Positions 1 to 64,000 of a stretch of DNA of 64,000 nucleotides are shown piece after piece; the stretch's first letter is position 1; each line of letters starts with the position of its first letter. The DNA is taken from IMG/VR virus record IMGVR_UViG_3300024262_000017, positions 1 to 64,000 of that record; one strand, 5' to 3'. A program made the translations under genes and the position numbers. The notes beneath the pieces were generated by a model that did not search any database, had not been told where the DNA came from, and saw only the letters and a list, made by a program, of their open reading frames with translations. The DNA is from a virus.

Positions 1-185
1 CAGCAATCGGAGGGACTTCTCGTGGGTTGAGCCAGCCGCATGTTGTGTTTCCGTTTTCGTATAAGACAGTGAAGGAACTGTTCAGCTCGTACGGCCTGGA
101 GATTCGCGTGTTCCTTGAAGATGACATTGTGTACGGTGGAGAATTCGCCACGGCGACTTTCTACTGCACGTCAAAGGACGAATGA
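1..185 (+). CDS. C-terminal end of an unknown protein (cut by window edge)
   Basis: An open frame runs from position 3 to a TGA at 183-185, giving the last 60 residues of a protein that starts outside the window. The tail is rich in aromatic and beta-branched residues and ends in CTSKDE. Its TGA overlaps the ATG of the next gene at 182, which suggests translational coupling. No family was recognised. It is probably the last part of a virion or adsorption-type protein, judged only from the neighbours. Confidence 0.6.
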   Translation, partial: AIGGTSRGLSQPHVVFPFSYKTVKELFSSYGLEIRVFLEDDIVYGGEFATATFYCTSKDE

Positions 186-367
186 TGAAAGTCGATGCGA
201 TAATGGAGGTTGTTGAGGAATCGTTCCCGGACATACCGGAAGGTGAGCGTCACGAATTTGCCGACCAGATCAAAGAGTGCGTCTATCGGTATGGAGAAGC
301 GCGAACTATGAGCATCGGAGCAGCAGTAGAACTGATTCGAATGAAGAGAGAGGCCGGAAATGGATGA
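182..367 (+). CDS. Small hypothetical protein, 61 aa
   Basis: A 61-residue, mostly helical acidic protein beginning MMKVDAIMEV. Its ATG overlaps the preceding stop by four bases and its own stop overlaps the next start (360) by eight, so it sits in a tight co-translated string. It has one cysteine and no membrane segment. Not recognised; the tight packing is the main argument that it is real. Confidence 0.6.
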   Translation: MMKVDAIMEVVEESFPDIPEGERHEFADQIKECVYRYGEARTMSIGAAVELIRMKREAGNG

Positions 368-860
368 CGTTCGCCTGGTGTTCACGGCTTCGCAGTCATG
401 GTTTGGCCGATTGATTCGGTGGTTTACGAAGAGCAAGACGAGTCATGTGTTCATCGAGTTCCCTGTGTGGGACCGAAGGATGGTCGTGGAGTCCACAGTT
501 GGCGGGACACGCATGGTGTTAGCAACTAAAGCACGACACGGGGTTGTGGCAGAGTACAAGCTGAACGTAGAGACCAAGCCGTCCTTAATTAAGCTGATGC
601 CATATCTCGGAACACCGTATGATTACTCTGGCCTTTTGCTGCTTGCTTGGGCAAGGATTGCACTATCTTGGGCAAAGGCTAAAGTGAAACAACCCCTCTG
701 GGGCACGAAGGCGGTGAAATGCTCAGAGCTGGTTGCTGTGTTCATTAATGAGCTGGGACTCTTACAGGAAGACTGGGTGTTTGAATTCATTTCTCCGGAG
801 GATATTCGAACATACGTTTCGAAGCATGAAGATAAATTCGAGCGCGTGTTGAACGCATGA
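360..860 (+). CDS. Permuted NlpC/P60-type (YiiX-like) papain-fold hydrolase
   Basis: The 166-residue product shows the order typical of permuted papain-fold amidases: an early His in TSHVFIEF (H29), a Glu in VVES (E44), then PYDYSG (about 86-91) and the candidate nucleophile Cys in KCSELVA (C121). Members of this fold cleave peptide or acyl bonds in cell walls or lipids. In a phage structural region this suggests a virion-carried or lysis-associated wall hydrolase. No signal peptide is seen. The family assignment is from motif order only; the substrate is unknown. Start ATG at 360 is coupled to the previous gene. Confidence 0.6.
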   Translation: MDDVRLVFTASQSWFGRLIRWFTKSKTSHVFIEFPVWDRRMVVESTVGGTRMVLATKARHGVVAEYKLNVETKPSLIKLMPYLGTPYDYSGLLLLAWARIALSWAKAKVKQPLWGTKAVKCSELVAVFINELGLLQEDWVFEFISPEDIRTYVSKHEDKFERVLNA

Positions 861-873
861 AACATGGAAGCGA

Positions 874-1380
874 ATGCTGATAGAGCGTCCAAATCCCGAC
901 CAGGTGGTACTGCAAGCTGCAGCCTATCAACTGGATGGTACCGTGAAAACTACGCTGACGTCTGCCGTAGTTCGCGTTTACCATGTAAATTCCGCAGGGG
1001 TAGAGGTTGAAGACCTATCTCCTGTTGCAATGATACAAGTAGGAACGACGAATTTTTGGAGGTATAAATGGGAGCCGGCATCCCTAGTGGTTGGGCAGTA
1101 TTTTGCGGAGTATACTCTTGTGGACCCGGACGGTGCGACGTTTGTCGGCTCCGAGGATGTAGCTATTCAAGATTTCTCGGTCCAAAGCGACTTACTCTTA
1201 GTCAAGGCCGACATGGAATTGGTACGAAAAGTGGAGACAGGACGTTGGCGAATCGACAGGACACTGGACCAAATGATATTCTACGACGACGACAATACGA
1301 CTCCTCTGTTGACCTTCGACTTGAAGAACATCGACAGTCTTCCGGACCATGTCAACATTTTCGAGCGGGATCCTGCGTGA
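874..1380 (+). CDS. Putative beta-rich virion protein, 168 aa
   Basis: The ATG at 874 follows a GGAAG purine run. The first ~110 residues look like an Ig-like or similar beta sandwich (alternating hydrophobic strands with VVRVYHV, FWRYKWEP, QYFAEYTLVDPDG). The last 45 residues (TLDQMIFYDDDNTTPLLTFDL) resemble the closing strands seen in small phage tail or neck proteins. No enzyme motif is present. Virion role is inferred from composition and from the flanking genes. Confidence 0.5.
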   Translation: MLIERPNPDQVVLQAAAYQLDGTVKTTLTSAVVRVYHVNSAGVEVEDLSPVAMIQVGTTNFWRYKWEPASLVVGQYFAEYTLVDPDGATFVGSEDVAIQDFSVQSDLLLVKADMELVRKVETGRWRIDRTLDQMIFYDDDNTTPLLTFDLKNIDSLPDHVNIFERDPA

Positions 1381-1390
1381 GGTGACAAAG

Positions 1391-1831
1391 ATGCTACGTG
1401 AAGCATTCAAAAGAGGTTTAGAGGCTGCGTGGGCTGATGCTGGTTTGGAGAAGGAGGCTGGTTTACTAAGCAAAGTGCTTACACACCCAGCAACTGTTGG
1501 TGGTGTGCTCGGTTCTGGCGGTTCTGTTATTTCTGACTTGGTGAGTGGTAACACTCCTAGTTGGAAGAAGGCACTGGGTGCAGGTGCTGCAGGTGCTACA
1601 GTGGGAGCCGGAGTGCGTCATGGGGCTCCACTGTTACATCGCTTGGCTAAGAAATTCCCGAGTGTTGGAAAAAGTATGTTGACTTCGTCTGGGCAATTGG
1701 CGCCAGGCATTGCTGACATTGGGTGGTTGGCGCCTTCGTTGTTGGCTGCTCCGGCAATGATGGCAGCTGCTGGTGGAGAGGGTAACAATGCATCCGGGAA
1801 GTCACACTTTCGCTTCAGAGGTAAACGGTAG
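1391..1831 (+). CDS. Tag-bearing Gly/Ala-rich putative internal virion protein, 146 aa
   Basis: The start is set at the ATG at 1391, preceded by GAGGTGAC; an upstream in-frame ATG at 1349 overlaps the previous gene and would hide the conserved N terminus. The protein opens with MLREAFKRGLEAAWADAG followed by LEKEAG, a member of the N-terminal tag family seen on at least eight other proteins here. The rest is Gly/Ala-rich with two hydrophobic stretches (about 40-75 and 105-130) and a basic tail (RFRGKR). I infer a protein delivered into or with the capsid; the exact role is unknown. Confidence 0.65.
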   Translation: MLREAFKRGLEAAWADAGLEKEAGLLSKVLTHPATVGGVLGSGGSVISDLVSGNTPSWKKALGAGAAGATVGAGVRHGAPLLHRLAKKFPSVGKSMLTSSGQLAPGIADIGWLAPSLLAAPAMMAAAGGEGNNASGKSHFRFRGKR

Positions 1832-1839
1832 GAGATGAT

Positions 1840-2478
1840 GTGCCGACAATTATCACAAGAGGTCTTGGGTATGACGAACCGACGATTATTTATCGTCGTA
1901 TCGGAGATCATATTGTTGCTCACATCATTGTCACAGATACGGTTGTTGGTACGGTTGTCCTTGATGACATGCCTGCAGCAAGTGTCGTATCAATTCCATA
2001 CCCTATTCAAGCGTCCATTGTGTTGGCTGACGAAATCGGTGCTGTCCTGGTTGTGTCTCAACAGATTTACGGTACTGTCGTAGAGGAGGGTCCTTGCATG
2101 GCCAATGAAGATTATCAAGTTAGGATGTACAAAGGCGATGATAGAACATTGGAAGTAACATTGTCGTGGCCTAGTGGTGACCCTGTTGATTTGACGGACT
2201 CAGAAATTCGATTCACTGTCAAAGAGAAGACAAGCATTTCGCAAGCGAATGCTTCTATCAAAAAAGCTAATTCAAAAGCAGGTGGTAGTGACCTTCAGAT
2301 TAAGGTTATCAGTGCTGTTGGTGGACGTTGTGATATCTATTTGGTCCAAGGAGATACTGAAACCATGAACCCAGGTACTTATTACTGGGATATCGAATTG
2401 GTCTTGTCTACAGGGAAAAAGGTTACAGCTATTCGTTCACGCATTACACTGAAAGATGACGTAACTACAACAACCTGA
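1840..2478 (+). CDS. Putative tail/baseplate beta protein (BppU-N-like second half), possible internal start
   Basis: A GTG at 1840 follows TAGGAG. Residues 1-85 are a Val/Ile-rich beta segment. Residues 87-212, beginning MANEDYQVRMYKGDDRTLE, resemble the small N-terminal domain of phage upper-baseplate/receptor-binding proteins (pattern YKGDDRT, then an SEIRFTVKEK strand, then GTYYWDIEL). A second strong ribosome site (GAGGAGG at about 2083-2090) precedes the in-frame ATG at 2098, so a shorter 126-residue product may also be made. The two halves may be a fusion of two once-separate genes. Confidence 0.55.
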   Translation: MPTIITRGLGYDEPTIIYRRIGDHIVAHIIVTDTVVGTVVLDDMPAASVVSIPYPIQASIVLADEIGAVLVVSQQIYGTVVEEGPCMANEDYQVRMYKGDDRTLEVTLSWPSGDPVDLTDSEIRFTVKEKTSISQANASIKKANSKAGGSDLQIKVISAVGGRCDIYLVQGDTETMNPGTYYWDIELVLSTGKKVTAIRSRITLKDDVTTTT

Positions 2479-2497
2479 TGCGGAGTAGTGGTGTGAT

Positions 2498-2926
2498 ATG
2501 TGTGATGAGAAAAAAGCCCGGGTGTTGTTGGTGGAAGACGATGTAACCATCCGTGCTATGTATGCTGCAGTATTACGCAAAGCAGGTTTTATCGTTGAAG
2601 AAGAAGACTCAGCAATAGAGGCGTTAGAGTTACTTGCTTCTGGGGAAAAATACGACACAGTCATTACAGACGTTATGATGGCACGTATGGATGGTTGGGA
2701 ATTCCTAAAAGCTATTCGGGCTGGGTTGAAGTTGGACAGTGTAGCTCTTCCAGTCATTGTGATGAGTGCACATTTTTCTAGTGATACTTTGCGAGTAGAG
2801 GCTTTTCAAAAGGGGGCAAGTGCAACATATACCAAAGCAGAACCGTTATCCAAACTCCTAAATGAGGTTCGGATTCACACGGGACGCCAAAGGAGCAGGT
2901 TCGATGACACCACCATCCCCGACTGA
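2498..2926 (+). CDS. Stand-alone response-regulator receiver (CheY-like) protein
   Basis: The 142-residue protein is essentially one receiver domain: acidic pocket E13-D14-D15 in LLVEDD, candidate phosphorylated Asp D58 in ITDVMM, switch Ser S90 in VMSAH, and the conserved Lys K113 in TYTKAEP. All key residues are present, so phosphorylation by a host histidine kinase or small phosphodonor is plausible. There is no output domain; only about 15 extra C-terminal residues. Its stop overlaps the next gene (start 2904). Receiver domains are uncommon among phage structural or lysis genes, and the function here is unknown. Confidence 0.85.
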   Translation: MCDEKKARVLLVEDDVTIRAMYAAVLRKAGFIVEEEDSAIEALELLASGEKYDTVITDVMMARMDGWEFLKAIRAGLKLDSVALPVIVMSAHFSSDTLRVEAFQKGASATYTKAEPLSKLLNEVRIHTGRQRSRFDDTTIPD

Positions 2927-3329
2927 CATTGTGAACATCCCTTGGGAAATTATTCTCCCCACTGCAACAGCTGTATTGGGTGCATTTGGTGTAACAATCC
3001 GCTTATTATATAAGGCTTTTCAGAAGCAATTGGATGAAAAAACAGAACATAATCATGAACTCGTGGTACAATTAAGTGAGCGTGTGGACAAGTACTATAG
3101 TGCACATGAAAGGTTACGAGATAAGTGGGATGAGTTTTTGCGGGAGTACTTGAAGATTGATAGTACACGAGGTCAGAAAGTGGAAGCGCTATTCAGAGTT
3201 GTTGACCTAATGCAAAAAGCGGTAGATGGGATTCCTCGTAATCTCAATAGCAAGGTTGAAGAGGCTTTTACTCACTCTCTTAGCGAGTTAAAACTTTACG
3301 TGCGCGAACTGGTTTCGAAAGGACACTAA
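2904..3329 (+). CDS. Membrane-anchored coiled-coil protein, possible lysis accessory
   Basis: The ATG at 2904 follows AAAGGAG and overlaps the end of the receiver gene by 23 bases. Of 141 residues, about 13-35 (WEIILPTATAVLGAFGV) form one transmembrane helix; the remainder is charged and helical with heptad-like spacing. This is the layout of inner-membrane spanins, holin-like or tape-anchoring proteins. The nearby amidase on the other strand makes a lysis role attractive, but no family was recognised and a virion role cannot be excluded. Confidence 0.5.
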   Translation: MTPPSPTDIVNIPWEIILPTATAVLGAFGVTIRLLYKAFQKQLDEKTEHNHELVVQLSERVDKYYSAHERLRDKWDEFLREYLKIDSTRGQKVEALFRVVDLMQKAVDGIPRNLNSKVEEAFTHSLSELKLYVRELVSKGH

Positions 3330-3330
3330 G

Positions 3331-3546
3331 ATGTCTAATATCGAACAGGTACGTGGAATTTGTGATGAAGTTGAAATGACACCAGCTCAGTGCAATGACA
3401 TCATAGAGGATAAACTCTTACACTTACTTCCATTAATGAAACAGGCACTGGGTACATTTCAGCGTGTAGAACACGCATTAGCCAACGGAGGTTTTAGTTG
3501 GCGTAAAGCATTTGAAAATGCAAAGAAAAAGACATCAAGCGAGTAG
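3331..3546 (+). CDS. Small hypothetical protein, 71 aa
   Basis: Starts two bases after the previous stop with AAAGGACACTAAG as ribosome site. The product is helical and charged, ending KKKTSSE, with no membrane segment or known motif. It is the last gene of the left + strand cluster and its final 12 bases overlap the convergent amidase gene. Function unknown. Confidence 0.55.
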   Translation: MSNIEQVRGICDEVEMTPAQCNDIIEDKLLHLLPLMKQALGTFQRVEHALANGGFSWRKAFENAKKKTSSE

Positions 3547-4347
3547 ATCTTCTGCCTCACTATTAAACAAAGCAACTACATTTTTAGCCATGACGGTGGG
3601 TTCAAGGGAGTCGAAGCCTTTGATGGGTTTCCAGCTGAACACCAGTCTGTTTAGATTCGCCAAAGGCCAAAGAGGACCACAGTCTTTTTTACGTGTAGGG
3701 TCTACCATTTCGTGGTCTACGAAATTCTTTTGCAGTAATGTGGGAAGTGCACAGATGAGCAATCGCTTGAGTGCGATGTTGTTAACGACTTGAGTGGAGA
3801 GGTAGGGCTCCCATAATTCTCCGTAGACTTCTTGTACGTGGGGGACTCGGTCTAAAGGGTATGGGTGCTGTTCCATGTAGAGTATCTTGGTACCCGATTT
3901 ACTTAGTAAACCCGCGTTCACGTGTTCAACTCCAATGTGTGTATAGCTGGTTTTCCGAGCATGCCAGGCAACAGACTTGAGTGGGTTTACCACTGTTGCG
4001 ATTACACCGCGACGGCTCATCACATAATGAGAAGAGGATGTAAGAGGGGTGTCACGCTTCTGACTGGAGAACCAACGCAGCGTTCCTCTGGCAGAAACCC
4101 CGGCAGTGTAATGGTCTACCCACCCGATAGGTTTGTCATCGTCCCAGGGCGGTCCCACGCGGTCAGTGGGGAAATATTTTCGATAGAATGAATCCCCTAC
4201 AAGGCGTTTGATATGACCCTCACCTTCGGTTGCCAGGTCAGACACAGCCTTTATTGCATCGGCTTCACTTAGTTTTTCTCCTCCCAGGAGAGCAGAGAAT
4301 GTTTCACGAAGTGATTCATTTTCTATCCAAGTAAACCAATCAGACAT
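3535..4347 (-). CDS. N-acetylmuramoyl-L-alanine amidase (Amidase_2 / T7-lysozyme type), endolysin
   Basis: The 270-residue enzyme should cleave the amide bond between N-acetylmuramic acid and the peptide stem of peptidoglycan. Zinc ligands match the T7 lysozyme pattern: H79 in VDHYTAG, H212 in VDHEMVDP and C223 in KKDCGP, with K221 as the catalytic-lysine equivalent. SSHYVMS and IGVEHVNAG are the other conserved strands. The first ~70 residues are a helical extension without a signal peptide, so export would need a holin. A perfect terminator lies immediately upstream of its AGGAG ribosome site (4361-4387), so expression probably depends on read-through or on a promoter not seen. Confidence 0.9.
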   Translation of the reverse strand: MSDWFTWIENESLRETFSALLGGEKLSEADAIKAVSDLATEGEGHIKRLVGDSFYRKYFPTDRVGPPWDDDKPIGWVDHYTAGVSARGTLRWFSSQKRDTPLTSSSHYVMSRRGVIATVVNPLKSVAWHARKTSYTHIGVEHVNAGLLSKSGTKILYMEQHPYPLDRVPHVQEVYGELWEPYLSTQVVNNIALKRLLICALPTLLQKNFVDHEMVDPTRKKDCGPLWPLANLNRLVFSWKPIKGFDSLEPTVMAKNVVALFNSEAEDLLA

Positions 4348-4360
4348 TTTGTTCTCCTAG

Positions 4361-4387
4361 AAAAAAAGCGGTAGCTTTCGCTACCGC
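4361..4387 (-). terminator. Intrinsic terminator just upstream of the amidase
   Basis: On the - strand GCGGTAGC, a GAAA tetraloop and GCTACCGC form an 8-bp perfect stem followed by seven T. The T run ends five bases before the AGGAG of the amidase. It would stop most transcripts arriving from the tail genes before the endolysin gene. Confidence 0.9.
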
Positions 4388-4412
4388 CATGTGTGCACCC
4401 GCAACTCAAGGG

Positions 4413-4604
4413 TTAGATGTTTTTCTGTTCCAAAGAAGCAGCTTGCAACCGAGCCGGGATGCTATTCCCGACGTAATAACCAGTTTCCTTCGTACCACCA
4501 CGGGTTGCGCGCGTATACTTCCACAAGGCCTGGTCTCGGGTCTTGGCGAATTTCTTTGCAGCTGCATACTCATTTCGTTCGAACCAACTTTTCGGTCTGG
4601 CCAT
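4413..4604 (-). CDS. Small basic hypothetical protein, 63 aa
   Basis: ATG at 4604 with AAGGAG eight bases upstream. The protein (MARPKSWFERNEYAAAK...) is Lys/Arg-rich without membrane segment or cysteine; basic residues could bind nucleic acid or wall polymer. A longer frame overlaps on the same strand but lacks a ribosome site. It ends just before the terminator at 4387. Not recognised. Confidence 0.6.
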   Translation of the reverse strand: MARPKSWFERNEYAAAKKFAKTRDQALWKYTRATRGGTKETGYYVGNSIPARLQAASLEQKNI

Positions 4605-4628
4605 AACATTCTCCTTCGTGTGCTTTCG

Positions 4629-4934
4629 TTAGTGTTGTTCTGCTTGTGCAAAAACAGATTGCGGAGCACGAAAATGGTTATAGCTTTGTAACCGTGCAAT
4701 TGTCAAGTGAAGTTCTTCACTGTGAGTGAAGGAATTTTCTAACAATGTTTGCCTGCGTTCTATTGCGATGAGAACTTGTTCATATTTGATTAATGCAGTT
4801 GAGACAGCGTGGACAGTGTGTTGTGTATGTTGTTCAACTATGGAAAAACGTTCTTGTGTCTTGATGAGAATGACTACTGACGTAATCAGACTGACGATTC
4901 CAATGAGACACAGAGTGATAGAGAACTTACGCAA
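4629..4934 (-). CDS. Single-TM coiled-coil protein, possible inner-membrane spanin
   Basis: A 101-residue protein with an N-terminal transmembrane segment (about residues 5-24, FSITLCLIGIVSLITSVVIL) and a periplasm-facing helical rest rich in Gln, Glu and His. This N-in single-pass layout and the position near the amidase fit an i-spanin. No embedded lipoprotein (o-spanin) frame was identified. It overlaps the upstream gene by eight bases. Assignment is by architecture only. Confidence 0.5.
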   Translation of the reverse strand: MRKFSITLCLIGIVSLITSVVILIKTQERFSIVEQHTQHTVHAVSTALIKYEQVLIAIERRQTLLENSFTHSEELHLTIARLQSYNHFRAPQSVFAQAEQH

Positions 4935-5142
4935 CAGGAGATACCTTATTTTCAGTAAGTTCTAGAAGGCCACTGTGCAGTTGTTCTAAACAGTTGGCGC
5001 AAATATGCAAAGGGTTCCCACTGAAAACACTTTGCAGAACGACGACTGCGGATACTCGATTCCGGCAGTGGTGGCAGAACGGTGTGTGACTAAAGCTCTT
5101 TACCTGGTAAACAGGGGTAACTTTTTCTGGTTCGGAGTCCAC
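4927..5142 (-). CDS. Small zinc-ribbon-like protein, 71 aa
   Basis: A GTG start at 5142 is flush with the stop of the preceding gene. Two CxxC knuckles, FCHHC (about residues 22-26) and ICANC (about 47-51), are spaced as in small zinc ribbons. It could bind nucleic acid or stabilise a small fold. Position between baseplate-type genes and lysis genes gives no firm role. Confidence 0.6.
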   Translation of the reverse strand: MDSEPEKVTPVYQVKSFSHTPFCHHCRNRVSAVVVLQSVFSGNPLHICANCLEQLHSGLLELTENKVSPVA

Positions 5143-5286
5143 TTAGTTCGTACCTTTACGTATGTAGTTTTCGGCTTCAGTTGTTAGCATACCACGATTT
5201 TTGAGCGTGGCAATCATCTTCTCCTTTCGGTAGGTGTCTTCATTGGATAAAGAAACGGTTTTGATTGTCGGGACTGTTGTTGCCAT
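5143..5286 (-). CDS. Small hypothetical protein, 47 aa
   Basis: A short frame from ATG at 5286 to TAA at 5143 codes for MATTVPTIKTVSLSNEDTYR and then 27 more residues ending RKGTN. GAGGTGACTT precedes the start and the stop abuts the GTG of the next gene, so it fills the otherwise empty gap exactly. Charged, soluble, not recognised. Confidence 0.55.
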   Translation of the reverse strand: MATTVPTIKTVSLSNEDTYRKEKMIATLKNRGMLTTEAENYIRKGTN

Positions 5287-5294
5287 AAGTCACC

Positions 5295-7037
5295 TCACGA
5301 GCATTCAGTGCTGTTATTTTCTTCGGCCGCAGGTTCTAAATCAGGCCCAAGAGATGTGAGGACGTCCTCAGTATCTGAGGTAGTCCCTGTTGTTAGATTT
5401 TCAAGTAAAGAAATTTGCCGTTCTATTTCGTCTACTGCGGTTCCAATACTCTCAGCTGCCTGGGCATAAGCTGTAGATATTACCTGGGTGTTTGTACCAA
5501 CTAGCATGTCCATGAGCGTGATGAATGCCTCTAATTTGCCTACCGTTGCAGACCCTGCATACAGAACGAAACCGGTAAGTACTTCGTCTCCACGATCGAA
5601 TGGTGGTCTGTTTGGGTCATTTGAGTCATTGAGGGCGTTACCTACGATACTGATGAGCTTGCTATTACCACCCTTGTCTGCGAATGGGTAGACTCCAATG
5701 TAGACATCAGGGAAATCGAGCAGGTCTATAATGTTTTGTATGGTGTCTAAAACGTTTTCTGCGAGTTTTACGTATCGATTGATTTCTGTGGTGAGTGCTG
5801 CTAAGAACTTCGTGTATTTGTCAGAGGCACTGTCAAGGCGTTCTTCCAAAGTATCTAAGAATGTATTAACGGAGTTAACTACTTCAACCAAGTCAGGAAT
5901 CATTGCAAGTGGGTTGGGAAACAGCATCCAATCTGGTGGTACGCCTGACCGGGGAAGTAGATTAATCTCATTTGGAATTGCAATGGTTGTAACAGCATCT
6001 GCAGCAGCGTCGTACGTAAGCTTATTTCGTAGGACGTAGGTATCGTCTGATTGGAGGGTCTCGGCTTTAGCCTCGATTTCATACCCAACACCATAAGTGT
6101 AAGTGCGATTTAGTTCGATGGTGTCGTCATAAAAGCTGCTGAGTAAACCATCGAATTCGAAGGATTGTAATGCATACAGCTTTGCAAGACCCGTAGGATT
6201 TGCGTAAGTGGAGAAGGTGTCTGGTTTTTCTGCACGAAAGATATGTACCTTTTGGATTGTGAATGTGTAACGAATATAACCTTTGACGACAACTTGAATG
6301 CGTTCAGGGAGTTCCCAAGTAAGCTTTACACCATAAGGGTGAGTGGACCCTCCCCCGGATTTTCGATTTTGAATTCGTTGAAGTTGCCCCACAACAGAGG
6401 GCACAATCTCGGCCTTGAGTTGCTTTGTTTTTGGGATAGAAAAACCATCGGTGCTACCTATCCCCTCACCCGCCCCGGACTTCTTTTTTCCTGAGAGTAG
6501 ACGCTTCAATTTTTCAATGAGAGGAAGGATATCCAAAAAAGAATCTGCGCCGGCCACGACGACCATGCCGGCAATGTGGGCATCGTCATCAAACTCTGGC
6601 TTCAGTATGTCTCCAGAATCGTGGAGAGACCCAATGAGGTCACTAAGAAAGCCGTAGTTTCCACCTCCACCTCCGCCAACGGGCGGAAGGAATACACTAC
6701 CCCCAGCCGCAGGCTCTGAGCCACCGGGTGTGGGGTCATAAATAAGGTCGCCAGAGGCAATGACATTCTTGAAGTGAACAGGGATTGGTAGGAAGTAGCA
6801 ACCAGCATCCCCTACCAGGTCTTTTAGAATTGCTCGGACGGTTTCAATGGCTGCTTTGATGACTGAGGCTTCGAGGTCAGGTACGTCCACGAGTATGGCG
6901 GAAACAACTTCCATGATTGCTTTGACAGAGGAGAGAATGCTCTCCATGGTGGACATGATAGGCGCTATAGCACTGCCAACCTCGTTTAAGGCTCGGATTG
7001 CGGCAGCGTTTTCGGGTTTCCAGTTTGCCCATGCCAT
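5295..7037 (-). CDS. Large putative baseplate/tail structural protein, 580 aa
   Basis: Start ATG at 7037 follows GAGAGGAAAAAGCA. The first ~75 residues are helical. A glycine-rich linker (PPVGGGGGGN, about 118-127) leads to an acidic region, then about 225-340 looks like a fibronectin-III-type beta domain (YGVKLTWELPERIQ, IQKVHIFRAEKP, RTYTYGVGYEIEA). The C-terminal part is helical again. The order after the spike gene suggests a baseplate or tail-tip component. No enzymatic motif is visible. Confidence 0.55.
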   Translation of the reverse strand: MAWANWKPENAAAIRALNEVGSAIAPIMSTMESILSSVKAIMEVVSAILVDVPDLEASVIKAAIETVRAILKDLVGDAGCYFLPIPVHFKNVIASGDLIYDPTPGGSEPAAGGSVFLPPVGGGGGGNYGFLSDLIGSLHDSGDILKPEFDDDAHIAGMVVVAGADSFLDILPLIEKLKRLLSGKKKSGAGEGIGSTDGFSIPKTKQLKAEIVPSVVGQLQRIQNRKSGGGSTHPYGVKLTWELPERIQVVVKGYIRYTFTIQKVHIFRAEKPDTFSTYANPTGLAKLYALQSFEFDGLLSSFYDDTIELNRTYTYGVGYEIEAKAETLQSDDTYVLRNKLTYDAAADAVTTIAIPNEINLLPRSGVPPDWMLFPNPLAMIPDLVEVVNSVNTFLDTLEERLDSASDKYTKFLAALTTEINRYVKLAENVLDTIQNIIDLLDFPDVYIGVYPFADKGGNSKLISIVGNALNDSNDPNRPPFDRGDEVLTGFVLYAGSATVGKLEAFITLMDMLVGTNTQVISTAYAQAAESIGTAVDEIERQISLLENLTTGTTSDTEDVLTSLGPDLEPAAEENNSTECS

Positions 7038-7207
7038 TGCTTTTTCCTCTCAGCTTCACGGTCTTTGTCTGCAGTCAGCATACGCACTTGAAGTGTAGTG
7101 CGAGCGGAGAGTTGGTGTGCCTTGAGCTCAGTTAGTGCTCTGTATAGGCGTGCAAGGTGGGGTAGCAGCCTGGCCGCAGGTGTGTTTTTGGTACGCACCC
7201 AGCTCAT
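6986..7207 (-). CDS. Small basic helical protein, 73 aa
   Basis: The ATG at 7207 immediately follows the TAA of the spike gene and its 3' end overlaps the next gene by 52 bases in another frame. The protein is Arg/Lys/Gln-rich and helical (LYRALTELKAHQLSARTTLQ). The stop-start junction supports translational coupling. Not recognised; a small assembly factor is possible but unproven. Confidence 0.5.
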   Translation of the reverse strand: MSWVRTKNTPAARLLPHLARLYRALTELKAHQLSARTTLQVRMLTADKDREAERKKQWHGQTGNPKTLPQSEP

Positions 7208-8686
7208 TTAGCCCCCAATCATTACTTTCTGAGACTTACATGGAACTAAAAGTGGTTCCAAGACAGCCTGAGCAGGGAATGGAACCACTGCTGGTGCCGA
7301 AGGACCAATTCCCGTTGGGTGAATGTGTGTAGTGGCCCACAAAAAAAGTTGCTTCAAGAGTATTTCTAAGGGTTCCCACATGACTGCGTGGGTTATGGCT
7401 ACGCCACCAACAGACCCGAGCAGAACGCTGTCAGGGATAAGGGTGTCGAGAACTATTTTGTCTGCTTTTGAACTGAACAGTATCTTACCACCTGCGTTGT
7501 AGGTGTTGAATTCAATATGGCTTTGAGCTTGACCAGTGTCTGTTCCTGGGTAACCGACATCAACAACCCAGGATCCATTGGAGACCATCCAGTCAGCAGC
7601 CTTTGTGAGCGGAGTTGCAGCTGGGTCGCCACTGACTTTCAGGTTATGGATTCTCCCTACTTGCATTACCCAGTCACGACTGATGACATCGGCACGGTCA
7701 TTCAAGATATTGCAGGATTTATTTTGGCTGACAATGGTATCTTGGGAACCTGCAAAGTTCTCTATTCGGTTGCTTCCAACGGTAAGCAGGTCAGCCCCGC
7801 CTACTTCACAGCTACGGTCGCCTTTGTAGGTGAACCCCATATTACCATTGTATTCTTGCTGTTGGTCACCACTAGACATACTGAGAATAGACCCATCAGC
7901 TTTCCACACAGTTTTTGCAACAGCTTCACCGTCGCGGTTATTGATTCGAAAATCTACAAGGCCTTCAGCTTCACCTCCGACCCTGGCTTGCACAGTCCAA
8001 TTATCACGCCCGTACCCAGTTTCGAGTGTCTGGTCTGTCCCACCCTCGAACACCATCCCACTTTTACCTGAGTCGTCGAAGAAACGAATGTTGCCAAAAC
8101 CTGTGACGATATTCAGATTACGCCCCACAACGAAGGTAGTGTCATCTTGTTGGGAACAAGACATCTGGCTCCAAGGAGCGGCGAACAGTGCTGCAATTCC
8201 ACCATCAAGCAGAGCTAAATGCTGGCCCTGGTTTCCCAGCCACATCCAATCCCCAGGAAGCATAGTGGTGGGTAGGCGCCCGACATAGCTGGCTGGGGCA
8301 GAGGGTGAAAAAGCTCCAGAGTTGTTCAGGGATTGAATTGCAGCTCGGTGCATTGAAGCCGAGCCACCCAGGTTGGAATTGATATCTGAGGAACCAGGGA
8401 GGACTTGCGTGATGAAAGGAACACCTATTCCTTGCTGCAGAATGACCTGTTGGCCCGCCCGAGGGACGTAAATTCGCCCCCCACACCCCTCAGAATCCTG
8501 GACTAAATAGGGGAATGGCACTCCACTGAAGCGTCCTTGGGTCTCAGTTTCTACGCTGCAGGTAAGGGTTGGGGGATTGACTGCAACAATGTTTCCACGT
8601 TCAACCCACTGGTTACGAAGATTGGTATCTTCGAAAGGTTCACCAAAAGAGAGTGCGCGCCTAGTGGGTGTTTGGGGGCTGGTCAT
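7208..8686 (-). CDS. Baseplate spike / gpV-gp5-like protein
   Basis: This 492-residue protein opens with an OB-fold-like segment (about 27-98: RGNIVAVNPPTLTCSVETET, then RIYVPRAGQQVILQQG and PFITQVLPG), as in gpV and the N-terminal part of T4 gp5. It continues with repetitive beta strands (about 145-400; GDWMWLGNQGQHLALLDGGI, MSSGDQQQEYNGNMGFTYKG) expected for a trimeric beta helix. Near the C terminus THIHPTGIGPSAP is typical of such spikes. It should form the tip that pierces the outer cell layer. Neighbours on both sides are tail genes. Confidence 0.75.
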   Translation of the reverse strand: MTSPQTPTRRALSFGEPFEDTNLRNQWVERGNIVAVNPPTLTCSVETETQGRFSGVPFPYLVQDSEGCGGRIYVPRAGQQVILQQGIGVPFITQVLPGSSDINSNLGGSASMHRAAIQSLNNSGAFSPSAPASYVGRLPTTMLPGDWMWLGNQGQHLALLDGGIAALFAAPWSQMSCSQQDDTTFVVGRNLNIVTGFGNIRFFDDSGKSGMVFEGGTDQTLETGYGRDNWTVQARVGGEAEGLVDFRINNRDGEAVAKTVWKADGSILSMSSGDQQQEYNGNMGFTYKGDRSCEVGGADLLTVGSNRIENFAGSQDTIVSQNKSCNILNDRADVISRDWVMQVGRIHNLKVSGDPAATPLTKAADWMVSNGSWVVDVGYPGTDTGQAQSHIEFNTYNAGGKILFSSKADKIVLDTLIPDSVLLGSVGGVAITHAVMWEPLEILLKQLFLWATTHIHPTGIGPSAPAVVPFPAQAVLEPLLVPCKSQKVMIGG

Positions 8687-8776
8687 GTCTTAGAAATTAT
8701 AGGTGATTCAAGCGACAAGACCTAGAAGTTTCTGTGTAGGGCTTTTAGGCTGTGAGGGAAATACAAATCTTCCAGC

Positions 8777-9565
8777 TTAGGAGTCGAGGTCGTGGTCTAA
8801 AACTGTGTCGAGACCTTCACCCGGGTTGACTGTAACACCGGAGTCCTTGAAGATTGCCTGGAAAATGGGGGAGTCACCAGGACTCATGGGGTTGTAGTTG
8901 ACCAAGTTCTCTTCTTCAGGTTTACCAGAACCGTGGGTAGAGATAGGCATCAGACGGTCAAAGAACAAGGACACATTTTCCATGACCATATTTTGACCGG
9001 CGCTGACACCAATAGCCCATGAATTGATTTGGCACAATTCCATATAGAAGGCACCAATCTCATCATGGAGCTTATCTCGGAAGAACACAGCCATACCAAA
9101 GGGAATCAGGAAAAGTTCTGAATCCAAGTTGGCGTAAAACTTTGATTCCTTGTTGTGCCAAGTTGCGGGTTCATCAAACTTGGTTGCATCAATACCACTT
9201 CGAATTGCGTTGGTCTGCAAGGCTCGAAGAAGGTTGCGACCATTGACGAACAAGCGTTGGATGTTGGCCTGACCCTGAGCTTTGCCACTGATGTAAAACC
9301 CACGACCAGACCCAACGGCTTGCATAGGCGTTGTGGGTTTTTGCTGAGAAACTTGCATGCTTTGGATCATGCCAATGGGCAGAAGCTGGTCGAAAATGGC
9401 TTGGGGTTTTTGATTTACCATCCGGGGAGGACCAGCAAGAATCAAAGTATCGTCTGGGTGTGCTGAACTCAGAGCCGAGTGATCCATCAAACGTTCGACG
9501 TATGATTGCTGAAATTTCCAGCTGCTGGTGTCGACGACTGCGGACGGGGTTACTTGAGTGGCCAT
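8777..9565 (-). CDS. Probable tail tube protein, 262 aa
   Basis: The gene lies between sheath and spike genes, as tail tube genes commonly do. ATG at 9565 follows AAGGAGATGATGA. Residues about 60-115 (LLPIGMIQSMQVSQQKP, GSGRGFYISGKAQGQANIQR) match the look of gp19-type tube proteins, where a loop and strand precede a conserved gly-rich turn. The C terminus is acidic. Assignment rests on size, position and this pattern. Confidence 0.6.
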   Translation of the reverse strand: MATQVTPSAVVDTSSWKFQQSYVERLMDHSALSSAHPDDTLILAGPPRMVNQKPQAIFDQLLPIGMIQSMQVSQQKPTTPMQAVGSGRGFYISGKAQGQANIQRLFVNGRNLLRALQTNAIRSGIDATKFDEPATWHNKESKFYANLDSELFLIPFGMAVFFRDKLHDEIGAFYMELCQINSWAIGVSAGQNMVMENVSLFFDRLMPISTHGSGKPEEENLVNYNPMSPGDSPIFQAIFKDSGVTVNPGEGLDTVLDHDLDS

Positions 9566-9601
9566 TCATCATCTCCTTAAAGGACAGAGGTATCGCCTAT
9601 T

Positions 9602-10207
9602 TCAAAACTGTATTGGTGGACGCAAACCTGCCAACACCTTTGTTTGGTATCTAGGTGATACACTGCGAACCTTGTTGATAAGATAGTCAGGGGGTAACGT
9701 TTCTATTTTTCTCGCTGTATCCCGGACATCTTCTGTGAGATCCTTGACAGCGTTTGCTTTGAGCCTCATTGCCAGAGCGGCTAAGACACCAGCACCAGCA
9801 CTCCCTACGAGTCGTCCAAGTGGTCCAGCCTTAGGGGTGATTCCACCCAACGCAGCACTGCCCATTGCACCGCCGAGTAGCCCTGCGATACCGCCATAAG
9901 CAGCACCTTCACGCTCACGTCCTTCGGGCGCCAAGGCAAAACCAATTCCTGCTGGCGCAATAACACTCCCGAGGCCACTCAAGATACTTGCGGTTTTTTG
10001 GTACGATTCATCCATGCCGGCTTCCTTCAAAGCGTGTAGTCTACCCAAGTCAGACGCCAATGCCAAACAGGCAGTCTTCTTGTTTGGGAGCTCTTTGAAT
10101 GGCGTCTTTGTTTCCTTGGCCCACTGCTTAGCCTTTCCTTTTGGAAGCTCACCTTTGTTTTCCATGGCGAAGAATTTTCCCCATTGTTTTTTACTCTTGA
10201 ACGGCAT
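9602..10207 (-). CDS. Gly/Ala-rich virion-type protein with KSKKQW N-terminal domain, 201 aa
   Basis: The N terminus (MPFKSKKQWGKFFAMENKGE) resembles the short basic module of many small phage proteins that starts with SKxQW. A middle stretch, ALASDLGRLHALKEAGMDES then QKTAS, looks like an internal copy of the tag shared by nine proteins here. Residues about 75-145 form two or three hydrophobic Gly/Ala segments (AGIGFALAPEG, GGIAGLLGGAMGSAALGG). This architecture of tag plus glycine-rich membrane-like segments recurs across the window. Role unknown, possibly ejected with DNA. Confidence 0.55.
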   Translation of the reverse strand: MPFKSKKQWGKFFAMENKGELPKGKAKQWAKETKTPFKELPNKKTACLALASDLGRLHALKEAGMDESYQKTASILSGLGSVIAPAGIGFALAPEGREREGAAYGGIAGLLGGAMGSAALGGITPKAGPLGRLVGSAGAGVLAALAMRLKANAVKDLTEDVRDTARKIETLPPDYLINKVRSVSPRYQTKVLAGLRPPIQF

Positions 10208-10629
10208 CAGTCGCTACTCCCAAATACACTTGAGAAGCGAGAGGCATCAGCGTTGGGGAACAGTGATTTCAATCCTTTGTAACCACCATAACCAGCGCCA
10301 GCAACACCTGTGGCAATGCCAGCTCCTTGGAGCCAGGGTGTGGCTTGTTCAAGTAGGGTTTTCTCTAGCAAAGGAATGTTCTTACCTGCTAACCTTTCTG
10401 GTACGGTTCCAGGGAGCCCTTCTAGAAATTTGTGTCCAAGTCCGCCTTCTGCTTTAGCTGAGTGAAGTTTGCTTGCGGTTTCTCGCATGCCACGACCTAT
10501 GTTTTTGGCACCACGTTTGGTGGCTTTCCACAGGGTAGTGGCAACTTCTTTGGCGGTGCTACCCTCTTTTACGAGGCCAGCATCTACATAGGCTGCGAGA
10601 GCACCAATTTCGTAGGCTGTTTTTAACAC
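10207..10629 (-). CDS. Tag-bearing putative internal virion protein, 140 aa
   Basis: GTG start at 10629, eight bases after the sheath stop region. The protein begins MLKTAYEIGALAAYVDAGLV followed by KEG, a clear member of the N-terminal tag family. A basic helical section follows, then a hydrophobic Gly-rich stretch (GAGIATGVAGAGYGGYKG, about 101-118). It shares its final base with the next gene (ATG at 10207). Predicted virion-associated; function unknown. Confidence 0.65.
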   Translation of the reverse strand: MLKTAYEIGALAAYVDAGLVKEGSTAKEVATTLWKATKRGAKNIGRGMRETASKLHSAKAEGGLGHKFLEGLPGTVPERLAGKNIPLLEKTLLEQATPWLQGAGIATGVAGAGYGGYKGLKSLFPNADASRFSSVFGSSD

Positions 10630-10637
10630 GTGTTACC

Positions 10638-13574
10638 TCACGCCAGCAAGTGAAGGCCAATCTGGTTTAATACTGAAGGCATTTTGACTTCCATGTAAAT
10701 TTCTAATCGGTCAGCCTCAGTTTGTTCGATGAGTCCGATGGTGGCTGATTGCAAGGGCACACCAATTTTTGGGAATCGTCGTAGTTGCAAGTACCGTGCA
10801 CCTGCGTTCAACGAGCTCGTAATTGCCGTGATGGTTTCAGGGATGATATTCCATTTCCCGAGGAAACTCTGAGCTATCTCTTTGAAGTAGGTTGAGATGT
10901 AATCGAAGTTTTTGACATTCATGAATTCGCCAAAAGCGTAAGCACTCACGTCAGTCGTAACTTCATGGATGGTATAGGGCAGGCTTGTTTCACTGTCTTG
11001 TACAAAAACATACCAACCCTTGTCTCGAAGTTCGGTCAGTTGGTCATCAGTGAAATAGTCGTTCGAGTTGAATATCTGCTCGATGCCGCCGCCACCGATG
11101 TAAGTGAATCCCTGGTGAGAGGGTAAGCCGGCTACCATGCCACCTACCATACAAGCCAGGTACTGACCTGTTTGTTTGTTTTGCTGGTCGGTCAGTTCAT
11201 TTTTCAAGCTGGCGACGTAGCATTCGTTCGGCCACACCATCAAGCAACGGTAGTAGCTCAAACTGGTGGTGATGGTTCCTAACTCGTCAACCTGAGATGC
11301 TTTGTCGAGAGCTATTGAAATGCGGTAAGGCATGTCGTCTGTGTAGGGTGCTTTGAAAGCTTTGGGGGCCAGTTCTTCAAGGTCGTCCAAAGCCGCATCC
11401 AAAACTTCATCGCTGACGACGGTGTCAATCAACCACGAGGTTACAGTGGTGTCCCATTTCAATGGGTCGATGTCGTCCGGGTAGGGGATTTCGATGCTCT
11501 CACCTGCGAGGACGGTGGTCAGAAAGCTGGCTGTGTCGTCACGCAAGCGGGTATACCGCGGACGGCAGGTGGCTGCAGCAACACCACGACTGGCCTTTGT
11601 GTGGTAGATGGCTACGTTGATAATGGCGCTACTCGGGTCGATGAGTTTGTAGGTTGCATCGACGGCGACTTGGAGCGTGTCTGCTGTTACGCCGGTAACC
11701 ACAAACATGCCACGGTTGGTGGTTGTGTTGTCACTGTTGACCAGGAAGACAGCCAAGTCTCCAACTGCAGCGCCTGTGAAAGCGCCGACCTTGGTAACAG
11801 TGTGGTCGTCGGTGAACGCACAGTCGTTGGCACTCAGAATCGGACGGTAGACTTCGACAGTGATGCTACCTGTGCTGGTATCAATGGCGTAGGGCATTTC
11901 GATGTCGATGCTATCAGCCGTTTTGGCAATGACTAAGAACCCATCATTGTGAGCCGCAGTATTGGCTCCGGTCACTTTGGCGATGTCACCGACTTGCACA
12001 TTGGCAAAGGCACCCGAAGCTGGCTTGGAGATTTGCACAACGGTGTTGTCGTCCCAGTTGCAATTGTCGACGTCGGCAATCGGGGTTCCACCTTCAGCAT
12101 CAAGGATGGCTTCTCGAACGATGTAATCAGCACGCTCATCCAAGGCTGCGTGTGTCGAGGCAGGCCCCCAAGCAGTACCAACACGAAGACGTTTGCCACC
12201 AATGACACCCAGGACATCTTTGGCGCCACCGTAGCCGTCAGTGAAGATGGTTTCACCGTTGGCAACGGTCAGAATGCTGGGGGTTCCGTCGGCGTGTGTC
12301 ACATCCAGCAAATCTTGGGCAGTGATGCCAGCAGTAAGGAAGTTCGTTGCCGCATGAGGGTCGACGAACACATCGACATCAGCATCTCCAACGAATTCAG
12401 TCCCACCATAGGGACTTGGGGGAGCCGAGCTTTTTTCTGTGGGCAGTTCGTCGTAGGAACCGATGACCACGCGGAATTTGGATTTGGACGGGTCAGCAAA
12501 GTCATAGGTGTGTTGCTTCCACATGGCGATGACACTGATCCACAAAGCTCCACCCATACTGTCGGTCATGGGAACGATGGCATAGATGTCTGACCTGGTG
12601 GTGATTCCATCTCGGGCTGATTGATGCCCTGCAAGGTCATCACTGCCGACACCGTAAACTTGGATACCAGTTCCAGTGTTGGACATGGCAACTTGAGCGC
12701 CACCAGCAAGAGGGTTTCGTTCGTCAATGCGTCCAACGGCGGCTACGATACCTGCAGCGCTACTGATTTCTTGAACCTTCTGAAGGTCGGTGCGGAGTTC
12801 TCGGTAGCCCAAATACACTTGGCCATAGTTGGCGGCCCAGGTAAGGCTTTCGTAGGACAAACGCAGGCCTGTCGGGCCAGTCTTGACGATGACTTCGTTA
12901 CCCAAGATTGTGTAATAAGCAGAGTCCACAACTTGGTCGTCAAGCTGATGTTCTACACGCCACAGGACATTCGGGGTTGCGCCGGCAGCGTTGAGGAGAG
13001 CAATCTCAGCTGCTTTGAATGTCGTGGTTGTGCGTAAGGTGGTGGCATCGACTACTTCCTTGACCACCTTGATGACTGTGTAGTCCGCGTCTCCAGGGTT
13101 GGCGCTGTCCGTCATAATTAGACGGTCGCCAGGAGCTACCTTTTTGTCTTCAAAATCCCCTGTTGCGGAGATGAAAACATTTTCCCCTGCAACGATGGCC
13201 CCTGAGGGGGAGGTACCATTTCCTGCACCGTCTGCGCCATGGTTTAGGTCGAGGTAGACGTCATCCAAAACAACTTGGACACTATCTTCGTCGAGAATGC
13301 CACCAGCGACATGATTGGGTGGCGTAACGATGTCCAGGATGTCGCTGCCAGGGTCAGGTTGCCCAGCGCTGGAGCCATCAGCTAAGCAGCCCGCATCTGC
13401 GGTTTCTCCGGTTTTCACGAAGTCACCGGCGTAGATGTCGGTTTTGTCAGTTGAATAGTCCTGGATGTGATAGGCAGGCCCCACGAGAATCACGTTGAGA
13501 TCGGGGGCTCCAGGAGCAACAACGACGTCCTGGAAAGTCTGGTATACAAAGACGATTGGTCGGATGAACGCCAT
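10638..13574 (-). CDS. Contractile tail sheath protein, 978 aa
   Basis: The N terminus (MAFIRPIVFVYQTFQDVVVA, then DLNVILVGPAYHIQDY) and the C-terminal domain (FKEIAQSFLGKWNIIPETIT, SLNAGARYLQLRRFPKIGVP) are those of phage tail sheaths. At 978 residues it is longer than the usual 400-700; the extra length is repetitive beta-rich insert sequence (about 430-650; pairs of IxDxNNCxWDDxT-like blocks) probably displayed outside. ATG at 13574 follows AAGGAGAAGCTAAA, and a candidate phage promoter lies at 13608-13616. It identifies the phage as myovirus-type. Confidence 0.9.
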   Translation of the reverse strand: MAFIRPIVFVYQTFQDVVVAPGAPDLNVILVGPAYHIQDYSTDKTDIYAGDFVKTGETADAGCLADGSSAGQPDPGSDILDIVTPPNHVAGGILDEDSVQVVLDDVYLDLNHGADGAGNGTSPSGAIVAGENVFISATGDFEDKKVAPGDRLIMTDSANPGDADYTVIKVVKEVVDATTLRTTTTFKAAEIALLNAAGATPNVLWRVEHQLDDQVVDSAYYTILGNEVIVKTGPTGLRLSYESLTWAANYGQVYLGYRELRTDLQKVQEISSAAGIVAAVGRIDERNPLAGGAQVAMSNTGTGIQVYGVGSDDLAGHQSARDGITTRSDIYAIVPMTDSMGGALWISVIAMWKQHTYDFADPSKSKFRVVIGSYDELPTEKSSAPPSPYGGTEFVGDADVDVFVDPHAATNFLTAGITAQDLLDVTHADGTPSILTVANGETIFTDGYGGAKDVLGVIGGKRLRVGTAWGPASTHAALDERADYIVREAILDAEGGTPIADVDNCNWDDNTVVQISKPASGAFANVQVGDIAKVTGANTAAHNDGFLVIAKTADSIDIEMPYAIDTSTGSITVEVYRPILSANDCAFTDDHTVTKVGAFTGAAVGDLAVFLVNSDNTTTNRGMFVVTGVTADTLQVAVDATYKLIDPSSAIINVAIYHTKASRGVAAATCRPRYTRLRDDTASFLTTVLAGESIEIPYPDDIDPLKWDTTVTSWLIDTVVSDEVLDAALDDLEELAPKAFKAPYTDDMPYRISIALDKASQVDELGTITTSLSYYRCLMVWPNECYVASLKNELTDQQNKQTGQYLACMVGGMVAGLPSHQGFTYIGGGGIEQIFNSNDYFTDDQLTELRDKGWYVFVQDSETSLPYTIHEVTTDVSAYAFGEFMNVKNFDYISTYFKEIAQSFLGKWNIIPETITAITSSLNAGARYLQLRRFPKIGVPLQSATIGLIEQTEADRLEIYMEVKMPSVLNQIGLHLLA

Positions 13575-13607
13575 TTTAGCTTCTCCTTACGAGTGTCATT
13601 CGTTCAT

Positions 13608-13616
13608 AATAGTAGG
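13608..13616 (-). promoter_or_regulatory. CCTACTATT candidate late promoter element upstream of the sheath
   Basis: The - strand reads GGCCTACTATTATG, 34-42 bases before the sheath ATG. The same 9-mer occurs at the same kind of position at 23178-23186 and 33136-33144, with one-base variants at 36486 and 43914. Promoter function is inferred from recurrence and position. Confidence 0.55.
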
Positions 13617-13641
13617 CCATATCCTGTGGTTTCACAACCAG

Positions 13642-14313
13642 TTAGTCGAGCGGATAGGGCTTACGCAGAACGATTTCTAAGAAAAAAGTTTCAGGGTTTT
13701 CTAAGTCTTTGAGTTTTACTCCAATTTCGTTGAGCACGTTGGCTATCGGTAGTGATGCCCATCGTGCTTCGTATGTTGCTCTAAATTGTACTGGTGTTGA
13801 CCAGAGTTTGTCATCTTTTTCAAAGGGTGTTGTTTGATTCATTACTACAGGAGACATGTCATGGAAGCCAAAGTAGGCCTGGATGTAGTTAGATGACATG
13901 TGCAAAAAGTCTTGTACGACGCTTCCAATGATAGCACTCTCAGCAGGTTTTGTAGAAGTGCAGTCGATAATGATGTCCACATCACCTTTGCAGTAAAATT
14001 GTTCTAACCGTACACCCATGGAAACGGGCATTTGGTCTTGGTCGCCCAGCGCTATTTTTCCATAGACATTTTGTTGGCGGTCTACCCAGACACCGGGGCG
14101 AACATTGCGTGCTTCTAAGTTGTCGTTCCAACCGCTTTCAACAAATATCTTTGTGGTGTTGGGGTCGTTTTCCCATGTCCAAGGTAGTACAGGGTCAATA
14201 GAGTTACCATCGGTGAATCGTTCTCGCAATACTTGGACGAATACGCCGAGCGCCGTCATGGGCGTTGATACACGAAATACTCCAGGTGCTCCAGGTGTTG
14301 GTGCTGGTATCAT
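13642..14313 (-). CDS. Putative tail terminator/neck protein, 223 aa
   Basis: Located between neck-type genes and the sheath. The sequence has a mixed alpha/beta pattern: an N-terminal segment with FVQVLRERFTDG, central strands (DVDIIIDCTST, SNYIQAYFGFHD), and a late strand set (VQFRATYEARWASLP) as in tail-completion proteins such as gp15/gpU-like terminators. Its start overlaps the preceding gene's stop (14313). Assignment is from size, order and strand pattern, not from a diagnostic motif. Confidence 0.45.
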   Translation of the reverse strand: MIPAPTPGAPGVFRVSTPMTALGVFVQVLRERFTDGNSIDPVLPWTWENDPNTTKIFVESGWNDNLEARNVRPGVWVDRQQNVYGKIALGDQDQMPVSMGVRLEQFYCKGDVDIIIDCTSTKPAESAIIGSVVQDFLHMSSNYIQAYFGFHDMSPVVMNQTTPFEKDDKLWSTPVQFRATYEARWASLPIANVLNEIGVKLKDLENPETFFLEIVLRKPYPLD

Positions 14314-14831
14314 CAGTAGGCGCTTCCGCCATCGCCATAATCGTAGTTGTTGTCATAGCTGTCGTTCGGGTAACCCTGGGACATGGCCTGTTGGTACAGC
14401 TGTTCAGCATAGGGGTCATAGTCACCATAGCCTTGAGGCAACGCGCCAAAACCGCCTTCGTCTGCTCCCATGGGAATTCCCATCGAACCTCCGATAGTGC
14501 GGGTTGCTGAAGGGGGAGAAGCTTCAGCTTGGGGAGAGGTAGTTTTTCCAAAAGCACGAGGTAGCTGACTCCCGAGTAGACCCCCTGCTCCGGCGCCTAG
14601 TAGGCCACCGATACCACCACCTACAGCGCCTGCTTGGCCTTCGTCATACCCAAAAGTATCTCCGATATATGACCCGAGTTGTTTACCCAGTAAACCACCA
14701 CCAGCTGCACCCGCAAGTCCGCCACCCACACCACCAGCGAGCTGTGCGGCCTGCATCTGTGCTGGAGACATTTCAGCTTCTTTGATGGCTTCTTGGTAGC
14801 CGAGAGAGAAAGCGTGTTTGAGCATAGACAT
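14313..14831 (-). CDS. Tag-bearing Gly-rich putative internal virion protein, 172 aa
   Basis: Start chosen at ATG 14831 (AAGGAG six bases upstream), giving MSMLKHAFSLGYQEAIKEAE, a member of the N-terminal tag family. Two Gly/Ala-rich blocks follow (about 30-60 and 75-95; GGVGGGLAGAAGGGLLGKQL), then a Pro/Ser linker and a Tyr/Asp/Gly-rich acidic tail (YGDYDPYAEQLYQQ). The gene is paired with the one at 62604-63068, which has the same order of tag, glycine-rich block and YGTQYPPQ tail. Predicted capsid-internal or ejected protein. Confidence 0.65.
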   Translation of the reverse strand: MSMLKHAFSLGYQEAIKEAEMSPAQMQAAQLAGGVGGGLAGAAGGGLLGKQLGSYIGDTFGYDEGQAGAVGGGIGGLLGAGAGGLLGSQLPRAFGKTTSPQAEASPPSATRTIGGSMGIPMGADEGGFGALPQGYGDYDPYAEQLYQQAMSQGYPNDSYDNNYDYGDGGSAY

Positions 14832-14841
14832 TTCATACTCC

Positions 14842-15744
14842 TTACAAGTCAACGCTGATTGCGTATTCCTTGGCTTGTCGTTCTAGTTCAGATACAGACA
14901 CTGTTTGATGAACTGGTATTGTTTTCAGCGTGGTGAAGTACCTTTGTTTTACAAGGAATCGCCGGTTACGTGCTTTCTCTACCAGCAAGTCTCCCTCGTC
15001 AATTCGAGGCCAACTCTGCAATTGAATGCGGGTCATGTCAACGTCGTCTTTGGTTTGCGGGGTTAAGTCTGTTTGTACCTGGCTTGCCAGTCGTCTACCC
15101 AGCATTGCAACTGGGTTGAAGAATCCTTCTTCCCAGCTGGTTCCATGACAAGTGTCACAATGCGACAGTGTGACCTTTCTCGTAGTAGGGTCATAGCATT
15201 CTGGGCAGCGTGTACCAAAGTGGCGTCGCTTGAGTAACAAGTATTCAATACCGTTGAACTTGCTTAGCAAGAGATATTGTTCCCGTAATATCTTTCTACG
15301 CAATAACCTTAGACGTTTATCAAGTGCGCTTTCATCCTTGGGACGCTCAGTTAGATTTGTTCGTGGTCCTACCTCAAACTGAGCTTGGTCAGTTACGCGA
15401 TACCCAATAGCTGGTTGAGAATCAAGGAGGGTTACTTCAGCTTGCCCTTCGAGGTTCACAATAGGAGAGTCGACTTGGTTTAGAACTCCACTAGGAGGAA
15501 TCAGTCGGATTTGGTAATAAAGGTCTCGTGACAATGCAAGGATGTTAGCGCCTTCAATATCAAGGTCGTCGTAGCCTATATGAACATCGACATAGTCTTG
15601 TATCTTAGTCCAAGGGCCACCCGGTGACCCAGACCGGTACACTTCGAAAACGAATGAACCGCTTTCGTCAATCTCCTCAAGGTCCCATTGAAGACGAACT
15701 TGATTGGGTTTCCAAGGGAGGACTTCTGTGATGAACACTTTCAC
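14842..15744 (-). CDS. Putative neck/head-completion protein: FN3-like domain plus zinc knuckle, 300 aa
   Basis: Residues 1-~100 look like a fibronectin-III-type domain (NQVRLQWDLEEIDESGSFVF, EVYRSGSPGGPWTKI). The middle carries GTRCPECYD and SHCDTCHGTSW (about 178-202), a four-Cys zinc knuckle followed by the FFNPVAMLGRR segment, and the end is a beta domain. This FGTRCPxCYD...CxTCxGT pattern is one I have seen on phage structural proteins near the neck genes. It overlaps the next gene's stop by one base. The exact location in the virion is inferred. Confidence 0.55.
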   Translation of the reverse strand: MKVFITEVLPWKPNQVRLQWDLEEIDESGSFVFEVYRSGSPGGPWTKIQDYVDVHIGYDDLDIEGANILALSRDLYYQIRLIPPSGVLNQVDSPIVNLEGQAEVTLLDSQPAIGYRVTDQAQFEVGPRTNLTERPKDESALDKRLRLLRRKILREQYLLLSKFNGIEYLLLKRRHFGTRCPECYDPTTRKVTLSHCDTCHGTSWEEGFFNPVAMLGRRLASQVQTDLTPQTKDDVDMTRIQLQSWPRIDEGDLLVEKARNRRFLVKQRYFTTLKTIPVHQTVSVSELERQAKEYAISVDL

Positions 15745-16040
15745 TAATCGTCCTCTTCCTCATCCTCATCATCTTCATCGTCTTCGGCATCGGACTCTAC
15801 CCCAGCCGTGTCGCCCTCTTCGTCGCTTTCAGACTTGATGGTAATGATGGGCACTTCTTCGTCGTAAGCCCGCTTCATCATTGCATCCCGGACAGCAGCA
15901 CTGGCGTTCTTCCAAAATTCAAGAAACAATACCCCCTCCTTCGTATTGGGTACATCAAAGGTATTGGGGTAACCAGTTTTCAACATCATGCCATCACGTA
16001 AACGAGGCGGGATACTGAGGCGTGCGAGTACCTTAGACAT
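15744..16040 (-). CDS. Small protein with strongly acidic tail, 98 aa
   Basis: The N-terminal 65 residues are a compact helical/beta segment (LARLSIPPRLRDGMMLKTGY, VLFLEFWKNASAAVRD). The last ~30 residues are almost all Asp, Glu and Ser (AEDDEDDEDEEEDD). Acidic tails of this type can mimic DNA or mask basic assembly surfaces. ATG at 16040 follows AGGAGTGTAAA. Not recognised. Confidence 0.6.
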   Translation of the reverse strand: MSKVLARLSIPPRLRDGMMLKTGYPNTFDVPNTKEGVLFLEFWKNASAAVRDAMMKRAYDEEVPIITIKSESDEEGDTAGVESDAEDDEDDEDEEEDD

Positions 16041-16041
16041 T

Positions 16042-16257
16042 TTACACTCCTACCTTTGGAAGCTTTGGTGCAAGGTTAGGGGCACCAGGTGTTTTTGTAT
16101 CTGCCGACATAGACCCTAAATCATTCTGAGCCAGGGATGCTGTTGGGTTGGGAGTTGGTTTCGGTGATACTTGCTCTGCGCTGTGTTTACGAAGCACCTC
16201 AGCGAACTCTCGTAATTTGTGGGACACAGGTTTCATTTGTTTAGTACCCCGCGGCAT
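16042..16257 (-). CDS. Small Pro/Lys-rich hypothetical protein, 71 aa
   Basis: Starts MPRGTKQMKPVSHKLREFAE and continues as a low-complexity Pro/Ala/Lys segment ending APKLPKVGV. It overlaps the end of the upstream tag-bearing gene by 17 bases in another frame. Probably disordered; no function can be assigned. Confidence 0.5.
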   Translation of the reverse strand: MPRGTKQMKPVSHKLREFAEVLRKHSAEQVSPKPTPNPTASLAQNDLGSMSADTKTPGAPNLAPKLPKVGV

Positions 16258-17311
16258 ATCGAGCTTGTGGTGTCATTGCAAATGCCCCACGCGCCATCAT
16301 GGATTCCGGTGACGTGGCAGACTGTGTTCGGTTCATGAGTTGGTTTGCACCTTCTTCAGTTCCAAGCGAAGTGCCCAGGGCTGCTCCTACTGTCGGAACA
16401 GCGAGGCCGGCCTTGAGGCCCATGTCTTTGGCCGTGGAACCAAGACCACTCAGCACACTTTGTCCTGCTCCACCAGTGGGACGGTTTTTCCACAGTTGCT
16501 TAAAGGATTTTCCACCAGTGGTGTCCCAGGCTTTCTGACCCCAGAACGAAGGCCCTTTTACACCTATCCCAGAAACATTCTTGGCCCGGTCTGCAAGGCC
16601 TGCCAGGCGTCCGCCTGGTAGAGCAGCTTTGGAACCAAGCAGCTTACCTATGCCACCTTTGGCCAACCGACCGCCTGCAGCCCAACCGAGACCACCAGCA
16701 GCACCACCTAAGAAACCTTTTCCTGCACCAGACCAAGACCAACCTTCTCCTGGTTTCCCACCTGTAAGACCGCCAATCCCACCAGAAATGGTACCGTACT
16801 GAAGCATCTGAGAGGGTACGTTTCGACCCCCGAAGGTAAGGGCCTTGTAAGCTTTGGACATATTTTTACCGCTGTTGCCCATACCACCACCAACAAGATT
16901 TTTACCAAAACGACCTAGTTCTGGAAGTAAGCCTTTAGCACCTTGGAGCATTTCACCCTTAGGTGCCATACCCATGAAGCCTCGAACTCCCTTTGCTACT
17001 GCATCGGCAGCGGGCGCGGCCCGGGTTGCGGGGGTATAAAGAGCACGGCCTATTCCTGGAAGTCGAGATTGAACTCCTCGACTACCAGCACCTGCCATAG
17101 CTTTAACACCACGCCCACCTGCCCGGGCAATGGCTGAACCTGCATTTAGGGTCTGGCGTCCAAGCATTTTCCCTGCAGCTCCAAGCATTTTAGTAAGGAA
17201 GGCTTCTTTGATGAGGTCTGCATCAAAGCCCAATTCATGGGAGTGCTCTTCAAGGGCTTGGTCTAAGCCTCGCAGGTAAGCAATCTTCAGCATGGTTGAA
17301 GTTGGATCCAT
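16241..17311 (-). CDS. Tag-bearing Gly/Ala-rich putative internal virion protein, 356 aa
   Basis: The ATG at 17311 overlaps the TGA of the preceding gene (TGATG) with GGAG upstream. The protein starts MDPTSTMLKIAYLRGLDQAL and reaches DLIKEAF at about residue 35, so it carries the shared tag with a short leader and a longer spacer. The remaining ~310 residues are basic and Gly/Ala-rich (GGIGGLTGGKPGEG, AGKGFLGGAAGGLGWAAGGR), with membrane-like segments. It is the longest Gly-rich member of the tag family. Predicted to be packaged and perhaps to act on the host membrane during DNA entry. Confidence 0.65.
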   Translation of the reverse strand: MDPTSTMLKIAYLRGLDQALEEHSHELGFDADLIKEAFLTKMLGAAGKMLGRQTLNAGSAIARAGGRGVKAMAGAGSRGVQSRLPGIGRALYTPATRAAPAADAVAKGVRGFMGMAPKGEMLQGAKGLLPELGRFGKNLVGGGMGNSGKNMSKAYKALTFGGRNVPSQMLQYGTISGGIGGLTGGKPGEGWSWSGAGKGFLGGAAGGLGWAAGGRLAKGGIGKLLGSKAALPGGRLAGLADRAKNVSGIGVKGPSFWGQKAWDTTGGKSFKQLWKNRPTGGAGQSVLSGLGSTAKDMGLKAGLAVPTVGAALGTSLGTEEGANQLMNRTQSATSPESMMARGAFAMTPQARYAAGY

Positions 17312-17757
17312 CAACTACTCCTGAAACCAGGATACAGGAATCGGTACCCAGAAGAAAGGCTGTTGTAGGCAGATTCCATGTTGATTTGTTGCTTGATTTT
17401 CTGGGCTGCGTCTTTCCAGTCTGCCTTGAGTTGCTGGGCAAGCTGGTTGTAGAAAGTAAACTTATCATCGACTCCGATATTTTGGATGTCACCATCTTGA
17501 TAAGTTGCTTGGTTACGCAGCTGCAGGAAGGATTCGCTGCGCATCAAGTGTGCTGCGATTCCCATGAGAAGTACCCAGTCGTTCGGGAAGCTATCCTCGT
17601 CAACCGTAGAAACTGGGGTTATCGAATTGTATTCTGCGATGGCAAACTTTGTTGCATCGTTGATGTCCTCTTCTTCGAATTGGACATTATCGATAAGAAT
17701 ATTGTTTTGGGCGTAGTCGCGCAGAAAACGTTGTACGTGCCCAGGATTTATAGACAT
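17311..17757 (-). CDS. Putative head-tail connector/adaptor protein, 148 aa
   Basis: A mostly helical protein of adaptor size. Features such as HVQRFLRDYAQNN, EEEDINDATKFAIAEYNS and WVLLMGIAAHLMRSESFLQL match the N-terminal helices and long central helix seen in phage connector proteins that bind the portal. ATG at 17757 follows GGGGAG. It precedes neck genes in transcription order, which fits. No single diagnostic motif. Confidence 0.5.
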   Translation of the reverse strand: MSINPGHVQRFLRDYAQNNILIDNVQFEEEDINDATKFAIAEYNSITPVSTVDEDSFPNDWVLLMGIAAHLMRSESFLQLRNQATYQDGDIQNIGVDDKFTFYNQLAQQLKADWKDAAQKIKQQINMESAYNSLSSGYRFLYPGFRSS

Positions 17758-17815
17758 GTGGTACTCCCCGGGAACAGACGCGTTGTAAGAAAGCGCACTA
17801 AGTGTAAATGGTTAA

Positions 17816-17866
17816 CGGTCAGCTTGGCGATATTACTTTTATGTAGATGTTGTGCCATGCTGACCG
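17816..17866. repeat. Inverted repeat between a neck gene and the EP-repeat gene
   Basis: CGGTCAGC (17816-17823) pairs with GCTGACCG (17859-17866); TGGC and GCCA just inside extend the stem to 12 pairs with one mismatch and a loop of about 25 bases. It lies in the 124-base gap 17758-17881. No T run follows on either strand, so this may be a processing or regulatory hairpin rather than a terminator. Confidence 0.5.
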
Positions 17867-17881
17867 CACCACCATTAACTC

Positions 17882-18325
<444 letters not shown>

Positions 18326-18337
18326 GGCTCATCTCCC

Positions 18338-19240
18338 TTAGGACATGGTCATGCGGGTGATCGCTTTGGTGTTCCCGATACCGATGCCAGGCGCGCTGTA
18401 CGACCAGAACTCGATGATGTCCGCTTCCTGCTTGATGAACAGGGTGGCGTCCTGAAGCAGATAGAAATTGCCCAGGTAGTTTTCCGTCGAGAACAACCAT
18501 ACCACGTTGTCCGGGATCAGTTCGTTCTTGATGGTCGTCACGACCGGGATACCGAACAACTTCTCTTCCTCTTCGACACCACCAGTGTAGTGAGCCGATG
18601 CAATCTGGTCACCTACGCTGGTTGCGGGTTGCCGCAGGATGTCGTAGTAGGTCTGTTTCGCCATCAGCAATTTGCCGATGGGTTGCTTGCGCGCGATGTG
18701 GGCTTTCAGCATGTCGGAAATGATTCCGGCATCCAGAGTGGCTGCACCGGTCAAGTCCTGGTCAGGCTTGCCCGTCACCGAAGCGATGGCTGTTTCGATG
18801 AACTTGCCATCTTCGATGTCCGACATGTCCTTCACCGAGTTGTCGGAGAGGATTTTGCGGATGTCGTTCTGGTAGGTCATCAGTTCGAACTTCGACTTCG
18901 TGAACCGCTGACTCTCGATCTTGCCGAAGTAAATCGCGTAGCGAGGACCACTGAACCACGTACGGTCTCCGGTACCCTTGAAGGTAACGAAAGTCGCGGT
19001 GGAATCAGGCTCTTTCTCTACGATCTTCTTCGGAAGATCCGTGTTTTCATCGCGATCGATCTCGTCGTCCGCCAACACGATAGGGGTGAGAATTTCGCGC
19101 GCAAAAGAGGACTGACGAAGCTTGGAACGAATGAAGGCAGAACCTTCATCCTGAGCCTGCTTGGTTTGCCCTGATTCCAACTTGCGGACGAAGCTCGAAT
19201 TGATGAACTGGGCCGATACGTTCGTGCTTTCGGTTCTCAT
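18338..19240 (-). CDS. Major capsid protein (HK97 fold)
   Basis: A 300-residue protein with the features of compact HK97-fold capsid proteins: an N-terminal arm, an E-loop-like stretch (GTGDRTWFSGPRYAIYFG), the spine-helix region (RFTKSKFELMTYQNDIRKIL), and the closing segment SYSAPGIGIGNTKAITRMTM. It follows protease, scaffold-like and decoration genes, the classical order. Codon choice is markedly richer in C/G at third positions than its neighbours, as expected for a very highly expressed gene. The arm contains GQTKQAQDE, a possible processing site of the K-x-A type. ATG at 19240 follows AAGGAGATTGAGGCA. Confidence 0.8.
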   Translation of the reverse strand: MRTESTNVSAQFINSSFVRKLESGQTKQAQDEGSAFIRSKLRQSSFAREILTPIVLADDEIDRDENTDLPKKIVEKEPDSTATFVTFKGTGDRTWFSGPRYAIYFGKIESQRFTKSKFELMTYQNDIRKILSDNSVKDMSDIEDGKFIETAIASVTGKPDQDLTGAATLDAGIISDMLKAHIARKQPIGKLLMAKQTYYDILRQPATSVGDQIASAHYTGGVEEEEKLFGIPVVTTIKNELIPDNVVWLFSTENYLGNFYLLQDATLFIKQEADIIEFWSYSAPGIGIGNTKAITRMTMS

Positions 19241-19292
19241 TGCCTCAATCTCCTTACGAGTAGATACTCAGTTTTTTCCAAGTTCAGTTTGT

Positions 19293-19736
19293 TTACGACT
19301 CAATGATCATGTAACCATCGGTCGAATTGAATTCGATTACTTTGCCCAGGGAATATACGCCTCCACCGGGGTCTACATTGGTCAGCACGCCATTGGCGTC
19401 TGCCCAAACTAATTCCCCAACTACGGGGGTCAGTACGGTGACAACCTTGAAAACCACACCTGTGCGCAATTTGACACAAGTCAGTTTTCCTGTGAATTCA
19501 CCATCATACTGGTCAGCACCCTGCACGACGAGCCAAGGGTGGTCTGGGTTGTTGCCAATCAATAAGGCTGATTCGTGTCGGTCTACGACCGAACGACCAG
19601 CACCATCATCTTCGACGGCTACGACAGTGCCCTCAACGATGTTGGCAATGCCGGCTTTCTGGACGAAGTCCCAAGACAGTGCACTGCCATTGGGCCAACC
19701 GCGTAGAACGTCAAATGCGGAATTGAGATTCGACAT
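19293..19736 (-). CDS. Capsid decoration candidate, paralogue 1, 147 aa
   Basis: Begins MSNLNSAFDVLRGWPNGSAL. This start, the VEGTVVAVED strand, HPWLVVQGADQYDGEFTGKL and VLTPVVGELVWADANGVLTN recur in the next two genes upstream, so the three are tandem paralogues. Small beta-rich proteins coded beside the major capsid gene are commonly decoration proteins. ATG at 19736 with GAAAGGAAAG upstream. Function inferred from position and fold pattern. Confidence 0.6.
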   Translation of the reverse strand: MSNLNSAFDVLRGWPNGSALSWDFVQKAGIANIVEGTVVAVEDDGAGRSVVDRHESALLIGNNPDHPWLVVQGADQYDGEFTGKLTCVKLRTGVVFKVVTVLTPVVGELVWADANGVLTNVDPGGGVYSLGKVIEFNSTDGYMIIES

Positions 19737-19751
19737 AGGAACTTTCCTTTC

Positions 19752-20189
19752 TTACGTCGCGATGATGACGTAGCCGCTGGCGCTCGGGGCTTCGATGACT
19801 TGACCAATAGCCTGCTCAGTCCCAGCCACTTTTGCAGGAACGCCGGCATTGGCATAAACCAAGTCACCGACAGCAAAGGCCACAAGAGTTGCTACTTTGA
19901 ACACCAAACCGGATTTCATGGACAAGACTGTAACCTTGTTCGCGAAAGCGGCATCGCTTTGGTCCATACCTTGGATACAGAGCCAAGGAAAGTCAGGGGC
20001 TGAAGCGACAGCAGCAGACGTCATCTTGGAGACTACCGGGACCCCTGCTTCATTCTCGACGGCGACAATCATACCTTCGATGATGATGGGACTTTCCGCG
20101 GCCTTCTGTTTGAAGTTGTTCTCCATGGCACTTCGGCCGTGAGGCGGAAGGCCTGCGAGGACGTCAAACAATGAATTCAGGTTCGACAT
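19752..20189 (-). CDS. Capsid decoration candidate, paralogue 2, 145 aa
   Basis: Begins MSNLNSLFDVLAGLPPHGRS. It shares with its neighbours the IIEGMIVAVEN strand, FPWLCIQGMDQSDAAFANKV and the C-terminal SASGYVIIAT. Differences in the first loop (AMENNFKQKA) suggest older divergence from the other two. AGGAGGACGAC precedes ATG at 20189. Predicted capsid surface protein. Confidence 0.6.
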   Translation of the reverse strand: MSNLNSLFDVLAGLPPHGRSAMENNFKQKAAESPIIIEGMIVAVENEAGVPVVSKMTSAAVASAPDFPWLCIQGMDQSDAAFANKVTVLSMKSGLVFKVATLVAFAVGDLVYANAGVPAKVAGTEQAIGQVIEAPSASGYVIIAT

Positions 20190-20199
20190 GTCGTCCTCC

Positions 20200-21315
20200 T
20201 TAGAACGAAGCTACAACGATATAGCCTTCACTGCCGGCAGTACCGTTGGAATAGATGACCAAACCAACGGGCCATTTGTCAGTTCGGGCTTGCAAAACAC
20301 CAGCGGCGGCTTCGACCAATGTTCCGGCCACCAAGGAATCTGCAGAGTCGTGTTGCAGTTTGAAAGCGCAGCCACTGTTCAGTTTCAAACAAGTCACAAC
20401 GCCAGCCATCTGTGCGTCCCATTGGTCGTTGCCTTGGATGACCAACCAAGCGTCATCTTTGGGCGCAGAGGCCAACAATGCACTCGACATTTTGCTGACG
20501 AGGACACTGGCGGTACGCTGCTGGGGAGATAGACTCCAGGCTCCCGCGGGGTGAGTTCCGACGTAGTCGTAGTACTTACCGACATAGAGACTGCCGACAC
20601 CGTTGATAAGGATGCGGTTGCCATTGACTGGGGTTACTGCAGCCCAGGCACCACCGAGAGGCGTCACACCACCGGTATCTACGATACCAACGCCCGTTCC
20701 ACCAGTGATGGCGAGGGCATCAGCGTCAGCGAACACATCAGCGGGGGTGTCAGGATTCACAACCCAAGTGTAGGCTACGTTGTCATAGGACACCAAGGTA
20801 CCTGTGTCTCCGGAACCCGTAGCTACGACAGGCTTGCCAATGTCGCCCACCACACAGTTGGTGTACCCACCAGCAGTGCATACCAGCTGCACTGTTTTGT
20901 CGGTGTAGACCATCACCTTTTCTTCGGCTCCGGCAAAAGCTCCGGCGGCGGAAGCGGCGGCAACGACGACCCTGGTTCCTGTGGGGACTTCAGCTTCTAC
21001 TGAAGCAACGATGACAACCCAGGCTGTTCCGTCCCACTCAACAACATCACCGACGGTGAGGGCAGACCAATCTCCACCTACACCAGCGACGACGTAAGCT
21101 TTTCCAGCATCGGCGAGAGTGAGGGTCGGGGCAGTCGTAAGGGAGCTGTCAACAATCTTCAGAACGCTGGCTGCGTCGAGCTGGCGACCTTCAGTCTTGA
21201 CAACCATACCTTCTACGAGGGCGACCACATTGGGATCTGGAACGAAGCTTTTTTCCAGGGCGCTCCCATTGGGCCAACCACGCAGTGTATCGAAAATTGA
21301 GTTCAAGTTCGACAT
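20200..21315 (-). CDS. Capsid decoration candidate, paralogue 3 with ~220-residue insertion, 371 aa
   Basis: The ends match paralogues 1 and 2: MSNLNSIFDTLRGWPNGSAL and VEGMVVKTEG at the start; DAWLVIQGNDQWDAQMAGVV and EGYIVVASF at the end. Between about residues 45 and 260 lies extra beta-rich sequence, including GKAYVVAGVGGDWSAL and GDVVEWDGTAWVVI, which resembles DUF2793-type or similar small displayed beta modules. The insert sits at one point of the parent fold, as expected for a surface loop. It could be an exposed domain for host or surface binding. ATG at 21315. Confidence 0.6.
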   Translation of the reverse strand: MSNLNSIFDTLRGWPNGSALEKSFVPDPNVVALVEGMVVKTEGRQLDAASVLKIVDSSLTTAPTLTLADAGKAYVVAGVGGDWSALTVGDVVEWDGTAWVVIVASVEAEVPTGTRVVVAAASAAGAFAGAEEKVMVYTDKTVQLVCTAGGYTNCVVGDIGKPVVATGSGDTGTLVSYDNVAYTWVVNPDTPADVFADADALAITGGTGVGIVDTGGVTPLGGAWAAVTPVNGNRILINGVGSLYVGKYYDYVGTHPAGAWSLSPQQRTASVLVSKMSSALLASAPKDDAWLVIQGNDQWDAQMAGVVTCLKLNSGCAFKLQHDSADSLVAGTLVEAAAGVLQARTDKWPVGLVIYSNGTAGSEGYIVVASF

Positions 21316-21334
21316 TGCGATCTCTCCTTCAGAG

Positions 21335-21691
21335 TCAACCGTTACCGAGAACGAAGTCTAAGAAACGATCGTCCGCAGCTACAGCTGCTTCCTTGTGGTT
21401 CATTGGAGCCATTGAGTCACGCAGTTCACTGGGTGACCCCAGCTCTGCAACTTTGTCACTGGAGACATCAGCAACCTTTTCTAAGATGCTCAAGAGATCG
21501 ACATCAGCATTGGCGAGCTTACGAAGTACGGAATCCGTAATGTCTTCACCTGTGGCCTCGGCATACTTTTCACCGATATCCGCTATCAAAATTTCACGAG
21601 CGGATTGAACCTCTGCTTGCTTTTCACTCTCGACGGCATCCATGTAGGTCGCGGCTGCTTCCAGCACGTCTGCGACTTTTTCCATGTTCAT
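21335..21691 (-). CDS. Small helical head-module protein, 118 aa
   Basis: Start chosen at ATG 21691, preceded by AGGAAGG, giving MNMEKVADVLEAAATYMDAV. The protein is helical and acidic and holds several phi-x-K-x-A motifs (MEKVA, LRKLA, LEKVA). It lies between the decoration and scaffold-like genes. Possibly a scaffold or internal head protein; not recognised. Confidence 0.55.
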   Translation of the reverse strand: MNMEKVADVLEAAATYMDAVESEKQAEVQSAREILIADIGEKYAEATGEDITDSVLRKLANADVDLLSILEKVADVSSDKVAELGSPSELRDSMAPMNHKEAAVAADDRFLDFVLGNG

Positions 21692-21693
21692 GG

Positions 21694-21834
21694 TTACCTT
21701 CCTAATTTTTGACGAAGGATGCCCAACCCGAGAGCTGCCTGCGCTACTTGAGCGCATTTGACTACCTTGTTGGTTTTCGTCGTCTTGGCGCGTTCACGTA
21801 AAAGCGCTGCCAATTTTCGGAGTTCATCCTGCAT
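21694..21834 (-). CDS. Small basic protein, 46 aa
   Basis: A short frame from ATG 21834 (GAGGTGGGCC upstream) to TAA 21694 codes for MQDELRKLAALLRERAKTTK followed by 26 residues ending LRQKLGR. It overlaps the upstream gene by 11 bases and ends two bases before the next ATG, filling the gap exactly. Helical and basic, with an LRKLA motif. Not recognised. Confidence 0.55.
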   Translation of the reverse strand: MQDELRKLAALLRERAKTTKTNKVVKCAQVAQAALGLGILRQKLGR

Positions 21835-22057
21835 GGCCCACCTCATTCAGGAAGTCTTTCACTTCAGCAACAGATACATCAGCGGATTTACTGCGTAAAT
21901 CCTCAGCTGCTTTGAAGAGCAACTTACCAATCTCTGTTTTGGGATTGGGGTGTTGCGAGGCTTCCTTCACGATTTGGTATTGCGCTATTTTGAGAAGACC
22001 GTTTTGTTTTACGGTTTCAACAATCTCCTCAGCTATCTTCCCAATTGATCCGGTCAT
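21824..22057 (-). CDS. Small helical head-module protein, 77 aa
   Basis: Starts MTGSIGKIAEEIVETVKQNG and continues as a soluble helical protein with LLKIA, IVKEA and LFKAA motifs. It overlaps both neighbours (4 bases upstream, 11 downstream). Size and composition suggest an internal or assembly protein of the head. Function unknown. Confidence 0.55.
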   Translation of the reverse strand: MTGSIGKIAEEIVETVKQNGLLKIAQYQIVKEASQHPNPKTEIGKLLFKAAEDLRSKSADVSVAEVKDFLNEVGHAG

Positions 22058-22371
22058 ATTGACGTAAACTCCTCTGTGCCTGGTGTTAGCCCAAATGAAC
22101 CGCCTAATTGCCGCAGTAGATGAGGACCAGCGAGACCTGCTGCCAGGCCTCCACCAAACGCCAGTGCTGGGGAGAATTGTTCCGACTCGCTTTTCTTGCG
22201 TGCGTCTGCAGCACCCATACCTCTACCGACATAATACGCACCACCCAAACCGCCTGCACCTAGCAAGCCGCCTTTGAGCCACGTAGGAATGGCCTCTTTT
22301 ACCAGGCCAACTTCTCGTGAGGCAGAAGCAAGTTTGAATAGTTCAGCATATATGGCACGGGCATCTGACAT
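22054..22371 (-). CDS. Tag-like, Gly-rich small virion-type protein, 105 aa
   Basis: MSDARAIYAELFKLASASRE then VGLVKEA gives a divergent version of the N-terminal tag ending in the usual LVKEA. Two Gly/Ala hydrophobic segments follow (GGLLGAGGLGGAYYVGRG; FGGGLAAGLAG), as in other tag proteins. The ATG at 22371 directly follows the stop of the scaffold-like gene upstream. Predicted packaged protein. Confidence 0.6.
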   Translation of the reverse strand: MSDARAIYAELFKLASASREVGLVKEAIPTWLKGGLLGAGGLGGAYYVGRGMGAADARKKSESEQFSPALAFGGGLAAGLAGPHLLRQLGGSFGLTPGTEEFTSI

Positions 22372-23142
22372 TTAGATAGCTCGCAGCAACCGAATCGTGT
22401 CGTTGTAACCGCGCGAGAAGCAGTCTTCAGCCGTCTTTTCGATTTCAAGCATACCGTCATTGTAGCCCTGACGGATGTGGGCCAACTTCACTTGGCCTTC
22501 ACGCGTTTCGGCCAGCTTGTCGAAAGCGTAGCTCAGGTCGTTGGAATTCTGAGCACTGGCCTGCTTGGTCAGCTCCTCTGAAATCTGGGCCAACTTCACG
22601 CGCCCCGACGCTGTTTTGGACATTGCGTTGATTTCAGCTTCAGCGTCCACATAGCCCTGCTCGAAAGCAACCTTCTTCAGCTCTTCGACCTGCTGCTTGC
22701 CATGGAGGTAACCGAGTTCCATAGCTTGCTTGGTCAGGTCAGGGTTCTCCTGAGCAAACTTTTCAAACTCTTGCTCAGAGGGGACGCCCGTGGCGCTGGC
22801 AACCTTGGTGGTTCCCATACCCTGAGTCGCACCTTCGTACTGCGCGAGACGAGCCATGAAACCATCAGCCACGCCGGCGCCGTAGAGGTGAGCTTCTTTG
22901 ACGAGCAAGTCGTTTTCGCTGCGAGCCAAGGAAGCAGCCATTTTCACGAGCTCGCCTGTTGCCGGTTCACTGGCAGACGCAGTTTTCACGTTCTGAGGGG
23001 TCAGAGCGCTGTCCAGAGCGGCCACGAGTTTATCGCGAGCGGCGGACGTTTTCACAGGGTGTGAGTTACTGGCGGAAGCCGTCTTGGCGATGCCACCATT
23101 ATCCAGTCCCTGAAGGTCAGCAAGGATGTGTTTGATCTCCAT
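22372..23142 (-). CDS. Scaffold-like head protein dense in K-x-A motifs, 256 aa
   Basis: ATG at 23142 follows GGAGATTTTTG. The product is almost wholly helical, charged and low in aromatic residues, and it lies between protease and capsid genes, the usual scaffold position. I count 14 K-x-A tripeptides in 256 residues (for example IAKTASAS, LVKMAASL, LTKQAMEL, RVKLAQIS, IEKTAEDC), spaced along the whole length. If these are protease sites, the protein would be reduced to small peptides during maturation, as scaffold cores are in T4. A CCTACTATT element lies at 23178-23186. Scaffold role is inference. Confidence 0.55.
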   Translation of the reverse strand: MEIKHILADLQGLDNGGIAKTASASNSHPVKTSAARDKLVAALDSALTPQNVKTASASEPATGELVKMAASLARSENDLLVKEAHLYGAGVADGFMARLAQYEGATQGMGTTKVASATGVPSEQEFEKFAQENPDLTKQAMELGYLHGKQQVEELKKVAFEQGYVDAEAEINAMSKTASGRVKLAQISEELTKQASAQNSNDLSYAFDKLAETREGQVKLAHIRQGYNDGMLEIEKTAEDCFSRGYNDTIRLLRAI

Positions 23143-23177
23143 CAAAAATCTCCTTTTGTGTTCCTCAATTCACGAGG

Positions 23178-23186
23178 AATAGTAGG
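23178..23186 (-). promoter_or_regulatory. CCTACTATT candidate late promoter element upstream of the scaffold-like gene
   Basis: The - strand reads CGTCCTACTATTCCTCG, 36-44 bases before ATG 23142 in the 66-base gap after the protease gene. It is identical to the sheath and 33136 copies. It could drive scaffold, decoration and capsid genes. Confidence 0.55.
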
Positions 23187-23208
23187 ACGTTTTACCGTTG
23201 TAGACAAC

Positions 23209-24891
23209 CTAATTTGAAGGACAAATCATATTCCCGATCTGAACTGCTGCCTCTTCGAACGAAAGTTCATTCGGAAAGGTCGCAGGCAGTGCCGCAATTT
23301 TGATTGTACGCGCACTTCTTCGATGAGTGAAATCCATAGCCATCCGTATCATTGTGTTGGGTTCGTCCAACTCATCAAAGGAAGATACCTTATATGCAAA
23401 CTCACCCTCACAATTAGGGGGAGAACATTCAAATGGGCGCACGATGAACTCTGCTTCTTTACGCTGTGGTTGTAAGCCATAGACGGCAGACAACAACACT
23501 GCAGCGCCTGCAAGCTTGGGGAGTTGAGAGTCGGGACGACTACGGTAAAACAGTGGGCGTTCATGGACAGGGAGTTGGGCTATATGCCCTGTTTTGCCCA
23601 TGGCCATTCGGTACAAACTATCCCGGTGCTGTGACCTTTTTTCAGCGAGTGGTTTGAACTTATGTGCCAATTCAGGATTCACATTTTTCTCAGAGGTGTC
23701 GATGAAATCAGTGCCATCAACATCATCCATCAATTTGGGATTGTCAGTCAACATGTCAAAGACTTGTTGCTGCGCAGCAACAGCCCGGTCGAGAATGTCT
23801 TCAGAGATGCTTAAGGATGGGTCGATACGCCAGATAAAGTATTTGATGAACTCTGGTGTTGTGAGAAGTATACCCATTGAAGACAAGGTTGAAAGCACTT
23901 CAGCTGGTCGAAAACGAACCATGCTACGGATTGTTTCGTCGTCTAAAGCTGGCATCTTTGCAGCCATAGGCTTAGCCAGGTCAGATACAAAACGGCCTAA
24001 GCGCCCATTCTCATCCTTACTGGCAGAAACAGTCCCACGCAATATTTTGTGGATGAGAGACATTTTTTTCAACCCAGCCACTTTTCGTTCTGCGTTCTGA
24101 ACGTATTCACCAAGAGCGGCAGAACTTCTTATTTCTGGGATTGAGTCGGCTACCTTCTTCATCATGAAACCAAGACGGTCAGCTGGTCGTCGCACCATGG
24201 AAATATCGAAGAACCTGGGTGATGGATTCCAAACGAAAATGCGTTTTCCATTTGGAAGATAATCTCCCAAATGGTATTTTGCATGGTCACAGTAGGCTCG
24301 TCGGTTCGGTGCTTGATTTCCGCAGATGGAACAGACGTCGTACTTGACCTTGCATCCCATACTAACAGCGGGGAATTCGTCGTTTTCAATTCTTTCAATG
24401 ATGTCTTGAGCTTTGTCATTGACCAATGACAACAACAACTCAACTCGGTGCATTGGCCAGTTGTAAAAAGCTTTGAGCACATCACCGATACGCTTTTCAG
24501 GGTCCTTGTTGACATGGTGCTTGAAAATGTTGGCGTCGGTCTCGAAGGACTTGTAGTGCTGTGGCAGTACCTGGTCTTCTGTAATTTTCGTAGAGCCAGC
24601 TTGAAGAGGCCGCTCTGACCAGGAATCTCCATTTCGGTTGGGGCCATAAAACTCACCAGCAGTCATGGCTAAAACCAAAATGGTTGTGCGCCCTTTTTGT
24701 GGCTTGACGTTTTTGATGTAGTCGAGTGCTTCGCTGGCCACCTTCACATGTTCAAGGTGGTTATACTCATAAGGCTTGACCAACTGAATAGTTGGCTCAT
24801 CATACCGTGAAAGGTCATCGAGCTCGATGAGCTTTGAAAATGGGCTGTCAAACATCATCAGGGTAGAGTCCATGTAAGAGGTGGACACCAT
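23209..24891 (-). CDS. Prohead maturation protease (herpesvirus/HK97-type serine protease fold), extended
   Basis: Residues ~65-205 carry the signature: FYGPNRNGDSW near the start, FKHHVNKDPEKRIGDVL (candidate catalytic His at 125/126), a strand with VELLLSLV, and FPAVSMGCKVKY with candidate nucleophile S177. A four-ligand zinc knuckle follows (C187, C190, C201, H203 in CSICG and YCDH), as in a subgroup of phage head proteases. The last ~350 residues are an extension containing several K-x-A motifs and perhaps cleaved off. It should process scaffold, capsid and internal proteins. The start is uncertain: ATG 24891 overlaps the upstream gene by 44 bases, ATG 24873 is the alternative. Confidence 0.7.
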   Translation of the reverse strand: MVSTSYMDSTLMMFDSPFSKLIELDDLSRYDEPTIQLVKPYEYNHLEHVKVASEALDYIKNVKPQKGRTTILVLAMTAGEFYGPNRNGDSWSERPLQAGSTKITEDQVLPQHYKSFETDANIFKHHVNKDPEKRIGDVLKAFYNWPMHRVELLLSLVNDKAQDIIERIENDEFPAVSMGCKVKYDVCSICGNQAPNRRAYCDHAKYHLGDYLPNGKRIFVWNPSPRFFDISMVRRPADRLGFMMKKVADSIPEIRSSAALGEYVQNAERKVAGLKKMSLIHKILRGTVSASKDENGRLGRFVSDLAKPMAAKMPALDDETIRSMVRFRPAEVLSTLSSMGILLTTPEFIKYFIWRIDPSLSISEDILDRAVAAQQQVFDMLTDNPKLMDDVDGTDFIDTSEKNVNPELAHKFKPLAEKRSQHRDSLYRMAMGKTGHIAQLPVHERPLFYRSRPDSQLPKLAGAAVLLSAVYGLQPQRKEAEFIVRPFECSPPNCEGEFAYKVSSFDELDEPNTMIRMAMDFTHRRSARTIKIAALPATFPNELSFEEAAVQIGNMICPSN

Positions 24892-25528
24892 AACTGTGAT
24901 TCAGCATACGAATTTCCATGGCTAACTTCTTCGTTTCATCATCGACGTTTTCGGGTAGTGAATCAAGCATACCCTCAATAGTACCGATTGCGGCCAATTT
25001 CTCAAGCGTTTCTTCTACGAAGGCGTTTTCATCTGAACCAAATTTAGGGAGTAGACCCATCAGTCCCCCACCCTGTGATGCTCCTGGTGCTTGGTCTTTT
25101 CCCATAAGCTTGGACAGGCCATACATACCAGCACCGATACCACCAACGCCTAAGGCAGTTTGAAGAACCTTGTTGCGAATGTCAGCAGCTGTGGCTTCAG
25201 TCTGTTCACGTCCTTTTTCAAGCAAGCCACTTCCAACCATATACGTTGGTAAGCCAAGTCCCACACCGGCAGCTGCGCCACCGACTAAACTTTTTTGAGC
25301 CACGCCCGGGAGCCCGGTTCTACTTTTGAAGAACCTTTTTGTAGCTTCCCAGCCTGCCCCTGCTTTTTTGGTCATCTCAAAGATTTCGTTATCCACCCGA
25401 ATCTTGGCTTCCGCGATCTTTTCGATAACCTCGGTGTCGTTTTCATACAACTGTGCGAGTTTCTCAAGGCGTTTAGACGCCAGAACGCTTCGGTGAATCT
25501 CTGCCATCATTGGGTGTATCGGGTACAT
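24848..25528 (-). CDS. Putative internal head protein, 226 aa
   Basis: Helical N terminus (MYPIHPMMAEIHRSVLASKR) with LEKLA and IEKIA motifs, then a Gly/Ala hydrophobic segment (LVGGAAAGVGLGLPTYMVGS, about 80-100), a second one (ALGVGGIGAGMYGLSKLMG), and an acidic helical end. It has the same plan as the tag proteins but lacks their exact start. It overlaps the protease gene. Predicted packaged protein; no family recognised. Confidence 0.5.
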   Translation of the reverse strand: MYPIHPMMAEIHRSVLASKRLEKLAQLYENDTEVIEKIAEAKIRVDNEIFEMTKKAGAGWEATKRFFKSRTGLPGVAQKSLVGGAAAGVGLGLPTYMVGSGLLEKGREQTEATAADIRNKVLQTALGVGGIGAGMYGLSKLMGKDQAPGASQGGGLMGLLPKFGSDENAFVEETLEKLAAIGTIEGMLDSLPENVDDETKKLAMEIRMLNHSYGVHLLHGLYPDDV

Positions 25529-25531
25529 GCG

Positions 25532-26005
25532 TCACTCCACTGAGTCGAAGTAGATTTGCCCAGGATTTTCCTTCTGCCAGTTGCCATACTGTTCTTTGAA
25601 TTGTTCTGGAACAGGGGTCAACCACTGGTCAGAACCCAGGTAACGAAACCCTTTGTCTGTAAGATACGACCGAGGGTCAATTTCTTCTCCAGCAGCCTGG
25701 CGTTCTTGCATCTCTTTCATGGCAGCTTGAGTTGCTTCCTGCGAACCACCCACCATGTCTTCTTGCCAGCCGGCAGTTTTAGTCAGCTCATCCAAGGCAA
25801 CAAGACCATTGACGATTTCTTTGAACTCGGCATTCTTGTAATACACATTGGTGCCAAGTGCTTGAACTGCAGAGCGGATGTCTAACTCTGCAGGAATCCG
25901 ATGTCCTTCTGCGCGTAACCGGGCAGCGGCGATTTTGTGTAACCCAAGGTTTCGAAGTCGGTGAGAGGCTTCTTTCCCTAAGAGTTTTTCGAGATTGATT
26001 TTCAT
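25532..26005 (-). CDS. Head-module hypothetical protein, 157 aa
   Basis: Starts MKINLEKLLGKEASHRLRNL with LGKEA and LHKIA motifs close to the N terminus. The C-terminal half (SYLTDKGFRYLGSDQWLTPV) is more globular and aromatic. Its ATG overlaps the upstream stop by four bases. Not recognised; the N-terminal K-x-A cluster puts it with the putative processed head proteins. Confidence 0.5.
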   Translation of the reverse strand: MKINLEKLLGKEASHRLRNLGLHKIAAARLRAEGHRIPAELDIRSAVQALGTNVYYKNAEFKEIVNGLVALDELTKTAGWQEDMVGGSQEATQAAMKEMQERQAAGEEIDPRSYLTDKGFRYLGSDQWLTPVPEQFKEQYGNWQKENPGQIYFDSVE

Positions 26006-26670
26006 CGTTTTTCACTCCCGGAGTAAGGCATGGTTGCCTTGTTAACTGAGACTTCTGCGTCAGCAATCCCCTTGATGGTTTGGAAATTGAGACCGCCTGA
26101 CCCTGCAGTTGCAGCCTCAGTGAGGAACGAGCGCACCGCATTTTTGTCAGTGGATAACGTGGGAGCAATTTTGCTCATGGTGTGGAACGCTTCCAAGAGT
26201 GTTTTATTGTCAGCCATTGCCAAGGTTGGGTCTTCTCTTTTGAGAGCACCGAAAATGGCTTGTCTGGTCGGGCTCATTCCAAAACGGTCTTTGAGTGTTT
26301 GATAACCTTTGCCAGCCATGTCTTTGGCCAGACCCATCAGAGATTTGGCTGAGTCTCCACCAAGAGAAGAAGCAAAAGATGACCCGAACTCTTCATCAGC
26401 TTTGACACGATCGAATAAGCTATTTAGGCTACGGTCAATACGATAACCCATCGTGTCACCGGCACGGGCGCCTTCCATGGCTTTGGAAATACCTGTTGCC
26501 CCGAGGGCTGTGCCGGCAACACCTAAACCGATGCCTGCGGGTATAAGCCATCTTTTGTTTTTAACGCCAAAAGCTCCGAGTGTTGATAAACCACTCATAA
26601 TGGATTGTCCCAAGCCAGCATTCTTTTCAAAATACTCTTCAGGAGAATCAACGTGTCCGTTCATAGCCAT
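26002..26670 (-). CDS. Putative virion protein with Gly-rich segment and conserved helical C-terminal domain, 222 aa
   Basis: The start is MAMNGHVDSPEEYFEKNAGL, with FEKNA as a possible processing site. Residues ~43-63 (IPAGIGLGVAGTALGATGIS) are hydrophobic and Gly-rich. The C-terminal ~110 residues are helical and sharply patterned (IFGALKREDPTLAMADNKTL, MSKIAPTLSTDKNAVRSFL), a block I associate with structural proteins of large phages. Co-translated with neighbours (overlaps of 4 and 10 bases). Likely packaged. Confidence 0.5.
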   Translation of the reverse strand: MAMNGHVDSPEEYFEKNAGLGQSIMSGLSTLGAFGVKNKRWLIPAGIGLGVAGTALGATGISKAMEGARAGDTMGYRIDRSLNSLFDRVKADEEFGSSFASSLGGDSAKSLMGLAKDMAGKGYQTLKDRFGMSPTRQAIFGALKREDPTLAMADNKTLLEAFHTMSKIAPTLSTDKNAVRSFLTEAATAGSGGLNFQTIKGIADAEVSVNKATMPYSGSEKR

Positions 26671-27512
26671 TGCCCGAACTCCTTGCTCACGTATTGCTGA
26701 CCGGCCACTGTTTCGGCATACGACTTGGCTAATTTGATGAGTCGGTCCAAGCTTTGCATGGTTGGGGTGTCGGTGTCGACTACCCGGGCAGACTTTACTA
26801 ATGCACCTTCAGAGAGGGCTGACATTCGGAGACAGCGTCGGATGTCTGACAAGACAGGAATAGCAGCATGGCCACGAGCCGACATGGCATCTTTCTCGAA
26901 GTCGTCTAAACTGGGTCCGTAGAGCTTTGCAAACGTGGTAGCAATTTTGTCCAATTCTTCTTTGTACTCATAGGCACACTGCAGCTTTTTGTCGTTGAGG
27001 TCTTCAGCGACTTTACGAATCTTGATGATGAGCATTTGCTTCTTTTGAGGATTCTCATTGATTGGAGACAGCTCTTCTGTGGGGTCTTCAATTGTAGTAT
27101 CAACGTTTTCCTCAGGGAGACTGCCAGAAGCTTCATTCTTTCCCAGCATGTCTTTGACCTTGTCGAGTAACTCTGACATTCCGCCAAACATGTCCTGTTC
27201 TCGACCCGGGTCTGAGCTACTCACGTCAACCTCCTCGGATTCAGGTTCTTCTTTGTATACGTTTTGGAGTACCGATGTGGGGTCGGCTGGCTCGAACTCG
27301 ATAACCTTGTCACCGTCTGACTTTTGGTCAAACAGTTTCAGGTGTGCCATCATATTGGACAGTTGAACCAAGTTCTTGATTTGATCAGGGTTCAACCCTT
27401 GATCCAGGGCCATTTTGACGACACCTTGTTCTAGTGGCGTGGCGTCATTCAAGTAGCTGGAAACAACGGCCTTCGCCATCTTGTCAAATTGCTCTTCTCG
27501 GAGTTCGCGCAT
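26661..27512 (-). CDS. Head-module hypothetical protein, 283 aa
   Basis: A charged helical protein with an acidic linker (about 70-145; EPADPTSVLQNVYKEEPESE) between two helical parts. K-x-A motifs occur in both parts (FDKMA, IRKVA, LDKIA, FEKDA, LIKLA). No membrane segment or enzymatic motif. It overlaps the next gene by 10 bases. Possibly an internal or scaffold protein. Confidence 0.5.
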   Translation of the reverse strand: MRELREEQFDKMAKAVVSSYLNDATPLEQGVVKMALDQGLNPDQIKNLVQLSNMMAHLKLFDQKSDGDKVIEFEPADPTSVLQNVYKEEPESEEVDVSSSDPGREQDMFGGMSELLDKVKDMLGKNEASGSLPEENVDTTIEDPTEELSPINENPQKKQMLIIKIRKVAEDLNDKKLQCAYEYKEELDKIATTFAKLYGPSLDDFEKDAMSARGHAAIPVLSDIRRCLRMSALSEGALVKSARVVDTDTPTMQSLDRLIKLAKSYAETVAGQQYVSKEFGQWL

Positions 27513-27526
27513 GGTCTCAAGACCCC

Positions 27527-28222
27527 TTAATGAAGTATTTCGCTTATAGGTATACCACTTTTTTCAGCATTGGTGGTGTCATCACGTGTTTCAAGTGCCA
27601 ACTGAAGCTTTTCGATACTGGACTTATCTGTTTGTTCCTCGTCTGGAACAGCACGCAGGCTAATCTGTGCCCAGCGAAGTGCAGCGTTGGCTAAGCTTGA
27701 GTCTGCACGATTGATTCTTGCCAGCTGTGTCATCATGTATGCAGTTGAGCGCACACCATCGAAAACAAGTCCGGCATCAATAGAGTATGACCCACGAGCT
27801 AAGCGTATCTTCAAGCATTCCTTACCAAGGTCGACAGCATACTGTTTCAGTTCACCACCGAAGGTGTCGTGAGGAATGCTCTTGGCGTAGTCAATGATAT
27901 CGAGGTCATCTTCGAATACATCAGGGTCAAAGAACAGTGCTCGATAAGCTTCAGTAACGCCAGTTGGAATGCGTAAAATCTCTTCAGCCTCAAAGGGCTC
28001 TGCGCCTACGAGCAATAAGGCTTCTATGATTTCTCGTTTGAATTCTCGTGAGAAAATTTCATGAGCGCGCACCACATCAGGGGATACACCCTTCAGGCTT
28101 TTGCCTGAAAGTATGGCATAGAGAGATTTCTCCACGACATTCAAGCCGTCAGGCTTTTCCTTGCTCTCGACCATCGCAATGATGTCGCAGCGTTTATGGT
28201 CAGGCCGCTTCGTCACCTTCAT
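27527..28222 (-). CDS. Head-module hypothetical protein, 231 aa
   Basis: A globular alpha/beta-looking protein (AILSGKSLKGVSPDVVRAHE, FFDPDVFEDDLDIIDYAKSI). Unlike its neighbours it has almost no K-x-A motif, which suggests it is not processed. ATG at 28222 overlaps the upstream stop by 23 bases; an in-frame ATG at 28174 is a possible alternative. Not recognised. Confidence 0.5.
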   Translation of the reverse strand: MKVTKRPDHKRCDIIAMVESKEKPDGLNVVEKSLYAILSGKSLKGVSPDVVRAHEIFSREFKREIIEALLLVGAEPFEAEEILRIPTGVTEAYRALFFDPDVFEDDLDIIDYAKSIPHDTFGGELKQYAVDLGKECLKIRLARGSYSIDAGLVFDGVRSTAYMMTQLARINRADSSLANAALRWAQISLRAVPDEEQTDKSSIEKLQLALETRDDTTNAEKSGIPISEILH

Positions 28223-30842
28223 CCTCTTCTGGGGCAGCCATGGCAGTTTGATTAATCCGTAGTATCAAACTACCAAGGTTTGTGAACACTGACTGGAGCC
28301 GTTTTTCAAGGTCATTGAAATCCGTTTCGCCCAATTCTGCTTTCAAGTCGGCTTCTCGCATCCACAGGGTCAAAAGAATCCGACCCAGGTTGTCGAGGGC
28401 TTTTTCCAGGTTGGGAAGATAGTTTGACACTGCCTCACGCAAATCAGCGTCAGTTGCCATAGACCCGATTGCAGTGGCTTCGAAAGCCTCGGGGTCTTCC
28501 AGCATTGCAGCATCTTCCATCATTGGTCCCGCTTGTCCAGCCATCTCTTCTGCAGCCATAGGCTGCTCAACAGGCATCTCACCACCCATACCTGGAGCCA
28601 TACCCTCAGCACCCGGAGGCATTCCACCACCCGGAGGCATTCCACCACCCGGAGGCATTCCACCACCCGGAGGCATTCCACCCATTTCAGGGGGCATACC
28701 CTCAGCACCAGGAGGGGGCATTCCTTCAGCACCAGGAGGGGGCATTCCTTCAGCACCAGGGGGTGGTTCTTGTGGTACTGAACCTGGAGGGCCGGCCATG
28801 GGGCCACCCATTTGTTCCATAGCAATTTGCTCAGCACGTTGTTTCACGGCTGCAATAGCAGACATTTGATTAGCAACGTCACGTTGTTGCTCTGCGATTT
28901 GCTGAGAAAACATGGCAGACTGTTGTGCCAAGTCTGCTTCGACTTCGGATGCAGCCAATTCGACAGGGCTTGGAGGCGGAGGTTCAGGGGGCATCCCACC
29001 CATCATTTCAGGGGGCATCCCACCCATCATTTCAGGCGGCATACCTTCTGCTCCGGGGGGCATACCTTCTGCGCCGGGAGGCATTCCGCCTGCCATCTCA
29101 GGAGGCATTCCACCCGCGCTAGGGTCTCCAGCCATGGGAGCAGGCCCTTGAGCTACCTTCAACCAGGCTGCGAATTTGCTCAACTGTGCCGGCTTTACCA
29201 GGTAAAACGAGTGGTGTCCACGTGCAGCTGTCTTGGTAAGCAGGGCTACTGCTTCCGGACCAGACAACTCTAAGTCTTCCACCAAAGAACGAACCGTAGC
29301 TACTTTGGATTGAGGCTCCAAGCCACCAATAGAAAACATGGAAGCGCCTGCATCCTTCAACTTTATTCGGATGGCGCCTTCCTTCTGCAGAGCTTGAGTG
29401 TAACGCAGGGTATCATCGATTCCCTGCAAGCTGGCGTCGTTTTCATGCTCACCACGAACAAAGCTATAGTTGTCTGGCAGGTACGTGACATTTCCGTCTG
29501 CCGGAGCAACAATTTGTTTGATAGGGCTCTTTGGGTCAGTGACTATGATGCGTCCACTGCTGGTTTTGATACGGCGAATTCCGTCACTACCTGTCGTGAT
29601 GTTCAAGACATCAGTTGGTTGAGTAGCTTGAAATTTACCGCCTCGATTACAGAAGAAGAATCCATAGCCTGTCCCTGAATCTTGGGAGGAATCAACGAGC
29701 TTGGCCAGCTTACCCGTGATTTCTTCAGCAGGGATCCAACGACCCACCGGGGGTTCGGTGGTCGTCATGATTTTCCCATCTTCTGTGTACACCAAGAATT
29801 GCTGAGGATTTTGGTGATGGGAAGGTTCATTGGGTCGACCGTATTCATCGACCATCAACTTAGCCGAAGAACGGCGGTGTTTCTGCCAGTATGCATTAGG
29901 AACAAAACGAAGGTCTGTTCGGTTCCCAGCATACAGAGGTGATACAAAAGGTTGAGGTTCAGAAATAACCAAGCATTTCTTTACCTCACCACCTTGGAAA
30001 TGGATTTCATAAAAACCATTTTCCTGAGCAGTAACTCTCCGTACTGGTTCTTCGGTTTCGATAGCTGCATTCGTTTCTTCACGGTCGTCAGCTACGACGA
30101 AACCAGTCTTTACAGCTTCTTGCCATGCCGAAGCAGCATATTTCCCAAAAGCTTTTTGAAACTGACTTGCAGTGTCATTGGGAGTTAGGACTGCTACTCG
30201 CGCACGAGCGGATGCTGTTTTCTCTACATGGGGTCGCAGGGCATCCATCAGTTGTTTGCGGTCAAAGTTTTCAAAAGCAAACTTTAACACACAGGCATTC
30301 TTTTCTAACACCAGTCGGAAGGCTGTCTTCACACGATTTGGTGCATCTGAGAGAAACTGCGCCAGCTTTTCTCCTGGTTCTGAGAAAGAGGCATACACGT
30401 GCCGCCCAACTGTTGGCGGGATAACCACGTCGCGGATGTCTTGGTCAGGTTCGAGTTCCTTGGGTGGTTCCACACCTTCTCCAAGGTCATCGATAGAATT
30501 TCTCGCAATTTCATCGAGCCATTCTTTATCCAAGGGTAGGAAGATGTTTTTGTCTTTGTAAAATACAACTTCCATAGGCTTGATTTGATTGCCGGCCAGC
30601 ACCGCAGGGACATAAAGTGTAATCCCATTGAGAGAAATGACAAACGCACCGACAGCAGACCCTGTATCCAGGTTCGTATCTAAGACTTTGAACGTTTGGA
30701 CGCTGTCTAATAGCTCTGGGAATTTTCCAGACAACACACCACTTGCCATTTGGCTGAAACCCTCTTCGAATGCACGAGTGGCATCTTCGGGGGTAGAAGG
30801 TGGTTGCATGAATCCTTGTGTTCGTGGAGAAAGTCCGGGCAT
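28200..30842 (-). CDS. Large structural protein with Gly-Met-Pro-rich repeats, 880 aa
   Basis: Residues 1-~560 are a globular region with beta-rich parts (GNRTDLRFVPNAYWQKHRRS, QQFLVYTEDGKIMTTTEPPV) and several K-x-A motifs (VEKTA, LTKTA, LSKFA). Residues ~575-640 and ~690-745 are runs of GMPPG, GAEGMPP and GGMPPEM units, separated by a Gln-rich helical segment. The last 100 residues are helical and acidic. It is one of the largest proteins of the module. Likely a virion or assembly protein; no family recognised. ATG at 30842 with GGAGAGGAC upstream. Confidence 0.5.
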   Translation of the reverse strand: MPGLSPRTQGFMQPPSTPEDATRAFEEGFSQMASGVLSGKFPELLDSVQTFKVLDTNLDTGSAVGAFVISLNGITLYVPAVLAGNQIKPMEVVFYKDKNIFLPLDKEWLDEIARNSIDDLGEGVEPPKELEPDQDIRDVVIPPTVGRHVYASFSEPGEKLAQFLSDAPNRVKTAFRLVLEKNACVLKFAFENFDRKQLMDALRPHVEKTASARARVAVLTPNDTASQFQKAFGKYAASAWQEAVKTGFVVADDREETNAAIETEEPVRRVTAQENGFYEIHFQGGEVKKCLVISEPQPFVSPLYAGNRTDLRFVPNAYWQKHRRSSAKLMVDEYGRPNEPSHHQNPQQFLVYTEDGKIMTTTEPPVGRWIPAEEITGKLAKLVDSSQDSGTGYGFFFCNRGGKFQATQPTDVLNITTGSDGIRRIKTSSGRIIVTDPKSPIKQIVAPADGNVTYLPDNYSFVRGEHENDASLQGIDDTLRYTQALQKEGAIRIKLKDAGASMFSIGGLEPQSKVATVRSLVEDLELSGPEAVALLTKTAARGHHSFYLVKPAQLSKFAAWLKVAQGPAPMAGDPSAGGMPPEMAGGMPPGAEGMPPGAEGMPPEMMGGMPPEMMGGMPPEPPPPSPVELAASEVEADLAQQSAMFSQQIAEQQRDVANQMSAIAAVKQRAEQIAMEQMGGPMAGPPGSVPQEPPPGAEGMPPPGAEGMPPPGAEGMPPEMGGMPPGGGMPPGGGMPPGGGMPPGAEGMAPGMGGEMPVEQPMAAEEMAGQAGPMMEDAAMLEDPEAFEATAIGSMATDADLREAVSNYLPNLEKALDNLGRILLTLWMREADLKAELGETDFNDLEKRLQSVFTNLGSLILRINQTAMAAPEEDEGDEAA
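28613..28684 (-). repeat. Four 18-bp coding repeats (GGGMPP)
   Basis: Four units of CCGGAGGCATTCCACCAC (+ strand), the last with its final two bases changed, follow each other without spacing; related 24-bp units occur to 28765 and again at about 28985-29115. All are multiples of three and stay in frame in the 880-residue gene. Confidence 0.85.
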
Positions 30843-30859
30843 CTTTTTGTCCTCTCCTA

Positions 30860-31471
30860 TTATATGAGCTTCCCTGCTTGGTAAACCATGACAGGTTTCA
30901 TAGCGTGCATTGCATGAGTCAAGAATGCTGGAATCAGGGTTTTAACTGCTTGCAATTTGTCTGGCACATTTCGTACTGCTTCTAAAGAGGCGCCCATTTC
31001 TTCAACGAGACCAGGCGCTGCCAGAGCAGCAGAAGCCCCTGATAAAATATTGAGTACTTCTCGTCGGGTGTCTTGGTCACCAATTAGTGTACGAATAGCC
31101 AGCATGGCTGGTAGGGCTGCAACGTTATTTACGTTGGTAACACCCTGAGCAGCTTGAAGTACTCGTCCATATATTTTTGAGTTACGCATATTCCTGGCAT
31201 GACCAAGCTCATGCGCTGCTACAGCAGGGTTTACAACACCCAAGGTAATGAGGTCTTTATTCGGATGATAGCTACCTTGTGCTCCAGGTCGGACTTGTAG
31301 TCGAACACCTTTCAGCCGAGGATCAGCTTTCAAGTAGTTTTGGATGGTTGTAGAAACGTTGGCTGCGCTACCAGGTTCGTTGTAAAACCCAGACACACCT
31401 GCCAAGCGTCGCGTAAGTTCCCTGAGCCCCGGAGTGGTGGTCAGGTCTTGTATCGTTGCGCCGTTTGCCAT
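30860..31471 (-). CDS. Zincin-like (HELGH) putative metalloprotease of the head module, 203 aa
   Basis: Residues ~84-91 read VAAHELGHAR, the HExxH zinc-protease signature in a helical context, preceded by a strand and a Pro (LGVVNPAVA). Downstream VEEMGASLEA (about 157-166) offers a Glu as third zinc ligand, as in gluzincins. Several hydrophobic helices (VAALPAMLAI, ASAALAAPGL) suggest membrane contact, like M48-type enzymes. It might process virion or host-envelope proteins. Start ATG 31471. Catalytic activity is inferred from the motif alone. Confidence 0.6.
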   Translation of the reverse strand: MANGATIQDLTTTPGLRELTRRLAGVSGFYNEPGSAANVSTTIQNYLKADPRLKGVRLQVRPGAQGSYHPNKDLITLGVVNPAVAAHELGHARNMRNSKIYGRVLQAAQGVTNVNNVAALPAMLAIRTLIGDQDTRREVLNILSGASAALAAPGLVEEMGASLEAVRNVPDKLQAVKTLIPAFLTHAMHAMKPVMVYQAGKLI

Positions 31472-31491
31472 TTCTTTCCATCACTTCGTCG

Positions 31492-31830
31492 TCACTTTGG
31501 GGCCGACACAACCTTCGGCACGTTCTCCGCGGTAATACCTGTGTCGCTTTTTTGTGCAGCTACTGTCTCGGATAACGTGGGATTTGATCCACCCAAATGT
31601 TTGTCGTACAACCCACGCAATCGTCGATAGTAATCTTCATTTTCCGCCAGAGCACCTAAATGGTTTTCAGGAGAAACACCGAGTTCATTTTGCAGACCTG
31701 CGAGTCCCATTTCGTACTGTGCGTTTTGTCGCATGGTATCGATGGGGTGTGCACTACTTAGCTGTGCTTCTTTGATCTGTTGATCTAAAAGAAGAACGGC
31801 CGTTCCACGAAGTTGTGCTCGCCTATCCAC
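31492..31830 (-). CDS. Head-module hypothetical protein, 112 aa
   Basis: GTG start at 31830 with GAGTGACG upstream. The protein is helical and soluble (AVLLLDQQIKEAQLSSAHPI, NEDYYRRLRGLYDKHLGGSN), with one QIKEA motif near the N terminus. It sits between the zincin-like gene and the 414-residue tag gene. Not recognised. Confidence 0.5.
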   Translation of the reverse strand: MDRRAQLRGTAVLLLDQQIKEAQLSSAHPIDTMRQNAQYEMGLAGLQNELGVSPENHLGALAENEDYYRRLRGLYDKHLGGSNPTLSETVAAQKSDTGITAENVPKVVSAPK

Positions 31831-31846
31831 GTTTCGTCACTCGTTG

Positions 31847-33091
31847 TTACGCTTGCAAACCACGAAGCCGGGAAAGAAGGTTTCCACGAGCAGCGGAGAC
31901 AGAGGCTTTCTTCTCAGTCTCATCCTTCTTCTCGTCATCTTTCTTCTCGTCCTTCTTCTCGTCCTTCTTCTCGTCCTTCTTTTCCTCGTCGTCCTTGTCA
32001 CCCATGTAGTTCTTCAGGGCCTCAGGAACTTCGGCGGTTTTTTCCATACGATTCACGAGAACTTCACGATCTTGCGGGGGCAAGCTCATGAGGTACTGAA
32101 CCGTGGCGACCTTTTGGTGCTGGTCAAAAAAGAAGGGGAAGCGGTTGGCATACTTGGCGCCAACTTGCTTGAAGCGCTGCATGTACTCGACATCTTCCCC
32201 AACTTTGGTCTCTTGAATGACAGTGTTGGTACCACCCTCACTCTTTTCCTGGTCGGGATGAGCTTTTTCTTCACCGATGCGAGCGCTGGCCGGCACCTTC
32301 ATGTCGGTTTCGCCTACACCAGTCTCACCCTTGTTGGCGTAACTTGCACCACCAGGGCGATTCTTTTCGTCGAGAGTACCTTCACCCGTGACCGCGTCAC
32401 CAGGAACTTCGCCCACACCAACCGTGGTGCTGGCTCGCTTGTTTTGCGTTGCGGCTTTGATGAGATTCCGAATGCTTGCGGATTTCATCCCAACCTGCTC
32501 AGCCGCAGAATTGGTTCCGTCGACGGCGACAGGACCCATCCCAACACCTTCGACTTTTTCTTCATCACCGATTTTGCCCTTGCCGGAATCCTGTTGCAGG
32601 CCGACACCATCTTCGCCAACGTTGGCGTAGTTGTCAGGACGCTGTTGCTGGTCCATCTTGGATTCTGCAGTGGTCGCATTGGCAGTGCTGTTTTCCTGCT
32701 CAACACGGTCACCAGTGATAGTGCTGCCTTCACCCAGCTTGCGAAGGAACCGCGCAGCTGCACGTTTCACAGAAGCAGACTTCGCAGCCTCTTCAGCCAC
32801 TTCTGCGGCCGGAGATTCTTGTGCAGCGCCAGCACCAGCACCAGCTACAGACTCAGCAGCCTGGGCAGCATTGGATGCACTAGCTTGCAGTGTGTTGGAA
32901 AGTTCGACGAGATTGGCAGCCAGGTCAGCAGTTGCTTCAGGGGCGACTGCTTCGACCGGTTCCTCCGGCAAACTTTCGGACGCCTCGTCTGCCAAGGCAG
33001 CGGCGAGTTCCTCATTGGCGACTTTGAGAGCGCCGGTATCGATCAACGCCTTCATGGTGCCGCGTGCGTAGGCTTTTTTGAACATTGCCAT
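31847..33091 (-). CDS. Tag-bearing acidic/low-complexity head protein, 414 aa
   Basis: Starts MAMFKKAYARGTMKALIDTG then ALKVA, a tag-family N terminus, with AAAGGAG upstream of ATG 33091 and a CCTACTATT element at 33136. Ala/Glu-rich sequence fills residues 25-110, followed by basic K-x-A-like blocks (VKRAAARFLRKL) and long polar stretches. The C terminus has a repeat of EKKD units (about 367-395), coded by 12-bp repeats. Codon choice is GC-rich as in the capsid gene, so it is probably abundant. A longer frame exists on the opposite strand but has no ribosome site. Likely an internal or scaffold protein. Confidence 0.6.
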   Translation of the reverse strand: MAMFKKAYARGTMKALIDTGALKVANEELAAALADEASESLPEEPVEAVAPEATADLAANLVELSNTLQASASNAAQAAESVAGAGAGAAQESPAAEVAEEAAKSASVKRAAARFLRKLGEGSTITGDRVEQENSTANATTAESKMDQQQRPDNYANVGEDGVGLQQDSGKGKIGDEEKVEGVGMGPVAVDGTNSAAEQVGMKSASIRNLIKAATQNKRASTTVGVGEVPGDAVTGEGTLDEKNRPGGASYANKGETGVGETDMKVPASARIGEEKAHPDQEKSEGGTNTVIQETKVGEDVEYMQRFKQVGAKYANRFPFFFDQHQKVATVQYLMSLPPQDREVLVNRMEKTAEVPEALKNYMGDKDDEEKKDEKKDEKKDEKKDDEKKDETEKKASVSAARGNLLSRLRGLQA

Positions 33092-33135
33092 CGGTTTTGC
33101 TCCTTTGTCAGTTCGGTCGAATTCAGATTCGACGT

Positions 33136-33144
33136 AATAGTAGG
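33136..33144 (-). promoter_or_regulatory. CCTACTATT candidate late promoter element
   Basis: The - strand reads CAACCTACTATTACGTCG, 45-53 bases before ATG 33091, just after the RNA polymerase beta-prime C gene. Identical to the copies before the sheath and scaffold-like genes. Confidence 0.55.
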
Positions 33145-33174
33145 TTGAAAGTCTGTATCTTTCAAGCGTTTTTC

Positions 33175-34968
33175 CTAATACTGACCCTTAGGCCCTCTAC
33201 CGAATTCTGCTCCATAAACAAAACCTGGAACAGGGTGCGAACCATGCAGGTCTGCTTTTTCTCCAAATTGTGCAGCGTCCAACACTGTTTGCTTCAAACG
33301 CCTGTGTCCTAAACGAGCCAACCAGTTCGGATTGAGTAGGGGATTGCTGGTAATGGACTGTGCAATGAAAGACATCTTTGGTGGTTGTTGTGCAATTTGA
33401 ACTTTTGATATTCCATTAGCCGCGAGGTCTTTGGAGACTTCAGGGGTAACCATTGTCCCCGCCGTGTGGTGTAAATATCCTTTACCTAACACCCCACCCT
33501 TTGCCTGTTTCAAGGTTGTGTTCTTTGTATTTTTTCCAAGCTCTTTGAGCATGACATTGTAGTTTACGATTTCACCCGGGTAGAAATTCTCTTCAGGATC
33601 TTCATCAATCTGAACGTGGTTGAGATGCGTTCTTGCCAAGACTTCAAAGTGTCGTTTGTCTAAATCGGCACCTTGAGCCTTGTAGGTATTGTATAACTGG
33701 TCAACCATGTATTTACGCCCAGCGCCAAGACCCTTGTAATGTACAAGCTCATCCGGTTTGGTTATTCCGTTTGTGAGTGTATCTCCTCGTGAAACTGTCT
33801 GACCCTTGCGAACTGTTGGGTCAGTGCCCGGAGGTGCGTATTGAGTTTCTCCACCAACAGTAATGTTGTAGCCACCCTGTGGGGCCTTTTGGATTTTGTT
33901 GACCTTACCATCGGTGTCAGAAAGTATGGCCTTATCTGCAAACGTGCTAGGCATCTCTAAGAATTGCCGGAGACCTTTGAGTCCCTTTATCTTGGCGGCA
34001 TCTGCTCCAGCTTGTCTCACACCGTGACGTGCACTCAATGTAAATTGAGTCAGCGGTTCTGTGATGGCCTGAGCAGAGCGTATTCCGATATTGGTACCGA
34101 TGGAATGGAGACCACCCTTTTCGTTAACACCGAAACACTTCTGACACACACCATCGGTGTGCTCGCACGTCATCGGTGACCGAACAATAGCGGTCTTTGT
34201 TTTTTTATGCAGCTGTGAAAGTACTTGCGGAGTAATTTGGGTGTTGTAACCAAAACCCGCAGTAGGCTTTGCTAAAAAGCGGTCAACCGTATTTGGGTCA
34301 TCTGTCTGCATTGGAATACCGTTGTGTGTTCCGCAATCTGCATCCACAACCAGCTGGTCACCCATATTATTAACAAGAATCTTAGCAAAATCACCTGGCT
34401 CAGACACAGCAAGATTTGCAGCCATCAGGTTATTTCGAGATTCAATGCTCGTTGCCCAGTGTTCACTTGGGCGTAGTCCTTCACTGTAACTGTGATGGAC
34501 GAGCCACGGGTAAGCTTCGCCTTTGGCGTCTCGTGCTGCTACAGGAGCCATGAAAGAGCGCATTAATTGCGTGGGACCTCCACGGGTTCCTGAATTAACC
34601 ATCATTCCTTGTGTACCACCAAACTGAGGCATTACTTTTATCAGCTTAGCTTGAGCGTTCTGAATGAGTTGTAGTCGTTTGGTAGGGTCAGATACATTTT
34701 GCAGACTTTTGAGTGTTGGTTTCAGAGCCGCGTTTCGAGCTTTGTAATCAGGGGTGATGTCATTCAAACTAATAGACGCCCCCTCGCTAGTCGCAATTTC
34801 GTGTCCTAAGCGTCGAACATTTTCCATCGTCTGTGCTGCAGAAGTTGGATCCCTCCGTGCCAGTGTATAAAGACGCTGGTGCAGTCCCTTTTTATTGAGG
34901 GTTGCAGAGGTTTGAAGATCCTTGGGCAACACATCGTTGACCAAAAGCTGTCCGAAGGTTTGGGGCAT
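33175..34968 (-). CDS. RNA polymerase beta-prime subunit, C-terminal half
   Basis: This 597-residue chain continues beta-prime where the fused gene stops. In order: NSGTRGGPTQLMRSFMAP (E. coli SGARGSAAQIRQ), HHSYSEGLRPSEHWATSIES (bridge-helix region FREGLNVLQYFISTHG), DCGTHNGIPM, TCEHTDGVCQKC (with the Cys of DCGT the four zinc ligands are kept), the trigger-loop region SAQAITEPLTQFTLSARHG (SIGEPGTQLTMRTFH), and a C-terminal SFIAQSITSNPLLNPNWLAR (ASFLTRRAISESLLSP). It must assemble with the product of 36541-40902. Four small genes separate the two, so this is a gene split, not an intron. Confidence 0.9.
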   Translation of the reverse strand: MPQTFGQLLVNDVLPKDLQTSATLNKKGLHQRLYTLARRDPTSAAQTMENVRRLGHEIATSEGASISLNDITPDYKARNAALKPTLKSLQNVSDPTKRLQLIQNAQAKLIKVMPQFGGTQGMMVNSGTRGGPTQLMRSFMAPVAARDAKGEAYPWLVHHSYSEGLRPSEHWATSIESRNNLMAANLAVSEPGDFAKILVNNMGDQLVVDADCGTHNGIPMQTDDPNTVDRFLAKPTAGFGYNTQITPQVLSQLHKKTKTAIVRSPMTCEHTDGVCQKCFGVNEKGGLHSIGTNIGIRSAQAITEPLTQFTLSARHGVRQAGADAAKIKGLKGLRQFLEMPSTFADKAILSDTDGKVNKIQKAPQGGYNITVGGETQYAPPGTDPTVRKGQTVSRGDTLTNGITKPDELVHYKGLGAGRKYMVDQLYNTYKAQGADLDKRHFEVLARTHLNHVQIDEDPEENFYPGEIVNYNVMLKELGKNTKNTTLKQAKGGVLGKGYLHHTAGTMVTPEVSKDLAANGISKVQIAQQPPKMSFIAQSITSNPLLNPNWLARLGHRRLKQTVLDAAQFGEKADLHGSHPVPGFVYGAEFGRGPKGQY

Positions 34969-34974
34969 GAGTAG

Positions 34975-35346
34975 TTACACCGCAGTGGCGCCAGCTACAC
35001 CTGTACCTGCCAGCATTTTCTTTTGCAAACCACTCATGTTTTTCCAGGCATTGGCAGCACCACTACCAGCACCCTTAGCTGCTAAGGTGGCACGGTTGGC
35101 AAGACCAAAACCCTTTGTGTTTGTGAGGCCAGATTTTGCACCCGCCACAATACCTGATGCACCAGAGCGTACACCACTACCCAATGCTTTTGCTCCAGAC
35201 ATTAAGCCTTTACCCATGGCTGCCAAGCCAGGCATTCCCAGCTTCGATAAATCGATACCCAGTTCCTGAGCTTCCTTCACAAGCCGGTCGATGTTTTCCT
35301 CTTCCAACGCTTGCTGTTGACCTATTTGATAAGCGAGTTTCAGCAT
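34975..35346 (-). CDS. Tag-bearing small virion-type protein, 123 aa
   Basis: Starts MLKLAYQIGQQQALEEENID then RLVKEAQ, a clear tag member with ATG 35346 preceded by AAGGAGAAAAACC. The remainder is basic and Gly/Ala-rich (GKGLMSGAKALGSGVRSGAS), with a hydrophobic end. It lies directly before the beta-prime C gene and six bases separate them. Predicted packaged protein. Confidence 0.65.
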   Translation of the reverse strand: MLKLAYQIGQQQALEEENIDRLVKEAQELGIDLSKLGMPGLAAMGKGLMSGAKALGSGVRSGASGIVAGAKSGLTNTKGFGLANRATLAAKGAGSGAANAWKNMSGLQKKMLAGTGVAGATAV

Positions 35347-35357
35347 GGTTTTTCTCC

Positions 35358-35666
35358 TTAGCCACCGACGGTGGTAACTTCAGGACCACGAATATCGAGC
35401 CCCATGGAATTTTGCAAGTCGTTTGTGATATTGCCAGACCTGTGTTGGCTATACGTACGGCCATCATCTTTGGGAGCACCGATGGGCTCATCAGGTATAT
35501 TCTCAGGGTGTTCTTCAATGTCCGGCTCTGATTGAAGCAGCGCAGCCAACGCTTCGGCGGGATTTTCTGCCTGAGACAGGTCAGGAACTCCTACATCTTC
35601 TGGATGAGCGACACCAGCGTCGAGCATGGCCAATTTTACGCCGAGCGTATAGGCTGCATTGTTCAT
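35358..35666 (-). CDS. Divergent tag-bearing acidic protein, 102 aa
   Basis: The N terminus MNNAAYTLGVKLAMLDAGVA keeps the AYxLGxxxAxxDAG core of the tag but lacks the terminal KEA. After it the protein is acidic and Pro-rich (EPDIEEHPENIPDEP), probably disordered. ATG 35666 shares its first base with the preceding stop. Role unknown. Confidence 0.55.
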   Translation of the reverse strand: MNNAAYTLGVKLAMLDAGVAHPEDVGVPDLSQAENPAEALAALLQSEPDIEEHPENIPDEPIGAPKDDGRTYSQHRSGNITNDLQNSMGLDIRGPEVTTVGG

Positions 35667-36214
35667 TAGCTGGCCGGCTCATCGTCCTTCGAACTCAGGA
35701 CGTGTTTGAATACCAATGACCACAACGCCATAGCGCTGGCACTTGCCAAGAAACCATCAATGAGGGTTTTCCACCAAACAATCCCAGAAATCAATTCAAT
35801 TGATACTGTCACAGCACAACCCAAAGCAAGTGTGACATAGGGTAAAGCACTTTTCGGAATCAATTTCCAAAGGAACCTTCGAAGTCCCCAAATCAAAAAC
35901 ATGACAACCAAGCCAATGCCCGCAGCCCAACGCCCCTCTTTGAATGCACTAATAATGGCTTCAATATTTGCAGCAGGGTTTTCGTTGATGTCTTCGGTGG
36001 CATCATCAATTTTCTTTCCAGCATCGGCAACTGGGTCATCTGTTTTCGGGGTAGCTACTGCCGGCACAGCCGCATCAGCCGGTGCAGCTACAGCAGCAGC
36101 TGGTGTAGTAACGGCAGAAGCAGGGGTGACCGAAGTCGTGTCATCAGCTGTCACAGCCAACGGTGAGAGCAATAACAACGCTGCAAGGAACATCAAGGTA
36201 AATTTTCGAGTCAT
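35666..36214 (-). CDS. Signal-peptide membrane protein with three TM helices, holin-like
   Basis: Start chosen at ATG 36214 (GGAG nine bases upstream), since the longer frame reads through the neighbouring tag gene. Residues 1-23 (MTRKFTLMFLAALLLLSPLA) form a Sec signal peptide with likely cleavage after VTA. An Ala/Thr/Pro linker (about 25-85) follows, then three transmembrane helices near 100-120, 130-152 and 155-177 (GIGLVVMFLIWGL; VTLALGCAVTVSIELISGIV; FLASASAMALWSLVF). Three short TM helices at this size fit a holin; a cleaved signal peptide is less usual. It sits between the two RNA polymerase genes, away from the amidase. Confidence 0.55.
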   Translation of the reverse strand: MTRKFTLMFLAALLLLSPLAVTADDTTSVTPASAVTTPAAAVAAPADAAVPAVATPKTDDPVADAGKKIDDATEDINENPAANIEAIISAFKEGRWAAGIGLVVMFLIWGLRRFLWKLIPKSALPYVTLALGCAVTVSIELISGIVWWKTLIDGFLASASAMALWSLVFKHVLSSKDDEPAS

Positions 36215-36239
36215 GCGTTTCTCCTTTGGGATAATTGAA

Positions 36240-36461
36240 CTAGATGCCCCGGGCAAGTGCATGTCGCCCGCGGCCTGTAATTGCGTTGAATCCAGCTTCT
36301 CTTGCTTTCTGTGCAGGGGATAACACTCCCCGTGCACCTTTCCATGCGGAAAAGCCCTTAGAGGGGGCTTTTCCAAATAGTTCTTTAAGCCATGCGTCCT
36401 TTTCAATACCGGCATCACGGAACGCGGCCTCTACACCAAGTTGGTAAGCATATTTAAGCAT
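36240..36461 (-). CDS. Tag-bearing small virion-type protein, 73 aa
   Basis: MLKYAYQLGVEAAFRDAGIE then KDAW is one of the best tag matches; GGAGG lies nine bases before ATG 36461 (an earlier ATG would have no spacing). The rest is a short basic segment (SAWKGARGVLSPAQKAREAG). The product is hardly more than the tag plus 50 residues, so the tag itself is probably the main functional part. A CCTACCATT element is at 36486-36494. Confidence 0.65.
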   Translation of the reverse strand: MLKYAYQLGVEAAFRDAGIEKDAWLKELFGKAPSKGFSAWKGARGVLSPAQKAREAGFNAITGRGRHALARGI

Positions 36462-36485
36462 ATAAAACATCCTCCGTGTTTGCAA

Positions 36486-36494
36486 AATGGTAGG
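36486..36494 (-). promoter_or_regulatory. CCTACCATT candidate promoter element between the RNA polymerase genes
   Basis: The - strand reads GACCTACCATTTTGC, 25-33 bases before ATG 36461, one base off the CCTACTATT form. It lies in the 79-base gap after the fused polymerase gene. Confidence 0.45.
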
Positions 36495-36540
36495 TCAATT
36501 TACCCAGTAATACAAGCCGTTTTAGTTTATTTGAATTCAG

Positions 36541-39500
36541 CTACCTCTTTTTGATAGTTACGGGAGTACCGAGAGTTATCCTACCAGAGTGGTATGCCGA
36601 CATCGCATCTGCCTTGGTATTGAAAGTTTGGGCTTTCCCTGTAGGCTTTGCCGACGTTGCTTGGTAAATCCCCATGACGGCTTCTTGTTGCGGTGCAGAG
36701 GTAGTCAAACTGGATTTACGTTGGTCGCTGAGCAACATATGAGGAAGGGTCATACCCTTTGCTTCTGCCACAGCGGCAGGTGTAACAGGTGCTGTAATAC
36801 TGACGGCATCACCATCGAAATCACCAGTCATAATTGGCGCCAGGGATTCATGGACTCGGATTGTTTTTCCAGGAACCAATTTCGGATAGGCAGCCAAGAC
36901 ATTGTACCGGTACAATGAAGGTGCACGGTTGATTAGAACTGGACGTGTCTGGAGCTCTCGGTCTAACACATTTTTTGCTGCGGGGTGTCGGTCATCTATC
37001 ATCTTTTTTGCCTCAGTTGCACCGAAGCCTTTTTGTACAAGGCCCTTCATAACAAATGGGGAGTACATAGACCACCCTGCGTCTTCCGGTAACCCCATCT
37101 CATCCATAGCCAAGGATGTATCGGGGGCGATTGTTCCTCGCCCACTGACGTCTTGACGCTTCTTGATTAGCTTCGAATGAAAGAACCCAGTTTTCGGGCC
37201 ACGCCCTGCCCCAGCAATGCGGGCGATGTAACCTTGTACATTCCTGTTTTTCAACTGAGGACTCAAAGGTTCTTGTAGTCCATATAATGCACCCATAGAG
37301 TCATACAAGTGCTTGCGTGCATCACCCTGTACGATATTGGGCAGCCCCTTTGTTTTTGTAAGAAGGTCGCTCGCAATCATGGTGTCACGAAGTAAATAGT
37401 TAGGGTCACTTACTTGGAGGCGGTTACCACTGTTACTCGGAACAATGGGGCGGTAAACAGGGGGCGGCACAGGTATCTTTGAAACAACGTAGGCGTCTTC
37501 AGGGCGCAGGCCCTGTTCTTTGAGGGTACGTAGGTACTTCAATTCCTTGACTGCATTGTTGCGTTGGTCGGACCTAAGTCCTTTTAGTTTTGTAAGTACA
37601 TCTTTTTCTCGCTGGTCTAAATCAATCTTACTCAGACGCTTTTGAATACCCAGCCCACCTTCTTCACGCATTGTTTTTTCAAAGTCAGCCTTCTTCATAT
37701 CCAACAACGTTTTAACCGAGCGCTCAAACACAGGGTTTACCATTGGTTCAGACAATTGAACATGGCTCCACTTCGTACCAGAGTTACCACCCGTCAAGGC
37801 TGGGTCGAAGAAACCGCCCACTTCAGGGTTCAGGTTTTTGGCATTGACGAATAGGGGTTTTCTAATGGCGCCTGAAGACATCTTCCCAACATCTTTGTCG
37901 GTCAACGGACCCAACTGGATTAGATTGTCACGCTTGTCCATCTTGATACCCGCACTCACGAGCTGCACCCCAAACTTGTCGTAAGCAAAGGAACTCTTCA
38001 GAGCCGGCGTAGGGAGACCCAGTTGGTATGCCCGCCAGTAGTCATCATTCTTTTGACTTTTAAGGACGGAAGTTTCTTTTAGAATGTTCCGAGCATCATG
38101 TGCGAGCAGAGCATTGAATTCTAGTCTACCAATACCCTTGGCACCTTTAGGACCACCTGAAGATGGTTGTTGGTTGGCATCATGGTCCTCAACACCGCGA
38201 GCTGAAAAGTTGGTCGAGGTGGTTTTCATAAGCTTCATGGTGTACTGCGGTCCTACGAGAACCCCTTTGATTTTCTTACCAGTCATTGGGTCAGTGATGG
38301 TTTCTGTATCCTTTAATCCATGTTTCTTGAGTTCGTCTTTGACGTATTGCACATTGTCTCTCGGTGCAAAGTTGTCAATGGCAATGGGTTTCCCGGTCTT
38401 TTCTACGACGCGACCCAATGCAGTTTCAAGAATCTGTGCAGGGTTGATGCGCGTAACTACACTCGTAGGAGAGATAGCCATATCAATAGGGTTATCGTTT
38501 TCATCACGAAGCATTTGGTCATCGGGGACAATCGAAGATACGACGCCCTTGTTTCCATAACGCCCTGCTAATTTGTCACCAATTTTTAGAGGCTCCTCTG
38601 TTTTGATAGTGATGCGAATTTTGTTCCCTGTTCGAAACACATCAGAAACAACACCAGGGGTGTCGTGGTCCCACGTGGTACTCGTATCTCGGTAAGGCTT
38701 GATTAAGCTTTTGTGAAGCTGCCCGAGCATTCTTGCCTCAGGTGAAAGCTTAGTTTTTTGTACGGAAGCTATGAGCAAGTCACCAGGGAGTACTCGCATT
38801 CCAGGCTTTATAAGGCCCCCCTTATCCATGCTGTCGTACATTGTTTTCGGGTACTTGTTTCCGTAATAAGTAGAATGTGTGCTGCGCCCAACAATTGTAT
38901 CTGCATCAGCGTCCATAGCTTCTTCATACATATGCTTAGAAGTCAGTTTTTGTGCGCCAGTCTCTGACACAACGACGGCATCATTACTATTCATGCCATG
39001 CATTGAAGTGTAGGCTACACGGAGATTACGCCCTGTAGATATTCGCCCATCCTGTGCAAATGGGGAATTGGCTATCACTTGCCCTGCAGAAACAGTGTCT
39101 CCGGGTTTCACTGTTAGCTTGTCATTCAAGTACGTTTTAGACTTGAGTGGGAAATTTTGAAAGAAGGGTATTCTGACATCTGCTGGTGCAGCTGTTTTCG
39201 AATTGCTGTTTGGGCGAATGTACACAAAACCATTTTTGATTTTCGTTACTTTCCCTGCAACTGGAGAGGTTGGGGAAATCATGTTACCTACTTCTTGTTC
39301 CATTGTCATACCCGGTCGGTACGATGCTACTTGAATAAAGGGAGCTTCTCCTCCTTTTAGTGGCAACGCTTGTGTCATCATCTTCGAGCCCATGGTTGCT
39401 CGATTACCGTCGATGCTATCAAGGAATGGAATCAAGTTAGTTGAAACCCCATACATCGCATGGACATTTGGAATTTTGTAATCAACTTCATTGGATTGAA

Positions 39501-40902
39501 CAGATTGAACAGTGCCACCACGCATCACATCTACACGACCTGTCATTGTTTGATTGGGGAAGGCAATTGTTTTCTCTACCATTTTTTCTACAGGGATGTA
39601 CTTGGCTTTACCCTTCCGGTCATGCAGTACAGTGTAGATTTTCCCATCATCATCTTTGGCAGCGAACATTGTCGTGCGCAAATCAACACCAGCTTTGAAA
39701 GACTCTGGGGTTCGAACAGGGTCTAGTATTCCCATGTGACTACCATGCAAACGCCGTGCTTCATCTGGGATAGCTCGGTCACTGGGGATACCACCTTCAC
39801 CCATGGGTGTAATCTTGGTGGCTGAGTCGATAATCTCCATTGGGTTAATCTGTGCAGGGTTGCCAGACAAAGCCGACGTGGTTAAGAACTTGTGGATACC
39901 CCGTGTGAAGGGAGCGCTGGGAAGGGAACTGTGAATATCCCCTGTTCGGTCAAGCTTCCCCATAACCTTCCTGCGAATATCTCGGGCATCAAGGGAAATT
40001 CGTTCCTTGATGAAATCATCAGGTCCTATGAATTGCTTGAATGACAAACTATCACGCTCGTCGAAATCCTCGTTCGTATTGTAAGCCTTGAGAAGCTTAC
40101 CTGAAGTTCTTAGTAATGCTTCAGGGGTAACTCGATCAAACCCTTTGCCCAATGTTTTTTCAGTGACACGTGGGTCCATGCGCGTAGCTTCAAAGGTACG
40201 TTGAATAGCCTTAATTTTGTCTTCGCCAGGTTCTTGATTGTAGGAACGCACAACTTTGGAATACAATTTGTCCATATGCTTGTCAGGTTTTTTTCCGGCA
40301 AAATCCTTATTTTGTTGAACGAGTTTGGGGTTCCACTCTTTTTCAATTTGACTATCTGAAACTCCAAGTTGTTGAAGCACAGGGTACAAAGGTATTTTGG
40401 ACGTCCCGTATTCGATGTTGAATTGACCCTTTTTTGGATCCATGCTCATACGGAAACCTGAACCACGGCTCAGATTGAACTGAGCTTCAAGTTCTTCATT
40501 TCTCTTTTTACGAGAATAGACCCCAGCTCTCATGCGTATCTGATTGCTGACAGTGTAGGGATTCCCATCAACAATAAACGTATGATGTGCGGTTAGGTGA
40601 GGCAACCGCATCAAGGTGAACTTATCAACCTTCTGTACGACTTTGCCGGTGGTGTTATCCGTCAAGGTCATAGCTCCCTGAATTGGTTCATGGAGCGTCT
40701 GAGCAGAGAGACGTGCCTTCTTGTAATCTTCAGGCCCATAGTCCTTGGGCTTTACATGCACCCCCGTAACATCGAGCGTGTATTTCTTTCCCACCATGGG
40801 GAAAGAATCTTGGATACCCTGGACAGCCTTTTTGCGAACATCTTCTTGTTTAGAAGCGGCTGTCGTAAAAATCGGTTTCAGGCCTGGGGTCTTATTTTCC
40901 AT
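36541..40902 (-). CDS. RNA polymerase: beta fused to the N-terminal catalytic half of beta-prime
   Basis: One 1453-residue chain. Beta part: FTLMRLPHLTAHHTFIVDGN (~97-116), DPVRTPESFKAGVDLRT, GDKLAGRYGNKGVVS (~773-787, the two conserved Lys of beta), and GGPKGAKGIGRLEFNALLAH (~912-931). Beta-prime part from about 1120: VPPPVYRPIVPSNSGNR (VLPPDLRPLVPLDGG), KRQDVSGRGTI (KRVDYSGRSVI, ~1245), RPVLINRAPSLYR, then MTGDFDGDAVS with all three metal-binding Asp (D1361, D1363, D1365). It ends soon after the equivalent of VVLGLYYMT; the rest of beta-prime is the gene at 33175-34968. The beta-prime clamp N terminus with its zinc ribbon is missing. No alpha or omega is seen in the window. Confidence 0.92.
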   Translation of the reverse strand: MENKTPGLKPIFTTAASKQEDVRKKAVQGIQDSFPMVGKKYTLDVTGVHVKPKDYGPEDYKKARLSAQTLHEPIQGAMTLTDNTTGKVVQKVDKFTLMRLPHLTAHHTFIVDGNPYTVSNQIRMRAGVYSRKKRNEELEAQFNLSRGSGFRMSMDPKKGQFNIEYGTSKIPLYPVLQQLGVSDSQIEKEWNPKLVQQNKDFAGKKPDKHMDKLYSKVVRSYNQEPGEDKIKAIQRTFEATRMDPRVTEKTLGKGFDRVTPEALLRTSGKLLKAYNTNEDFDERDSLSFKQFIGPDDFIKERISLDARDIRRKVMGKLDRTGDIHSSLPSAPFTRGIHKFLTTSALSGNPAQINPMEIIDSATKITPMGEGGIPSDRAIPDEARRLHGSHMGILDPVRTPESFKAGVDLRTTMFAAKDDDGKIYTVLHDRKGKAKYIPVEKMVEKTIAFPNQTMTGRVDVMRGGTVQSVQSNEVDYKIPNVHAMYGVSTNLIPFLDSIDGNRATMGSKMMTQALPLKGGEAPFIQVASYRPGMTMEQEVGNMISPTSPVAGKVTKIKNGFVYIRPNSNSKTAAPADVRIPFFQNFPLKSKTYLNDKLTVKPGDTVSAGQVIANSPFAQDGRISTGRNLRVAYTSMHGMNSNDAVVVSETGAQKLTSKHMYEEAMDADADTIVGRSTHSTYYGNKYPKTMYDSMDKGGLIKPGMRVLPGDLLIASVQKTKLSPEARMLGQLHKSLIKPYRDTSTTWDHDTPGVVSDVFRTGNKIRITIKTEEPLKIGDKLAGRYGNKGVVSSIVPDDQMLRDENDNPIDMAISPTSVVTRINPAQILETALGRVVEKTGKPIAIDNFAPRDNVQYVKDELKKHGLKDTETITDPMTGKKIKGVLVGPQYTMKLMKTTSTNFSARGVEDHDANQQPSSGGPKGAKGIGRLEFNALLAHDARNILKETSVLKSQKNDDYWRAYQLGLPTPALKSSFAYDKFGVQLVSAGIKMDKRDNLIQLGPLTDKDVGKMSSGAIRKPLFVNAKNLNPEVGGFFDPALTGGNSGTKWSHVQLSEPMVNPVFERSVKTLLDMKKADFEKTMREEGGLGIQKRLSKIDLDQREKDVLTKLKGLRSDQRNNAVKELKYLRTLKEQGLRPEDAYVVSKIPVPPPVYRPIVPSNSGNRLQVSDPNYLLRDTMIASDLLTKTKGLPNIVQGDARKHLYDSMGALYGLQEPLSPQLKNRNVQGYIARIAGAGRGPKTGFFHSKLIKKRQDVSGRGTIAPDTSLAMDEMGLPEDAGWSMYSPFVMKGLVQKGFGATEAKKMIDDRHPAAKNVLDRELQTRPVLINRAPSLYRYNVLAAYPKLVPGKTIRVHESLAPIMTGDFDGDAVSITAPVTPAAVAEAKGMTLPHMLLSDQRKSSLTTSAPQQEAVMGIYQATSAKPTGKAQTFNTKADAMSAYHSGRITLGTPVTIKKR

Positions 40903-40952
40903 GCCCGAAAGTATAGGACAAAAGTGGTATAAGAACTAGGAAGAATTAGTTC

Positions 40953-40978
40953 GCCCAAAGACCTCTCGGTTTTTGGGC
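40953..40978 (+). promoter_or_regulatory. Strong hairpin in the leader of the 41015 gene
   Basis: GCCCAAAGACC (40953-40963), TCTC loop, GGTTTTTGGGC (40968-40978) pair over 11 bases with one G-T wobble. TTCTT follows. It lies between the divergent polymerase gene and the + strand cassette, 37 bases before ATG 41015. It could be an attenuator or a protective leader structure. Confidence 0.6.
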
Positions 40979-41014
40979 TTCTTGCATCCTAACCCTAACC
41001 GGAGGAGGTGTTAC

Positions 41015-41629
41015 ATGGATGTGGGTCGGAAGGTCCAAGACGACTTCCCTCAGATGCTATTGAACAGCGTTCTGAGGGAAAAGATTGGTCGGAGTCAGCA
41101 GGCATACTTGCTTGCTGAATTAACGGCCAAAGTGCCGGCAAGGCTCCCGGAAGGGATGACCATGTCGGACGTCATCGAAGTGTTCAGCCTCGCTCACTGG
41201 TTCAAGCATTATAAAAGAACCCGAGAATTTTGGCTGAAACTTGATGGGGAGGTGCAACGAGTGACTTGCCTGGAAATCAGGCCAGCCGACCGTTGCATGG
41301 TCGTCTTGGACAAAAACAAAACACGGCGAGAAGTCGTCCTCGACTCGCCGGAGGCTATCAGTAATGTAGAGGACGACGACCAACGGCGGTTGAGGAAGCT
41401 CCTCACCGCTGTTGAGCGTCTTGACGCTCGTGTAGAAGTTTTGCACGAACGTCAGGAAAACATCCAGCAACAGCTGGATGTGACGGCCTTCAAATTAATG
41501 AGGGTCGAGAAATCCCGCGACCGTTTGCGCGCGGGCGCCGAAGAGCTGCAACGGCTCTTCGATGAAAAACGCAACGCCTACCGGCGGGCCATCGGCCCGC
41601 TAAAAGGAGGAAACAATGAAGAAAGCTGA
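41015..41629 (+). CDS. GC-richer coiled-coil protein of an isolated cassette, 204 aa
   Basis: ATG 41015 follows GGAGGAGGTGTTAC, one of the best ribosome sites in the window. Residues 1-~115 are mixed alpha/beta (EGMTMSDVIEVFSLAHWFKH, CLEIRPADRCMVVLDKN); ~125-200 are a charged coiled coil (TAVERLDARVEVLHERQENI). Its third-position G/C use is higher than that of flanking genes, and it is flanked by its own hairpins, so it looks like an independently expressed and possibly acquired unit. Not recognised; a DNA- or RNA-polymerase-binding regulator is only a guess. Confidence 0.65.
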   Translation: MDVGRKVQDDFPQMLLNSVLREKIGRSQQAYLLAELTAKVPARLPEGMTMSDVIEVFSLAHWFKHYKRTREFWLKLDGEVQRVTCLEIRPADRCMVVLDKNKTRREVVLDSPEAISNVEDDDQRRLRKLLTAVERLDARVEVLHERQENIQQQLDVTAFKLMRVEKSRDRLRAGAEELQRLFDEKRNAYRRAIGPLKGGNNEES

Positions 41630-41693
41630 GCAAGTGGTAGGCCTATGGCCCCGACCGTTCCCCACCCCCGATGATGGGGATGAGGACGATTGA
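41616..41693 (+). CDS. MicroORF, 25 aa
   Basis: ATG 41616 is preceded by AAAGGAGGAAACA and overlaps the end of the coiled-coil gene by 14 bases. It codes for MKKAEQVVGLWPRPFPTPDD and GDEDD. The ribosome site is too good and too well placed to ignore. Pro-rich with an acidic end; function unknown. Confidence 0.5.
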   Translation: MKKAEQVVGLWPRPFPTPDDGDEDD

Positions 41694-41698
41694 AGAGT

Positions 41699-41717
41699 AA
41701 CCCGGAGTCGCCGGGTT
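41699..41717 (+). other. Short hairpin after the microORF
   Basis: AACCCGG, AGTCG loop and CCGGGTT form a 7-bp perfect stem right after the microORF stop (41693). No T run follows, so it is probably a 3'-end stabilising or regulatory element acting with the terminator at 41746. Confidence 0.5.
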
Positions 41718-41745
41718 GCTGACTTGCTCGGCGAAAAATGATTGG

Positions 41746-41790
41746 GACCGACGCTGCTATTCCTGGGCGTCGGTCTTCTTTTTATCTTTT
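41746..41790 (+). terminator. Intrinsic terminator ending the 41015-41693 cassette
   Basis: GACCGACGC (41746-41754) and GCGTCGGTC (41767-41775) form a 9-bp perfect stem with a 12-base loop, followed by TTCTTTTTATCTTTT. The right arm lies inside the last codons of the convergent gene 41757-42152. Confidence 0.85.
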
Positions 41791-42152
41791 GGGCTAACAG
41801 GTTCTAGGTATTTGATAATGGCAAACGTGGTGCCTTCTTTGTCTGTAACCCATTCTTCTCGGGCTAACACCCAGCCATTTCCTTCAAGGCATCGAGTTTG
41901 AATCTCAGCTAGTTCCTCAACCTCTAATTCATCACCGAGGTTGAATCGTCGGTACTGAGCACGTAGTTTTCGTTTAGGCATCGAAAACAAATTGTGGTCA
42001 GGCATACCCGGAAGTGGTTCTTCTTCAGCTAAGTTGACCCACTTCTCCCTTTCTTTAGGGTGTAATGGTGGGAGGTCTCGTGGGCCTTGTCCCCGCTCTG
42101 ATTCTTGATTCATCACATTGGAGAAGTCAGTGGCGATATTGTCGTTTGGCAT
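41757..42152 (-). CDS. Small protein coded after the portal, 131 aa
   Basis: Starts one base after the portal stop with MPNDNIATDFSNVMNQESER. Polar N-terminal half, then a compact domain (LGDELEVEELAEIQTRCLEG, REEWVTDKEGTTFAIIKYLE) and a Lys-rich end. The tight link to the portal suggests a head-assembly partner, but no family was recognised. Its last codons double as part of a terminator on the + strand. Confidence 0.55.
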   Translation of the reverse strand: MPNDNIATDFSNVMNQESERGQGPRDLPPLHPKEREKWVNLAEEEPLPGMPDHNLFSMPKRKLRAQYRRFNLGDELEVEELAEIQTRCLEGNGWVLAREEWVTDKEGTTFAIIKYLEPVSPKDKKKTDAQE

Positions 42153-43886
42153 TTACATCCCCCCTTGCTGGTTAGCCATAGCCTTGGCTTCTTGCGTTTG
42201 TGATTGGTCTAGTTGTTTCATAACGAATGCAACTAGGGCATACATGACAACGTCTTCGGTTTGCAACTGATGCATCTGGCTCTGTTTGATGTTTGGCGGA
42301 GCTTGAGACAATTGAGTTGCAATATTCTGAGCCTCGGCCAGCATTTGTTGCTGGTCGTATTGTGGCCCAGGTCCACCCTGAGAAGCCTGTGATTTGGCTT
42401 GCTCAGATAGATTGCTGGAGAGCTCTTCCATTTTAGATTGGAGTTCCATTTGGAATCTCTGTTCATCCAAGGATTCTTGCATACGCTGAGAGCGCTCTTT
42501 TTCTAAATTACGTCCAAACATCTGGGCCATAGAAGTGTTGGAGAAGAGCACACCATTTGCACCCTGGTTAGCTTGCATAAGCATCATCTTTTGCTGAACA
42601 TCATCAACAAGCTTGAAGGGCTCAAGGCTGAGTTTGACTTTCGTCCAACCCATGTAAGTCGCAACCTGGTCAGATATCCACTGAGCTTCGTCGACGAGTT
42701 CACTGGTGTAATTGAGCAACTGGTTTTCCAACATACGCAGCGTAACACCGGAACCAGTAGCTGACAAACCACCATACAAAAATTCACGGGGGATACCCAT
42801 AGATGCAATGATACCGTTTTCTGCTTCAGTGATTTCTCCTGTCACCATCAATGCTCTACCCTGTCCACCCAGTTGTGTAACACCCAAGGGAATCGGGGAG
42901 AACATGAGATGCAGAGGGTCTTTTCTCCAGGCCTTCAAGTTCAACTTCGTTTCATTGGCCCAGTTTGATAGTGAAATAGCTATCGTTGGGTCAGCCGAAG
43001 CAGTACTTTGTTGTGGGTGTAAAACGCGGAATGGCACAACGTGTTCAAGTGCAATGGCTTCGTTGGCCTTTCGCAGAACCGCGACATAAAAGAATTGTTT
43101 AAGTGTCGAAGTCAAACCTGGAAATCCCCAGCGATTATCAATGCCAGCTGGCGCATCGGACTTCATGTGATAGATGCGTTTTTTTCCGAACTTGAAAATG
43201 CGCTGTGCTGCAATACATTCAATGAATGGCAGGGGCATTGTTTCCAACAGATGCCTATCACCTTTACGAATCTTCTGTTGAATGCCATCAGGCACTTGAT
43301 AGTAATAGTCAGCATCTCCAGTGATGGGGTTTTTTTCAATCTCAATCTGTTTCGGATCCCACCGGATGACATTGATACCTGCAGCGTAACGCAACTTCTT
43401 ATCAACGACTTCAGCCTGGACATGAGCTTTGCAATTGGAGCAAGTCATTTGAAAAACAGCATGCTTTTTTCGAATGCGGAACTTGAAGCTTTTGATAAAC
43501 CTAATGTTTTCAAGATTCCCACACTTGGGACATTTGAGAAAACGACGAAAGGGGAAGTACAACGATACAAATGAGTTGCCGTATACGTGTCTGTCGATAC
43601 CAGTCTTGATGAGAATGTTTTTGATTTTCAAAGTCTCTTCGAGAAGCTTACGGTATTTTCCCTTCAGAGTTGGGTTCTCAGTGTGGTAATTGAGGTCTGT
43701 AACTGGGTAGATTGCGAACTTGTTTAACGCTGCAAATACTTGAGGGCTGTTGTAGTACAGGTACTCGCAATACTTGAATAGTGTTTTGAGTTTGCGAGGT
43801 ACGAAAACAGTTAGGAAGTCAAAGAGAGGATTTGGATGTTGAATGCTACGCCCAATCATCTCCACACTTTGGTCAAACGCTGACAT
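42153..43886 (-). CDS. Portal protein with inserted zinc ribbon
   Basis: Start set at ATG 43886 (MSAFDQSVEMIGRS), preceded by AAGGAG; a longer frame to 43943 lacks a ribosome site. Of 577 residues, the segment GIPREFLYGGLSATGSGVTL (about 370-389) and following helix (RMLENQLLNYTSELVDEAQW) are the portal stem/wing signature; YGNSFVSLYFPF is also typical. A CPKCGN...CSNCKAH pair (about 119-152) forms a zinc ribbon inserted in the N-terminal part. The Gln-rich C terminus is variable. A CCTATTATT element is at 43914-43922. Confidence 0.8.
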   Translation of the reverse strand: MSAFDQSVEMIGRSIQHPNPLFDFLTVFVPRKLKTLFKYCEYLYYNSPQVFAALNKFAIYPVTDLNYHTENPTLKGKYRKLLEETLKIKNILIKTGIDRHVYGNSFVSLYFPFRRFLKCPKCGNLENIRFIKSFKFRIRKKHAVFQMTCSNCKAHVQAEVVDKKLRYAAGINVIRWDPKQIEIEKNPITGDADYYYQVPDGIQQKIRKGDRHLLETMPLPFIECIAAQRIFKFGKKRIYHMKSDAPAGIDNRWGFPGLTSTLKQFFYVAVLRKANEAIALEHVVPFRVLHPQQSTASADPTIAISLSNWANETKLNLKAWRKDPLHLMFSPIPLGVTQLGGQGRALMVTGEITEAENGIIASMGIPREFLYGGLSATGSGVTLRMLENQLLNYTSELVDEAQWISDQVATYMGWTKVKLSLEPFKLVDDVQQKMMLMQANQGANGVLFSNTSMAQMFGRNLEKERSQRMQESLDEQRFQMELQSKMEELSSNLSEQAKSQASQGGPGPQYDQQQMLAEAQNIATQLSQAPPNIKQSQMHQLQTEDVVMYALVAFVMKQLDQSQTQEAKAMANQQGGM

Positions 43887-43913
43887 GGAAGCTCCTTGTC
43901 TGAGACTGCTAAA

Positions 43914-43922
43914 AATAATAGG
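43914..43922 (-). promoter_or_regulatory. CCTATTATT candidate late promoter element upstream of the portal
   Basis: The - strand reads GCAGCCTATTATTTTTAG, 28-36 bases before ATG 43886, one base from the CCTACTATT form. It lies in the divergent gap to the + strand helicase. Confidence 0.5.
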
Positions 43923-43994
43923 CTGCCTACTGCTGTCAATCAAGAACTATCTGATGTGGCTCTATTTACTACGTAAACCCTGGAGACGCAAACC

Positions 43995-45872
43995 ATGGTT
44001 GAGACAGAAACACCTTCCCCTGTTGTGTGCGGTTTTTCTCACTTGCACGGAACTCCAGTCTTTGTTGTACCTATGCTTGCACAGAACAACCGTGAGTTGA
44101 CCCGAGTCTTGGGAGGAGTATTTCTCTCAGCACAGGGTGTGTGGCTATTCCCAGGATTTTACCCGTATGCCAAAGACGTCGTGCGAGATTTGAAACTTGT
44201 TCTCCCAGAAATCCAACTCAGCCCAGAAGCTCAGTCACACTTGGAAATCTGTGAAAACACTGAAGCCTTGATAACGCAGCAACCAATACCATCAGAGTTT
44301 CATGAAGGCTTTGAGTTCATAACAAAACCTTATGAGCATCAAATAGAAGCTTTGAAGTTCGCGATACTCATGATTCGTTGTGGGATTTTTTATGACATGG
44401 GTCTGGGTAAAACGAAAATAGTAATCGATTTGATTCGCCATGAACAACAGAAGGCTCTCATCCTCACGCCTGTAGTGGGCATTACTACGTGGTTCAACGA
44501 GGCACACCTCCACTCTGGGGGTGTCTTACGAGTAGAGCGTGTCATAGGTTCCCCAAAGAAGAAACGTCAAGCCATCATGGATTCTCCTGAAGCAGATATT
44601 CTGGTAGTGGGCTATGACACTGCGAAGCGTTACTATGACGAAATCATCAATACCTTTGAATACAATATCATTGTGGCTGACGAGAGCCACAACTTACGAA
44701 CAAGTAAGAGTGCTCGCACCAAAGCTGCTATTGCGTTGTCTGCCCGAGCAAGTCGGCGTGTTTTGATGAGCGGAACCCCAAGCTTGGGAAACCCGCTTCA
44801 TCTTTGGGGGCAACTGTGTTTCTTAGGCAAGTTCATCCCTGCACGAGATTTCTGGACTTTCCGTAAGTTCTACACAATGCAGCACAAGGCTCAACCTCGT
44901 ATCATTGTAGGGTACAAGAATTTGGAGATGCTCAATGACAAGGTAGGGAAGATTTCTATCAGAAAAATGAAAGACGAGTGCCTTGACTTACCTCCGAGGC
45001 AGATAATCGATGTGCCGTTTGATGTAAGCCCTGAACAAAAGAAGGTGTACAATGAATTGGTTGAAGGGGCTTGCACGATGTTGCAAGACGGAACACTGTA
45101 TGAAGCGGCACACGCAGCTGCTGTAATTCAAAAATTATTACAGATACTGAGTGGCTTTTTCATCAAGCCTCTCCCTGACATTTGTTCAGGTTGTACAGAC
45201 TTGCGTGTATGTGTAGCTAACGAAGTAAAACCTTACACAAGTCGTTGCAAAGTTCAACAAACCCCACCTGTGCAGCGGGTAGAAATACTAAAGAGCAACC
45301 CAAAACTGGATGCTTTAGAAGACCTCCTTGATTCCATTTTAGCTGAAGACAGAAACAAGGTTATCATTTGGGGGTACTTCGTTGCTGAGCTCGACATCGT
45401 TGCTCAGTTACTGGAAAAGAAAGACATCCGTTACGTACGGGTTGATGGGACAAACAGTAACAAGGCTCAAGACATTGCAACAAAATTCAATGCGACACCT
45501 AAAATTCGAGTGTACTTGGCAAACATTTCTACTGGAGTAGCTCTAACCCTAACGTCGGCTGCTTACACCATTTACTATGGGCTAACGTATAAGCTTGATG
45601 AATACCTCCAGTCACTCGACCGCAACTACCGCATTGGACAAACAGAAAAGGTTATGGCTTACCGCCTTATTTCAAATGGTACTGTTTTGTCTTACGTTGC
45701 AAAAGCACTTCAAAACAAACTGAACATTGCAAACACGCTGACTGACCGAATCAATTGTGTGGTGTGCCCTAAGAACGTTGTTTGTTTAGATGAGGGTACC
45801 ATACCCTTTTCACCAGGCTGTATCTATCATGACCGCGTGGGGCGAATTATTACGCGCCCACAAAAACTGTGA
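43995..45872 (+). CDS. SNF2-type superfamily 2 helicase/translocase, 625 aa
   Basis: Motifs of the SNF2 group of SF2 ATPases: Walker A DMGLGKTK (134-141) with upstream KPYEHQIEAL as Q-like motif, DESH box (229-232, VADESHNL), SGTPSLGNP as motif III, and motifs V/VI near NISTGVALTL and SLDRNYRIGQTEKV. A Cys cluster in the second RecA domain (CSGCTDLRVC, about 398-407) and another near the C terminus (CVVCPKNVVC) probably bind zinc or Fe-S. It should translocate on duplex DNA in replication, recombination or transcription. First gene of the + strand replication block. Confidence 0.85.
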   Translation: MVETETPSPVVCGFSHLHGTPVFVVPMLAQNNRELTRVLGGVFLSAQGVWLFPGFYPYAKDVVRDLKLVLPEIQLSPEAQSHLEICENTEALITQQPIPSEFHEGFEFITKPYEHQIEALKFAILMIRCGIFYDMGLGKTKIVIDLIRHEQQKALILTPVVGITTWFNEAHLHSGGVLRVERVIGSPKKKRQAIMDSPEADILVVGYDTAKRYYDEIINTFEYNIIVADESHNLRTSKSARTKAAIALSARASRRVLMSGTPSLGNPLHLWGQLCFLGKFIPARDFWTFRKFYTMQHKAQPRIIVGYKNLEMLNDKVGKISIRKMKDECLDLPPRQIIDVPFDVSPEQKKVYNELVEGACTMLQDGTLYEAAHAAAVIQKLLQILSGFFIKPLPDICSGCTDLRVCVANEVKPYTSRCKVQQTPPVQRVEILKSNPKLDALEDLLDSILAEDRNKVIIWGYFVAELDIVAQLLEKKDIRYVRVDGTNSNKAQDIATKFNATPKIRVYLANISTGVALTLTSAAYTIYYGLTYKLDEYLQSLDRNYRIGQTEKVMAYRLISNGTVLSYVAKALQNKLNIANTLTDRINCVVCPKNVVCLDEGTIPFSPGCIYHDRVGRIITRPQKL

Positions 45873-45901
45873 TCTCGTGGTAAAAGAATGTTGGAGGATT
45901 T

Positions 45902-46390
45902 ATGTCGCAGCATCTCATTTTAACAACAGATGGAAGTGCAAAATTTTATCACATGCGTGGGGGGTTTGTAATTCGTGACGCAGACTCCGGTGTCATCCTG
46001 GAAACTGGAAGCAGACCCTTTGGTAAAGGCACCAGCAATGTTGCTGAGTATTCAGCTCTCATTGCAGGGTGTAAAGCACTACACTGTTATGCTTTCAATA
46101 GTGTAACGGTGTACACTGACAGTCAGTTGATTGTAAGACAGATGAAGGGGGAGTATCGCGTTTCACCTCGTTTACGAAAATTACATGCACAAGCACTCGC
46201 GCAATTACGTCAGCTACGTGCCAAGCTTGTTTGGCATCGTCGTGATGAAGGGGATGGTCCCCTGGCAGATGCGCTCGCCGCTGGAGAACACTTGGAGGTT
46301 ACTGATGGAACTGGAGATCAGTTGGACAAAGGAAGACATCGAGCAGAAATTGAAGAAGGAATTGGAGGACAGCGGCTTTCGGCTGGTTGA
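45902..46390 (+). CDS. Ribonuclease HI-like protein, 162 aa
   Basis: The catalytic carboxylates of RNase HI are present: D10 in TTDGSAKF, E49 in NVAEYSALIAG, D73 in VYTDSQLIV, and D123 in PLADALA. It should cut RNA in RNA-DNA hybrids, for instance primers in lagging-strand synthesis. The last ~30 residues are read in a frame overlapping the next gene and are probably an unstructured extension. GGAGG lies before ATG 45902. Confidence 0.85.
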   Translation: MSQHLILTTDGSAKFYHMRGGFVIRDADSGVILETGSRPFGKGTSNVAEYSALIAGCKALHCYAFNSVTVYTDSQLIVRQMKGEYRVSPRLRKLHAQALAQLRQLRAKLVWHRRDEGDGPLADALAAGEHLEVTDGTGDQLDKGRHRAEIEEGIGGQRLSAG

Positions 46391-46736
46391 AATTGATGAA
46401 TCCCCAGCAGAACGAGCTACAAGTAAAACACGTCGACCACCGTCGGGAGGTTTTCGTTGGTCTGTAAAACCGAATATCGGTGTTCGTGTGCGTGCTGAAC
46501 CAGACCCAGATGCTGTTTTACCTGAGCCTGAAGAATCTTTTCTTCCTCAAGAAACTTTTGATTCTGAGGACGAAGATGACGAGGACATCGACACAAGCAT
46601 GGATATCCCAGAAGGGTCTGGCTTACTTCCTCTTGGAATTGCAACGGCGCTTAACAAGGCCGTCGCTGAAGAAAACAAAGGTAAGAAAGTTCAGCGTCAC
46701 AAGAAGATGAAAGGGGAGACCAGTGAAAGACCTTGA
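46305..46736 (+). CDS. Hypothetical acidic protein, 143 aa
   Basis: Start chosen at ATG 46305 (TTGGAGG upstream), giving MELEISWTKEDIEQKLKKEL. A helical N terminus is followed by a Pro/Arg-rich linker, a short strand (GGFRWSVKPNIGVRVRAEPD), an acidic run (DSEDEDDEDIDT) and a Lys-rich end. It overlaps RNase H by 86 bases and the next gene by 14. Between nucleic-acid enzymes it may be a DNA-binding accessory factor; not recognised. Confidence 0.5.
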   Translation: MELEISWTKEDIEQKLKKELEDSGFRLVEIDESPAERATSKTRRPPSGGFRWSVKPNIGVRVRAEPDPDAVLPEPEESFLPQETFDSEDEDDEDIDTSMDIPEGSGLLPLGIATALNKAVAEENKGKKVQRHKKMKGETSERP

Positions 46737-47643
46737 AAAGAAAGTTGTATTTTTAGAGGGGGGTGAAGACGTTGATGTGGATGCTGAGTACCAGCATCTC
46801 ATTGAAGAGGTGTCCATTGAAGAGTGTGCTCTTGCTCTTCCCCGCGGCTATTTGAGTGTGTCACAGGTAAATACATACCGACGTTGCCCTCGTCAATATT
46901 ACTTTCGGTACATCAAAGATTTGATTCGTGCCCCGAGCGTCAGTCTTGTTGAAGGAAATGCTGTTCACAAGGGATTAGCAGTTGGACACGAGGCTTCAGT
47001 AAAGAGTGGCACTGCACCGTTAGATATGATGCTAGATGCCTACAACGATTACTGGAAACGAAGCAAAGGAGACATTGACTGGCAAGGTGAAAAGGAGGCA
47101 GACGAAAACTTGGTCGTTCGTCGTGACCATACGTTTTTGAAAGAGTACAATCAAAAGCATATGCCCAATCTAGTCACACGTGTAGACGATGTGGGTGCTT
47201 TTGTTGAGCGGCGATTCTGGGTTACTGTGGGAGAAAAGAACGTCCCATTGCTGGGCTTCATTGACTTGGTAGCTAAGAATAATACCAAGTTTTTCGATAA
47301 CAAAAGCCCTGATGGTAGTGGCGAAGAAGAGGTAATCGACCACAAAACTGCAAACAAGTCAAAAACTCAGGCAGACGTAGATGGGGACTTACAGCTATCC
47401 GTTTATTCTCGTGTAACAGGTTTGACACATGTGCGATTTCAATGCTTCGTTAAAACGAAAACACCTAAAATCAATGCTGTTGCGTCACGGCGGACAATTG
47501 ATTCTTGGCGTTGGGCAGAGTTCGTTATTTCAGAAGTTGCACAGTGTATCTCCAGCGGCGCTTTCCCCCCAGGCAATGATGGGTGGCATTGTACTCCAAA
47601 ATTTTGTGGGTACTGGGATATGTGCAGAGGGAAGAAACGATGA
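46723..47643 (+). CDS. PD-(D/E)XK nuclease with Fe-S-type cysteines (RecB/Cas4-like) 1, 306 aa
   Basis: GTG start after AAAGGGGAG. SQVNTYRRCPRQYYFRYIKD (about 47-66) is the typical opening of RecB-family nucleases. The active site reads GFIDLVAKN (Asp), EEVIDHKTAN (Asp-x-Lys) and QLSVYSR. One Cys near the N terminus (YRRC) and three at the end (HC, FC, MC in WHCTPKFCGYWDMC) fit the four-Cys Fe-S arrangement of AddB/Cas4 nucleases. Probably a 5'-3' or 3'-5' exonuclease in phage recombination or replication. A second, related gene is at 51260. Confidence 0.8.
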   Translation: MKDLEKKVVFLEGGEDVDVDAEYQHLIEEVSIEECALALPRGYLSVSQVNTYRRCPRQYYFRYIKDLIRAPSVSLVEGNAVHKGLAVGHEASVKSGTAPLDMMLDAYNDYWKRSKGDIDWQGEKEADENLVVRRDHTFLKEYNQKHMPNLVTRVDDVGAFVERRFWVTVGEKNVPLLGFIDLVAKNNTKFFDNKSPDGSGEEEVIDHKTANKSKTQADVDGDLQLSVYSRVTGLTHVRFQCFVKTKTPKINAVASRRTIDSWRWAEFVISEVAQCISSGAFPPGNDGWHCTPKFCGYWDMCRGKKR

Positions 47644-48023
47644 CTCGAATGGATGGAGTTCCGAGGCTCCCTTGCATTGCTCTCGAAGAAATTTATGCAC
47701 TTGTTCAAACCATGAAGAGTGATGAGCTTCGAGCAGCTTTCAAAATAAAAGAGAAGGAACGTGGGAGTAAGGTTGCACTCACACGCCTGCGTGTGAAATT
47801 ATCCAAGGTAGCCAAACTGTGCAAACAAGCACGAAAGGAGATCTTGGTTATGCAAAAAAACGATGAAACCGTTATGGAGAAGTATGGTGTAGCTGAAGAT
47901 GAACAGCTATCCAAAACAGGAGGAGACACAGTAGAAATGTGTCCGAGGTGTGGGAAAGAAGTAGAGGTACATGGCGGCACGAGAAAGTGCCCCCTATGTG
48001 GCACTGAACCATTTGAAGGGTAG
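47640..48023 (+). CDS. Zinc-ribbon protein, 127 aa
   Basis: ATG 47640 overlaps the stop of the nuclease (ATGA). A helical basic body (LRVKLSKVAKLCKQARKEIL) ends in a two-knuckle ribbon CPRCGKEV...KCPLCGTEP (about 102-123). The fold suggests nucleic-acid or protein binding. Not recognised. Confidence 0.6.
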   Translation: MTRMDGVPRLPCIALEEIYALVQTMKSDELRAAFKIKEKERGSKVALTRLRVKLSKVAKLCKQARKEILVMQKNDETVMEKYGVAEDEQLSKTGGDTVEMCPRCGKEVEVHGGTRKCPLCGTEPFEG

Positions 48024-48031
48024 GAACTCTA

Positions 48032-48391
48032 ATGGGGATTACTCGTGTAGAGAAGGTGCAGCTAGAGATAATCAAAAGATATGACAACATTTCAAATCTC
48101 TATGTTGCTTACATGAACTGTGGAAAACATTCAGATGACTTTGGTAGGGAATTTTTCCATGCAGTGGGAGAAATCCTACAAGGGGCTTCGGTGGCACAAT
48201 TGACTTTGTACCACCTCAACAGGACAGAAATAGAAGACATAGTAGACCACACTGTTTCAAGAGGCGGCATCGCAGGTGAGAAGAAAGGACCACGCTCACC
48301 TGTGCGAACTAAACGTCGTTACAGAAAACCAACCATTAAAAGGACCAAGACCAATGACCGCAAAAAAAGCCGTGACCACCGTACAACCTAA
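48032..48391 (+). CDS. Small helical protein with basic tail, 119 aa
   Basis: Begins MGITRVEKVQLEIIKRYDNI; helical to about residue 80, then a strongly basic tail (RTKRRYRKPTIKRTKTNDRK). The tail frame overlaps the start of the ParB-like gene by 38 bases. Basic tail suggests DNA or RNA contact. Not recognised. Confidence 0.55.
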   Translation: MGITRVEKVQLEIIKRYDNISNLYVAYMNCGKHSDDFGREFFHAVGEILQGASVAQLTLYHLNRTEIEDIVDHTVSRGGIAGEKKGPRSPVRTKRRYRKPTIKRTKTNDRKKSRDHRTT

Positions 48392-49226
48392 GTTGATGAT
48401 CAACAAAATCCACATCCCAGAAAACATCAGAGAGGATGGCTGGGAAAAAAACATCAAAGGTTTGGCCGACAGCATTGCTGAGAATGGATTGGAACAACCC
48501 ATCGGGGTATGGCCTTTCCCTGATAAGCAAGCAGGCCCCGAAGGTGAGACCCATGAGTTAGTTTTTGGACACAGGCGCCTGATGGCCTGCAAAACGATTT
48601 TGGAGTGGACAACCATTCCGGTGGTGTTCAAGCCAAAGAAGACCAGTGCCAAAGACAGGTACGTGAGTGCTTTAGTTGAGAATGCTCAGCGTGAAGACCT
48701 GTCACCAACTGAAGAAGCCGCCGCGTTTAAGCGAGGCATTGATGAATTTGGTTTGACGGCCGGCGAGATTGCTAAAAAGAAGGGTGTCAGCAATGCTTAT
48801 GTGTCACAAAGACTGGCCCTGCTCAAAATGCCTGAGCCTATTCAGGAAGCGCTTGCCAATCAAGACATCAGCTTTGCACACGCGCGGGCAATGACAACAT
48901 TGGACGACACAGAGCAAGTGAAGCTTTTGAAACAGGCAGTGAAGATGCCTGTTTCTGAGTTCAAAGAGAAGGTTGCAGCAGTAACTGCTGCACAAGATGT
49001 AAAGGATGGGAAAGAAGGAAAAGCACCCAAGGCAAAACGCGGTCGTCCTGAGAAGACCAACTCAGCCAAGGTCAGAACTGTATCGGAGATCAAGGTGGAA
49101 CTGGGCAAGCTAGACGACAAGAAAAAGGATGCAGTGGAAAAAGGTGACAAGGCTGGAGAGCAATACTACAAAGGGATGATGCGGGGTTTAGGCTGGGCAT
49201 CTGGGATGGCTAAAACTCTGTACTGA
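48354..49226 (+). CDS. ParB-like partition/nuclease-domain protein, 290 aa
   Basis: ATG 48354 follows AAAAGGACCAAGACC. MINKIHIPENIREDGWEKNI starts the ParB N-terminal domain; FGHRRLMACK is the box corresponding to the CTP-binding GERRxxA motif and ENAQREDLSPTEEA the next conserved box. A helix-turn-helix follows (TAGEIAKKKGVSNAYVSQRL, about 133-152). The C-terminal third is Lys-rich linker plus helix. No ParA gene is visible, so it may act as a DNA-binding regulator or in DNA handling rather than classical partition. Confidence 0.8.
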   Translation: MTAKKAVTTVQPKLMINKIHIPENIREDGWEKNIKGLADSIAENGLEQPIGVWPFPDKQAGPEGETHELVFGHRRLMACKTILEWTTIPVVFKPKKTSAKDRYVSALVENAQREDLSPTEEAAAFKRGIDEFGLTAGEIAKKKGVSNAYVSQRLALLKMPEPIQEALANQDISFAHARAMTTLDDTEQVKLLKQAVKMPVSEFKEKVAAVTAAQDVKDGKEGKAPKAKRGRPEKTNSAKVRTVSEIKVELGKLDDKKKDAVEKGDKAGEQYYKGMMRGLGWASGMAKTLY

Positions 49227-49239
49227 TTTACTCAGTAAA
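49227..49239. repeat. 13-bp palindrome TTTACTCAGTAAA, copy 1
   Basis: A perfect palindrome around a central C, placed directly after the ParB-like stop and overlapping the sigma-gene stop. A reverse-complement copy, TTTACTGAGTAAA, lies at 58695-58707, also directly after the last gene of a + strand unit. Confidence 0.5.
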
Positions 49240-50077
49240 CTTCAATCATCAAATCACCAATTCGTTCAATATTGAGTTCTTTGTCCAGACAACGGCGTAA
49301 CCGTTGTAGGGCATCAACTTTTATTTGACGAACTCGTTCAGACGACACACCTAGAACGGTCGCTATTTGCTTAAGCGACATTGGGTCAGTCACTAACCCG
49401 TAGTACGAGCGCAACACAAACTGTTCCTTGGTACCCAAACCGAGGAGCAGTTTGTGAAGTGCATCTATTGCTTGGCGATTGATGGCACGACTCTCATCTC
49501 TCCCAGGACTTGAACAAGCACGGTCTACTGGTGCGTAGCGGAATTTTTCAATGCGAAGTTTGTCAAGTTGCGAAGGAGTGATGTCTACGTCTATGCATAT
49601 TTTAGTTATTTCATCTTCGTTTGGTGGTGGTAGATTTCGATGACGAGCCTGCTTCACTTTACGAATTGTTTTCGTTCTCCACAGAGGCATTGCAACAAGG
49701 CCTGTATTATGTACCTCGTTGCGAATGTACAACAACGCATAGTAGGTTGCGTATGAAAGGAAGCGGGTATTCCTATCAGGGTCATAACGGTCTAAGGCAA
49801 AGAGGAGTCCTTCGTTTCCTGCAGAGATAAGGTCTTTCAAAATATCTACATTACGGGTGTAGCGGCGTGCGAGTTTGACTACGAAGCGTAAACAATTACC
49901 GATGATTCGGTCACGGGCAGCCAAGTTGTTTTGCTGTTGATATTGGTAAAACAATTTCCGTTCTGTTTCAGCATCAAGTACTTCCATCTGACTAACATCA
50001 CGATAGTAGCGCGCAACGTTTTCATCCACAGAGTGTTTATCTGTGTATTGACGCCGAGACCGTGAGGTGTTATCCAC
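49232..50077 (-). CDS. Sigma-70-family factor, 281 aa
   Basis: Start chosen at GTG 50077, preceded by AGGAG; the longer frame has no ribosome site. Region 1.2-like DENVARYYRDVSQMEVLDAE (~18-37), region 2 (~52-122) with NCLRFVVKLARRY, DLISAGNEGLLFALDRYDPD and RFLSYATYYALLYIRNEV, a degenerate region 3, and region 4.2 helix-turn-helix MSLKQIATVLGVSSERVRQI near 245. It should direct an RNA polymerase to phage promoters; candidate targets are the CCTAYYATT elements. It is the only - strand gene inside the early block and ends against the ParB-like gene. Confidence 0.88.
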   Translation of the reverse strand: MDNTSRSRRQYTDKHSVDENVARYYRDVSQMEVLDAETERKLFYQYQQQNNLAARDRIIGNCLRFVVKLARRYTRNVDILKDLISAGNEGLLFALDRYDPDRNTRFLSYATYYALLYIRNEVHNTGLVAMPLWRTKTIRKVKQARHRNLPPPNEDEITKICIDVDITPSQLDKLRIEKFRYAPVDRACSSPGRDESRAINRQAIDALHKLLLGLGTKEQFVLRSYYGLVTDPMSLKQIATVLGVSSERVRQIKVDALQRLRRCLDKELNIERIGDLMIEVY

Positions 50078-50222
50078 GCCTTCCACTCCTATAAGTAGTG
50101 TAGTGCAATGTATGGTTACACTATCCCTTGGGGCTTGCAAGGGTTTTGTGTTTCCGCGCAAAGTTAGAAATCGAATTACTCGATTTACCCAAAAAAGCAG
50201 CTAACCTTTTTACAAAAACAGC

Positions 50223-50252
50223 TTGACGAAAACAGGGCAGCCGACTTACGAT
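50223..50252 (+). promoter_or_regulatory. Host-type sigma-70 promoter candidate
   Basis: TTGACG (50223-50228) and TACGAT (50247-50252) are separated by 18 bases, 31 bases before GTG 50284. This matches bacterial sigma-70 spacing and suggests early expression of the gene block at 50284 by host polymerase. Confidence 0.5.
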
Positions 50253-50283
50253 TCAACTCTTCAACCCTTCAAAGGAGAAAATC

Positions 50284-51192
50284 GTGGCAAAGTCCAAGGA
50301 CACAGATGTCAAAGAAGCCCAAGAAGCCAAAGAAGCCCAAGCCAACGAAGAAAACGAAGAAGCTGTAGTCATGAAAGTAGAAGAGACTGCCCTGACGAAG
50401 ATTGTTTCCGGTTTACCCCCAGAAGTTGCAGAGAAGGTCACTGCGTTACTCGCTTCGATGAACCCCAACAAACCTGGGTTCGAAGAAATGGGTGGCGCTC
50501 GCTGGTCACCGCCCGTTGTGAAAGTGCATCAACCGACCAGTGGAGATATGCCTGGTGCATCCAAACAGGGAGATTTGTACACGGACACAGGAGACCTCCT
50601 GCCGCGTCCACTTGAAATCATTCCGGTGTACATGCACTATTCCCACGTGCGTTTTGAACCGGGAAACAACAATCCTACCTGCCGGTCTGAAGATGGCAAA
50701 CGTTCTATCTATGGTGACATTTGTAAGGATTGTCGTGACCTCCCATTTCGAGACGGGAACAAAACAACCTGCAACAAATCCATGGAGGTGTATGCGTTTG
50801 ATAAAAACTGCACCAAGATTCTGCGGCTGCAGTTTTCGAAAACGTCGTACAAAGCCGGCAGTAAATTATACCGGCAAGCAAGTTCTTCTCCCGTTCCCTG
50901 GGCTCGAATTTATGCCCTGGACACGGAGAAGAAAACTCGGCAAAACGAAACTGGTGTGTACTATGTCTTAACCGTGACACCCACGGGAGAAGACACCAAT
51001 CAACAGTTCTTTCCTTTGATTGAGCATGTCTACTCAGTGGTATCGGAAGTACGCAAACAAGTGCTCTCGCGTATTGAAGACCGCTCATCGGTTGGACAAC
51101 AAGTAGCCGACAACCTCCCGACCGACTTCGGTGGTGTGGTTGATGGTAACGACAAGAAGGGAGGCGGCCAACCAGATTTCTCTGACATGTAG
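50284..51192 (+). CDS. Candidate single-stranded DNA-binding protein with zinc motif, 302 aa
   Basis: GTG start with AAGGAG upstream. A charged helical N terminus (1-45) precedes a beta-rich core (about 70-250) with GGARWSPPVVKVHQPTSGDM, Cys residues at CRSEDG, ICKDC and TCNKS (likely zinc), and strands such as TGVYYVLTVTPTGED. The C terminus is Gly/Asp-rich and ends GGGQPDFSDM, resembling the acidic tip of SSB proteins that recruits partners. Genes for nuclease, primase and polymerase follow. A terminator at 51208 ends its transcript, consistent with separate high expression. Confidence 0.55.
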   Translation: MAKSKDTDVKEAQEAKEAQANEENEEAVVMKVEETALTKIVSGLPPEVAEKVTALLASMNPNKPGFEEMGGARWSPPVVKVHQPTSGDMPGASKQGDLYTDTGDLLPRPLEIIPVYMHYSHVRFEPGNNNPTCRSEDGKRSIYGDICKDCRDLPFRDGNKTTCNKSMEVYAFDKNCTKILRLQFSKTSYKAGSKLYRQASSSPVPWARIYALDTEKKTRQNETGVYYVLTVTPTGEDTNQQFFPLIEHVYSVVSEVRKQVLSRIEDRSSVGQQVADNLPTDFGGVVDGNDKKGGGQPDFSDM

Positions 51193-51207
51193 AACATAGG
51201 TCAATGG

Positions 51208-51239
51208 GTGCCCGGGGTTCACACTCCGGGCACTTTTTT
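51208..51239 (+). terminator. Intrinsic terminator after the SSB candidate
   Basis: GTGCCCGG (51208-51215) and CCGGGCAC (51226-51233) form an 8-bp perfect stem, followed by six T. It separates the SSB-like gene from the nuclease/primase/polymerase genes. Confidence 0.9.
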
Positions 51240-51259
51240 CCCCTCAGCCGGAGGTGCAT

Positions 51260-52114
51260 ATGGCAATTCATTTTTCCCCTGAAGCAGTACTACACGCACC
51301 TTGGTCAATGAGTAAGGCAGAAGCTGCTAAAAATTGTAGCTTTGCATTCAACCTACGGTACGTAAATAGAGTCAAAGGTGTAACCCCACCACAAAGTGCT
51401 GCAAGTAGAATTGGAAAAGCAGCACACAGTATTCTAGAAGGAATTTTGAAAGATAGGTCAGACACACCATTCAAACAAATGAGAAATCTCTTATTCCGCG
51501 CAAGCATAGACCAGCAATTAACAACACCTGAAATAGAAGAACTTGCGGCCTTCACACATTCGATTGCAAACTTCTATCGGCGTATTCAGGTGTACCGTGA
51601 AAAGAAGGGTGTCACCTCGATGTTTGTGGAGCGTCGTTTTGGGTTACGACCTGACTTAGGCCCAACAGACTTTTGGGGAAAAGACATTCCGGGAGCTGGT
51701 GTTGATTTCAAAGGCCGGCCAATACGTGATGTCTTCTTTCGTGGTGTTTGGGATTTGGTCATGTTGGCTTCTGGCTATGCCATTATTATTGACCACAAGT
51801 CAGGCGTTGTTCCAAAAGATGTATCGGATGTAAATGCTCATTATGAGCACCAGTTGAATCTCTATGCAGTTGCAGCTCTCAGTTTGTTTCCTGAAATCAA
51901 AGGTGCTCAGTCTGCCTTGCATTTTCTTCAGAGTGAAGAAATCATCTGGGGTCCAATGGTTACAGCAGACCAAATCAAAGAAAAGCTCATTCCTTGGTAC
52001 GTTGATTACATCAATCGCTCCGCAAGCGCTGTTGCACTGAACACCCCGCAAAAAGGGTGGTACTGTGATTTCTGTGAATACACAGCGCTGTGTCCTTTAC
52101 AAAACTGTACATAG
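51260..52114 (+). CDS. PD-(D/E)XK nuclease with Fe-S-type cysteines (Cas4-like) 2, 284 aa
   Basis: ATG 51260 follows GGAGG. MSKAEAAKNCSFAFNLRYVN (about 15-34) is the opening helix with the first Cys. The active site is spread over GVWDLVMLASGYAIIIDHKSG (Asp, Asp-x-Lys) and HQLNLYAVAA. The C-terminal WYCDFCEYTALCP gives C-x2-C-x5-C, so with the N-terminal Cys the four-Cys Fe-S cluster pattern of Cas4/AddB nucleases is complete. Probably an exonuclease working with the helicase and polymerase. Related in design to the gene at 46723. Confidence 0.8.
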   Translation: MAIHFSPEAVLHAPWSMSKAEAAKNCSFAFNLRYVNRVKGVTPPQSAASRIGKAAHSILEGILKDRSDTPFKQMRNLLFRASIDQQLTTPEIEELAAFTHSIANFYRRIQVYREKKGVTSMFVERRFGLRPDLGPTDFWGKDIPGAGVDFKGRPIRDVFFRGVWDLVMLASGYAIIIDHKSGVVPKDVSDVNAHYEHQLNLYAVAALSLFPEIKGAQSALHFLQSEEIIWGPMVTADQIKEKLIPWYVDYINRSASAVALNTPQKGWYCDFCEYTALCPLQNCT

Positions 52115-52132
52115 AAATAAGAGGGGTTGTCT

Positions 52133-55100
52133 GTGGCAGCGAACGCAAAAGTGGAAAATGTTTCCCCTGAACAGTTGAAGAAACTCTGGTCCAAAATTTC
52201 GGCAGGCGACTGGTTTCAATTACTCAATGAATACAAACCCGGTCATAACTGGGTACAACGTGGCGGGAAAATATCTGGGCGATGTATCTATCACGCAGAA
52301 AAAACTCCATCCTTCCATGTTGACCCCGTAAGTGGTTTTGCTCATTGCTTTGGTGGTAGTTGTCCAACAAAGCACGTTTGGAATCCAGTTAGACTAGCAG
52401 CCGACATCATGGGCATCGGGTACGCCCAGGCAATCCGCCAACTCAAAAGTCGTTTTGGTGTTGTTCTACCTTCTGCGTACGCAAACAATGTTCAGAAAAT
52501 TGAGGAGAATGATGACCTGAAACGAGTCCTGCGTACGGTGATGAATCGCGAGTTGTGTGACGCTTTGGTTGACCCGGAAGACCCAAAGTTTGCATACTTG
52601 GAAGCCACGAAACTCATTGGTTGGTTCCGTGAACGTGGACTCCCAGAAGACGTAATACATCAGTTACCTATTGGGGTCATTCCAACGCATGAGCGCTTGT
52701 ATGATAGGCTCGACGAATTGCCCAATGGAAAGGAGTATCGAGAAGCAGCACATACCTATCTGAGAGATTGTTTTACTACCCCTGGGAATCCCATGAAGTA
52801 CGAAGGCTTCCTAGCATTCTTTTACTACAAGAGCCCGACGGAGATTGGGCGTATTCGTATTCGGAAACCTCGCACACCAAAAGTGTATGCGTTGGACGAC
52901 CCATACGAGCAGCAAGTTGGCTTCTTCGGTTTGAATATGTACCCTGAGTTAATGAACGCGTTGGACAACCACGCGTTACATATCATCGAGGGAGAGTTTG
53001 ACGCCCTTTCTATTATTGCCCACCAGTTAGCCAACGGACGCAGTGATGTTTGTGCAGTTGGAACTGGTGGTACCATGATGGAATCACACGTTGATGAGCT
53101 CTCCACTTTTGGCTTCGTCAAGAAGTACCTCATCCCTGACAATGACCGTCCAGGCATTGAGTGGGCACGTACCATCTTGTCAGAAAACAAAGATGTCAAT
53201 CGCGTCTTTACCTGGGATGATGACCTGGACCAACAAATAAAGGACGTGGACCAAGCAATTCGTGTCTATGGTTTTGATGACTTCTATGACCGTCTTACCG
53301 ATGAAAGCTCTTATCAATTCAACCATGAATGGGCCAATGCTCAAGTCACTAAGAGGATGGCACTTATTCCACCTGGAGATCTTGAAGAGCGCAACAAGCT
53401 GGTAATTGAATTCGGTAAGGCACTATCGAAAGACTCAGAGCGAGAAGCCTTCATTGCTTACGTTACTGAAGAATTTGGTATGTCTAGAGAAGTTATTGTT
53501 CAACACATTGCTCCTGATGACACACCGGAAGGATTCAAGTACCGCGTCGCAAAACGTCTACAGGAAGAGTACTATTTTCTATCGGATGACATCTCTGGTG
53601 GTACGAGCATGCTTGTCATTGCTTGGAGTCGCCGCAAAAGAGTCGTTCGAAAATTTCCCATGGATGCCGAGAAGAAAATTCGTGCAGCCTTACAGTGTGA
53701 CATTGGGTTGCTAGAAGATTACACCAAAAAACACTTTGGGATTCCCGACTTCATTCAATACAAGCTTGGACCTAAGGGACAACTTGTGGAGCGTTCAGAC
53801 ATGGATATTTCTAAGATGCTTACCCACTATTATTCACACGCTTTCACCGTTGCCTCAAAGAATACTGAGCCAGCAGAACGTCTAGTCCAGCTAGGACAGG
53901 GTGTTCATTACATTGACAACCCCGATGAAAATGAACGCGTCATTTACGTAGTAAACGGAACACACTTTTTTCGAGGTGTCTTTAGTCAAGATGGAGAAGA
54001 AGTCACGTATGAAAATATCGACTGTCCCCGGTTCGAAAACTACATTTTCAATCTCAACAATGCGCCGTGGTCAGTGAACATCAAAACAGTCAAAGACCTG
54101 GAAGAAGCAAGTAGCCAGTGTGACCCGGTAGAAGTGTACCAAAAGGTAAAGAAGATTCTTGATATCGGCTGGAAGTTTTACAACCATGAATTGGAGTCCA
54201 TGTTCTTGGCAGCTGATACGATGTACACAACCGTCGCAGATTTATTCAAGACTGTAGTTATGGCTGACGTGACTGGAGTCACACACAGCGGGAAGACCAC
54301 CTTGTTACAAATTATTGGTGGTCATGAATTTCCAGGTTACCGTCTGTGCGAAGCAACTGAAACGCTATCAGACTTCTCTGCTGCTGGTATGAGAAACCTC
54401 ATGTCTGGTCACAAGCTTCGGTTGTTCATTGATGAGTTTGAAGATAATGATTTCGGTGTTGGGCGCCCCAGTCGTAAGTCAGCAGCTGTCCGTGAAATCC
54501 TAGACATCATCAGAAACATGTCTTCAGGTGGCGCAGATAGTGTACGAGGGGATACATCAGGTGGGTTCTTGCGGTTCAAGCTTCAGTTTCCTCTTACTGT
54601 CAGTGGTATTTACACCATGCAAGAAGCACGAGACTTGAATCGTTTTGTTCACATTCGCACCCAACGAATTGATGGGTTCACAAATCCCATCGTCCCCATT
54701 CAGAAAGCTTTTTCCATCAAGGACATGCAAAAGCTCCGACGACAGCTTACCCTGTGTTGGTTTTCACGAATCCCCGAGCTGTTGAAAGCTTTTGAAGAAG
54801 TAAAAAATGACTTCGCTGGTGGGGCTAATCTACCAGCAGGTATGTACAGTCGGATGACTGACAACTTTTTACCGGCAGCAACGATACTGAAACTCGTAGG
54901 AGAAGACCACGTCAAATTTGTTCAAAAGTTTAGTGAGCTGAAGATGCAAGAACTTGTTGAACAAGGTGGCGCTGCCAAAGAGTCTGCTGAAATTTGGAGT
55001 GAAGTACTTCATGCATCTATTGCCTTGCATCAACTTACGCAAGAGGTAGATGAGACAGTTGTTGGGTTAGCAAAACTGCTGTCCGACCCACACAAGCATT

Positions 55101-55498
55101 ACATCTTGGATAAGATTGACCTTGGTGTTTACTTCTTACCAGAAAAAATGTGGCTCATTGTATTTTGGAAAAAAGCTGTTACAGGTGTTCTTCGCAACTC
55201 AACGAAATTTCGTAACGTACAACATCACGGACACCTGAAGGTAATAGCCGATACTGACCCTCGCGTAATACCAAAAGAACAACTTGCTCGTGGTAGCTTT
55301 CTTCAAAAGGAAATATGGCCGAGGGTCAATGCTACAATCGGTTTGAATGAAATAAGTGTTTTCAACCTTGAAGGAACACTTGTAATCAAAGAAGACAGTG
55401 AGCCTGCTTTACGAGACAGTCAACGCCGAGAACGTATGTTGGGTGATATACCACAAGCAACACTCCCCAAAACAAATAAAGGAAACTTCGACGTATGA
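52133..55498 (+). CDS. Primase-ATPase (zinc-TOPRIM-helicase-like), 1121 aa
   Basis: GTG 52133 with GAGGGG upstream is preferred over TTG 52127. A CHC2-type zinc finger (C51, H54, C72, C77; CIYHAEKTPSFHV, HCFGGSC) is followed by a TOPRIM domain (EGEFDALSI ~286-294; IPDNDRPG ~336-343). The C-terminal half has Walker A TGVTHSGKTTLLQI (~716-729) and Walker B LRLFIDEFED (~764), so primer synthesis and an ATPase/helicase are joined. The spacer of ~370 residues between the parts is unassigned. It overlaps the polymerase start by four bases (coupling). Confidence 0.8.
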   Translation: MAANAKVENVSPEQLKKLWSKISAGDWFQLLNEYKPGHNWVQRGGKISGRCIYHAEKTPSFHVDPVSGFAHCFGGSCPTKHVWNPVRLAADIMGIGYAQAIRQLKSRFGVVLPSAYANNVQKIEENDDLKRVLRTVMNRELCDALVDPEDPKFAYLEATKLIGWFRERGLPEDVIHQLPIGVIPTHERLYDRLDELPNGKEYREAAHTYLRDCFTTPGNPMKYEGFLAFFYYKSPTEIGRIRIRKPRTPKVYALDDPYEQQVGFFGLNMYPELMNALDNHALHIIEGEFDALSIIAHQLANGRSDVCAVGTGGTMMESHVDELSTFGFVKKYLIPDNDRPGIEWARTILSENKDVNRVFTWDDDLDQQIKDVDQAIRVYGFDDFYDRLTDESSYQFNHEWANAQVTKRMALIPPGDLEERNKLVIEFGKALSKDSEREAFIAYVTEEFGMSREVIVQHIAPDDTPEGFKYRVAKRLQEEYYFLSDDISGGTSMLVIAWSRRKRVVRKFPMDAEKKIRAALQCDIGLLEDYTKKHFGIPDFIQYKLGPKGQLVERSDMDISKMLTHYYSHAFTVASKNTEPAERLVQLGQGVHYIDNPDENERVIYVVNGTHFFRGVFSQDGEEVTYENIDCPRFENYIFNLNNAPWSVNIKTVKDLEEASSQCDPVEVYQKVKKILDIGWKFYNHELESMFLAADTMYTTVADLFKTVVMADVTGVTHSGKTTLLQIIGGHEFPGYRLCEATETLSDFSAAGMRNLMSGHKLRLFIDEFEDNDFGVGRPSRKSAAVREILDIIRNMSSGGADSVRGDTSGGFLRFKLQFPLTVSGIYTMQEARDLNRFVHIRTQRIDGFTNPIVPIQKAFSIKDMQKLRRQLTLCWFSRIPELLKAFEEVKNDFAGGANLPAGMYSRMTDNFLPAATILKLVGEDHVKFVQKFSELKMQELVEQGGAAKESAEIWSEVLHASIALHQLTQEVDETVVGLAKLLSDPHKHYILDKIDLGVYFLPEKMWLIVFWKKAVTGVLRNSTKFRNVQHHGHLKVIADTDPRVIPKEQLARGSFLQKEIWPRVNATIGLNEISVFNLEGTLVIKEDSEPALRDSQRRERMLGDIPQATLPKTNKGNFDV

Positions 55499-58392
55499 AA
55501 GGACTTGAATGTGTAGGGTGCCCAGCGCAGTATGAACCCTGTCTTAACACTGGACATGGCGACAGTCCAGCACACATCATTGTTGTGGGTGGTGCCCCTT
55601 CAGGTTTTTCAATTGGACAACAACAAGCTTTCTATGGTAGGCACGGGCGCTTATTCAAACAACTCTTAGACATCATCCGACGCTATGGTGATAACAAGTA
55701 CGCCGGAATGAAAGTACACTTCACCTATGCAACCATGGTGGGTGCGTACGAACCAACTGCAGAACACATAACCCATTGTCGACCTATAGTCATGCGACAG
55801 ATTCGCAAGGTGCAGGGTTTCAATGGAAAGAATCCCATACTTGTTCCACTCGGGCCAGTTGCAGCGAAAGCAATTGGAATCAATTTCAGAAAAATTGTAG
55901 ATGTTGTTGGCCGGGAATTCACGGTGAATATCCCAGACCCGAGTGGAACGCAGCAGTACACAGCAATCCCCCTGTTGTCTATGAAGCACCTTGAAACAAA
56001 AATTGGTACTGCCAATGTTGTACTGGCAGGGCTACTCAAGGCTGTGTCTTTAGGCTATGGAGAACGGGATTACCGAATACCTTTGGAAGAGCTTACAAAG
56101 GACTACATCTATCCAAAAACGATTCAGGAAGTTTCAGACCTGGTCGACCATGTCATCGAGTACTACGATCCTGAAAATGGAACTGGTCCTGAACAGTGGG
56201 CAATTAGTTTGGACACTGAGACCAACACGGTCAAACCCTTTTCTCACCCAGATCCAAAAGTGCTCATGCTCTCTGTGGGCTGGGATAATCGTAAGGCTGC
56301 GACCATCTTATTAGACCACCCAGAAGTTCCATACGACCCGAAGGAAGCATGGGTACATGTAAAGCGATTATTAGAATGCCCGAAACCTAAGTGTTTCCAG
56401 AACTGGAAATTTGATAAGAAATTTCTGGAGACAGTTTATGGTTACCGCGTTCACCGTGTGACGTGGGATACCATGTTGGGTGAGCATTACATTGACGAAG
56501 ACAAAAAGGGTCATTACGGCTTGAAGCAGTTGACTTCTATCTACTGCCCAGACTACGAAGGCTATGATGACAAGCTCCATGCAGCGTTGCGCAGCAACGA
56601 AGAGCTCGATGATGATGATGAGGATGAGGACGACGTCGTAGGCCGAGCAGAAGTGCTCGTGCTTTCCGACGAGGAAGTACTGAAGTACCATGAGAGTAAT
56701 GGTTGTCCAGAAGATCGCATCAAACCTCTTTGGCCAATTCTTATAGCAGCCATTGAAGAACGTAATGCACTGAAAAAGATTCAAAAGAAAAATCGAACAA
56801 GCCTTGAACAGGGAAACTTTGACTTCCTCAAAAAGTCTATCGATAGCTATCGAAGCCAACTTGAAATTCCCCGTCCAAAAAGGAAAAAGGCTGACACAAC
56901 AGAGAAGGAGAATACTCCACGTGGTGGGGGTTTTAGCGACATCGACTTGGCTACCATCTTACAATACGCTGCAGCTGATGCTGATGTTACACGAATCATT
57001 CTTCGTGCTCAGGTACAAAGATTACAACGGTCAGGAGATTGGGAAGACTGTAAGCGCGTCATGCGTTATCTATACCTGCCAGCTTCAAACACACTGAGCA
57101 ACATGGAATTTCGTGGGTTCCAGCAAAACACAGTCTACCGCGATGACCTTATTGCTGAAGTTAGTGTACGCATGAATGCAGTCCGTGAGTTATTTGCACG
57201 GAAGTTTGACCCCACGTTGAATTTGAATGCCCCACAACAACTTGCAGAGTACATGTCACGATTGAACTTTGCAGCCATTCCAGGTGAAGAGGCTGGTGGC
57301 ACCGGTAAGGATATCCTCGATAAGTATGAAACGATGTACCCCGAGGATGACCCGCGGCACATCTTTGCACAGAAGCTTGTAGAGTACCGTGAAACCAACA
57401 AGACACTTGGCACGTATCTGCGTCCGTATGCAAAGATGGCCCGAGCAGATAACAAGATTCATTGTGTGTTTCATTTGCCGGGAACCTCCACTGGCAGACT
57501 TTCATCTGCAGGTCCCAATCTCCAGAACGTTCCCCTCATCACTGCCAGAAAAATCAAAAAAGGTGATGATGGTGAAAACGTTGTCATTCATCCAGGGTAC
57601 AATATTAAGAAACTATTTGTCCCTTCAAAAGAAGACCACGTCATTGTGAACTGTGACATCAAGGGTGCCGAGCTCCGGGTTGCCACGGCCTATTCAAAAG
57701 ACGAACTGATGATAGAGGCTTTTCGCAGAGGCATTGATATCCATTCATTGGTTACTTCAAAAGTTTACAAGCTAGACTATGACCTCGTGAACTCATTGAA
57801 GAACACAGACCCTGAGATAAAAGAAAAACGTGGTCGGTGTAAGAGCGTTGTCTTTGCTACCTATTATGGTGGCGGACCTTTCAAGATTGCTCAGCAAATC
57901 AATTCAACTAAGGAGGAAGCAGAGCAACTTCAGAATTTCTTGTTTAATGAATTCCCTGGTATCCGAAATTACATCAGTGGTGTAGAACACGAAGTCCGTA
58001 CCTTCCAAGTAGTTAGCACACTCTTTGGTCGAAGACGTAGATTTCGCTTAGCGCATGTCGACTACACGCACATGGCAGAAGCCATTCGTGAAGCTGTGAA
58101 CTTCAAAATTCAAAGCACCAGTGCTGACCTTGTCCTGTCACAGATGTGTGAGATGGACGATAACTTTGGTGACATCGATGCAGAGATGCTCATCACTGTA
58201 CACGATTCTGTCGTGTTTCAAATGCCCCGAGCAAACTTGTACATGTTGCATGATTTCCTTGACCATTGGGTTGTTGACCGTGTGGCTGAAAAGTATGATT
58301 GGTTACCAGTGCCATTCCTCTATGATGTAGAGGTTGGTCCGTCCTATGGAGAAGCGAAACCATTCAGTAGAGAGGATGCAAATGGCAACTAA
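55495..58392 (+). CDS. DNA polymerase I-type replicase with N-terminal UDG-like domain, 965 aa
   Basis: Residues 1-~190 resemble family-4 uracil-DNA glycosylases (candidate Fe-S Cys C6, C9, C16, C95; GGAPSGF for GEAPG), but the HPS-type motif is degenerate (LLSMKHLE), so activity is doubtful. The 3'-5' exonuclease follows: SLDTETN (D240, E242), NWKFDKKFL and YAAADADVTRI, interrupted by an acidic loop (EELDDDDEDEDD, ~364-377). The polymerase has motif A NCDIKGAELRVAT, motif B RGRCKSVVFATYYGGG and motif C ITVHDSVVF; Ser replaces the common Glu after HD. The same UDG-polymerase fusion is known from SPO1-type phages. Likely the replicative enzyme. Confidence 0.9.
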   Translation: MKGLECVGCPAQYEPCLNTGHGDSPAHIIVVGGAPSGFSIGQQQAFYGRHGRLFKQLLDIIRRYGDNKYAGMKVHFTYATMVGAYEPTAEHITHCRPIVMRQIRKVQGFNGKNPILVPLGPVAAKAIGINFRKIVDVVGREFTVNIPDPSGTQQYTAIPLLSMKHLETKIGTANVVLAGLLKAVSLGYGERDYRIPLEELTKDYIYPKTIQEVSDLVDHVIEYYDPENGTGPEQWAISLDTETNTVKPFSHPDPKVLMLSVGWDNRKAATILLDHPEVPYDPKEAWVHVKRLLECPKPKCFQNWKFDKKFLETVYGYRVHRVTWDTMLGEHYIDEDKKGHYGLKQLTSIYCPDYEGYDDKLHAALRSNEELDDDDEDEDDVVGRAEVLVLSDEEVLKYHESNGCPEDRIKPLWPILIAAIEERNALKKIQKKNRTSLEQGNFDFLKKSIDSYRSQLEIPRPKRKKADTTEKENTPRGGGFSDIDLATILQYAAADADVTRIILRAQVQRLQRSGDWEDCKRVMRYLYLPASNTLSNMEFRGFQQNTVYRDDLIAEVSVRMNAVRELFARKFDPTLNLNAPQQLAEYMSRLNFAAIPGEEAGGTGKDILDKYETMYPEDDPRHIFAQKLVEYRETNKTLGTYLRPYAKMARADNKIHCVFHLPGTSTGRLSSAGPNLQNVPLITARKIKKGDDGENVVIHPGYNIKKLFVPSKEDHVIVNCDIKGAELRVATAYSKDELMIEAFRRGIDIHSLVTSKVYKLDYDLVNSLKNTDPEIKEKRGRCKSVVFATYYGGGPFKIAQQINSTKEEAEQLQNFLFNEFPGIRNYISGVEHEVRTFQVVSTLFGRRRRFRLAHVDYTHMAEAIREAVNFKIQSTSADLVLSQMCEMDDNFGDIDAEMLITVHDSVVFQMPRANLYMLHDFLDHWVVDRVAEKYDWLPVPFLYDVEVGPSYGEAKPFSREDANGN

Positions 58393-58693
58393 GAAAAAGG
58401 AAACAACTCACCCGGTTTTCAAGATGTATGTTACCCAAGCGGGTATCTACATCGGGGGTGAAGAGGTACAACGTACCGGTGCTGTGTTAGAAGTCAACGA
58501 CCCTGTGTTTGTTACATCCTCAGCAGATGGTACGGGCTATGAGTTCAAACCTGTCCAATTCGTTTCAGCAGGTGAGAGCTTACAGCTCTACACATACGGC
58601 CTGCTTGGGGATGCAGCGATGCCCAGTGGCATGGTTGCGTGGTTCACACAGTACCGGTCACATCGAGCAAAGCAAGCTGAACTGCAACCTTAG
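58382..58693 (+). CDS. Small beta-rich protein after the polymerase, 103 aa
   Basis: ATG 58382 overlaps the polymerase stop by 11 bases (GAGAGG upstream). MATKKKETTHPVFKMYVTQA is followed by an alternating strand pattern (GIYIGGEEVQRTGAVLEVND, YEFKPVQFVSAGESLQLYTY). The basic start could contact DNA or polymerase. It is the last gene of the replication operon; not recognised. Confidence 0.6.
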   Translation: MATKKKETTHPVFKMYVTQAGIYIGGEEVQRTGAVLEVNDPVFVTSSADGTGYEFKPVQFVSAGESLQLYTYGLLGDAAMPSGMVAWFTQYRSHRAKQAELQP

Positions 58694-58694
58694 C

Positions 58695-58707
58695 TTTACT
58701 GAGTAAA
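58695..58707. repeat. 13-bp palindrome TTTACTGAGTAAA, copy 2
   Basis: Directly after the last stop of the replication operon (58693). It is the reverse complement of the copy at 49227-49239. A protein-binding site or a small RNA hairpin is possible. Confidence 0.5.
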
Positions 58708-58710
58708 TAC

Positions 58711-58948
58711 ACTTGGCATGACAATGCACTGTCAGGGGTGCGGAAACCGCACCTGATGTTTCCCCCGTTGACATCCGGGGAAACAGGAGTCCTCCGGCGA
58801 CCTCGTGCCCACGAACGCAGCTCATGCAGCTCGTCCGTCACAGCTCGATGCCGCGTGCCGATTCGGAATCTTAGCAAGTGTAAGTAGACCAGACGAATTA
58901 GTTTTATTTCGGTTGTTCGGATGGGCTGTGTTACACAGCCCGATTTTT
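58711..58948 (+). ncRNA. Candidate structured RNA ending in a terminator
   Basis: This stretch has no convincing gene but a dense series of hairpins: TGACA/TGTCA (58719-58734), GGTGCGG-AAA-CCGCACC (58737-58753), GTTTCCCC/GGGGAAAC (58758-58784), several smaller stems to ~58880, then an intrinsic terminator (58923-58948). Base composition is GC-richer than the flanking genes, as in structured RNAs. It may be a free RNA or the 3' end of the polymerase transcript. No known RNA class was recognised and no cloverleaf can be folded. Confidence 0.5.
58923..58948 (+). terminator. Intrinsic terminator of the replication operon / structured RNA
   Basis: GGGCTGTG (58923-58930), TTA loop, CACAGCCC (58934-58941), then GATTTTT. 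Perfect 8-bp stem with a T run on the + strand only. Confidence 0.9.
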
Positions 58949-58971
58949 ACCGAAACAATCCGGCGCCGAGC

Positions 58972-59038
58972 GCTCAAATTTCCAACATAACACTGTCCGA
59001 CTTCGTCGGAGCACTCGTGTTTTGTTGGAATTTTGAGC
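58972..59038. repeat. Long imperfect inverted repeat between convergent operons
   Basis: The 22-base arms (58972-58993 and 59017-59038) pair with two mismatches, starting GCTCAAA and ending AACAC on the left arm. Inside is a second perfect hairpin TCCGAC-TTC-GTCGGA (58996-59010). It lies between the ends of the polymerase operon and the terminase gene, where it could stop transcripts from both sides or serve as a DNA cruciform or binding site. Confidence 0.75.
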
Positions 59039-59089
59039 AGCACGGACTTGGATTGTTTCTTTTCCTGCAGTAAAAATTCGTAATTCGTC

Positions 59090-60682
59090 TTAGTCCTCTT
59101 TGTCGTAGAACTGCAAATCACCTTGGACTACCTTCATTGCAAGCCACCCAAATATCATAGCGTGGAGTGCATCGTCTGGGCAGTTCGGAGCATGTTTCCA
59201 AATAGTACGGATGGAACCACCCTGACCGGAGTGAGTGCTCTCTTGGTAGAGGTTCATGACATCCTGGATAGGTACAGCAGTCTGGCGAGCATTTGGAAAT
59301 ATGATACCTTGTTTTTTGAGCTGTAACATAAAGGTGTCGATGGACGCAGTACGGTTCACAAGGTATCGAGTTCCTTGCTTGTTCCAACGAATAAGCTGTG
59401 CAAATCCAGAACCACCACCATACTGTGCTTGCCCGACACGATGTTCTCCAAGCCGGTCACGTAAAACAGAGTTTGCAACTGCACCTTCACCAGCATCACC
59501 TATGACATAGCGACACTGGCATGCATCAAATATGCGTGCGACCTCTTCAACATCTTCGATAGAATTTGCCTTGGGGAAAATTCTGAAGTACAGAGTTTTG
59601 AGTTTGTAATCTTCGGTCAAACCCCAAACCCAACATGCTGTTCTAGAGTTCGCACCATGGTCACTGTTGCCAGCCCAGTCAACACCCCCAACTATTGCGC
59701 GTATTCCTTGAAGCGTGGTAGGTGGGATGGGAAGTTCAACATAGTAGTCTTCACAGAGCGTTAGCAATTCTCCTTGAGAAATGAAGCGAGTCCCTGTGTC
59801 GTTTGATACTCCGAGTACCTCATTCTTGAATTGAGTTTCTGGGTAACTAGCCAACTTCTCTAAAATGCGTTCCCAACGAACAGGTATTTCTACGTTTCTA
59901 GGAAGCATAGGTTGAGAAATGTGAAACCCTTTAATCACCGCTTCAGGATTCATGTCGTACCACTGACCGAGTCTTGGGTTCAGGTACTTTCCACATTTCA
60001 AACAAATGATTCCATATCGCCCAATAGACCGTGCATCATCTACGTAGTTCCACTTGTTGCAGCCTTCGCATTTCATAATCCATTCTGCTTGGGTGCTTTT
60101 TTGCCACAGAAACTCGATGGTGTTCTCCATCGACTTTGGTGTTCCACAGTAAGCCATCAAAGCATGGTCAGAGTTAGCCATACACTCTTTGACAACTGGG
60201 ATGACAGCATCGTAAACGATGTCTTGGACTTCATCTATCAATTCCCGGTCAGCAGTAATACCTCGAATTCTGTCAGGGTCATCCCAAGCATAAGAAAGAG
60301 ACAGTTCTGAACCATTAGCCAATATCTGTAGCAACACATTGTTTGGTAAGGAGGAGTCAATAAAGTTGTCTCGAATAAGAGGGCTGTAATGTATCATTTT
60401 TGACAAGCGTGTGTTGCTGAACTTGCTTGTTTGCTCTCGCGTTGGGGAAACATACAGAGTTCGGAAGTGGTCAATTGCAACACTGTCTGTCAGCATGAGG
60501 CAAGAACAAGTTGTGCTCTTACTTACCTGCCTCCCAGTTTTCATTAAGATTTCGCGGGAGTCAGTGTTGTAGACGTCAGCTAAGAATGGGTAGTCGTATA
60601 GGTTGTATGGTTTACCATCTAACCAGAACCAGCTTTGTGCAATATGTGAACGTGTGTGTTTACCTAAATTGATTTTCGCCAT
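59090..60682 (-). CDS. terL: Terminase large subunit
   Basis: The 530-residue motor protein shows Walker A GRQVSKSTT (50-58), Walker B RELIDEVQD (146-154), and a coupling motif near ALMAYCGTPKS. A zinc ribbon CEGCNKWN...CLKCGKYL (about 208-236) is inserted between ATPase and nuclease, as in a subset of large terminases. The RNase H-like nuclease has GGVDWAGNSD, RYVIGDAGEG and CPDDALHAM for the metal-binding Asp residues. It cuts concatemers and drives DNA into the prohead. ATG 60682 is divergent from the AAA+ gene with only 27 bases between. No small subunit was recognised nearby. Confidence 0.9.
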   Translation of the reverse strand: MAKINLGKHTRSHIAQSWFWLDGKPYNLYDYPFLADVYNTDSREILMKTGRQVSKSTTCSCLMLTDSVAIDHFRTLYVSPTREQTSKFSNTRLSKMIHYSPLIRDNFIDSSLPNNVLLQILANGSELSLSYAWDDPDRIRGITADRELIDEVQDIVYDAVIPVVKECMANSDHALMAYCGTPKSMENTIEFLWQKSTQAEWIMKCEGCNKWNYVDDARSIGRYGIICLKCGKYLNPRLGQWYDMNPEAVIKGFHISQPMLPRNVEIPVRWERILEKLASYPETQFKNEVLGVSNDTGTRFISQGELLTLCEDYYVELPIPPTTLQGIRAIVGGVDWAGNSDHGANSRTACWVWGLTEDYKLKTLYFRIFPKANSIEDVEEVARIFDACQCRYVIGDAGEGAVANSVLRDRLGEHRVGQAQYGGGSGFAQLIRWNKQGTRYLVNRTASIDTFMLQLKKQGIIFPNARQTAVPIQDVMNLYQESTHSGQGGSIRTIWKHAPNCPDDALHAMIFGWLAMKVVQGDLQFYDKED

Positions 60683-60688
60683 AACCCA

Positions 60689-60697
60689 CCTATTATA
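60689..60697 (+). promoter_or_regulatory. CCTATTATA element before the AAA+ gene
   Basis: The 27-base gap between the divergent terminase and AAA+ genes contains CCACCTATTATAAGGAG; CCTATTATA is two bases from CCTACTATT and only 12 bases from ATG 60710. The ribosome site AAGGAG overlaps its end, so a promoter here would give a very short leader. Confidence 0.35.
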
Positions 60698-60709
60698 AGG
60701 AGTGTTTGG

Positions 60710-61948
60710 ATGTCACCACAAGAACAATCGCAAGGAGACACTTTAGACTTTGCCAAGAATCTTGGTATCCTCACTGCTACACTGCGAACCGCCCGATCAG
60801 TTGTTGAAATGGCTTTCAAAAGTAAGCATGTACCCTGTCTCGTTGGAGAGGCCGGCATAGGTAAGACTGCAATCTATGGACAAATCGCTGCTGACAACGA
60901 CTGGGGTATCCTGTATTACTACCTGGCCCACAGTGAACCTGAAGACATTGTTGGTGTTCCCGTGCCAGACCAAAAAGGTGGAACCTTTCAGTATTACATT
61001 GAAAAACGAATTCACGACATCATTTATTCCAAGCGTCCGACCATCGTAGTTTTCGACGAATGGAATCGTGGAGATAAGCCTGTAACCAATGCGGCATTCC
61101 CTGCAATGGAATCCCGCCGCCTGGGTAGCATTGACTTGCCTGACCACATTTTCATTGGGGCAGCTATGAACCCCAGCGAAGGTACTTACTTCGTAAACGA
61201 GGCTGAAAAGGATCCTGCTTTCCGGAGACGTATGTGTTTCGTTGGGATTCGTGCTGACAAAAATGTGTGGTTGGATTGGGCACGAGGACGTGGAGAAATT
61301 CATCCGACTGTTATTGATTTCATCAATCGACAAGACCATGCTACCTTGCTCGATACCCAATCCAGGGATGCAGGGAAAACTTATGCTTGTCCTGCCAGCT
61401 GGGAAAAGATCAGCGACACCATCAAAATAGTTGAGACCATGGTCGTTGAAGACCACGCTCGTTGGGAAGAACTTTACCCAGTAATGCGTGTGAAGATGGC
61501 TGGGCATATTGGTGATGGTCTTTCCAGTGAGTTCCTGGCATTCCATCAAAACAACCTCGTTCTGGTCAACCCAAACGATGTGCTCACGGCGTACAATGCT
61601 CGGTCGAGAAGCCAGATTCTTGAGTTGGTTAATCAAAATAACCACCCTGCTCTCACTCGGGCAGCCGACGCAGTCAGTACGGCTATTGCGTCTAGCACCT
61701 TTGAACCGGAAGACATTGTTGAAAACATCAGCGACTTTGCAAACGACCTTCCCCATGATATTTCTGGTGCGTTCTTCCGGAAGATTTCACAAGCAATGAA
61801 AGAAGCTGCTGATGAAGACCGTCGTGTTCGTATGACACGAGCCCTGGGAAAGTGTCCTGCGTTCAAGGAATCCTTCTTGACTATTACATCGTCATTCGAA
61901 CGAACTGAGGGTGACCGTGCAAAGGAACAGGAAACCAAAGGAAACTAG
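60710..61948 (+). CDS. MoxR-type AAA+ ATPase, 412 aa
   Basis: Walker A GEAGIGKTA (47-55), Walker B PTIVVFDEWNRG (about 109-120), sensor region HIFIGAAMNPSEGTY and arginine-finger segment KDPAFRRRMCF follow the MoxR/RavA order. MoxR proteins remodel partner complexes, usually with a VWA-domain protein; none is visible here. The C-terminal ~200 residues are helical. ATG 60710 with AAGGAG. The 3' end overlaps the convergent gene by four bases. Confidence 0.85.
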   Translation: MSPQEQSQGDTLDFAKNLGILTATLRTARSVVEMAFKSKHVPCLVGEAGIGKTAIYGQIAADNDWGILYYYLAHSEPEDIVGVPVPDQKGGTFQYYIEKRIHDIIYSKRPTIVVFDEWNRGDKPVTNAAFPAMESRRLGSIDLPDHIFIGAAMNPSEGTYFVNEAEKDPAFRRRMCFVGIRADKNVWLDWARGRGEIHPTVIDFINRQDHATLLDTQSRDAGKTYACPASWEKISDTIKIVETMVVEDHARWEELYPVMRVKMAGHIGDGLSSEFLAFHQNNLVLVNPNDVLTAYNARSRSQILELVNQNNHPALTRAADAVSTAIASSTFEPEDIVENISDFANDLPHDISGAFFRKISQAMKEAADEDRRVRMTRALGKCPAFKESFLTITSSFERTEGDRAKEQETKGN

Positions 61949-62601
61949 GCGAGGGTTGACAATTCATTTTTGAGTTGCCGTGCCATCCTTTCAACATACA
62001 GGTGCACAGCACTCAAGTAACCAATCTGAACATCGAGGGGGGTCTCGGCAAGTTTTAATTCTTTCAGTTTTGACTTGTCGAGCCCTTCCCATCGTTTGCG
62101 AATTTGTTCTTTCAGTTCGATGTTTCCTTGGTTCAACTTATCAAGTTCATCTTGAGCGAAGGAAAGTAACTCCGGGGCAAGCACATAGCCTGTTCGATGC
62201 ATACTGACAGCAGCATAGCGTTCAGGCTCATGGTCAAATTCGCCTGCTTCCTGCAGTTGGCGATTCAACAAAAGCTTAGCCTCAAAGACGGCCCAGGAAA
62301 GTTGTGCAGGTGATGCTTCTTGGATAGCGTCAGTCATAACAGGTAGATCATTGAATGCCATTGCTGTGTTTTCAAACATCGCAGCATCCCAATAGAATCC
62401 ACCTGTTTGAATGAGTGTAGTTGCAGCCATTAGCTTGTCTCGGTTTACAGTGTCCATATTAATTTTGTTATCATCGAGTTCAAGCCAAATAGATTCAGGT
62501 TCCCAAGCAAGGAAAGACGGCCCCAGCAATTGCTTGGCTGCTTCAAAAATCGCTGTAGCAGTGGCATCCTCTTTCGTGAGGATTTCACGCGGCGAGGACA
62601 T
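61945..62601 (-). CDS. Putative tail/head assembly protein, 218 aa
   Basis: A helical globular protein; EPESIWLELDDNKINMDTVN, NRDKLMAATTLIQTGGFYWD and SPAQLSWAVFEAKLLLNRQL form a pattern I associate with conserved structural proteins of large phages. No K-x-A tag. The ATG at 62601 overlaps the preceding stop region (TAATAATG). No enzymatic motif. Confidence 0.5.
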   Translation of the reverse strand: MSSPREILTKEDATATAIFEAAKQLLGPSFLAWEPESIWLELDDNKINMDTVNRDKLMAATTLIQTGGFYWDAAMFENTAMAFNDLPVMTDAIQEASPAQLSWAVFEAKLLLNRQLQEAGEFDHEPERYAAVSMHRTGYVLAPELLSFAQDELDKLNQGNIELKEQIRKRWEGLDKSKLKELKLAETPLDVQIGYLSAVHLYVERMARQLKNELSTLA

Positions 62602-62603
62602 TA

Positions 62604-63068
62604 TTAGTAAGACCCCTCGCTATACTGTGGCGGGTACTGCGTTCCGTATTGTTGAGCACCAGGGTAATAGTCTGCTTCAGGGATTCCTTCAGGAGATGGG
62701 GGGAAAGAAGCCATACCTCCATCACCCGGGGTGAGACCAAACCCTCCACCGCCACCCATACCTGACAGACTCTGTGTCAAGCCTGTCATCAGTTCCTGGT
62801 TTCCTAGCAGACCTTTTGCAGTGTCACCCACACGTTGTAGCACGGAAGGATCATCTTCACGTGGATAAGCAGCAAGCCCTGCACCAAGGCCGGCAAGCCC
62901 TACACCACCGCCTAAGAGAGCTTTCTTTGCAGGAGACATATTTTTGAGGCCCGTCCATGCTCGACTTAGAAAACCTGCTTTGCCGCCCGCAGCTTCCTTA
63001 TTCATGTCGGACAACCCAGCTTCTTCAAAAGCCGCTTGAACACCAAGTTGATACGCTACCTTGAGCAT
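62604..63068 (-). CDS. Tag-bearing Gly-rich virion-type protein, 154 aa
   Basis: MLKVAYQLGVQAAFEEAGLS then DMNKEAAGG is nearly the consensus tag; AGGGAG lies six bases before ATG 63068, while an upstream in-frame start would overlap the neighbouring gene. Two Gly-rich segments (GGGVGLAGLGAGLAAYP; GMGGGGGFGLTPGDGGMA) lead to a Pro/Tyr/Gln tail (YGTQYPPQYSEGSY). The same plan is seen at 14313-14831. It is coded ~26 kb from the main head module, which argues that the tag, not the location, defines the group. Confidence 0.65.
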   Translation of the reverse strand: MLKVAYQLGVQAAFEEAGLSDMNKEAAGGKAGFLSRAWTGLKNMSPAKKALLGGGVGLAGLGAGLAAYPREDDPSVLQRVGDTAKGLLGNQELMTGLTQSLSGMGGGGGFGLTPGDGGMASFPPSPEGIPEADYYPGAQQYGTQYPPQYSEGSY

Positions 63069-63069
63069 C

Positions 63070-64000
63070 TCAGACTCCCTGCGCCAAGAGCGCTTTTTGC
63101 AAATCAAATGGGATGGTAGGCCAGATAACTTTGAACTGCTCTGGGTCTACTTCTCCATTACCATCCAAGAATTCTGCCGCGAGGTCATCACCTACGAGGT
63201 CTTTGTAGATGTCACCGTCGATGGCCAGGAGCCGGTCCAGGGGTACTTGCTGACCGGCTACCTCCATCATCTCATCGGCCACCTTGTCAGTATTGAAAAC
63301 CGTGCTGAGGGGGTCTAAGAGAGTCCGGTCGTAGTACTTGCCGAGGCCAGCTGCTTCATCCAACTCATGTATCGCAGCAGCAACTTTGATAAGGTCACTA
63401 CGGTCAGAAATAAACCGCGGCAATTGATGAGCCTCTTCGGCTAACTTCGTGTATCCGTAGTGAAGAGCAGGGTCTGTGGTGCGTTCACTGCGAGCCAGCA
63501 CCCAGTCCCGCAAGACCCGAGTGTCACACATGGTCGTACCTGCGAACTTCAAAATCTGAGTAGGTAATTTGACTTCATGTGCAACAGCCTTTTTGACAAG
63601 GTTGAGGCTTGCCTTGGCACGACTGTCAATGTCCATGCTCTTGTAATTTCGCTGGATGGCTTCTGCAGCGTTCGTTACATCAGACGCAGTTTTGACGCGC
63701 AGGCGCCGAATGTCTGGCAACAGATAGTCCTCTGAGTCATCCGCGGCAACCTTCTCAACGGCTGAAAGGTCTAAGGAAATCCCAAACAATTCCAATGCTT
63801 TGTCACAGGTTGCAATGACACTCTGTTCTACACCGGCTTGCTTCTCCATATAGAGACGAGACAACGCAGCATGTCCTGGGGTGTCGATGGGGAATTTTCG
63901 ATTGATGCTGTCTGCGAACTGAGAATCAGCCCGCTTCTCGTTTTCTTCTGGGCTCATCTCAGCAGTCTTGATGTGCTCGACTGCCTGGGGGTACTCGTGA
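63070..64000 (-). CDS. Putative head-associated protein, C-terminal part (cut by window edge)
   Basis: The frame stays open to the right edge (upstream residues read HEYPQAVEHIKTAEMSPEEN), so ATG 63957 is probably internal. It has FADSINRKFPIDTPGHAALS, a pattern frequent in phage structural proteins (NRxxPIDTxxHxRAA). K-x-A motifs are frequent (HIKTA, MEKQA, VEKVA, YTKLA, LIKVA, ILKFA), as in the head module. Probably a processed head protein; the N terminus lies outside the window. Confidence 0.55.
   Translation of the reverse strand, partial: HEYPQAVEHIKTAEMSPEENEKRADSQFADSINRKFPIDTPGHAALSRLYMEKQAGVEQSVIATCDKALELFGISLDLSAVEKVAADDSEDYLLPDIRRLRVKTASDVTNAAEAIQRNYKSMDIDSRAKASLNLVKKAVAHEVKLPTQILKFAGTTMCDTRVLRDWVLARSERTTDPALHYGYTKLAEEAHQLPRFISDRSDLIKVAAAIHELDEAAGLGKYYDRTLLDPLSTVFNTDKVADEMMEVAGQQVPLDRLLAIDGDIYKDLVGDDLAAEFLDGNGEVDPEQFKVIWPTIPFDLQKALLAQGV

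Follow-up and report, generated by a model that had tools for sequence, protein, structure and literature searches.

K-x-A in the head proteins of an uncultured phage and its relatives, a probable recognition site of the head maturation protease

The present analysis concerns a window of 64,000 nucleotides (positions 1 to 64,000 of IMG/VR virus record IMGVR_UViG_3300024262_000017), in which the tripeptide K-x-A is strongly enriched in head proteins. The pattern is specific to both Lys and Ala, restricted to head genes, conserved among relatives, and placed between protein domains. Judged from these sequence patterns, K-x-A is very probably the recognition site of the maturation protease at 23209-24891, with the cut after Ala. 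In the most likely register Lys would occupy P3, and Ser would be favoured directly after the cut (K-x-A/S).

Results

The head module at 21335-33091 (minus strand, 3,844 aa) was scanned blind for all residue pairs at six spacings, and observed and expected counts were compared for the resulting 2,400 patterns. K-x-A ranked first (78 vs 28.5 expected, z 10.7), and kept that rank both when the scaffold was scanned by itself and when it was left out of the module. The longer form, phi-x-K-x-A with a hydrophobic phi, occurred 47 times, or 12.2 per 1000 residues, against a mean of 7.1 and a maximum of 15 in 1000 plain shuffles and 13.3 (maximum 24) in class-preserving shuffles, where residues are permuted only inside physico-chemical classes so that the amphipathic pattern is kept. 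The initial annotation had proposed an enrichment exceeding that of shuffled helical proteins, and the outcome was strongly positive. K-x-A forms the core of the motif, with a hydrophobic residue preferred at -2; 10 of the 14 copies that had been counted, correctly, in the 256 residues of the scaffold have one of [ILVMF] at that place. Enrichment holds for the module overall but not throughout, since the genes at 27527-28222 and 30860-31471 have no site, and it recurs as claimed in the right-edge protein (Table 1). In tail and replication proteins, where it had been noted by eye as rare, the motif is at chance: eight phi-x-K-x-A were found in 7,343 aa, vs 9.0 expected, of nine non-head proteins (helicase, primase, DNA polymerase, terminase, RNA polymerase beta and beta', a sheath-like protein and two tail-region proteins).

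In the head module no excess was seen for R-x-A, K-x-S, K-x-G, K-x-V or K-x-x-A. L-x-K was enriched too (43 vs 21, z 5.4), and I-x-K was weak or flat in pair counts. Glu-ended patterns were not enriched in the window's head module (L-x-E 28 vs 27.0, I-x-E 19 vs 13.3, S-x-E 15 vs 19.9, A-x-E 39 vs 36.5, G-x-E 24 vs 26.3); A-x-E was modestly enriched in the pooled scaffolds of relatives (268 vs 203). The same scan of T4 head proteins put I-x-E first for gp20-24, 67 and 68 and L-x-E second for gp21/22/67/68, so that the known T4 site was recovered blind and the method detects true protease sites, while K-x-A came only at rank 53. A repeat at the DNA level was rejected; codons at the scaffold sites vary (Lys AAG or AAA, Ala GCT, GCC or GCG), which indicates selection on the protein.

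Related phages repeat the head-gene enrichment locus by locus: K-x-A took first place in 89 of 112 related loci when each was scanned by itself, and this held to protease identities as low as about 35%. Across related loci phi-x-K-x-A was in excess upstream of the protease (539 vs 142 expected) and between the protease and capsid genes (369 vs 51.5) and was at chance in the tail genes that follow the capsid gene (62 vs 60.9), and R-x-A did not exceed chance in any of the three intervals; pooled z values over related sequences overstate, as the sequences are not independent. Among 55 candidate scaffold orthologues there were 505 K-x-A vs 134 expected, and L-x-K in scaffolds of relatives stood at 158 vs 52. 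The residue after Ala in scaffolds was Ser at 4.6-fold and Leu at 0.2-fold over background, and Pro was depleted around the sites. A search for covarying motif switches in divergent relatives was unproductive: loci L081-L087 still carry K-x-A.

The protease matches phrog_18299, head maturation protease, over residues 84-237 (E 2e-10); Pfam gave no match for it, nor did it assign the head proteins to any usable family. Against PDB folds its model matched herpesvirus assemblins best, weakly (Epstein-Barr virus, E 0.01, prob 0.97), herpes protease matches overall ranging from E 0.01 to 0.5 with TM-scores of about 0.3. A PDB sequence search with the protease profile was set aside, giving only chance matches to coiled-coil and toxin-binding-subunit proteins. 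Residues H126, S177 and D229 are invariant or nearly so among relatives and would form the putative catalytic triad. The scaffold gene lies directly downstream of the protease gene and the capsid protein gene 3-4 kb further, in the window, Arash, D69 and the IMG/VR loci.

K-x-A is conserved on either side of the catalytic domain, where the flanking segments have AlphaFold2 pLDDT below 50. At the place of K50-V-A52, Lys and Ala are present in 73 of 79 aligned relatives and Ser follows in 71; the site adjoins an unordered segment (37-51), the ordered domain beginning at about residue 53. At K246-V-A248, within the unordered segment 243-256, Lys is found in 87 and Ala in 86 of 89 aligned relatives. 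K-x-A also occurs within the catalytic domain of the protease (98 vs 72 expected), and under a cleavage reading folding would have to shield these copies.

The capsid protein gene lies outside 21335-33091 and bears the most informative site. Its model (AlphaFold2 pLDDT 86) matched HK97 and encapsulins in the PDB (E 3e-10), and the protein is 41% identical to Arash gp226, annotated as the major capsid protein. All 76 capsid relatives have K-x-A where the N-terminal arm ends, aligned in 73 and shifted by one residue in three (LEKVA, LDKVA); the exceptions being shifts only, they offer no motif switch to exploit. Across relatives the site is mostly G-R-V-K-E-A, with Arg at -2, and in the mature part of the 76 sequences the motif is scarce (3 vs 34.9). 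Less in keeping with processing, the capsid model places K27-A29 at the start of a helix (26-44), with no disordered loop there.

Table 1. Coordinates of head-related features in the window; a slash marks the predicted cut.
Feature	Coordinates	Strand	Basis or sequence
Tagged candidate cargo	1349..1831	+	MLREAFKRGLEAAWADAGLEKEA/G
Tagged candidate cargo, K-x-G ending	10207..10629	-	MLKTAYEIGALAAYVDAGLVKEG/S
Tagged candidate cargo	14313..14852	-	MLKHAFSLGYQEAIKEA/E
Tagged candidate cargo	16241..17314	-	MLKIAYLRG...ADLIKEA/F
Major capsid protein, HK97 fold	18338..19240	-	Predicted structure, PDB matches, Arash homologue
Predicted capsid-protein processing site K27-Q-A29	19154..19162	-	End of N-terminal arm
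Small head protein, 117 aa, 7 K-x-A	21335..21688	-	Motif count
Small head protein, 77 aa, 5 K-x-A	21824..22057	-	Motif count
Candidate internal cargo, small	22054..22371	-	N-terminal sites LFKLA-S, LVKEA, then glycine-rich segment
Scaffold protein, 256 aa, 14 K-x-A	22372..23142	-	ATG at 23142; no known family
Head maturation protease, 560 aa	23209..24891	-	Catalytic domain (about residues 53-242) between N-terminal and C-terminal extensions
Predicted C-terminal self-processing site K246-V-A248	24148..24156	-	Conservation and predicted disorder
Predicted N-terminal self-processing site K50-V-A52	24736..24744	-	Conservation and predicted disorder
Internal-type head protein, 5 K-x-A	24848..25528	-	Motif count
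Internal-type head protein, 4 K-x-A	25532..26005	-	Motif count
Internal-type head protein	26002..26670	-	N-terminal site FEKNA
Head core protein, 283 aa, 7 phi-x-K-x-A	26661..27512	-	Motif count, position
Large head protein, 880 aa, 13 K-x-A	28200..30842	-	(GMPP)n low-complexity tract
Tagged head protein, 11 K-x-A	31847..33091	-	MFKKAYARGTMKALIDTGALKVA/NEE...; same tag in relatives
Tagged candidate cargo	34975..35346	-	MLKLAYQIGQQQALEEENIDRLVKEA/QEL
Tagged candidate cargo	62604..63107	-	MLKVAYQLGVQAAFEEAGLSDMNKEA/A
Right-edge protein, 295 aa, 5 phi-x-K-x-A, 9 K-x-A	63070..63957	-	Motif count

K-x-A also ends an N-terminal tag of about 25 residues common to otherwise unrelated proteins. The form AYxxGxxxA...K-x-A occurs on about a dozen proteins of the IMG/VR record, and in relatives on 39 of 1,956 ORFs vs 3 in single-start shuffles. 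Not all tags end in phi-x-K-x-A as first described: ALKVA has no hydrophobic residue, and others close with K-x-G or K-x-S. Judged by their sequences, these tags are probably capsid-import signals.

Salmonella phage Arash (gp222/223/226) and Vibrio phage D69 have a protease homologue 30-35% identical, a capsid protein about 40% identical, and the same gene order and K-x-A sites. In Arash the predicted sites are KQA and KVA in the protease gp222 and LVKEA, followed by GAAMSAF, in the capsid protein gp226; gp223 is the scaffold counterpart. The Arash virion has been examined by mass spectrometry (PMC10585845); that paper lists gp222 and gp223 simply as structural proteins, leaves the K-x-A sites unremarked, gives no cleavage sites and does not use the word protease (PMC10585845). 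At least two motifs were found in 16 of 114 Arash virion proteins vs 1 of 137 undetected proteins (Fisher p 2e-5), a contrast that is partly a length effect, virion proteins being longer; against their own shuffles, virion proteins had 90 motifs vs 50.9 and undetected proteins 20 vs 24.8. By position, the head core protein and the large head protein of the window are equivalent to Arash gp220, a virion protein with nine phi-x-K-x-A, and to gp218, likewise a virion protein. Bacillus phage G gp19 is a homologous protease with seven phi-x-K-x-A in 300 aa, sites flanking the catalytic domain, and LEKVA-S at the place of K246-V-A248. K-x-A is absent from its capsid protein, gp27, and infrequent in the other head genes scanned; phage G may therefore follow the rule only in part. 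A motif scan of the outgroups Pupper and Sebata gave no clear rule.

Discussion

Patterns detected here are consistent with the following course of maturation, which we infer from site positions and conservation. Protease, scaffold and N-terminally tagged cargo would form a core within a shell of capsid protein. The protease would release itself by cutting at the two sites flanking its catalytic domain, cleave the scaffold at as many as 14 sites to yield peptides of a size that can exit, take off residues 1-29 of the capsid protein, and strip the tags from the cargo. The predicted site would have a hydrophobic residue at P5, Lys at P3, often a beta-branched residue, Glu or Gln at P2, Ala at P1, and Ser, Ala or Glu at P1'.

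An alternative register for the same protease would make phi-x-K the P3-P2-P1 residues with the cut after Lys, following T4 with Lys in place of Glu, which was the parallel originally drawn. The T4 geometry phi-x-P1 and the enrichment of L-x-K in both window and scaffolds favour this reading, but the excess of K-x-A far surpasses that of L-x-K, I-x-K shows little or no enrichment, Ala is almost invariant, and the capsid site mostly has Arg rather than a hydrophobic residue at -2. Moreover, the preference for Ser directly follows Ala, known phage relatives have Ser at P1', and some tags swap Ala for Gly or Ser, as a small P1 pocket would predict. The parallel with T4 survives as far as a maturation-protease site is concerned, while Lys at P1 is probably wrong, the preferences fitting Lys at P3, Ala at P1 and Ser at P1'; a cut after Lys is improbable.

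Still less probable is that K-x-A serves purely for targeting, as a short motif by which core proteins and cargo dock on a common partner, for example the protease or the capsid shell, with no cutting. Such a role would accord with the many scaffold copies, with the occurrence in N-terminal tags and with flanking residues that suit a docking helix (hydrophobic at -2, Glu at -1), but it leaves unexplained the near-invariant copies at the ends of the catalytic domain and at the capsid arm, the Ser after Ala, and the adjoining gene for a maturation-family protease. By analogy with the T4 capsid-targeting sequence, a targeting role could coexist with cleavage. An artefact of composition, in which helical head proteins rich in Lys, Ala, Glu and Leu would yield K-x-A by chance, is hardly credible and is refuted by the excess over plain and class-preserving shuffles, the flat R-x-A, K-x-S, K-x-G, K-x-V and K-x-x-A controls, and the low T4 rank of K-x-A. 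Processing also fits the invariant sites at the capsid arm and on either side of the catalytic domain better than does mere helical composition.

Processing after K-x-A would resemble the T4 gp21/gp22 system in the gene order of protease, scaffold and capsid protein, the many scaffold sites, self-processing, an N-terminal propeptide on the capsid protein, and N-terminal signals on internal proteins. T4 gp21 is kept inactive by its own N terminus and is activated by self-cleavage (PMC9958956). The differences are that T4 uses (L/I)-x-E instead of K-x-A and that the protease here is 560 residues long, carries a Cys-rich insert and continues into a long C-terminal extension. Proteases phiKZ gp175 and SPN3US gp245 (MEROPS S80) likewise belong to large phages with a virion RNA polymerase, and share self-cleavage and a three-residue P3-x-P1 rule (PMC10052503, PMC5694885); SPN3US gp245 also favours Ser at P1' (PMC10052503), and both phages' proteases self-process C-terminally (PMC5694885). 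However, they cut after A-x-E or S-x-E, Lys at P3 with Ala at P1 is not described there, and the predicted K-x-A site differs from the Glu-P1 sites of T4, phiKZ, SPN3US and P1 alike. Herpesvirus assemblins (S21) do cut after Ala, are freed from a longer precursor, and have the scaffold as substrate. Assemblin sites have a hydrophobic P3 and are few per scaffold, in contrast to the predicted Lys at P3 and 14 scaffold sites here. In vivo the assemblin of PrV ends in Ala225 (PMC4498786). The assemblin fold match being weak, kinship is claimed no further than the known phage-herpes link. In a largely open-access literature, searches on prohead-protease cleavage rules and on the K-x-A motif found no description of it.

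We think it reasonably likely, on these sequence comparisons, that a family of phages of roughly 120-200 kb combines a K-x-A/S protease, which would read Lys at P3 and cut after Ala as herpesvirus assemblins do, with an import tag of about 25 residues by which about a dozen unrelated proteins would be packed and then trimmed. For this widespread, unclassified family, in which nearly all head proteins are annotated as hypothetical, the motif offers a testable cleavage rule that predicts mature ends and names the protease, the scaffold and the likely ejected proteins. The blind scan of residue pairs, for which T4 served as a check, could reveal the protease codes of other uncultured phages. The tag, if functional, would be a new capsid-import signal, and the findings suggest that the P1 residue in the code of phage head proteases can change from Glu to Ala, after which herpesvirus assemblins also cut.

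Results

The window is the first 64000 of the 122,545 bases in the whole virus record and has the gene content of a tailed phage (DNA polymerase, primase, helicase, terminase and two large RNA-polymerase-subunit genes), with minus-strand head genes that extend from near 33 kb to the capsid gene. The closest named phages, Salmonella phage Arash and Vibrio phages D69, D148 and D181, share gene order at roughly 30–41% protein identity, and nearer still are many contigs of IMG/VR, which reach lengths of about 198 kb.

Features of the window phage and related sequences
Feature	Position	Strand	Observation
ORF directly downstream of capsid gene	17882-18325	-	147 aa; long (PEPEPKPE)n low-complexity tract
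Capsid protein	18338-19240	-	HK97 fold
Paralogous genes	19293-19736, 19752-20189, 20200-21315	-	Neighbours between scaffold and capsid genes; each begins MSNLNS(I/L/A)FD
Head module	21335-33091	-	
Scaffold	22372-23142	-	256 aa
Predicted head maturation protease	23209-24891	-	560 aa
CxxC...CxH cluster	24260-24335	-	DVCSICGNQAPNRRAYCDH, protease residues ~186-203, inserted in catalytic domain
(GMPPGAE)n repeats	28474-29000	-	C-terminal half of 880-aa head protein
RNA polymerase beta- and beta'-like genes	36541-40902 and 33175-34968	-	Adjoin head module
Protein beyond head module	G000 91817-95314 (L003 9818-13315)		1,165 aa; 5 phi-x-K-x-A, 10 K-x-A; candidate further protease substrate
Second tagged gene cluster	G000 115272-121961 (L004/L005)		N-terminal AYxxG tags, several ending K-x-G or K-x-S in place of K-x-A, then glycine-rich, possibly membrane-inserting segments
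Pupper and Sebata capsid proteins (actinobacteriophages)	L158 13719-14711, L159 14207-15208		Share EKQ(V/A)KLAHILSDK around residue 44, which may be a related processing site

The K-x-A excess is real and strong. When all ordered residue pairs at spacings 1 to 6 (2,400 patterns) were compared with within-protein shuffles, K-x-A ranked first in the head module (78 observed vs 28.5 expected, z 10.7), in the scaffold by itself (14 vs 2.7) and in the module without the scaffold (64 vs 25.4), and enrichment was absent for R-x-A, K-x-S, K-x-G, K-x-V, K-x-x-A and K-A. GxxP, ranked second, probably comes from the (GMPPGAE)n repeats. The initial annotation had reported 14 K-x-A in the scaffold, most with a hydrophobic residue two before the lysine, and counting gives 10 of 14. 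The longer form phi-x-K-x-A ([ILVMF]-x-K-x-A) occurred 47 times in the head module, exceeding 1000 class-preserving shuffles (mean 13.3, maximum 24) in which residues were permuted only inside physico-chemical classes to approximate helical proteins of the same composition, the refuting comparison set in the initial annotation; its rarity outside the head, first judged by eye, held in nine tail, replication and transcription proteins, where it was at chance (8 vs 9.0 expected). Run on T4 gp20-24, 67 and 68 as a positive control, the scan put I-x-E at the top; in gp21, 22, 67 and 68, I-x-E again led and L-x-E came next, which recovers the site known for gp21.

Two further scans yielded about 150 related loci, and in single-locus scans of 112, K-x-A ranked first in 89 and in the top three in 101. 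Among loci containing both protease and capsid genes, phi-x-K-x-A was in excess upstream of the protease (539 vs 142 expected) and between the two genes (369 vs 51.5) and at chance past the capsid gene (62 vs 60.9), with R-x-A at or below chance in all three regions. Candidate scaffolds (n = 55) carried 505 K-x-A vs 134 expected and no excess of R-x-A (71 vs 72). When the window scaffold was compared with L010, the relative nearest to it, Lys/Ala was kept at 23/28 positions in the motif vs 15/29 outside (p 0.02). There was seemingly one short gene in related loci where the window has the three MSNLNS paralogues, perhaps a capsid decoration protein expanded in this phage.

Sites were also conserved in placement. 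The capsid protein K27-x-A29, common to 76/76 relatives, lies between an initial helix (10-22) and the one that runs into the HK97 fold. In the protease, K50-x-A52 was kept in 73/79 relatives, followed by Ser in 71, and K246-V-A248 in 86/89; the AlphaFold2 model is confident over residues 53-242 and unordered over 37-51 and 243-256, so both near-invariant sites fall in the two linkers flanking the catalytic domain. The distant homologue gp19 of phage G likewise has LVKTA/VVKIA ahead of its catalytic domain and LEKVA-S behind it. The CxxC...CxH cluster, probably a zinc ribbon, was kept in nearly all relatives checked, gp19 included.

Discussion

Statistics, placement, conservation and the T4 positive control support K-x-A as the predicted maturation-protease site, as initially proposed. 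In scaffolds the position after Ala was enriched for Ser (4.6x background) and poor in Leu (0.2x), and across head proteins Pro was depleted there and at the middle position, with no such flanking profile at R-x-A sites. Leu, Met or Phe was preferred at -2, where the capsid protein has mostly Arg, and in some tags Ala is swapped for Gly or Ser with Lys retained; from these patterns, Lys most likely occupies P3 and Ala P1. The T4 analogy stands for architecture and fails for the code, which in T4 was recovered as I-x-E/L-x-E. Ser at P1' is shared with SPN3US, whose gp245 cleaves behind A-x-E and favours Ser as the next residue (PMC10052503), and with phage P1, whose capsid protein is cleaved between E120 and S121 (PMC9024508), but the P1 residue is Glu in both, against the predicted Ala here. 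Herpesvirus assemblins, the best but weak fold matches of the protease, cut after Ala (PMC4498786). The protease would be processed at both ends, N-terminally like T4 gp21, whose own N terminus blocks the enzyme until self-cleavage activates it (PMC9958956), and C-terminally like the phiKZ and SPN3US proteases, which trim their own C termini (PMC5694885).

About a dozen proteins of the window phage begin with a tag of some 25 residues, (L)-L-K-x-A-Y-x-x-G-x-x-x-A...K-x-A, often running into glycine-rich sequence. The strict form occurred in 39/1,956 ORFs of relatives vs 3 in shuffles, the real search having allowed more start codons. By analogy with T4 and P1 capsid-targeting sequences, the tags are probably head-import signals that the protease would take off. 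Among Arash proteins, at least two motifs were present in 16/114 detected in virions vs 1/137 undetected. K-x-A lies close to the N terminus of RNA polymerase beta subunits (VRKKA, MPKSA, MPKKA). Both subunits are among the most-detected Arash virion proteins, beta (N terminus MPKSA) being the most detected of all, and this detection together with the N-terminal K-x-A suggests that RNA polymerase is packaged and trimmed as cargo.
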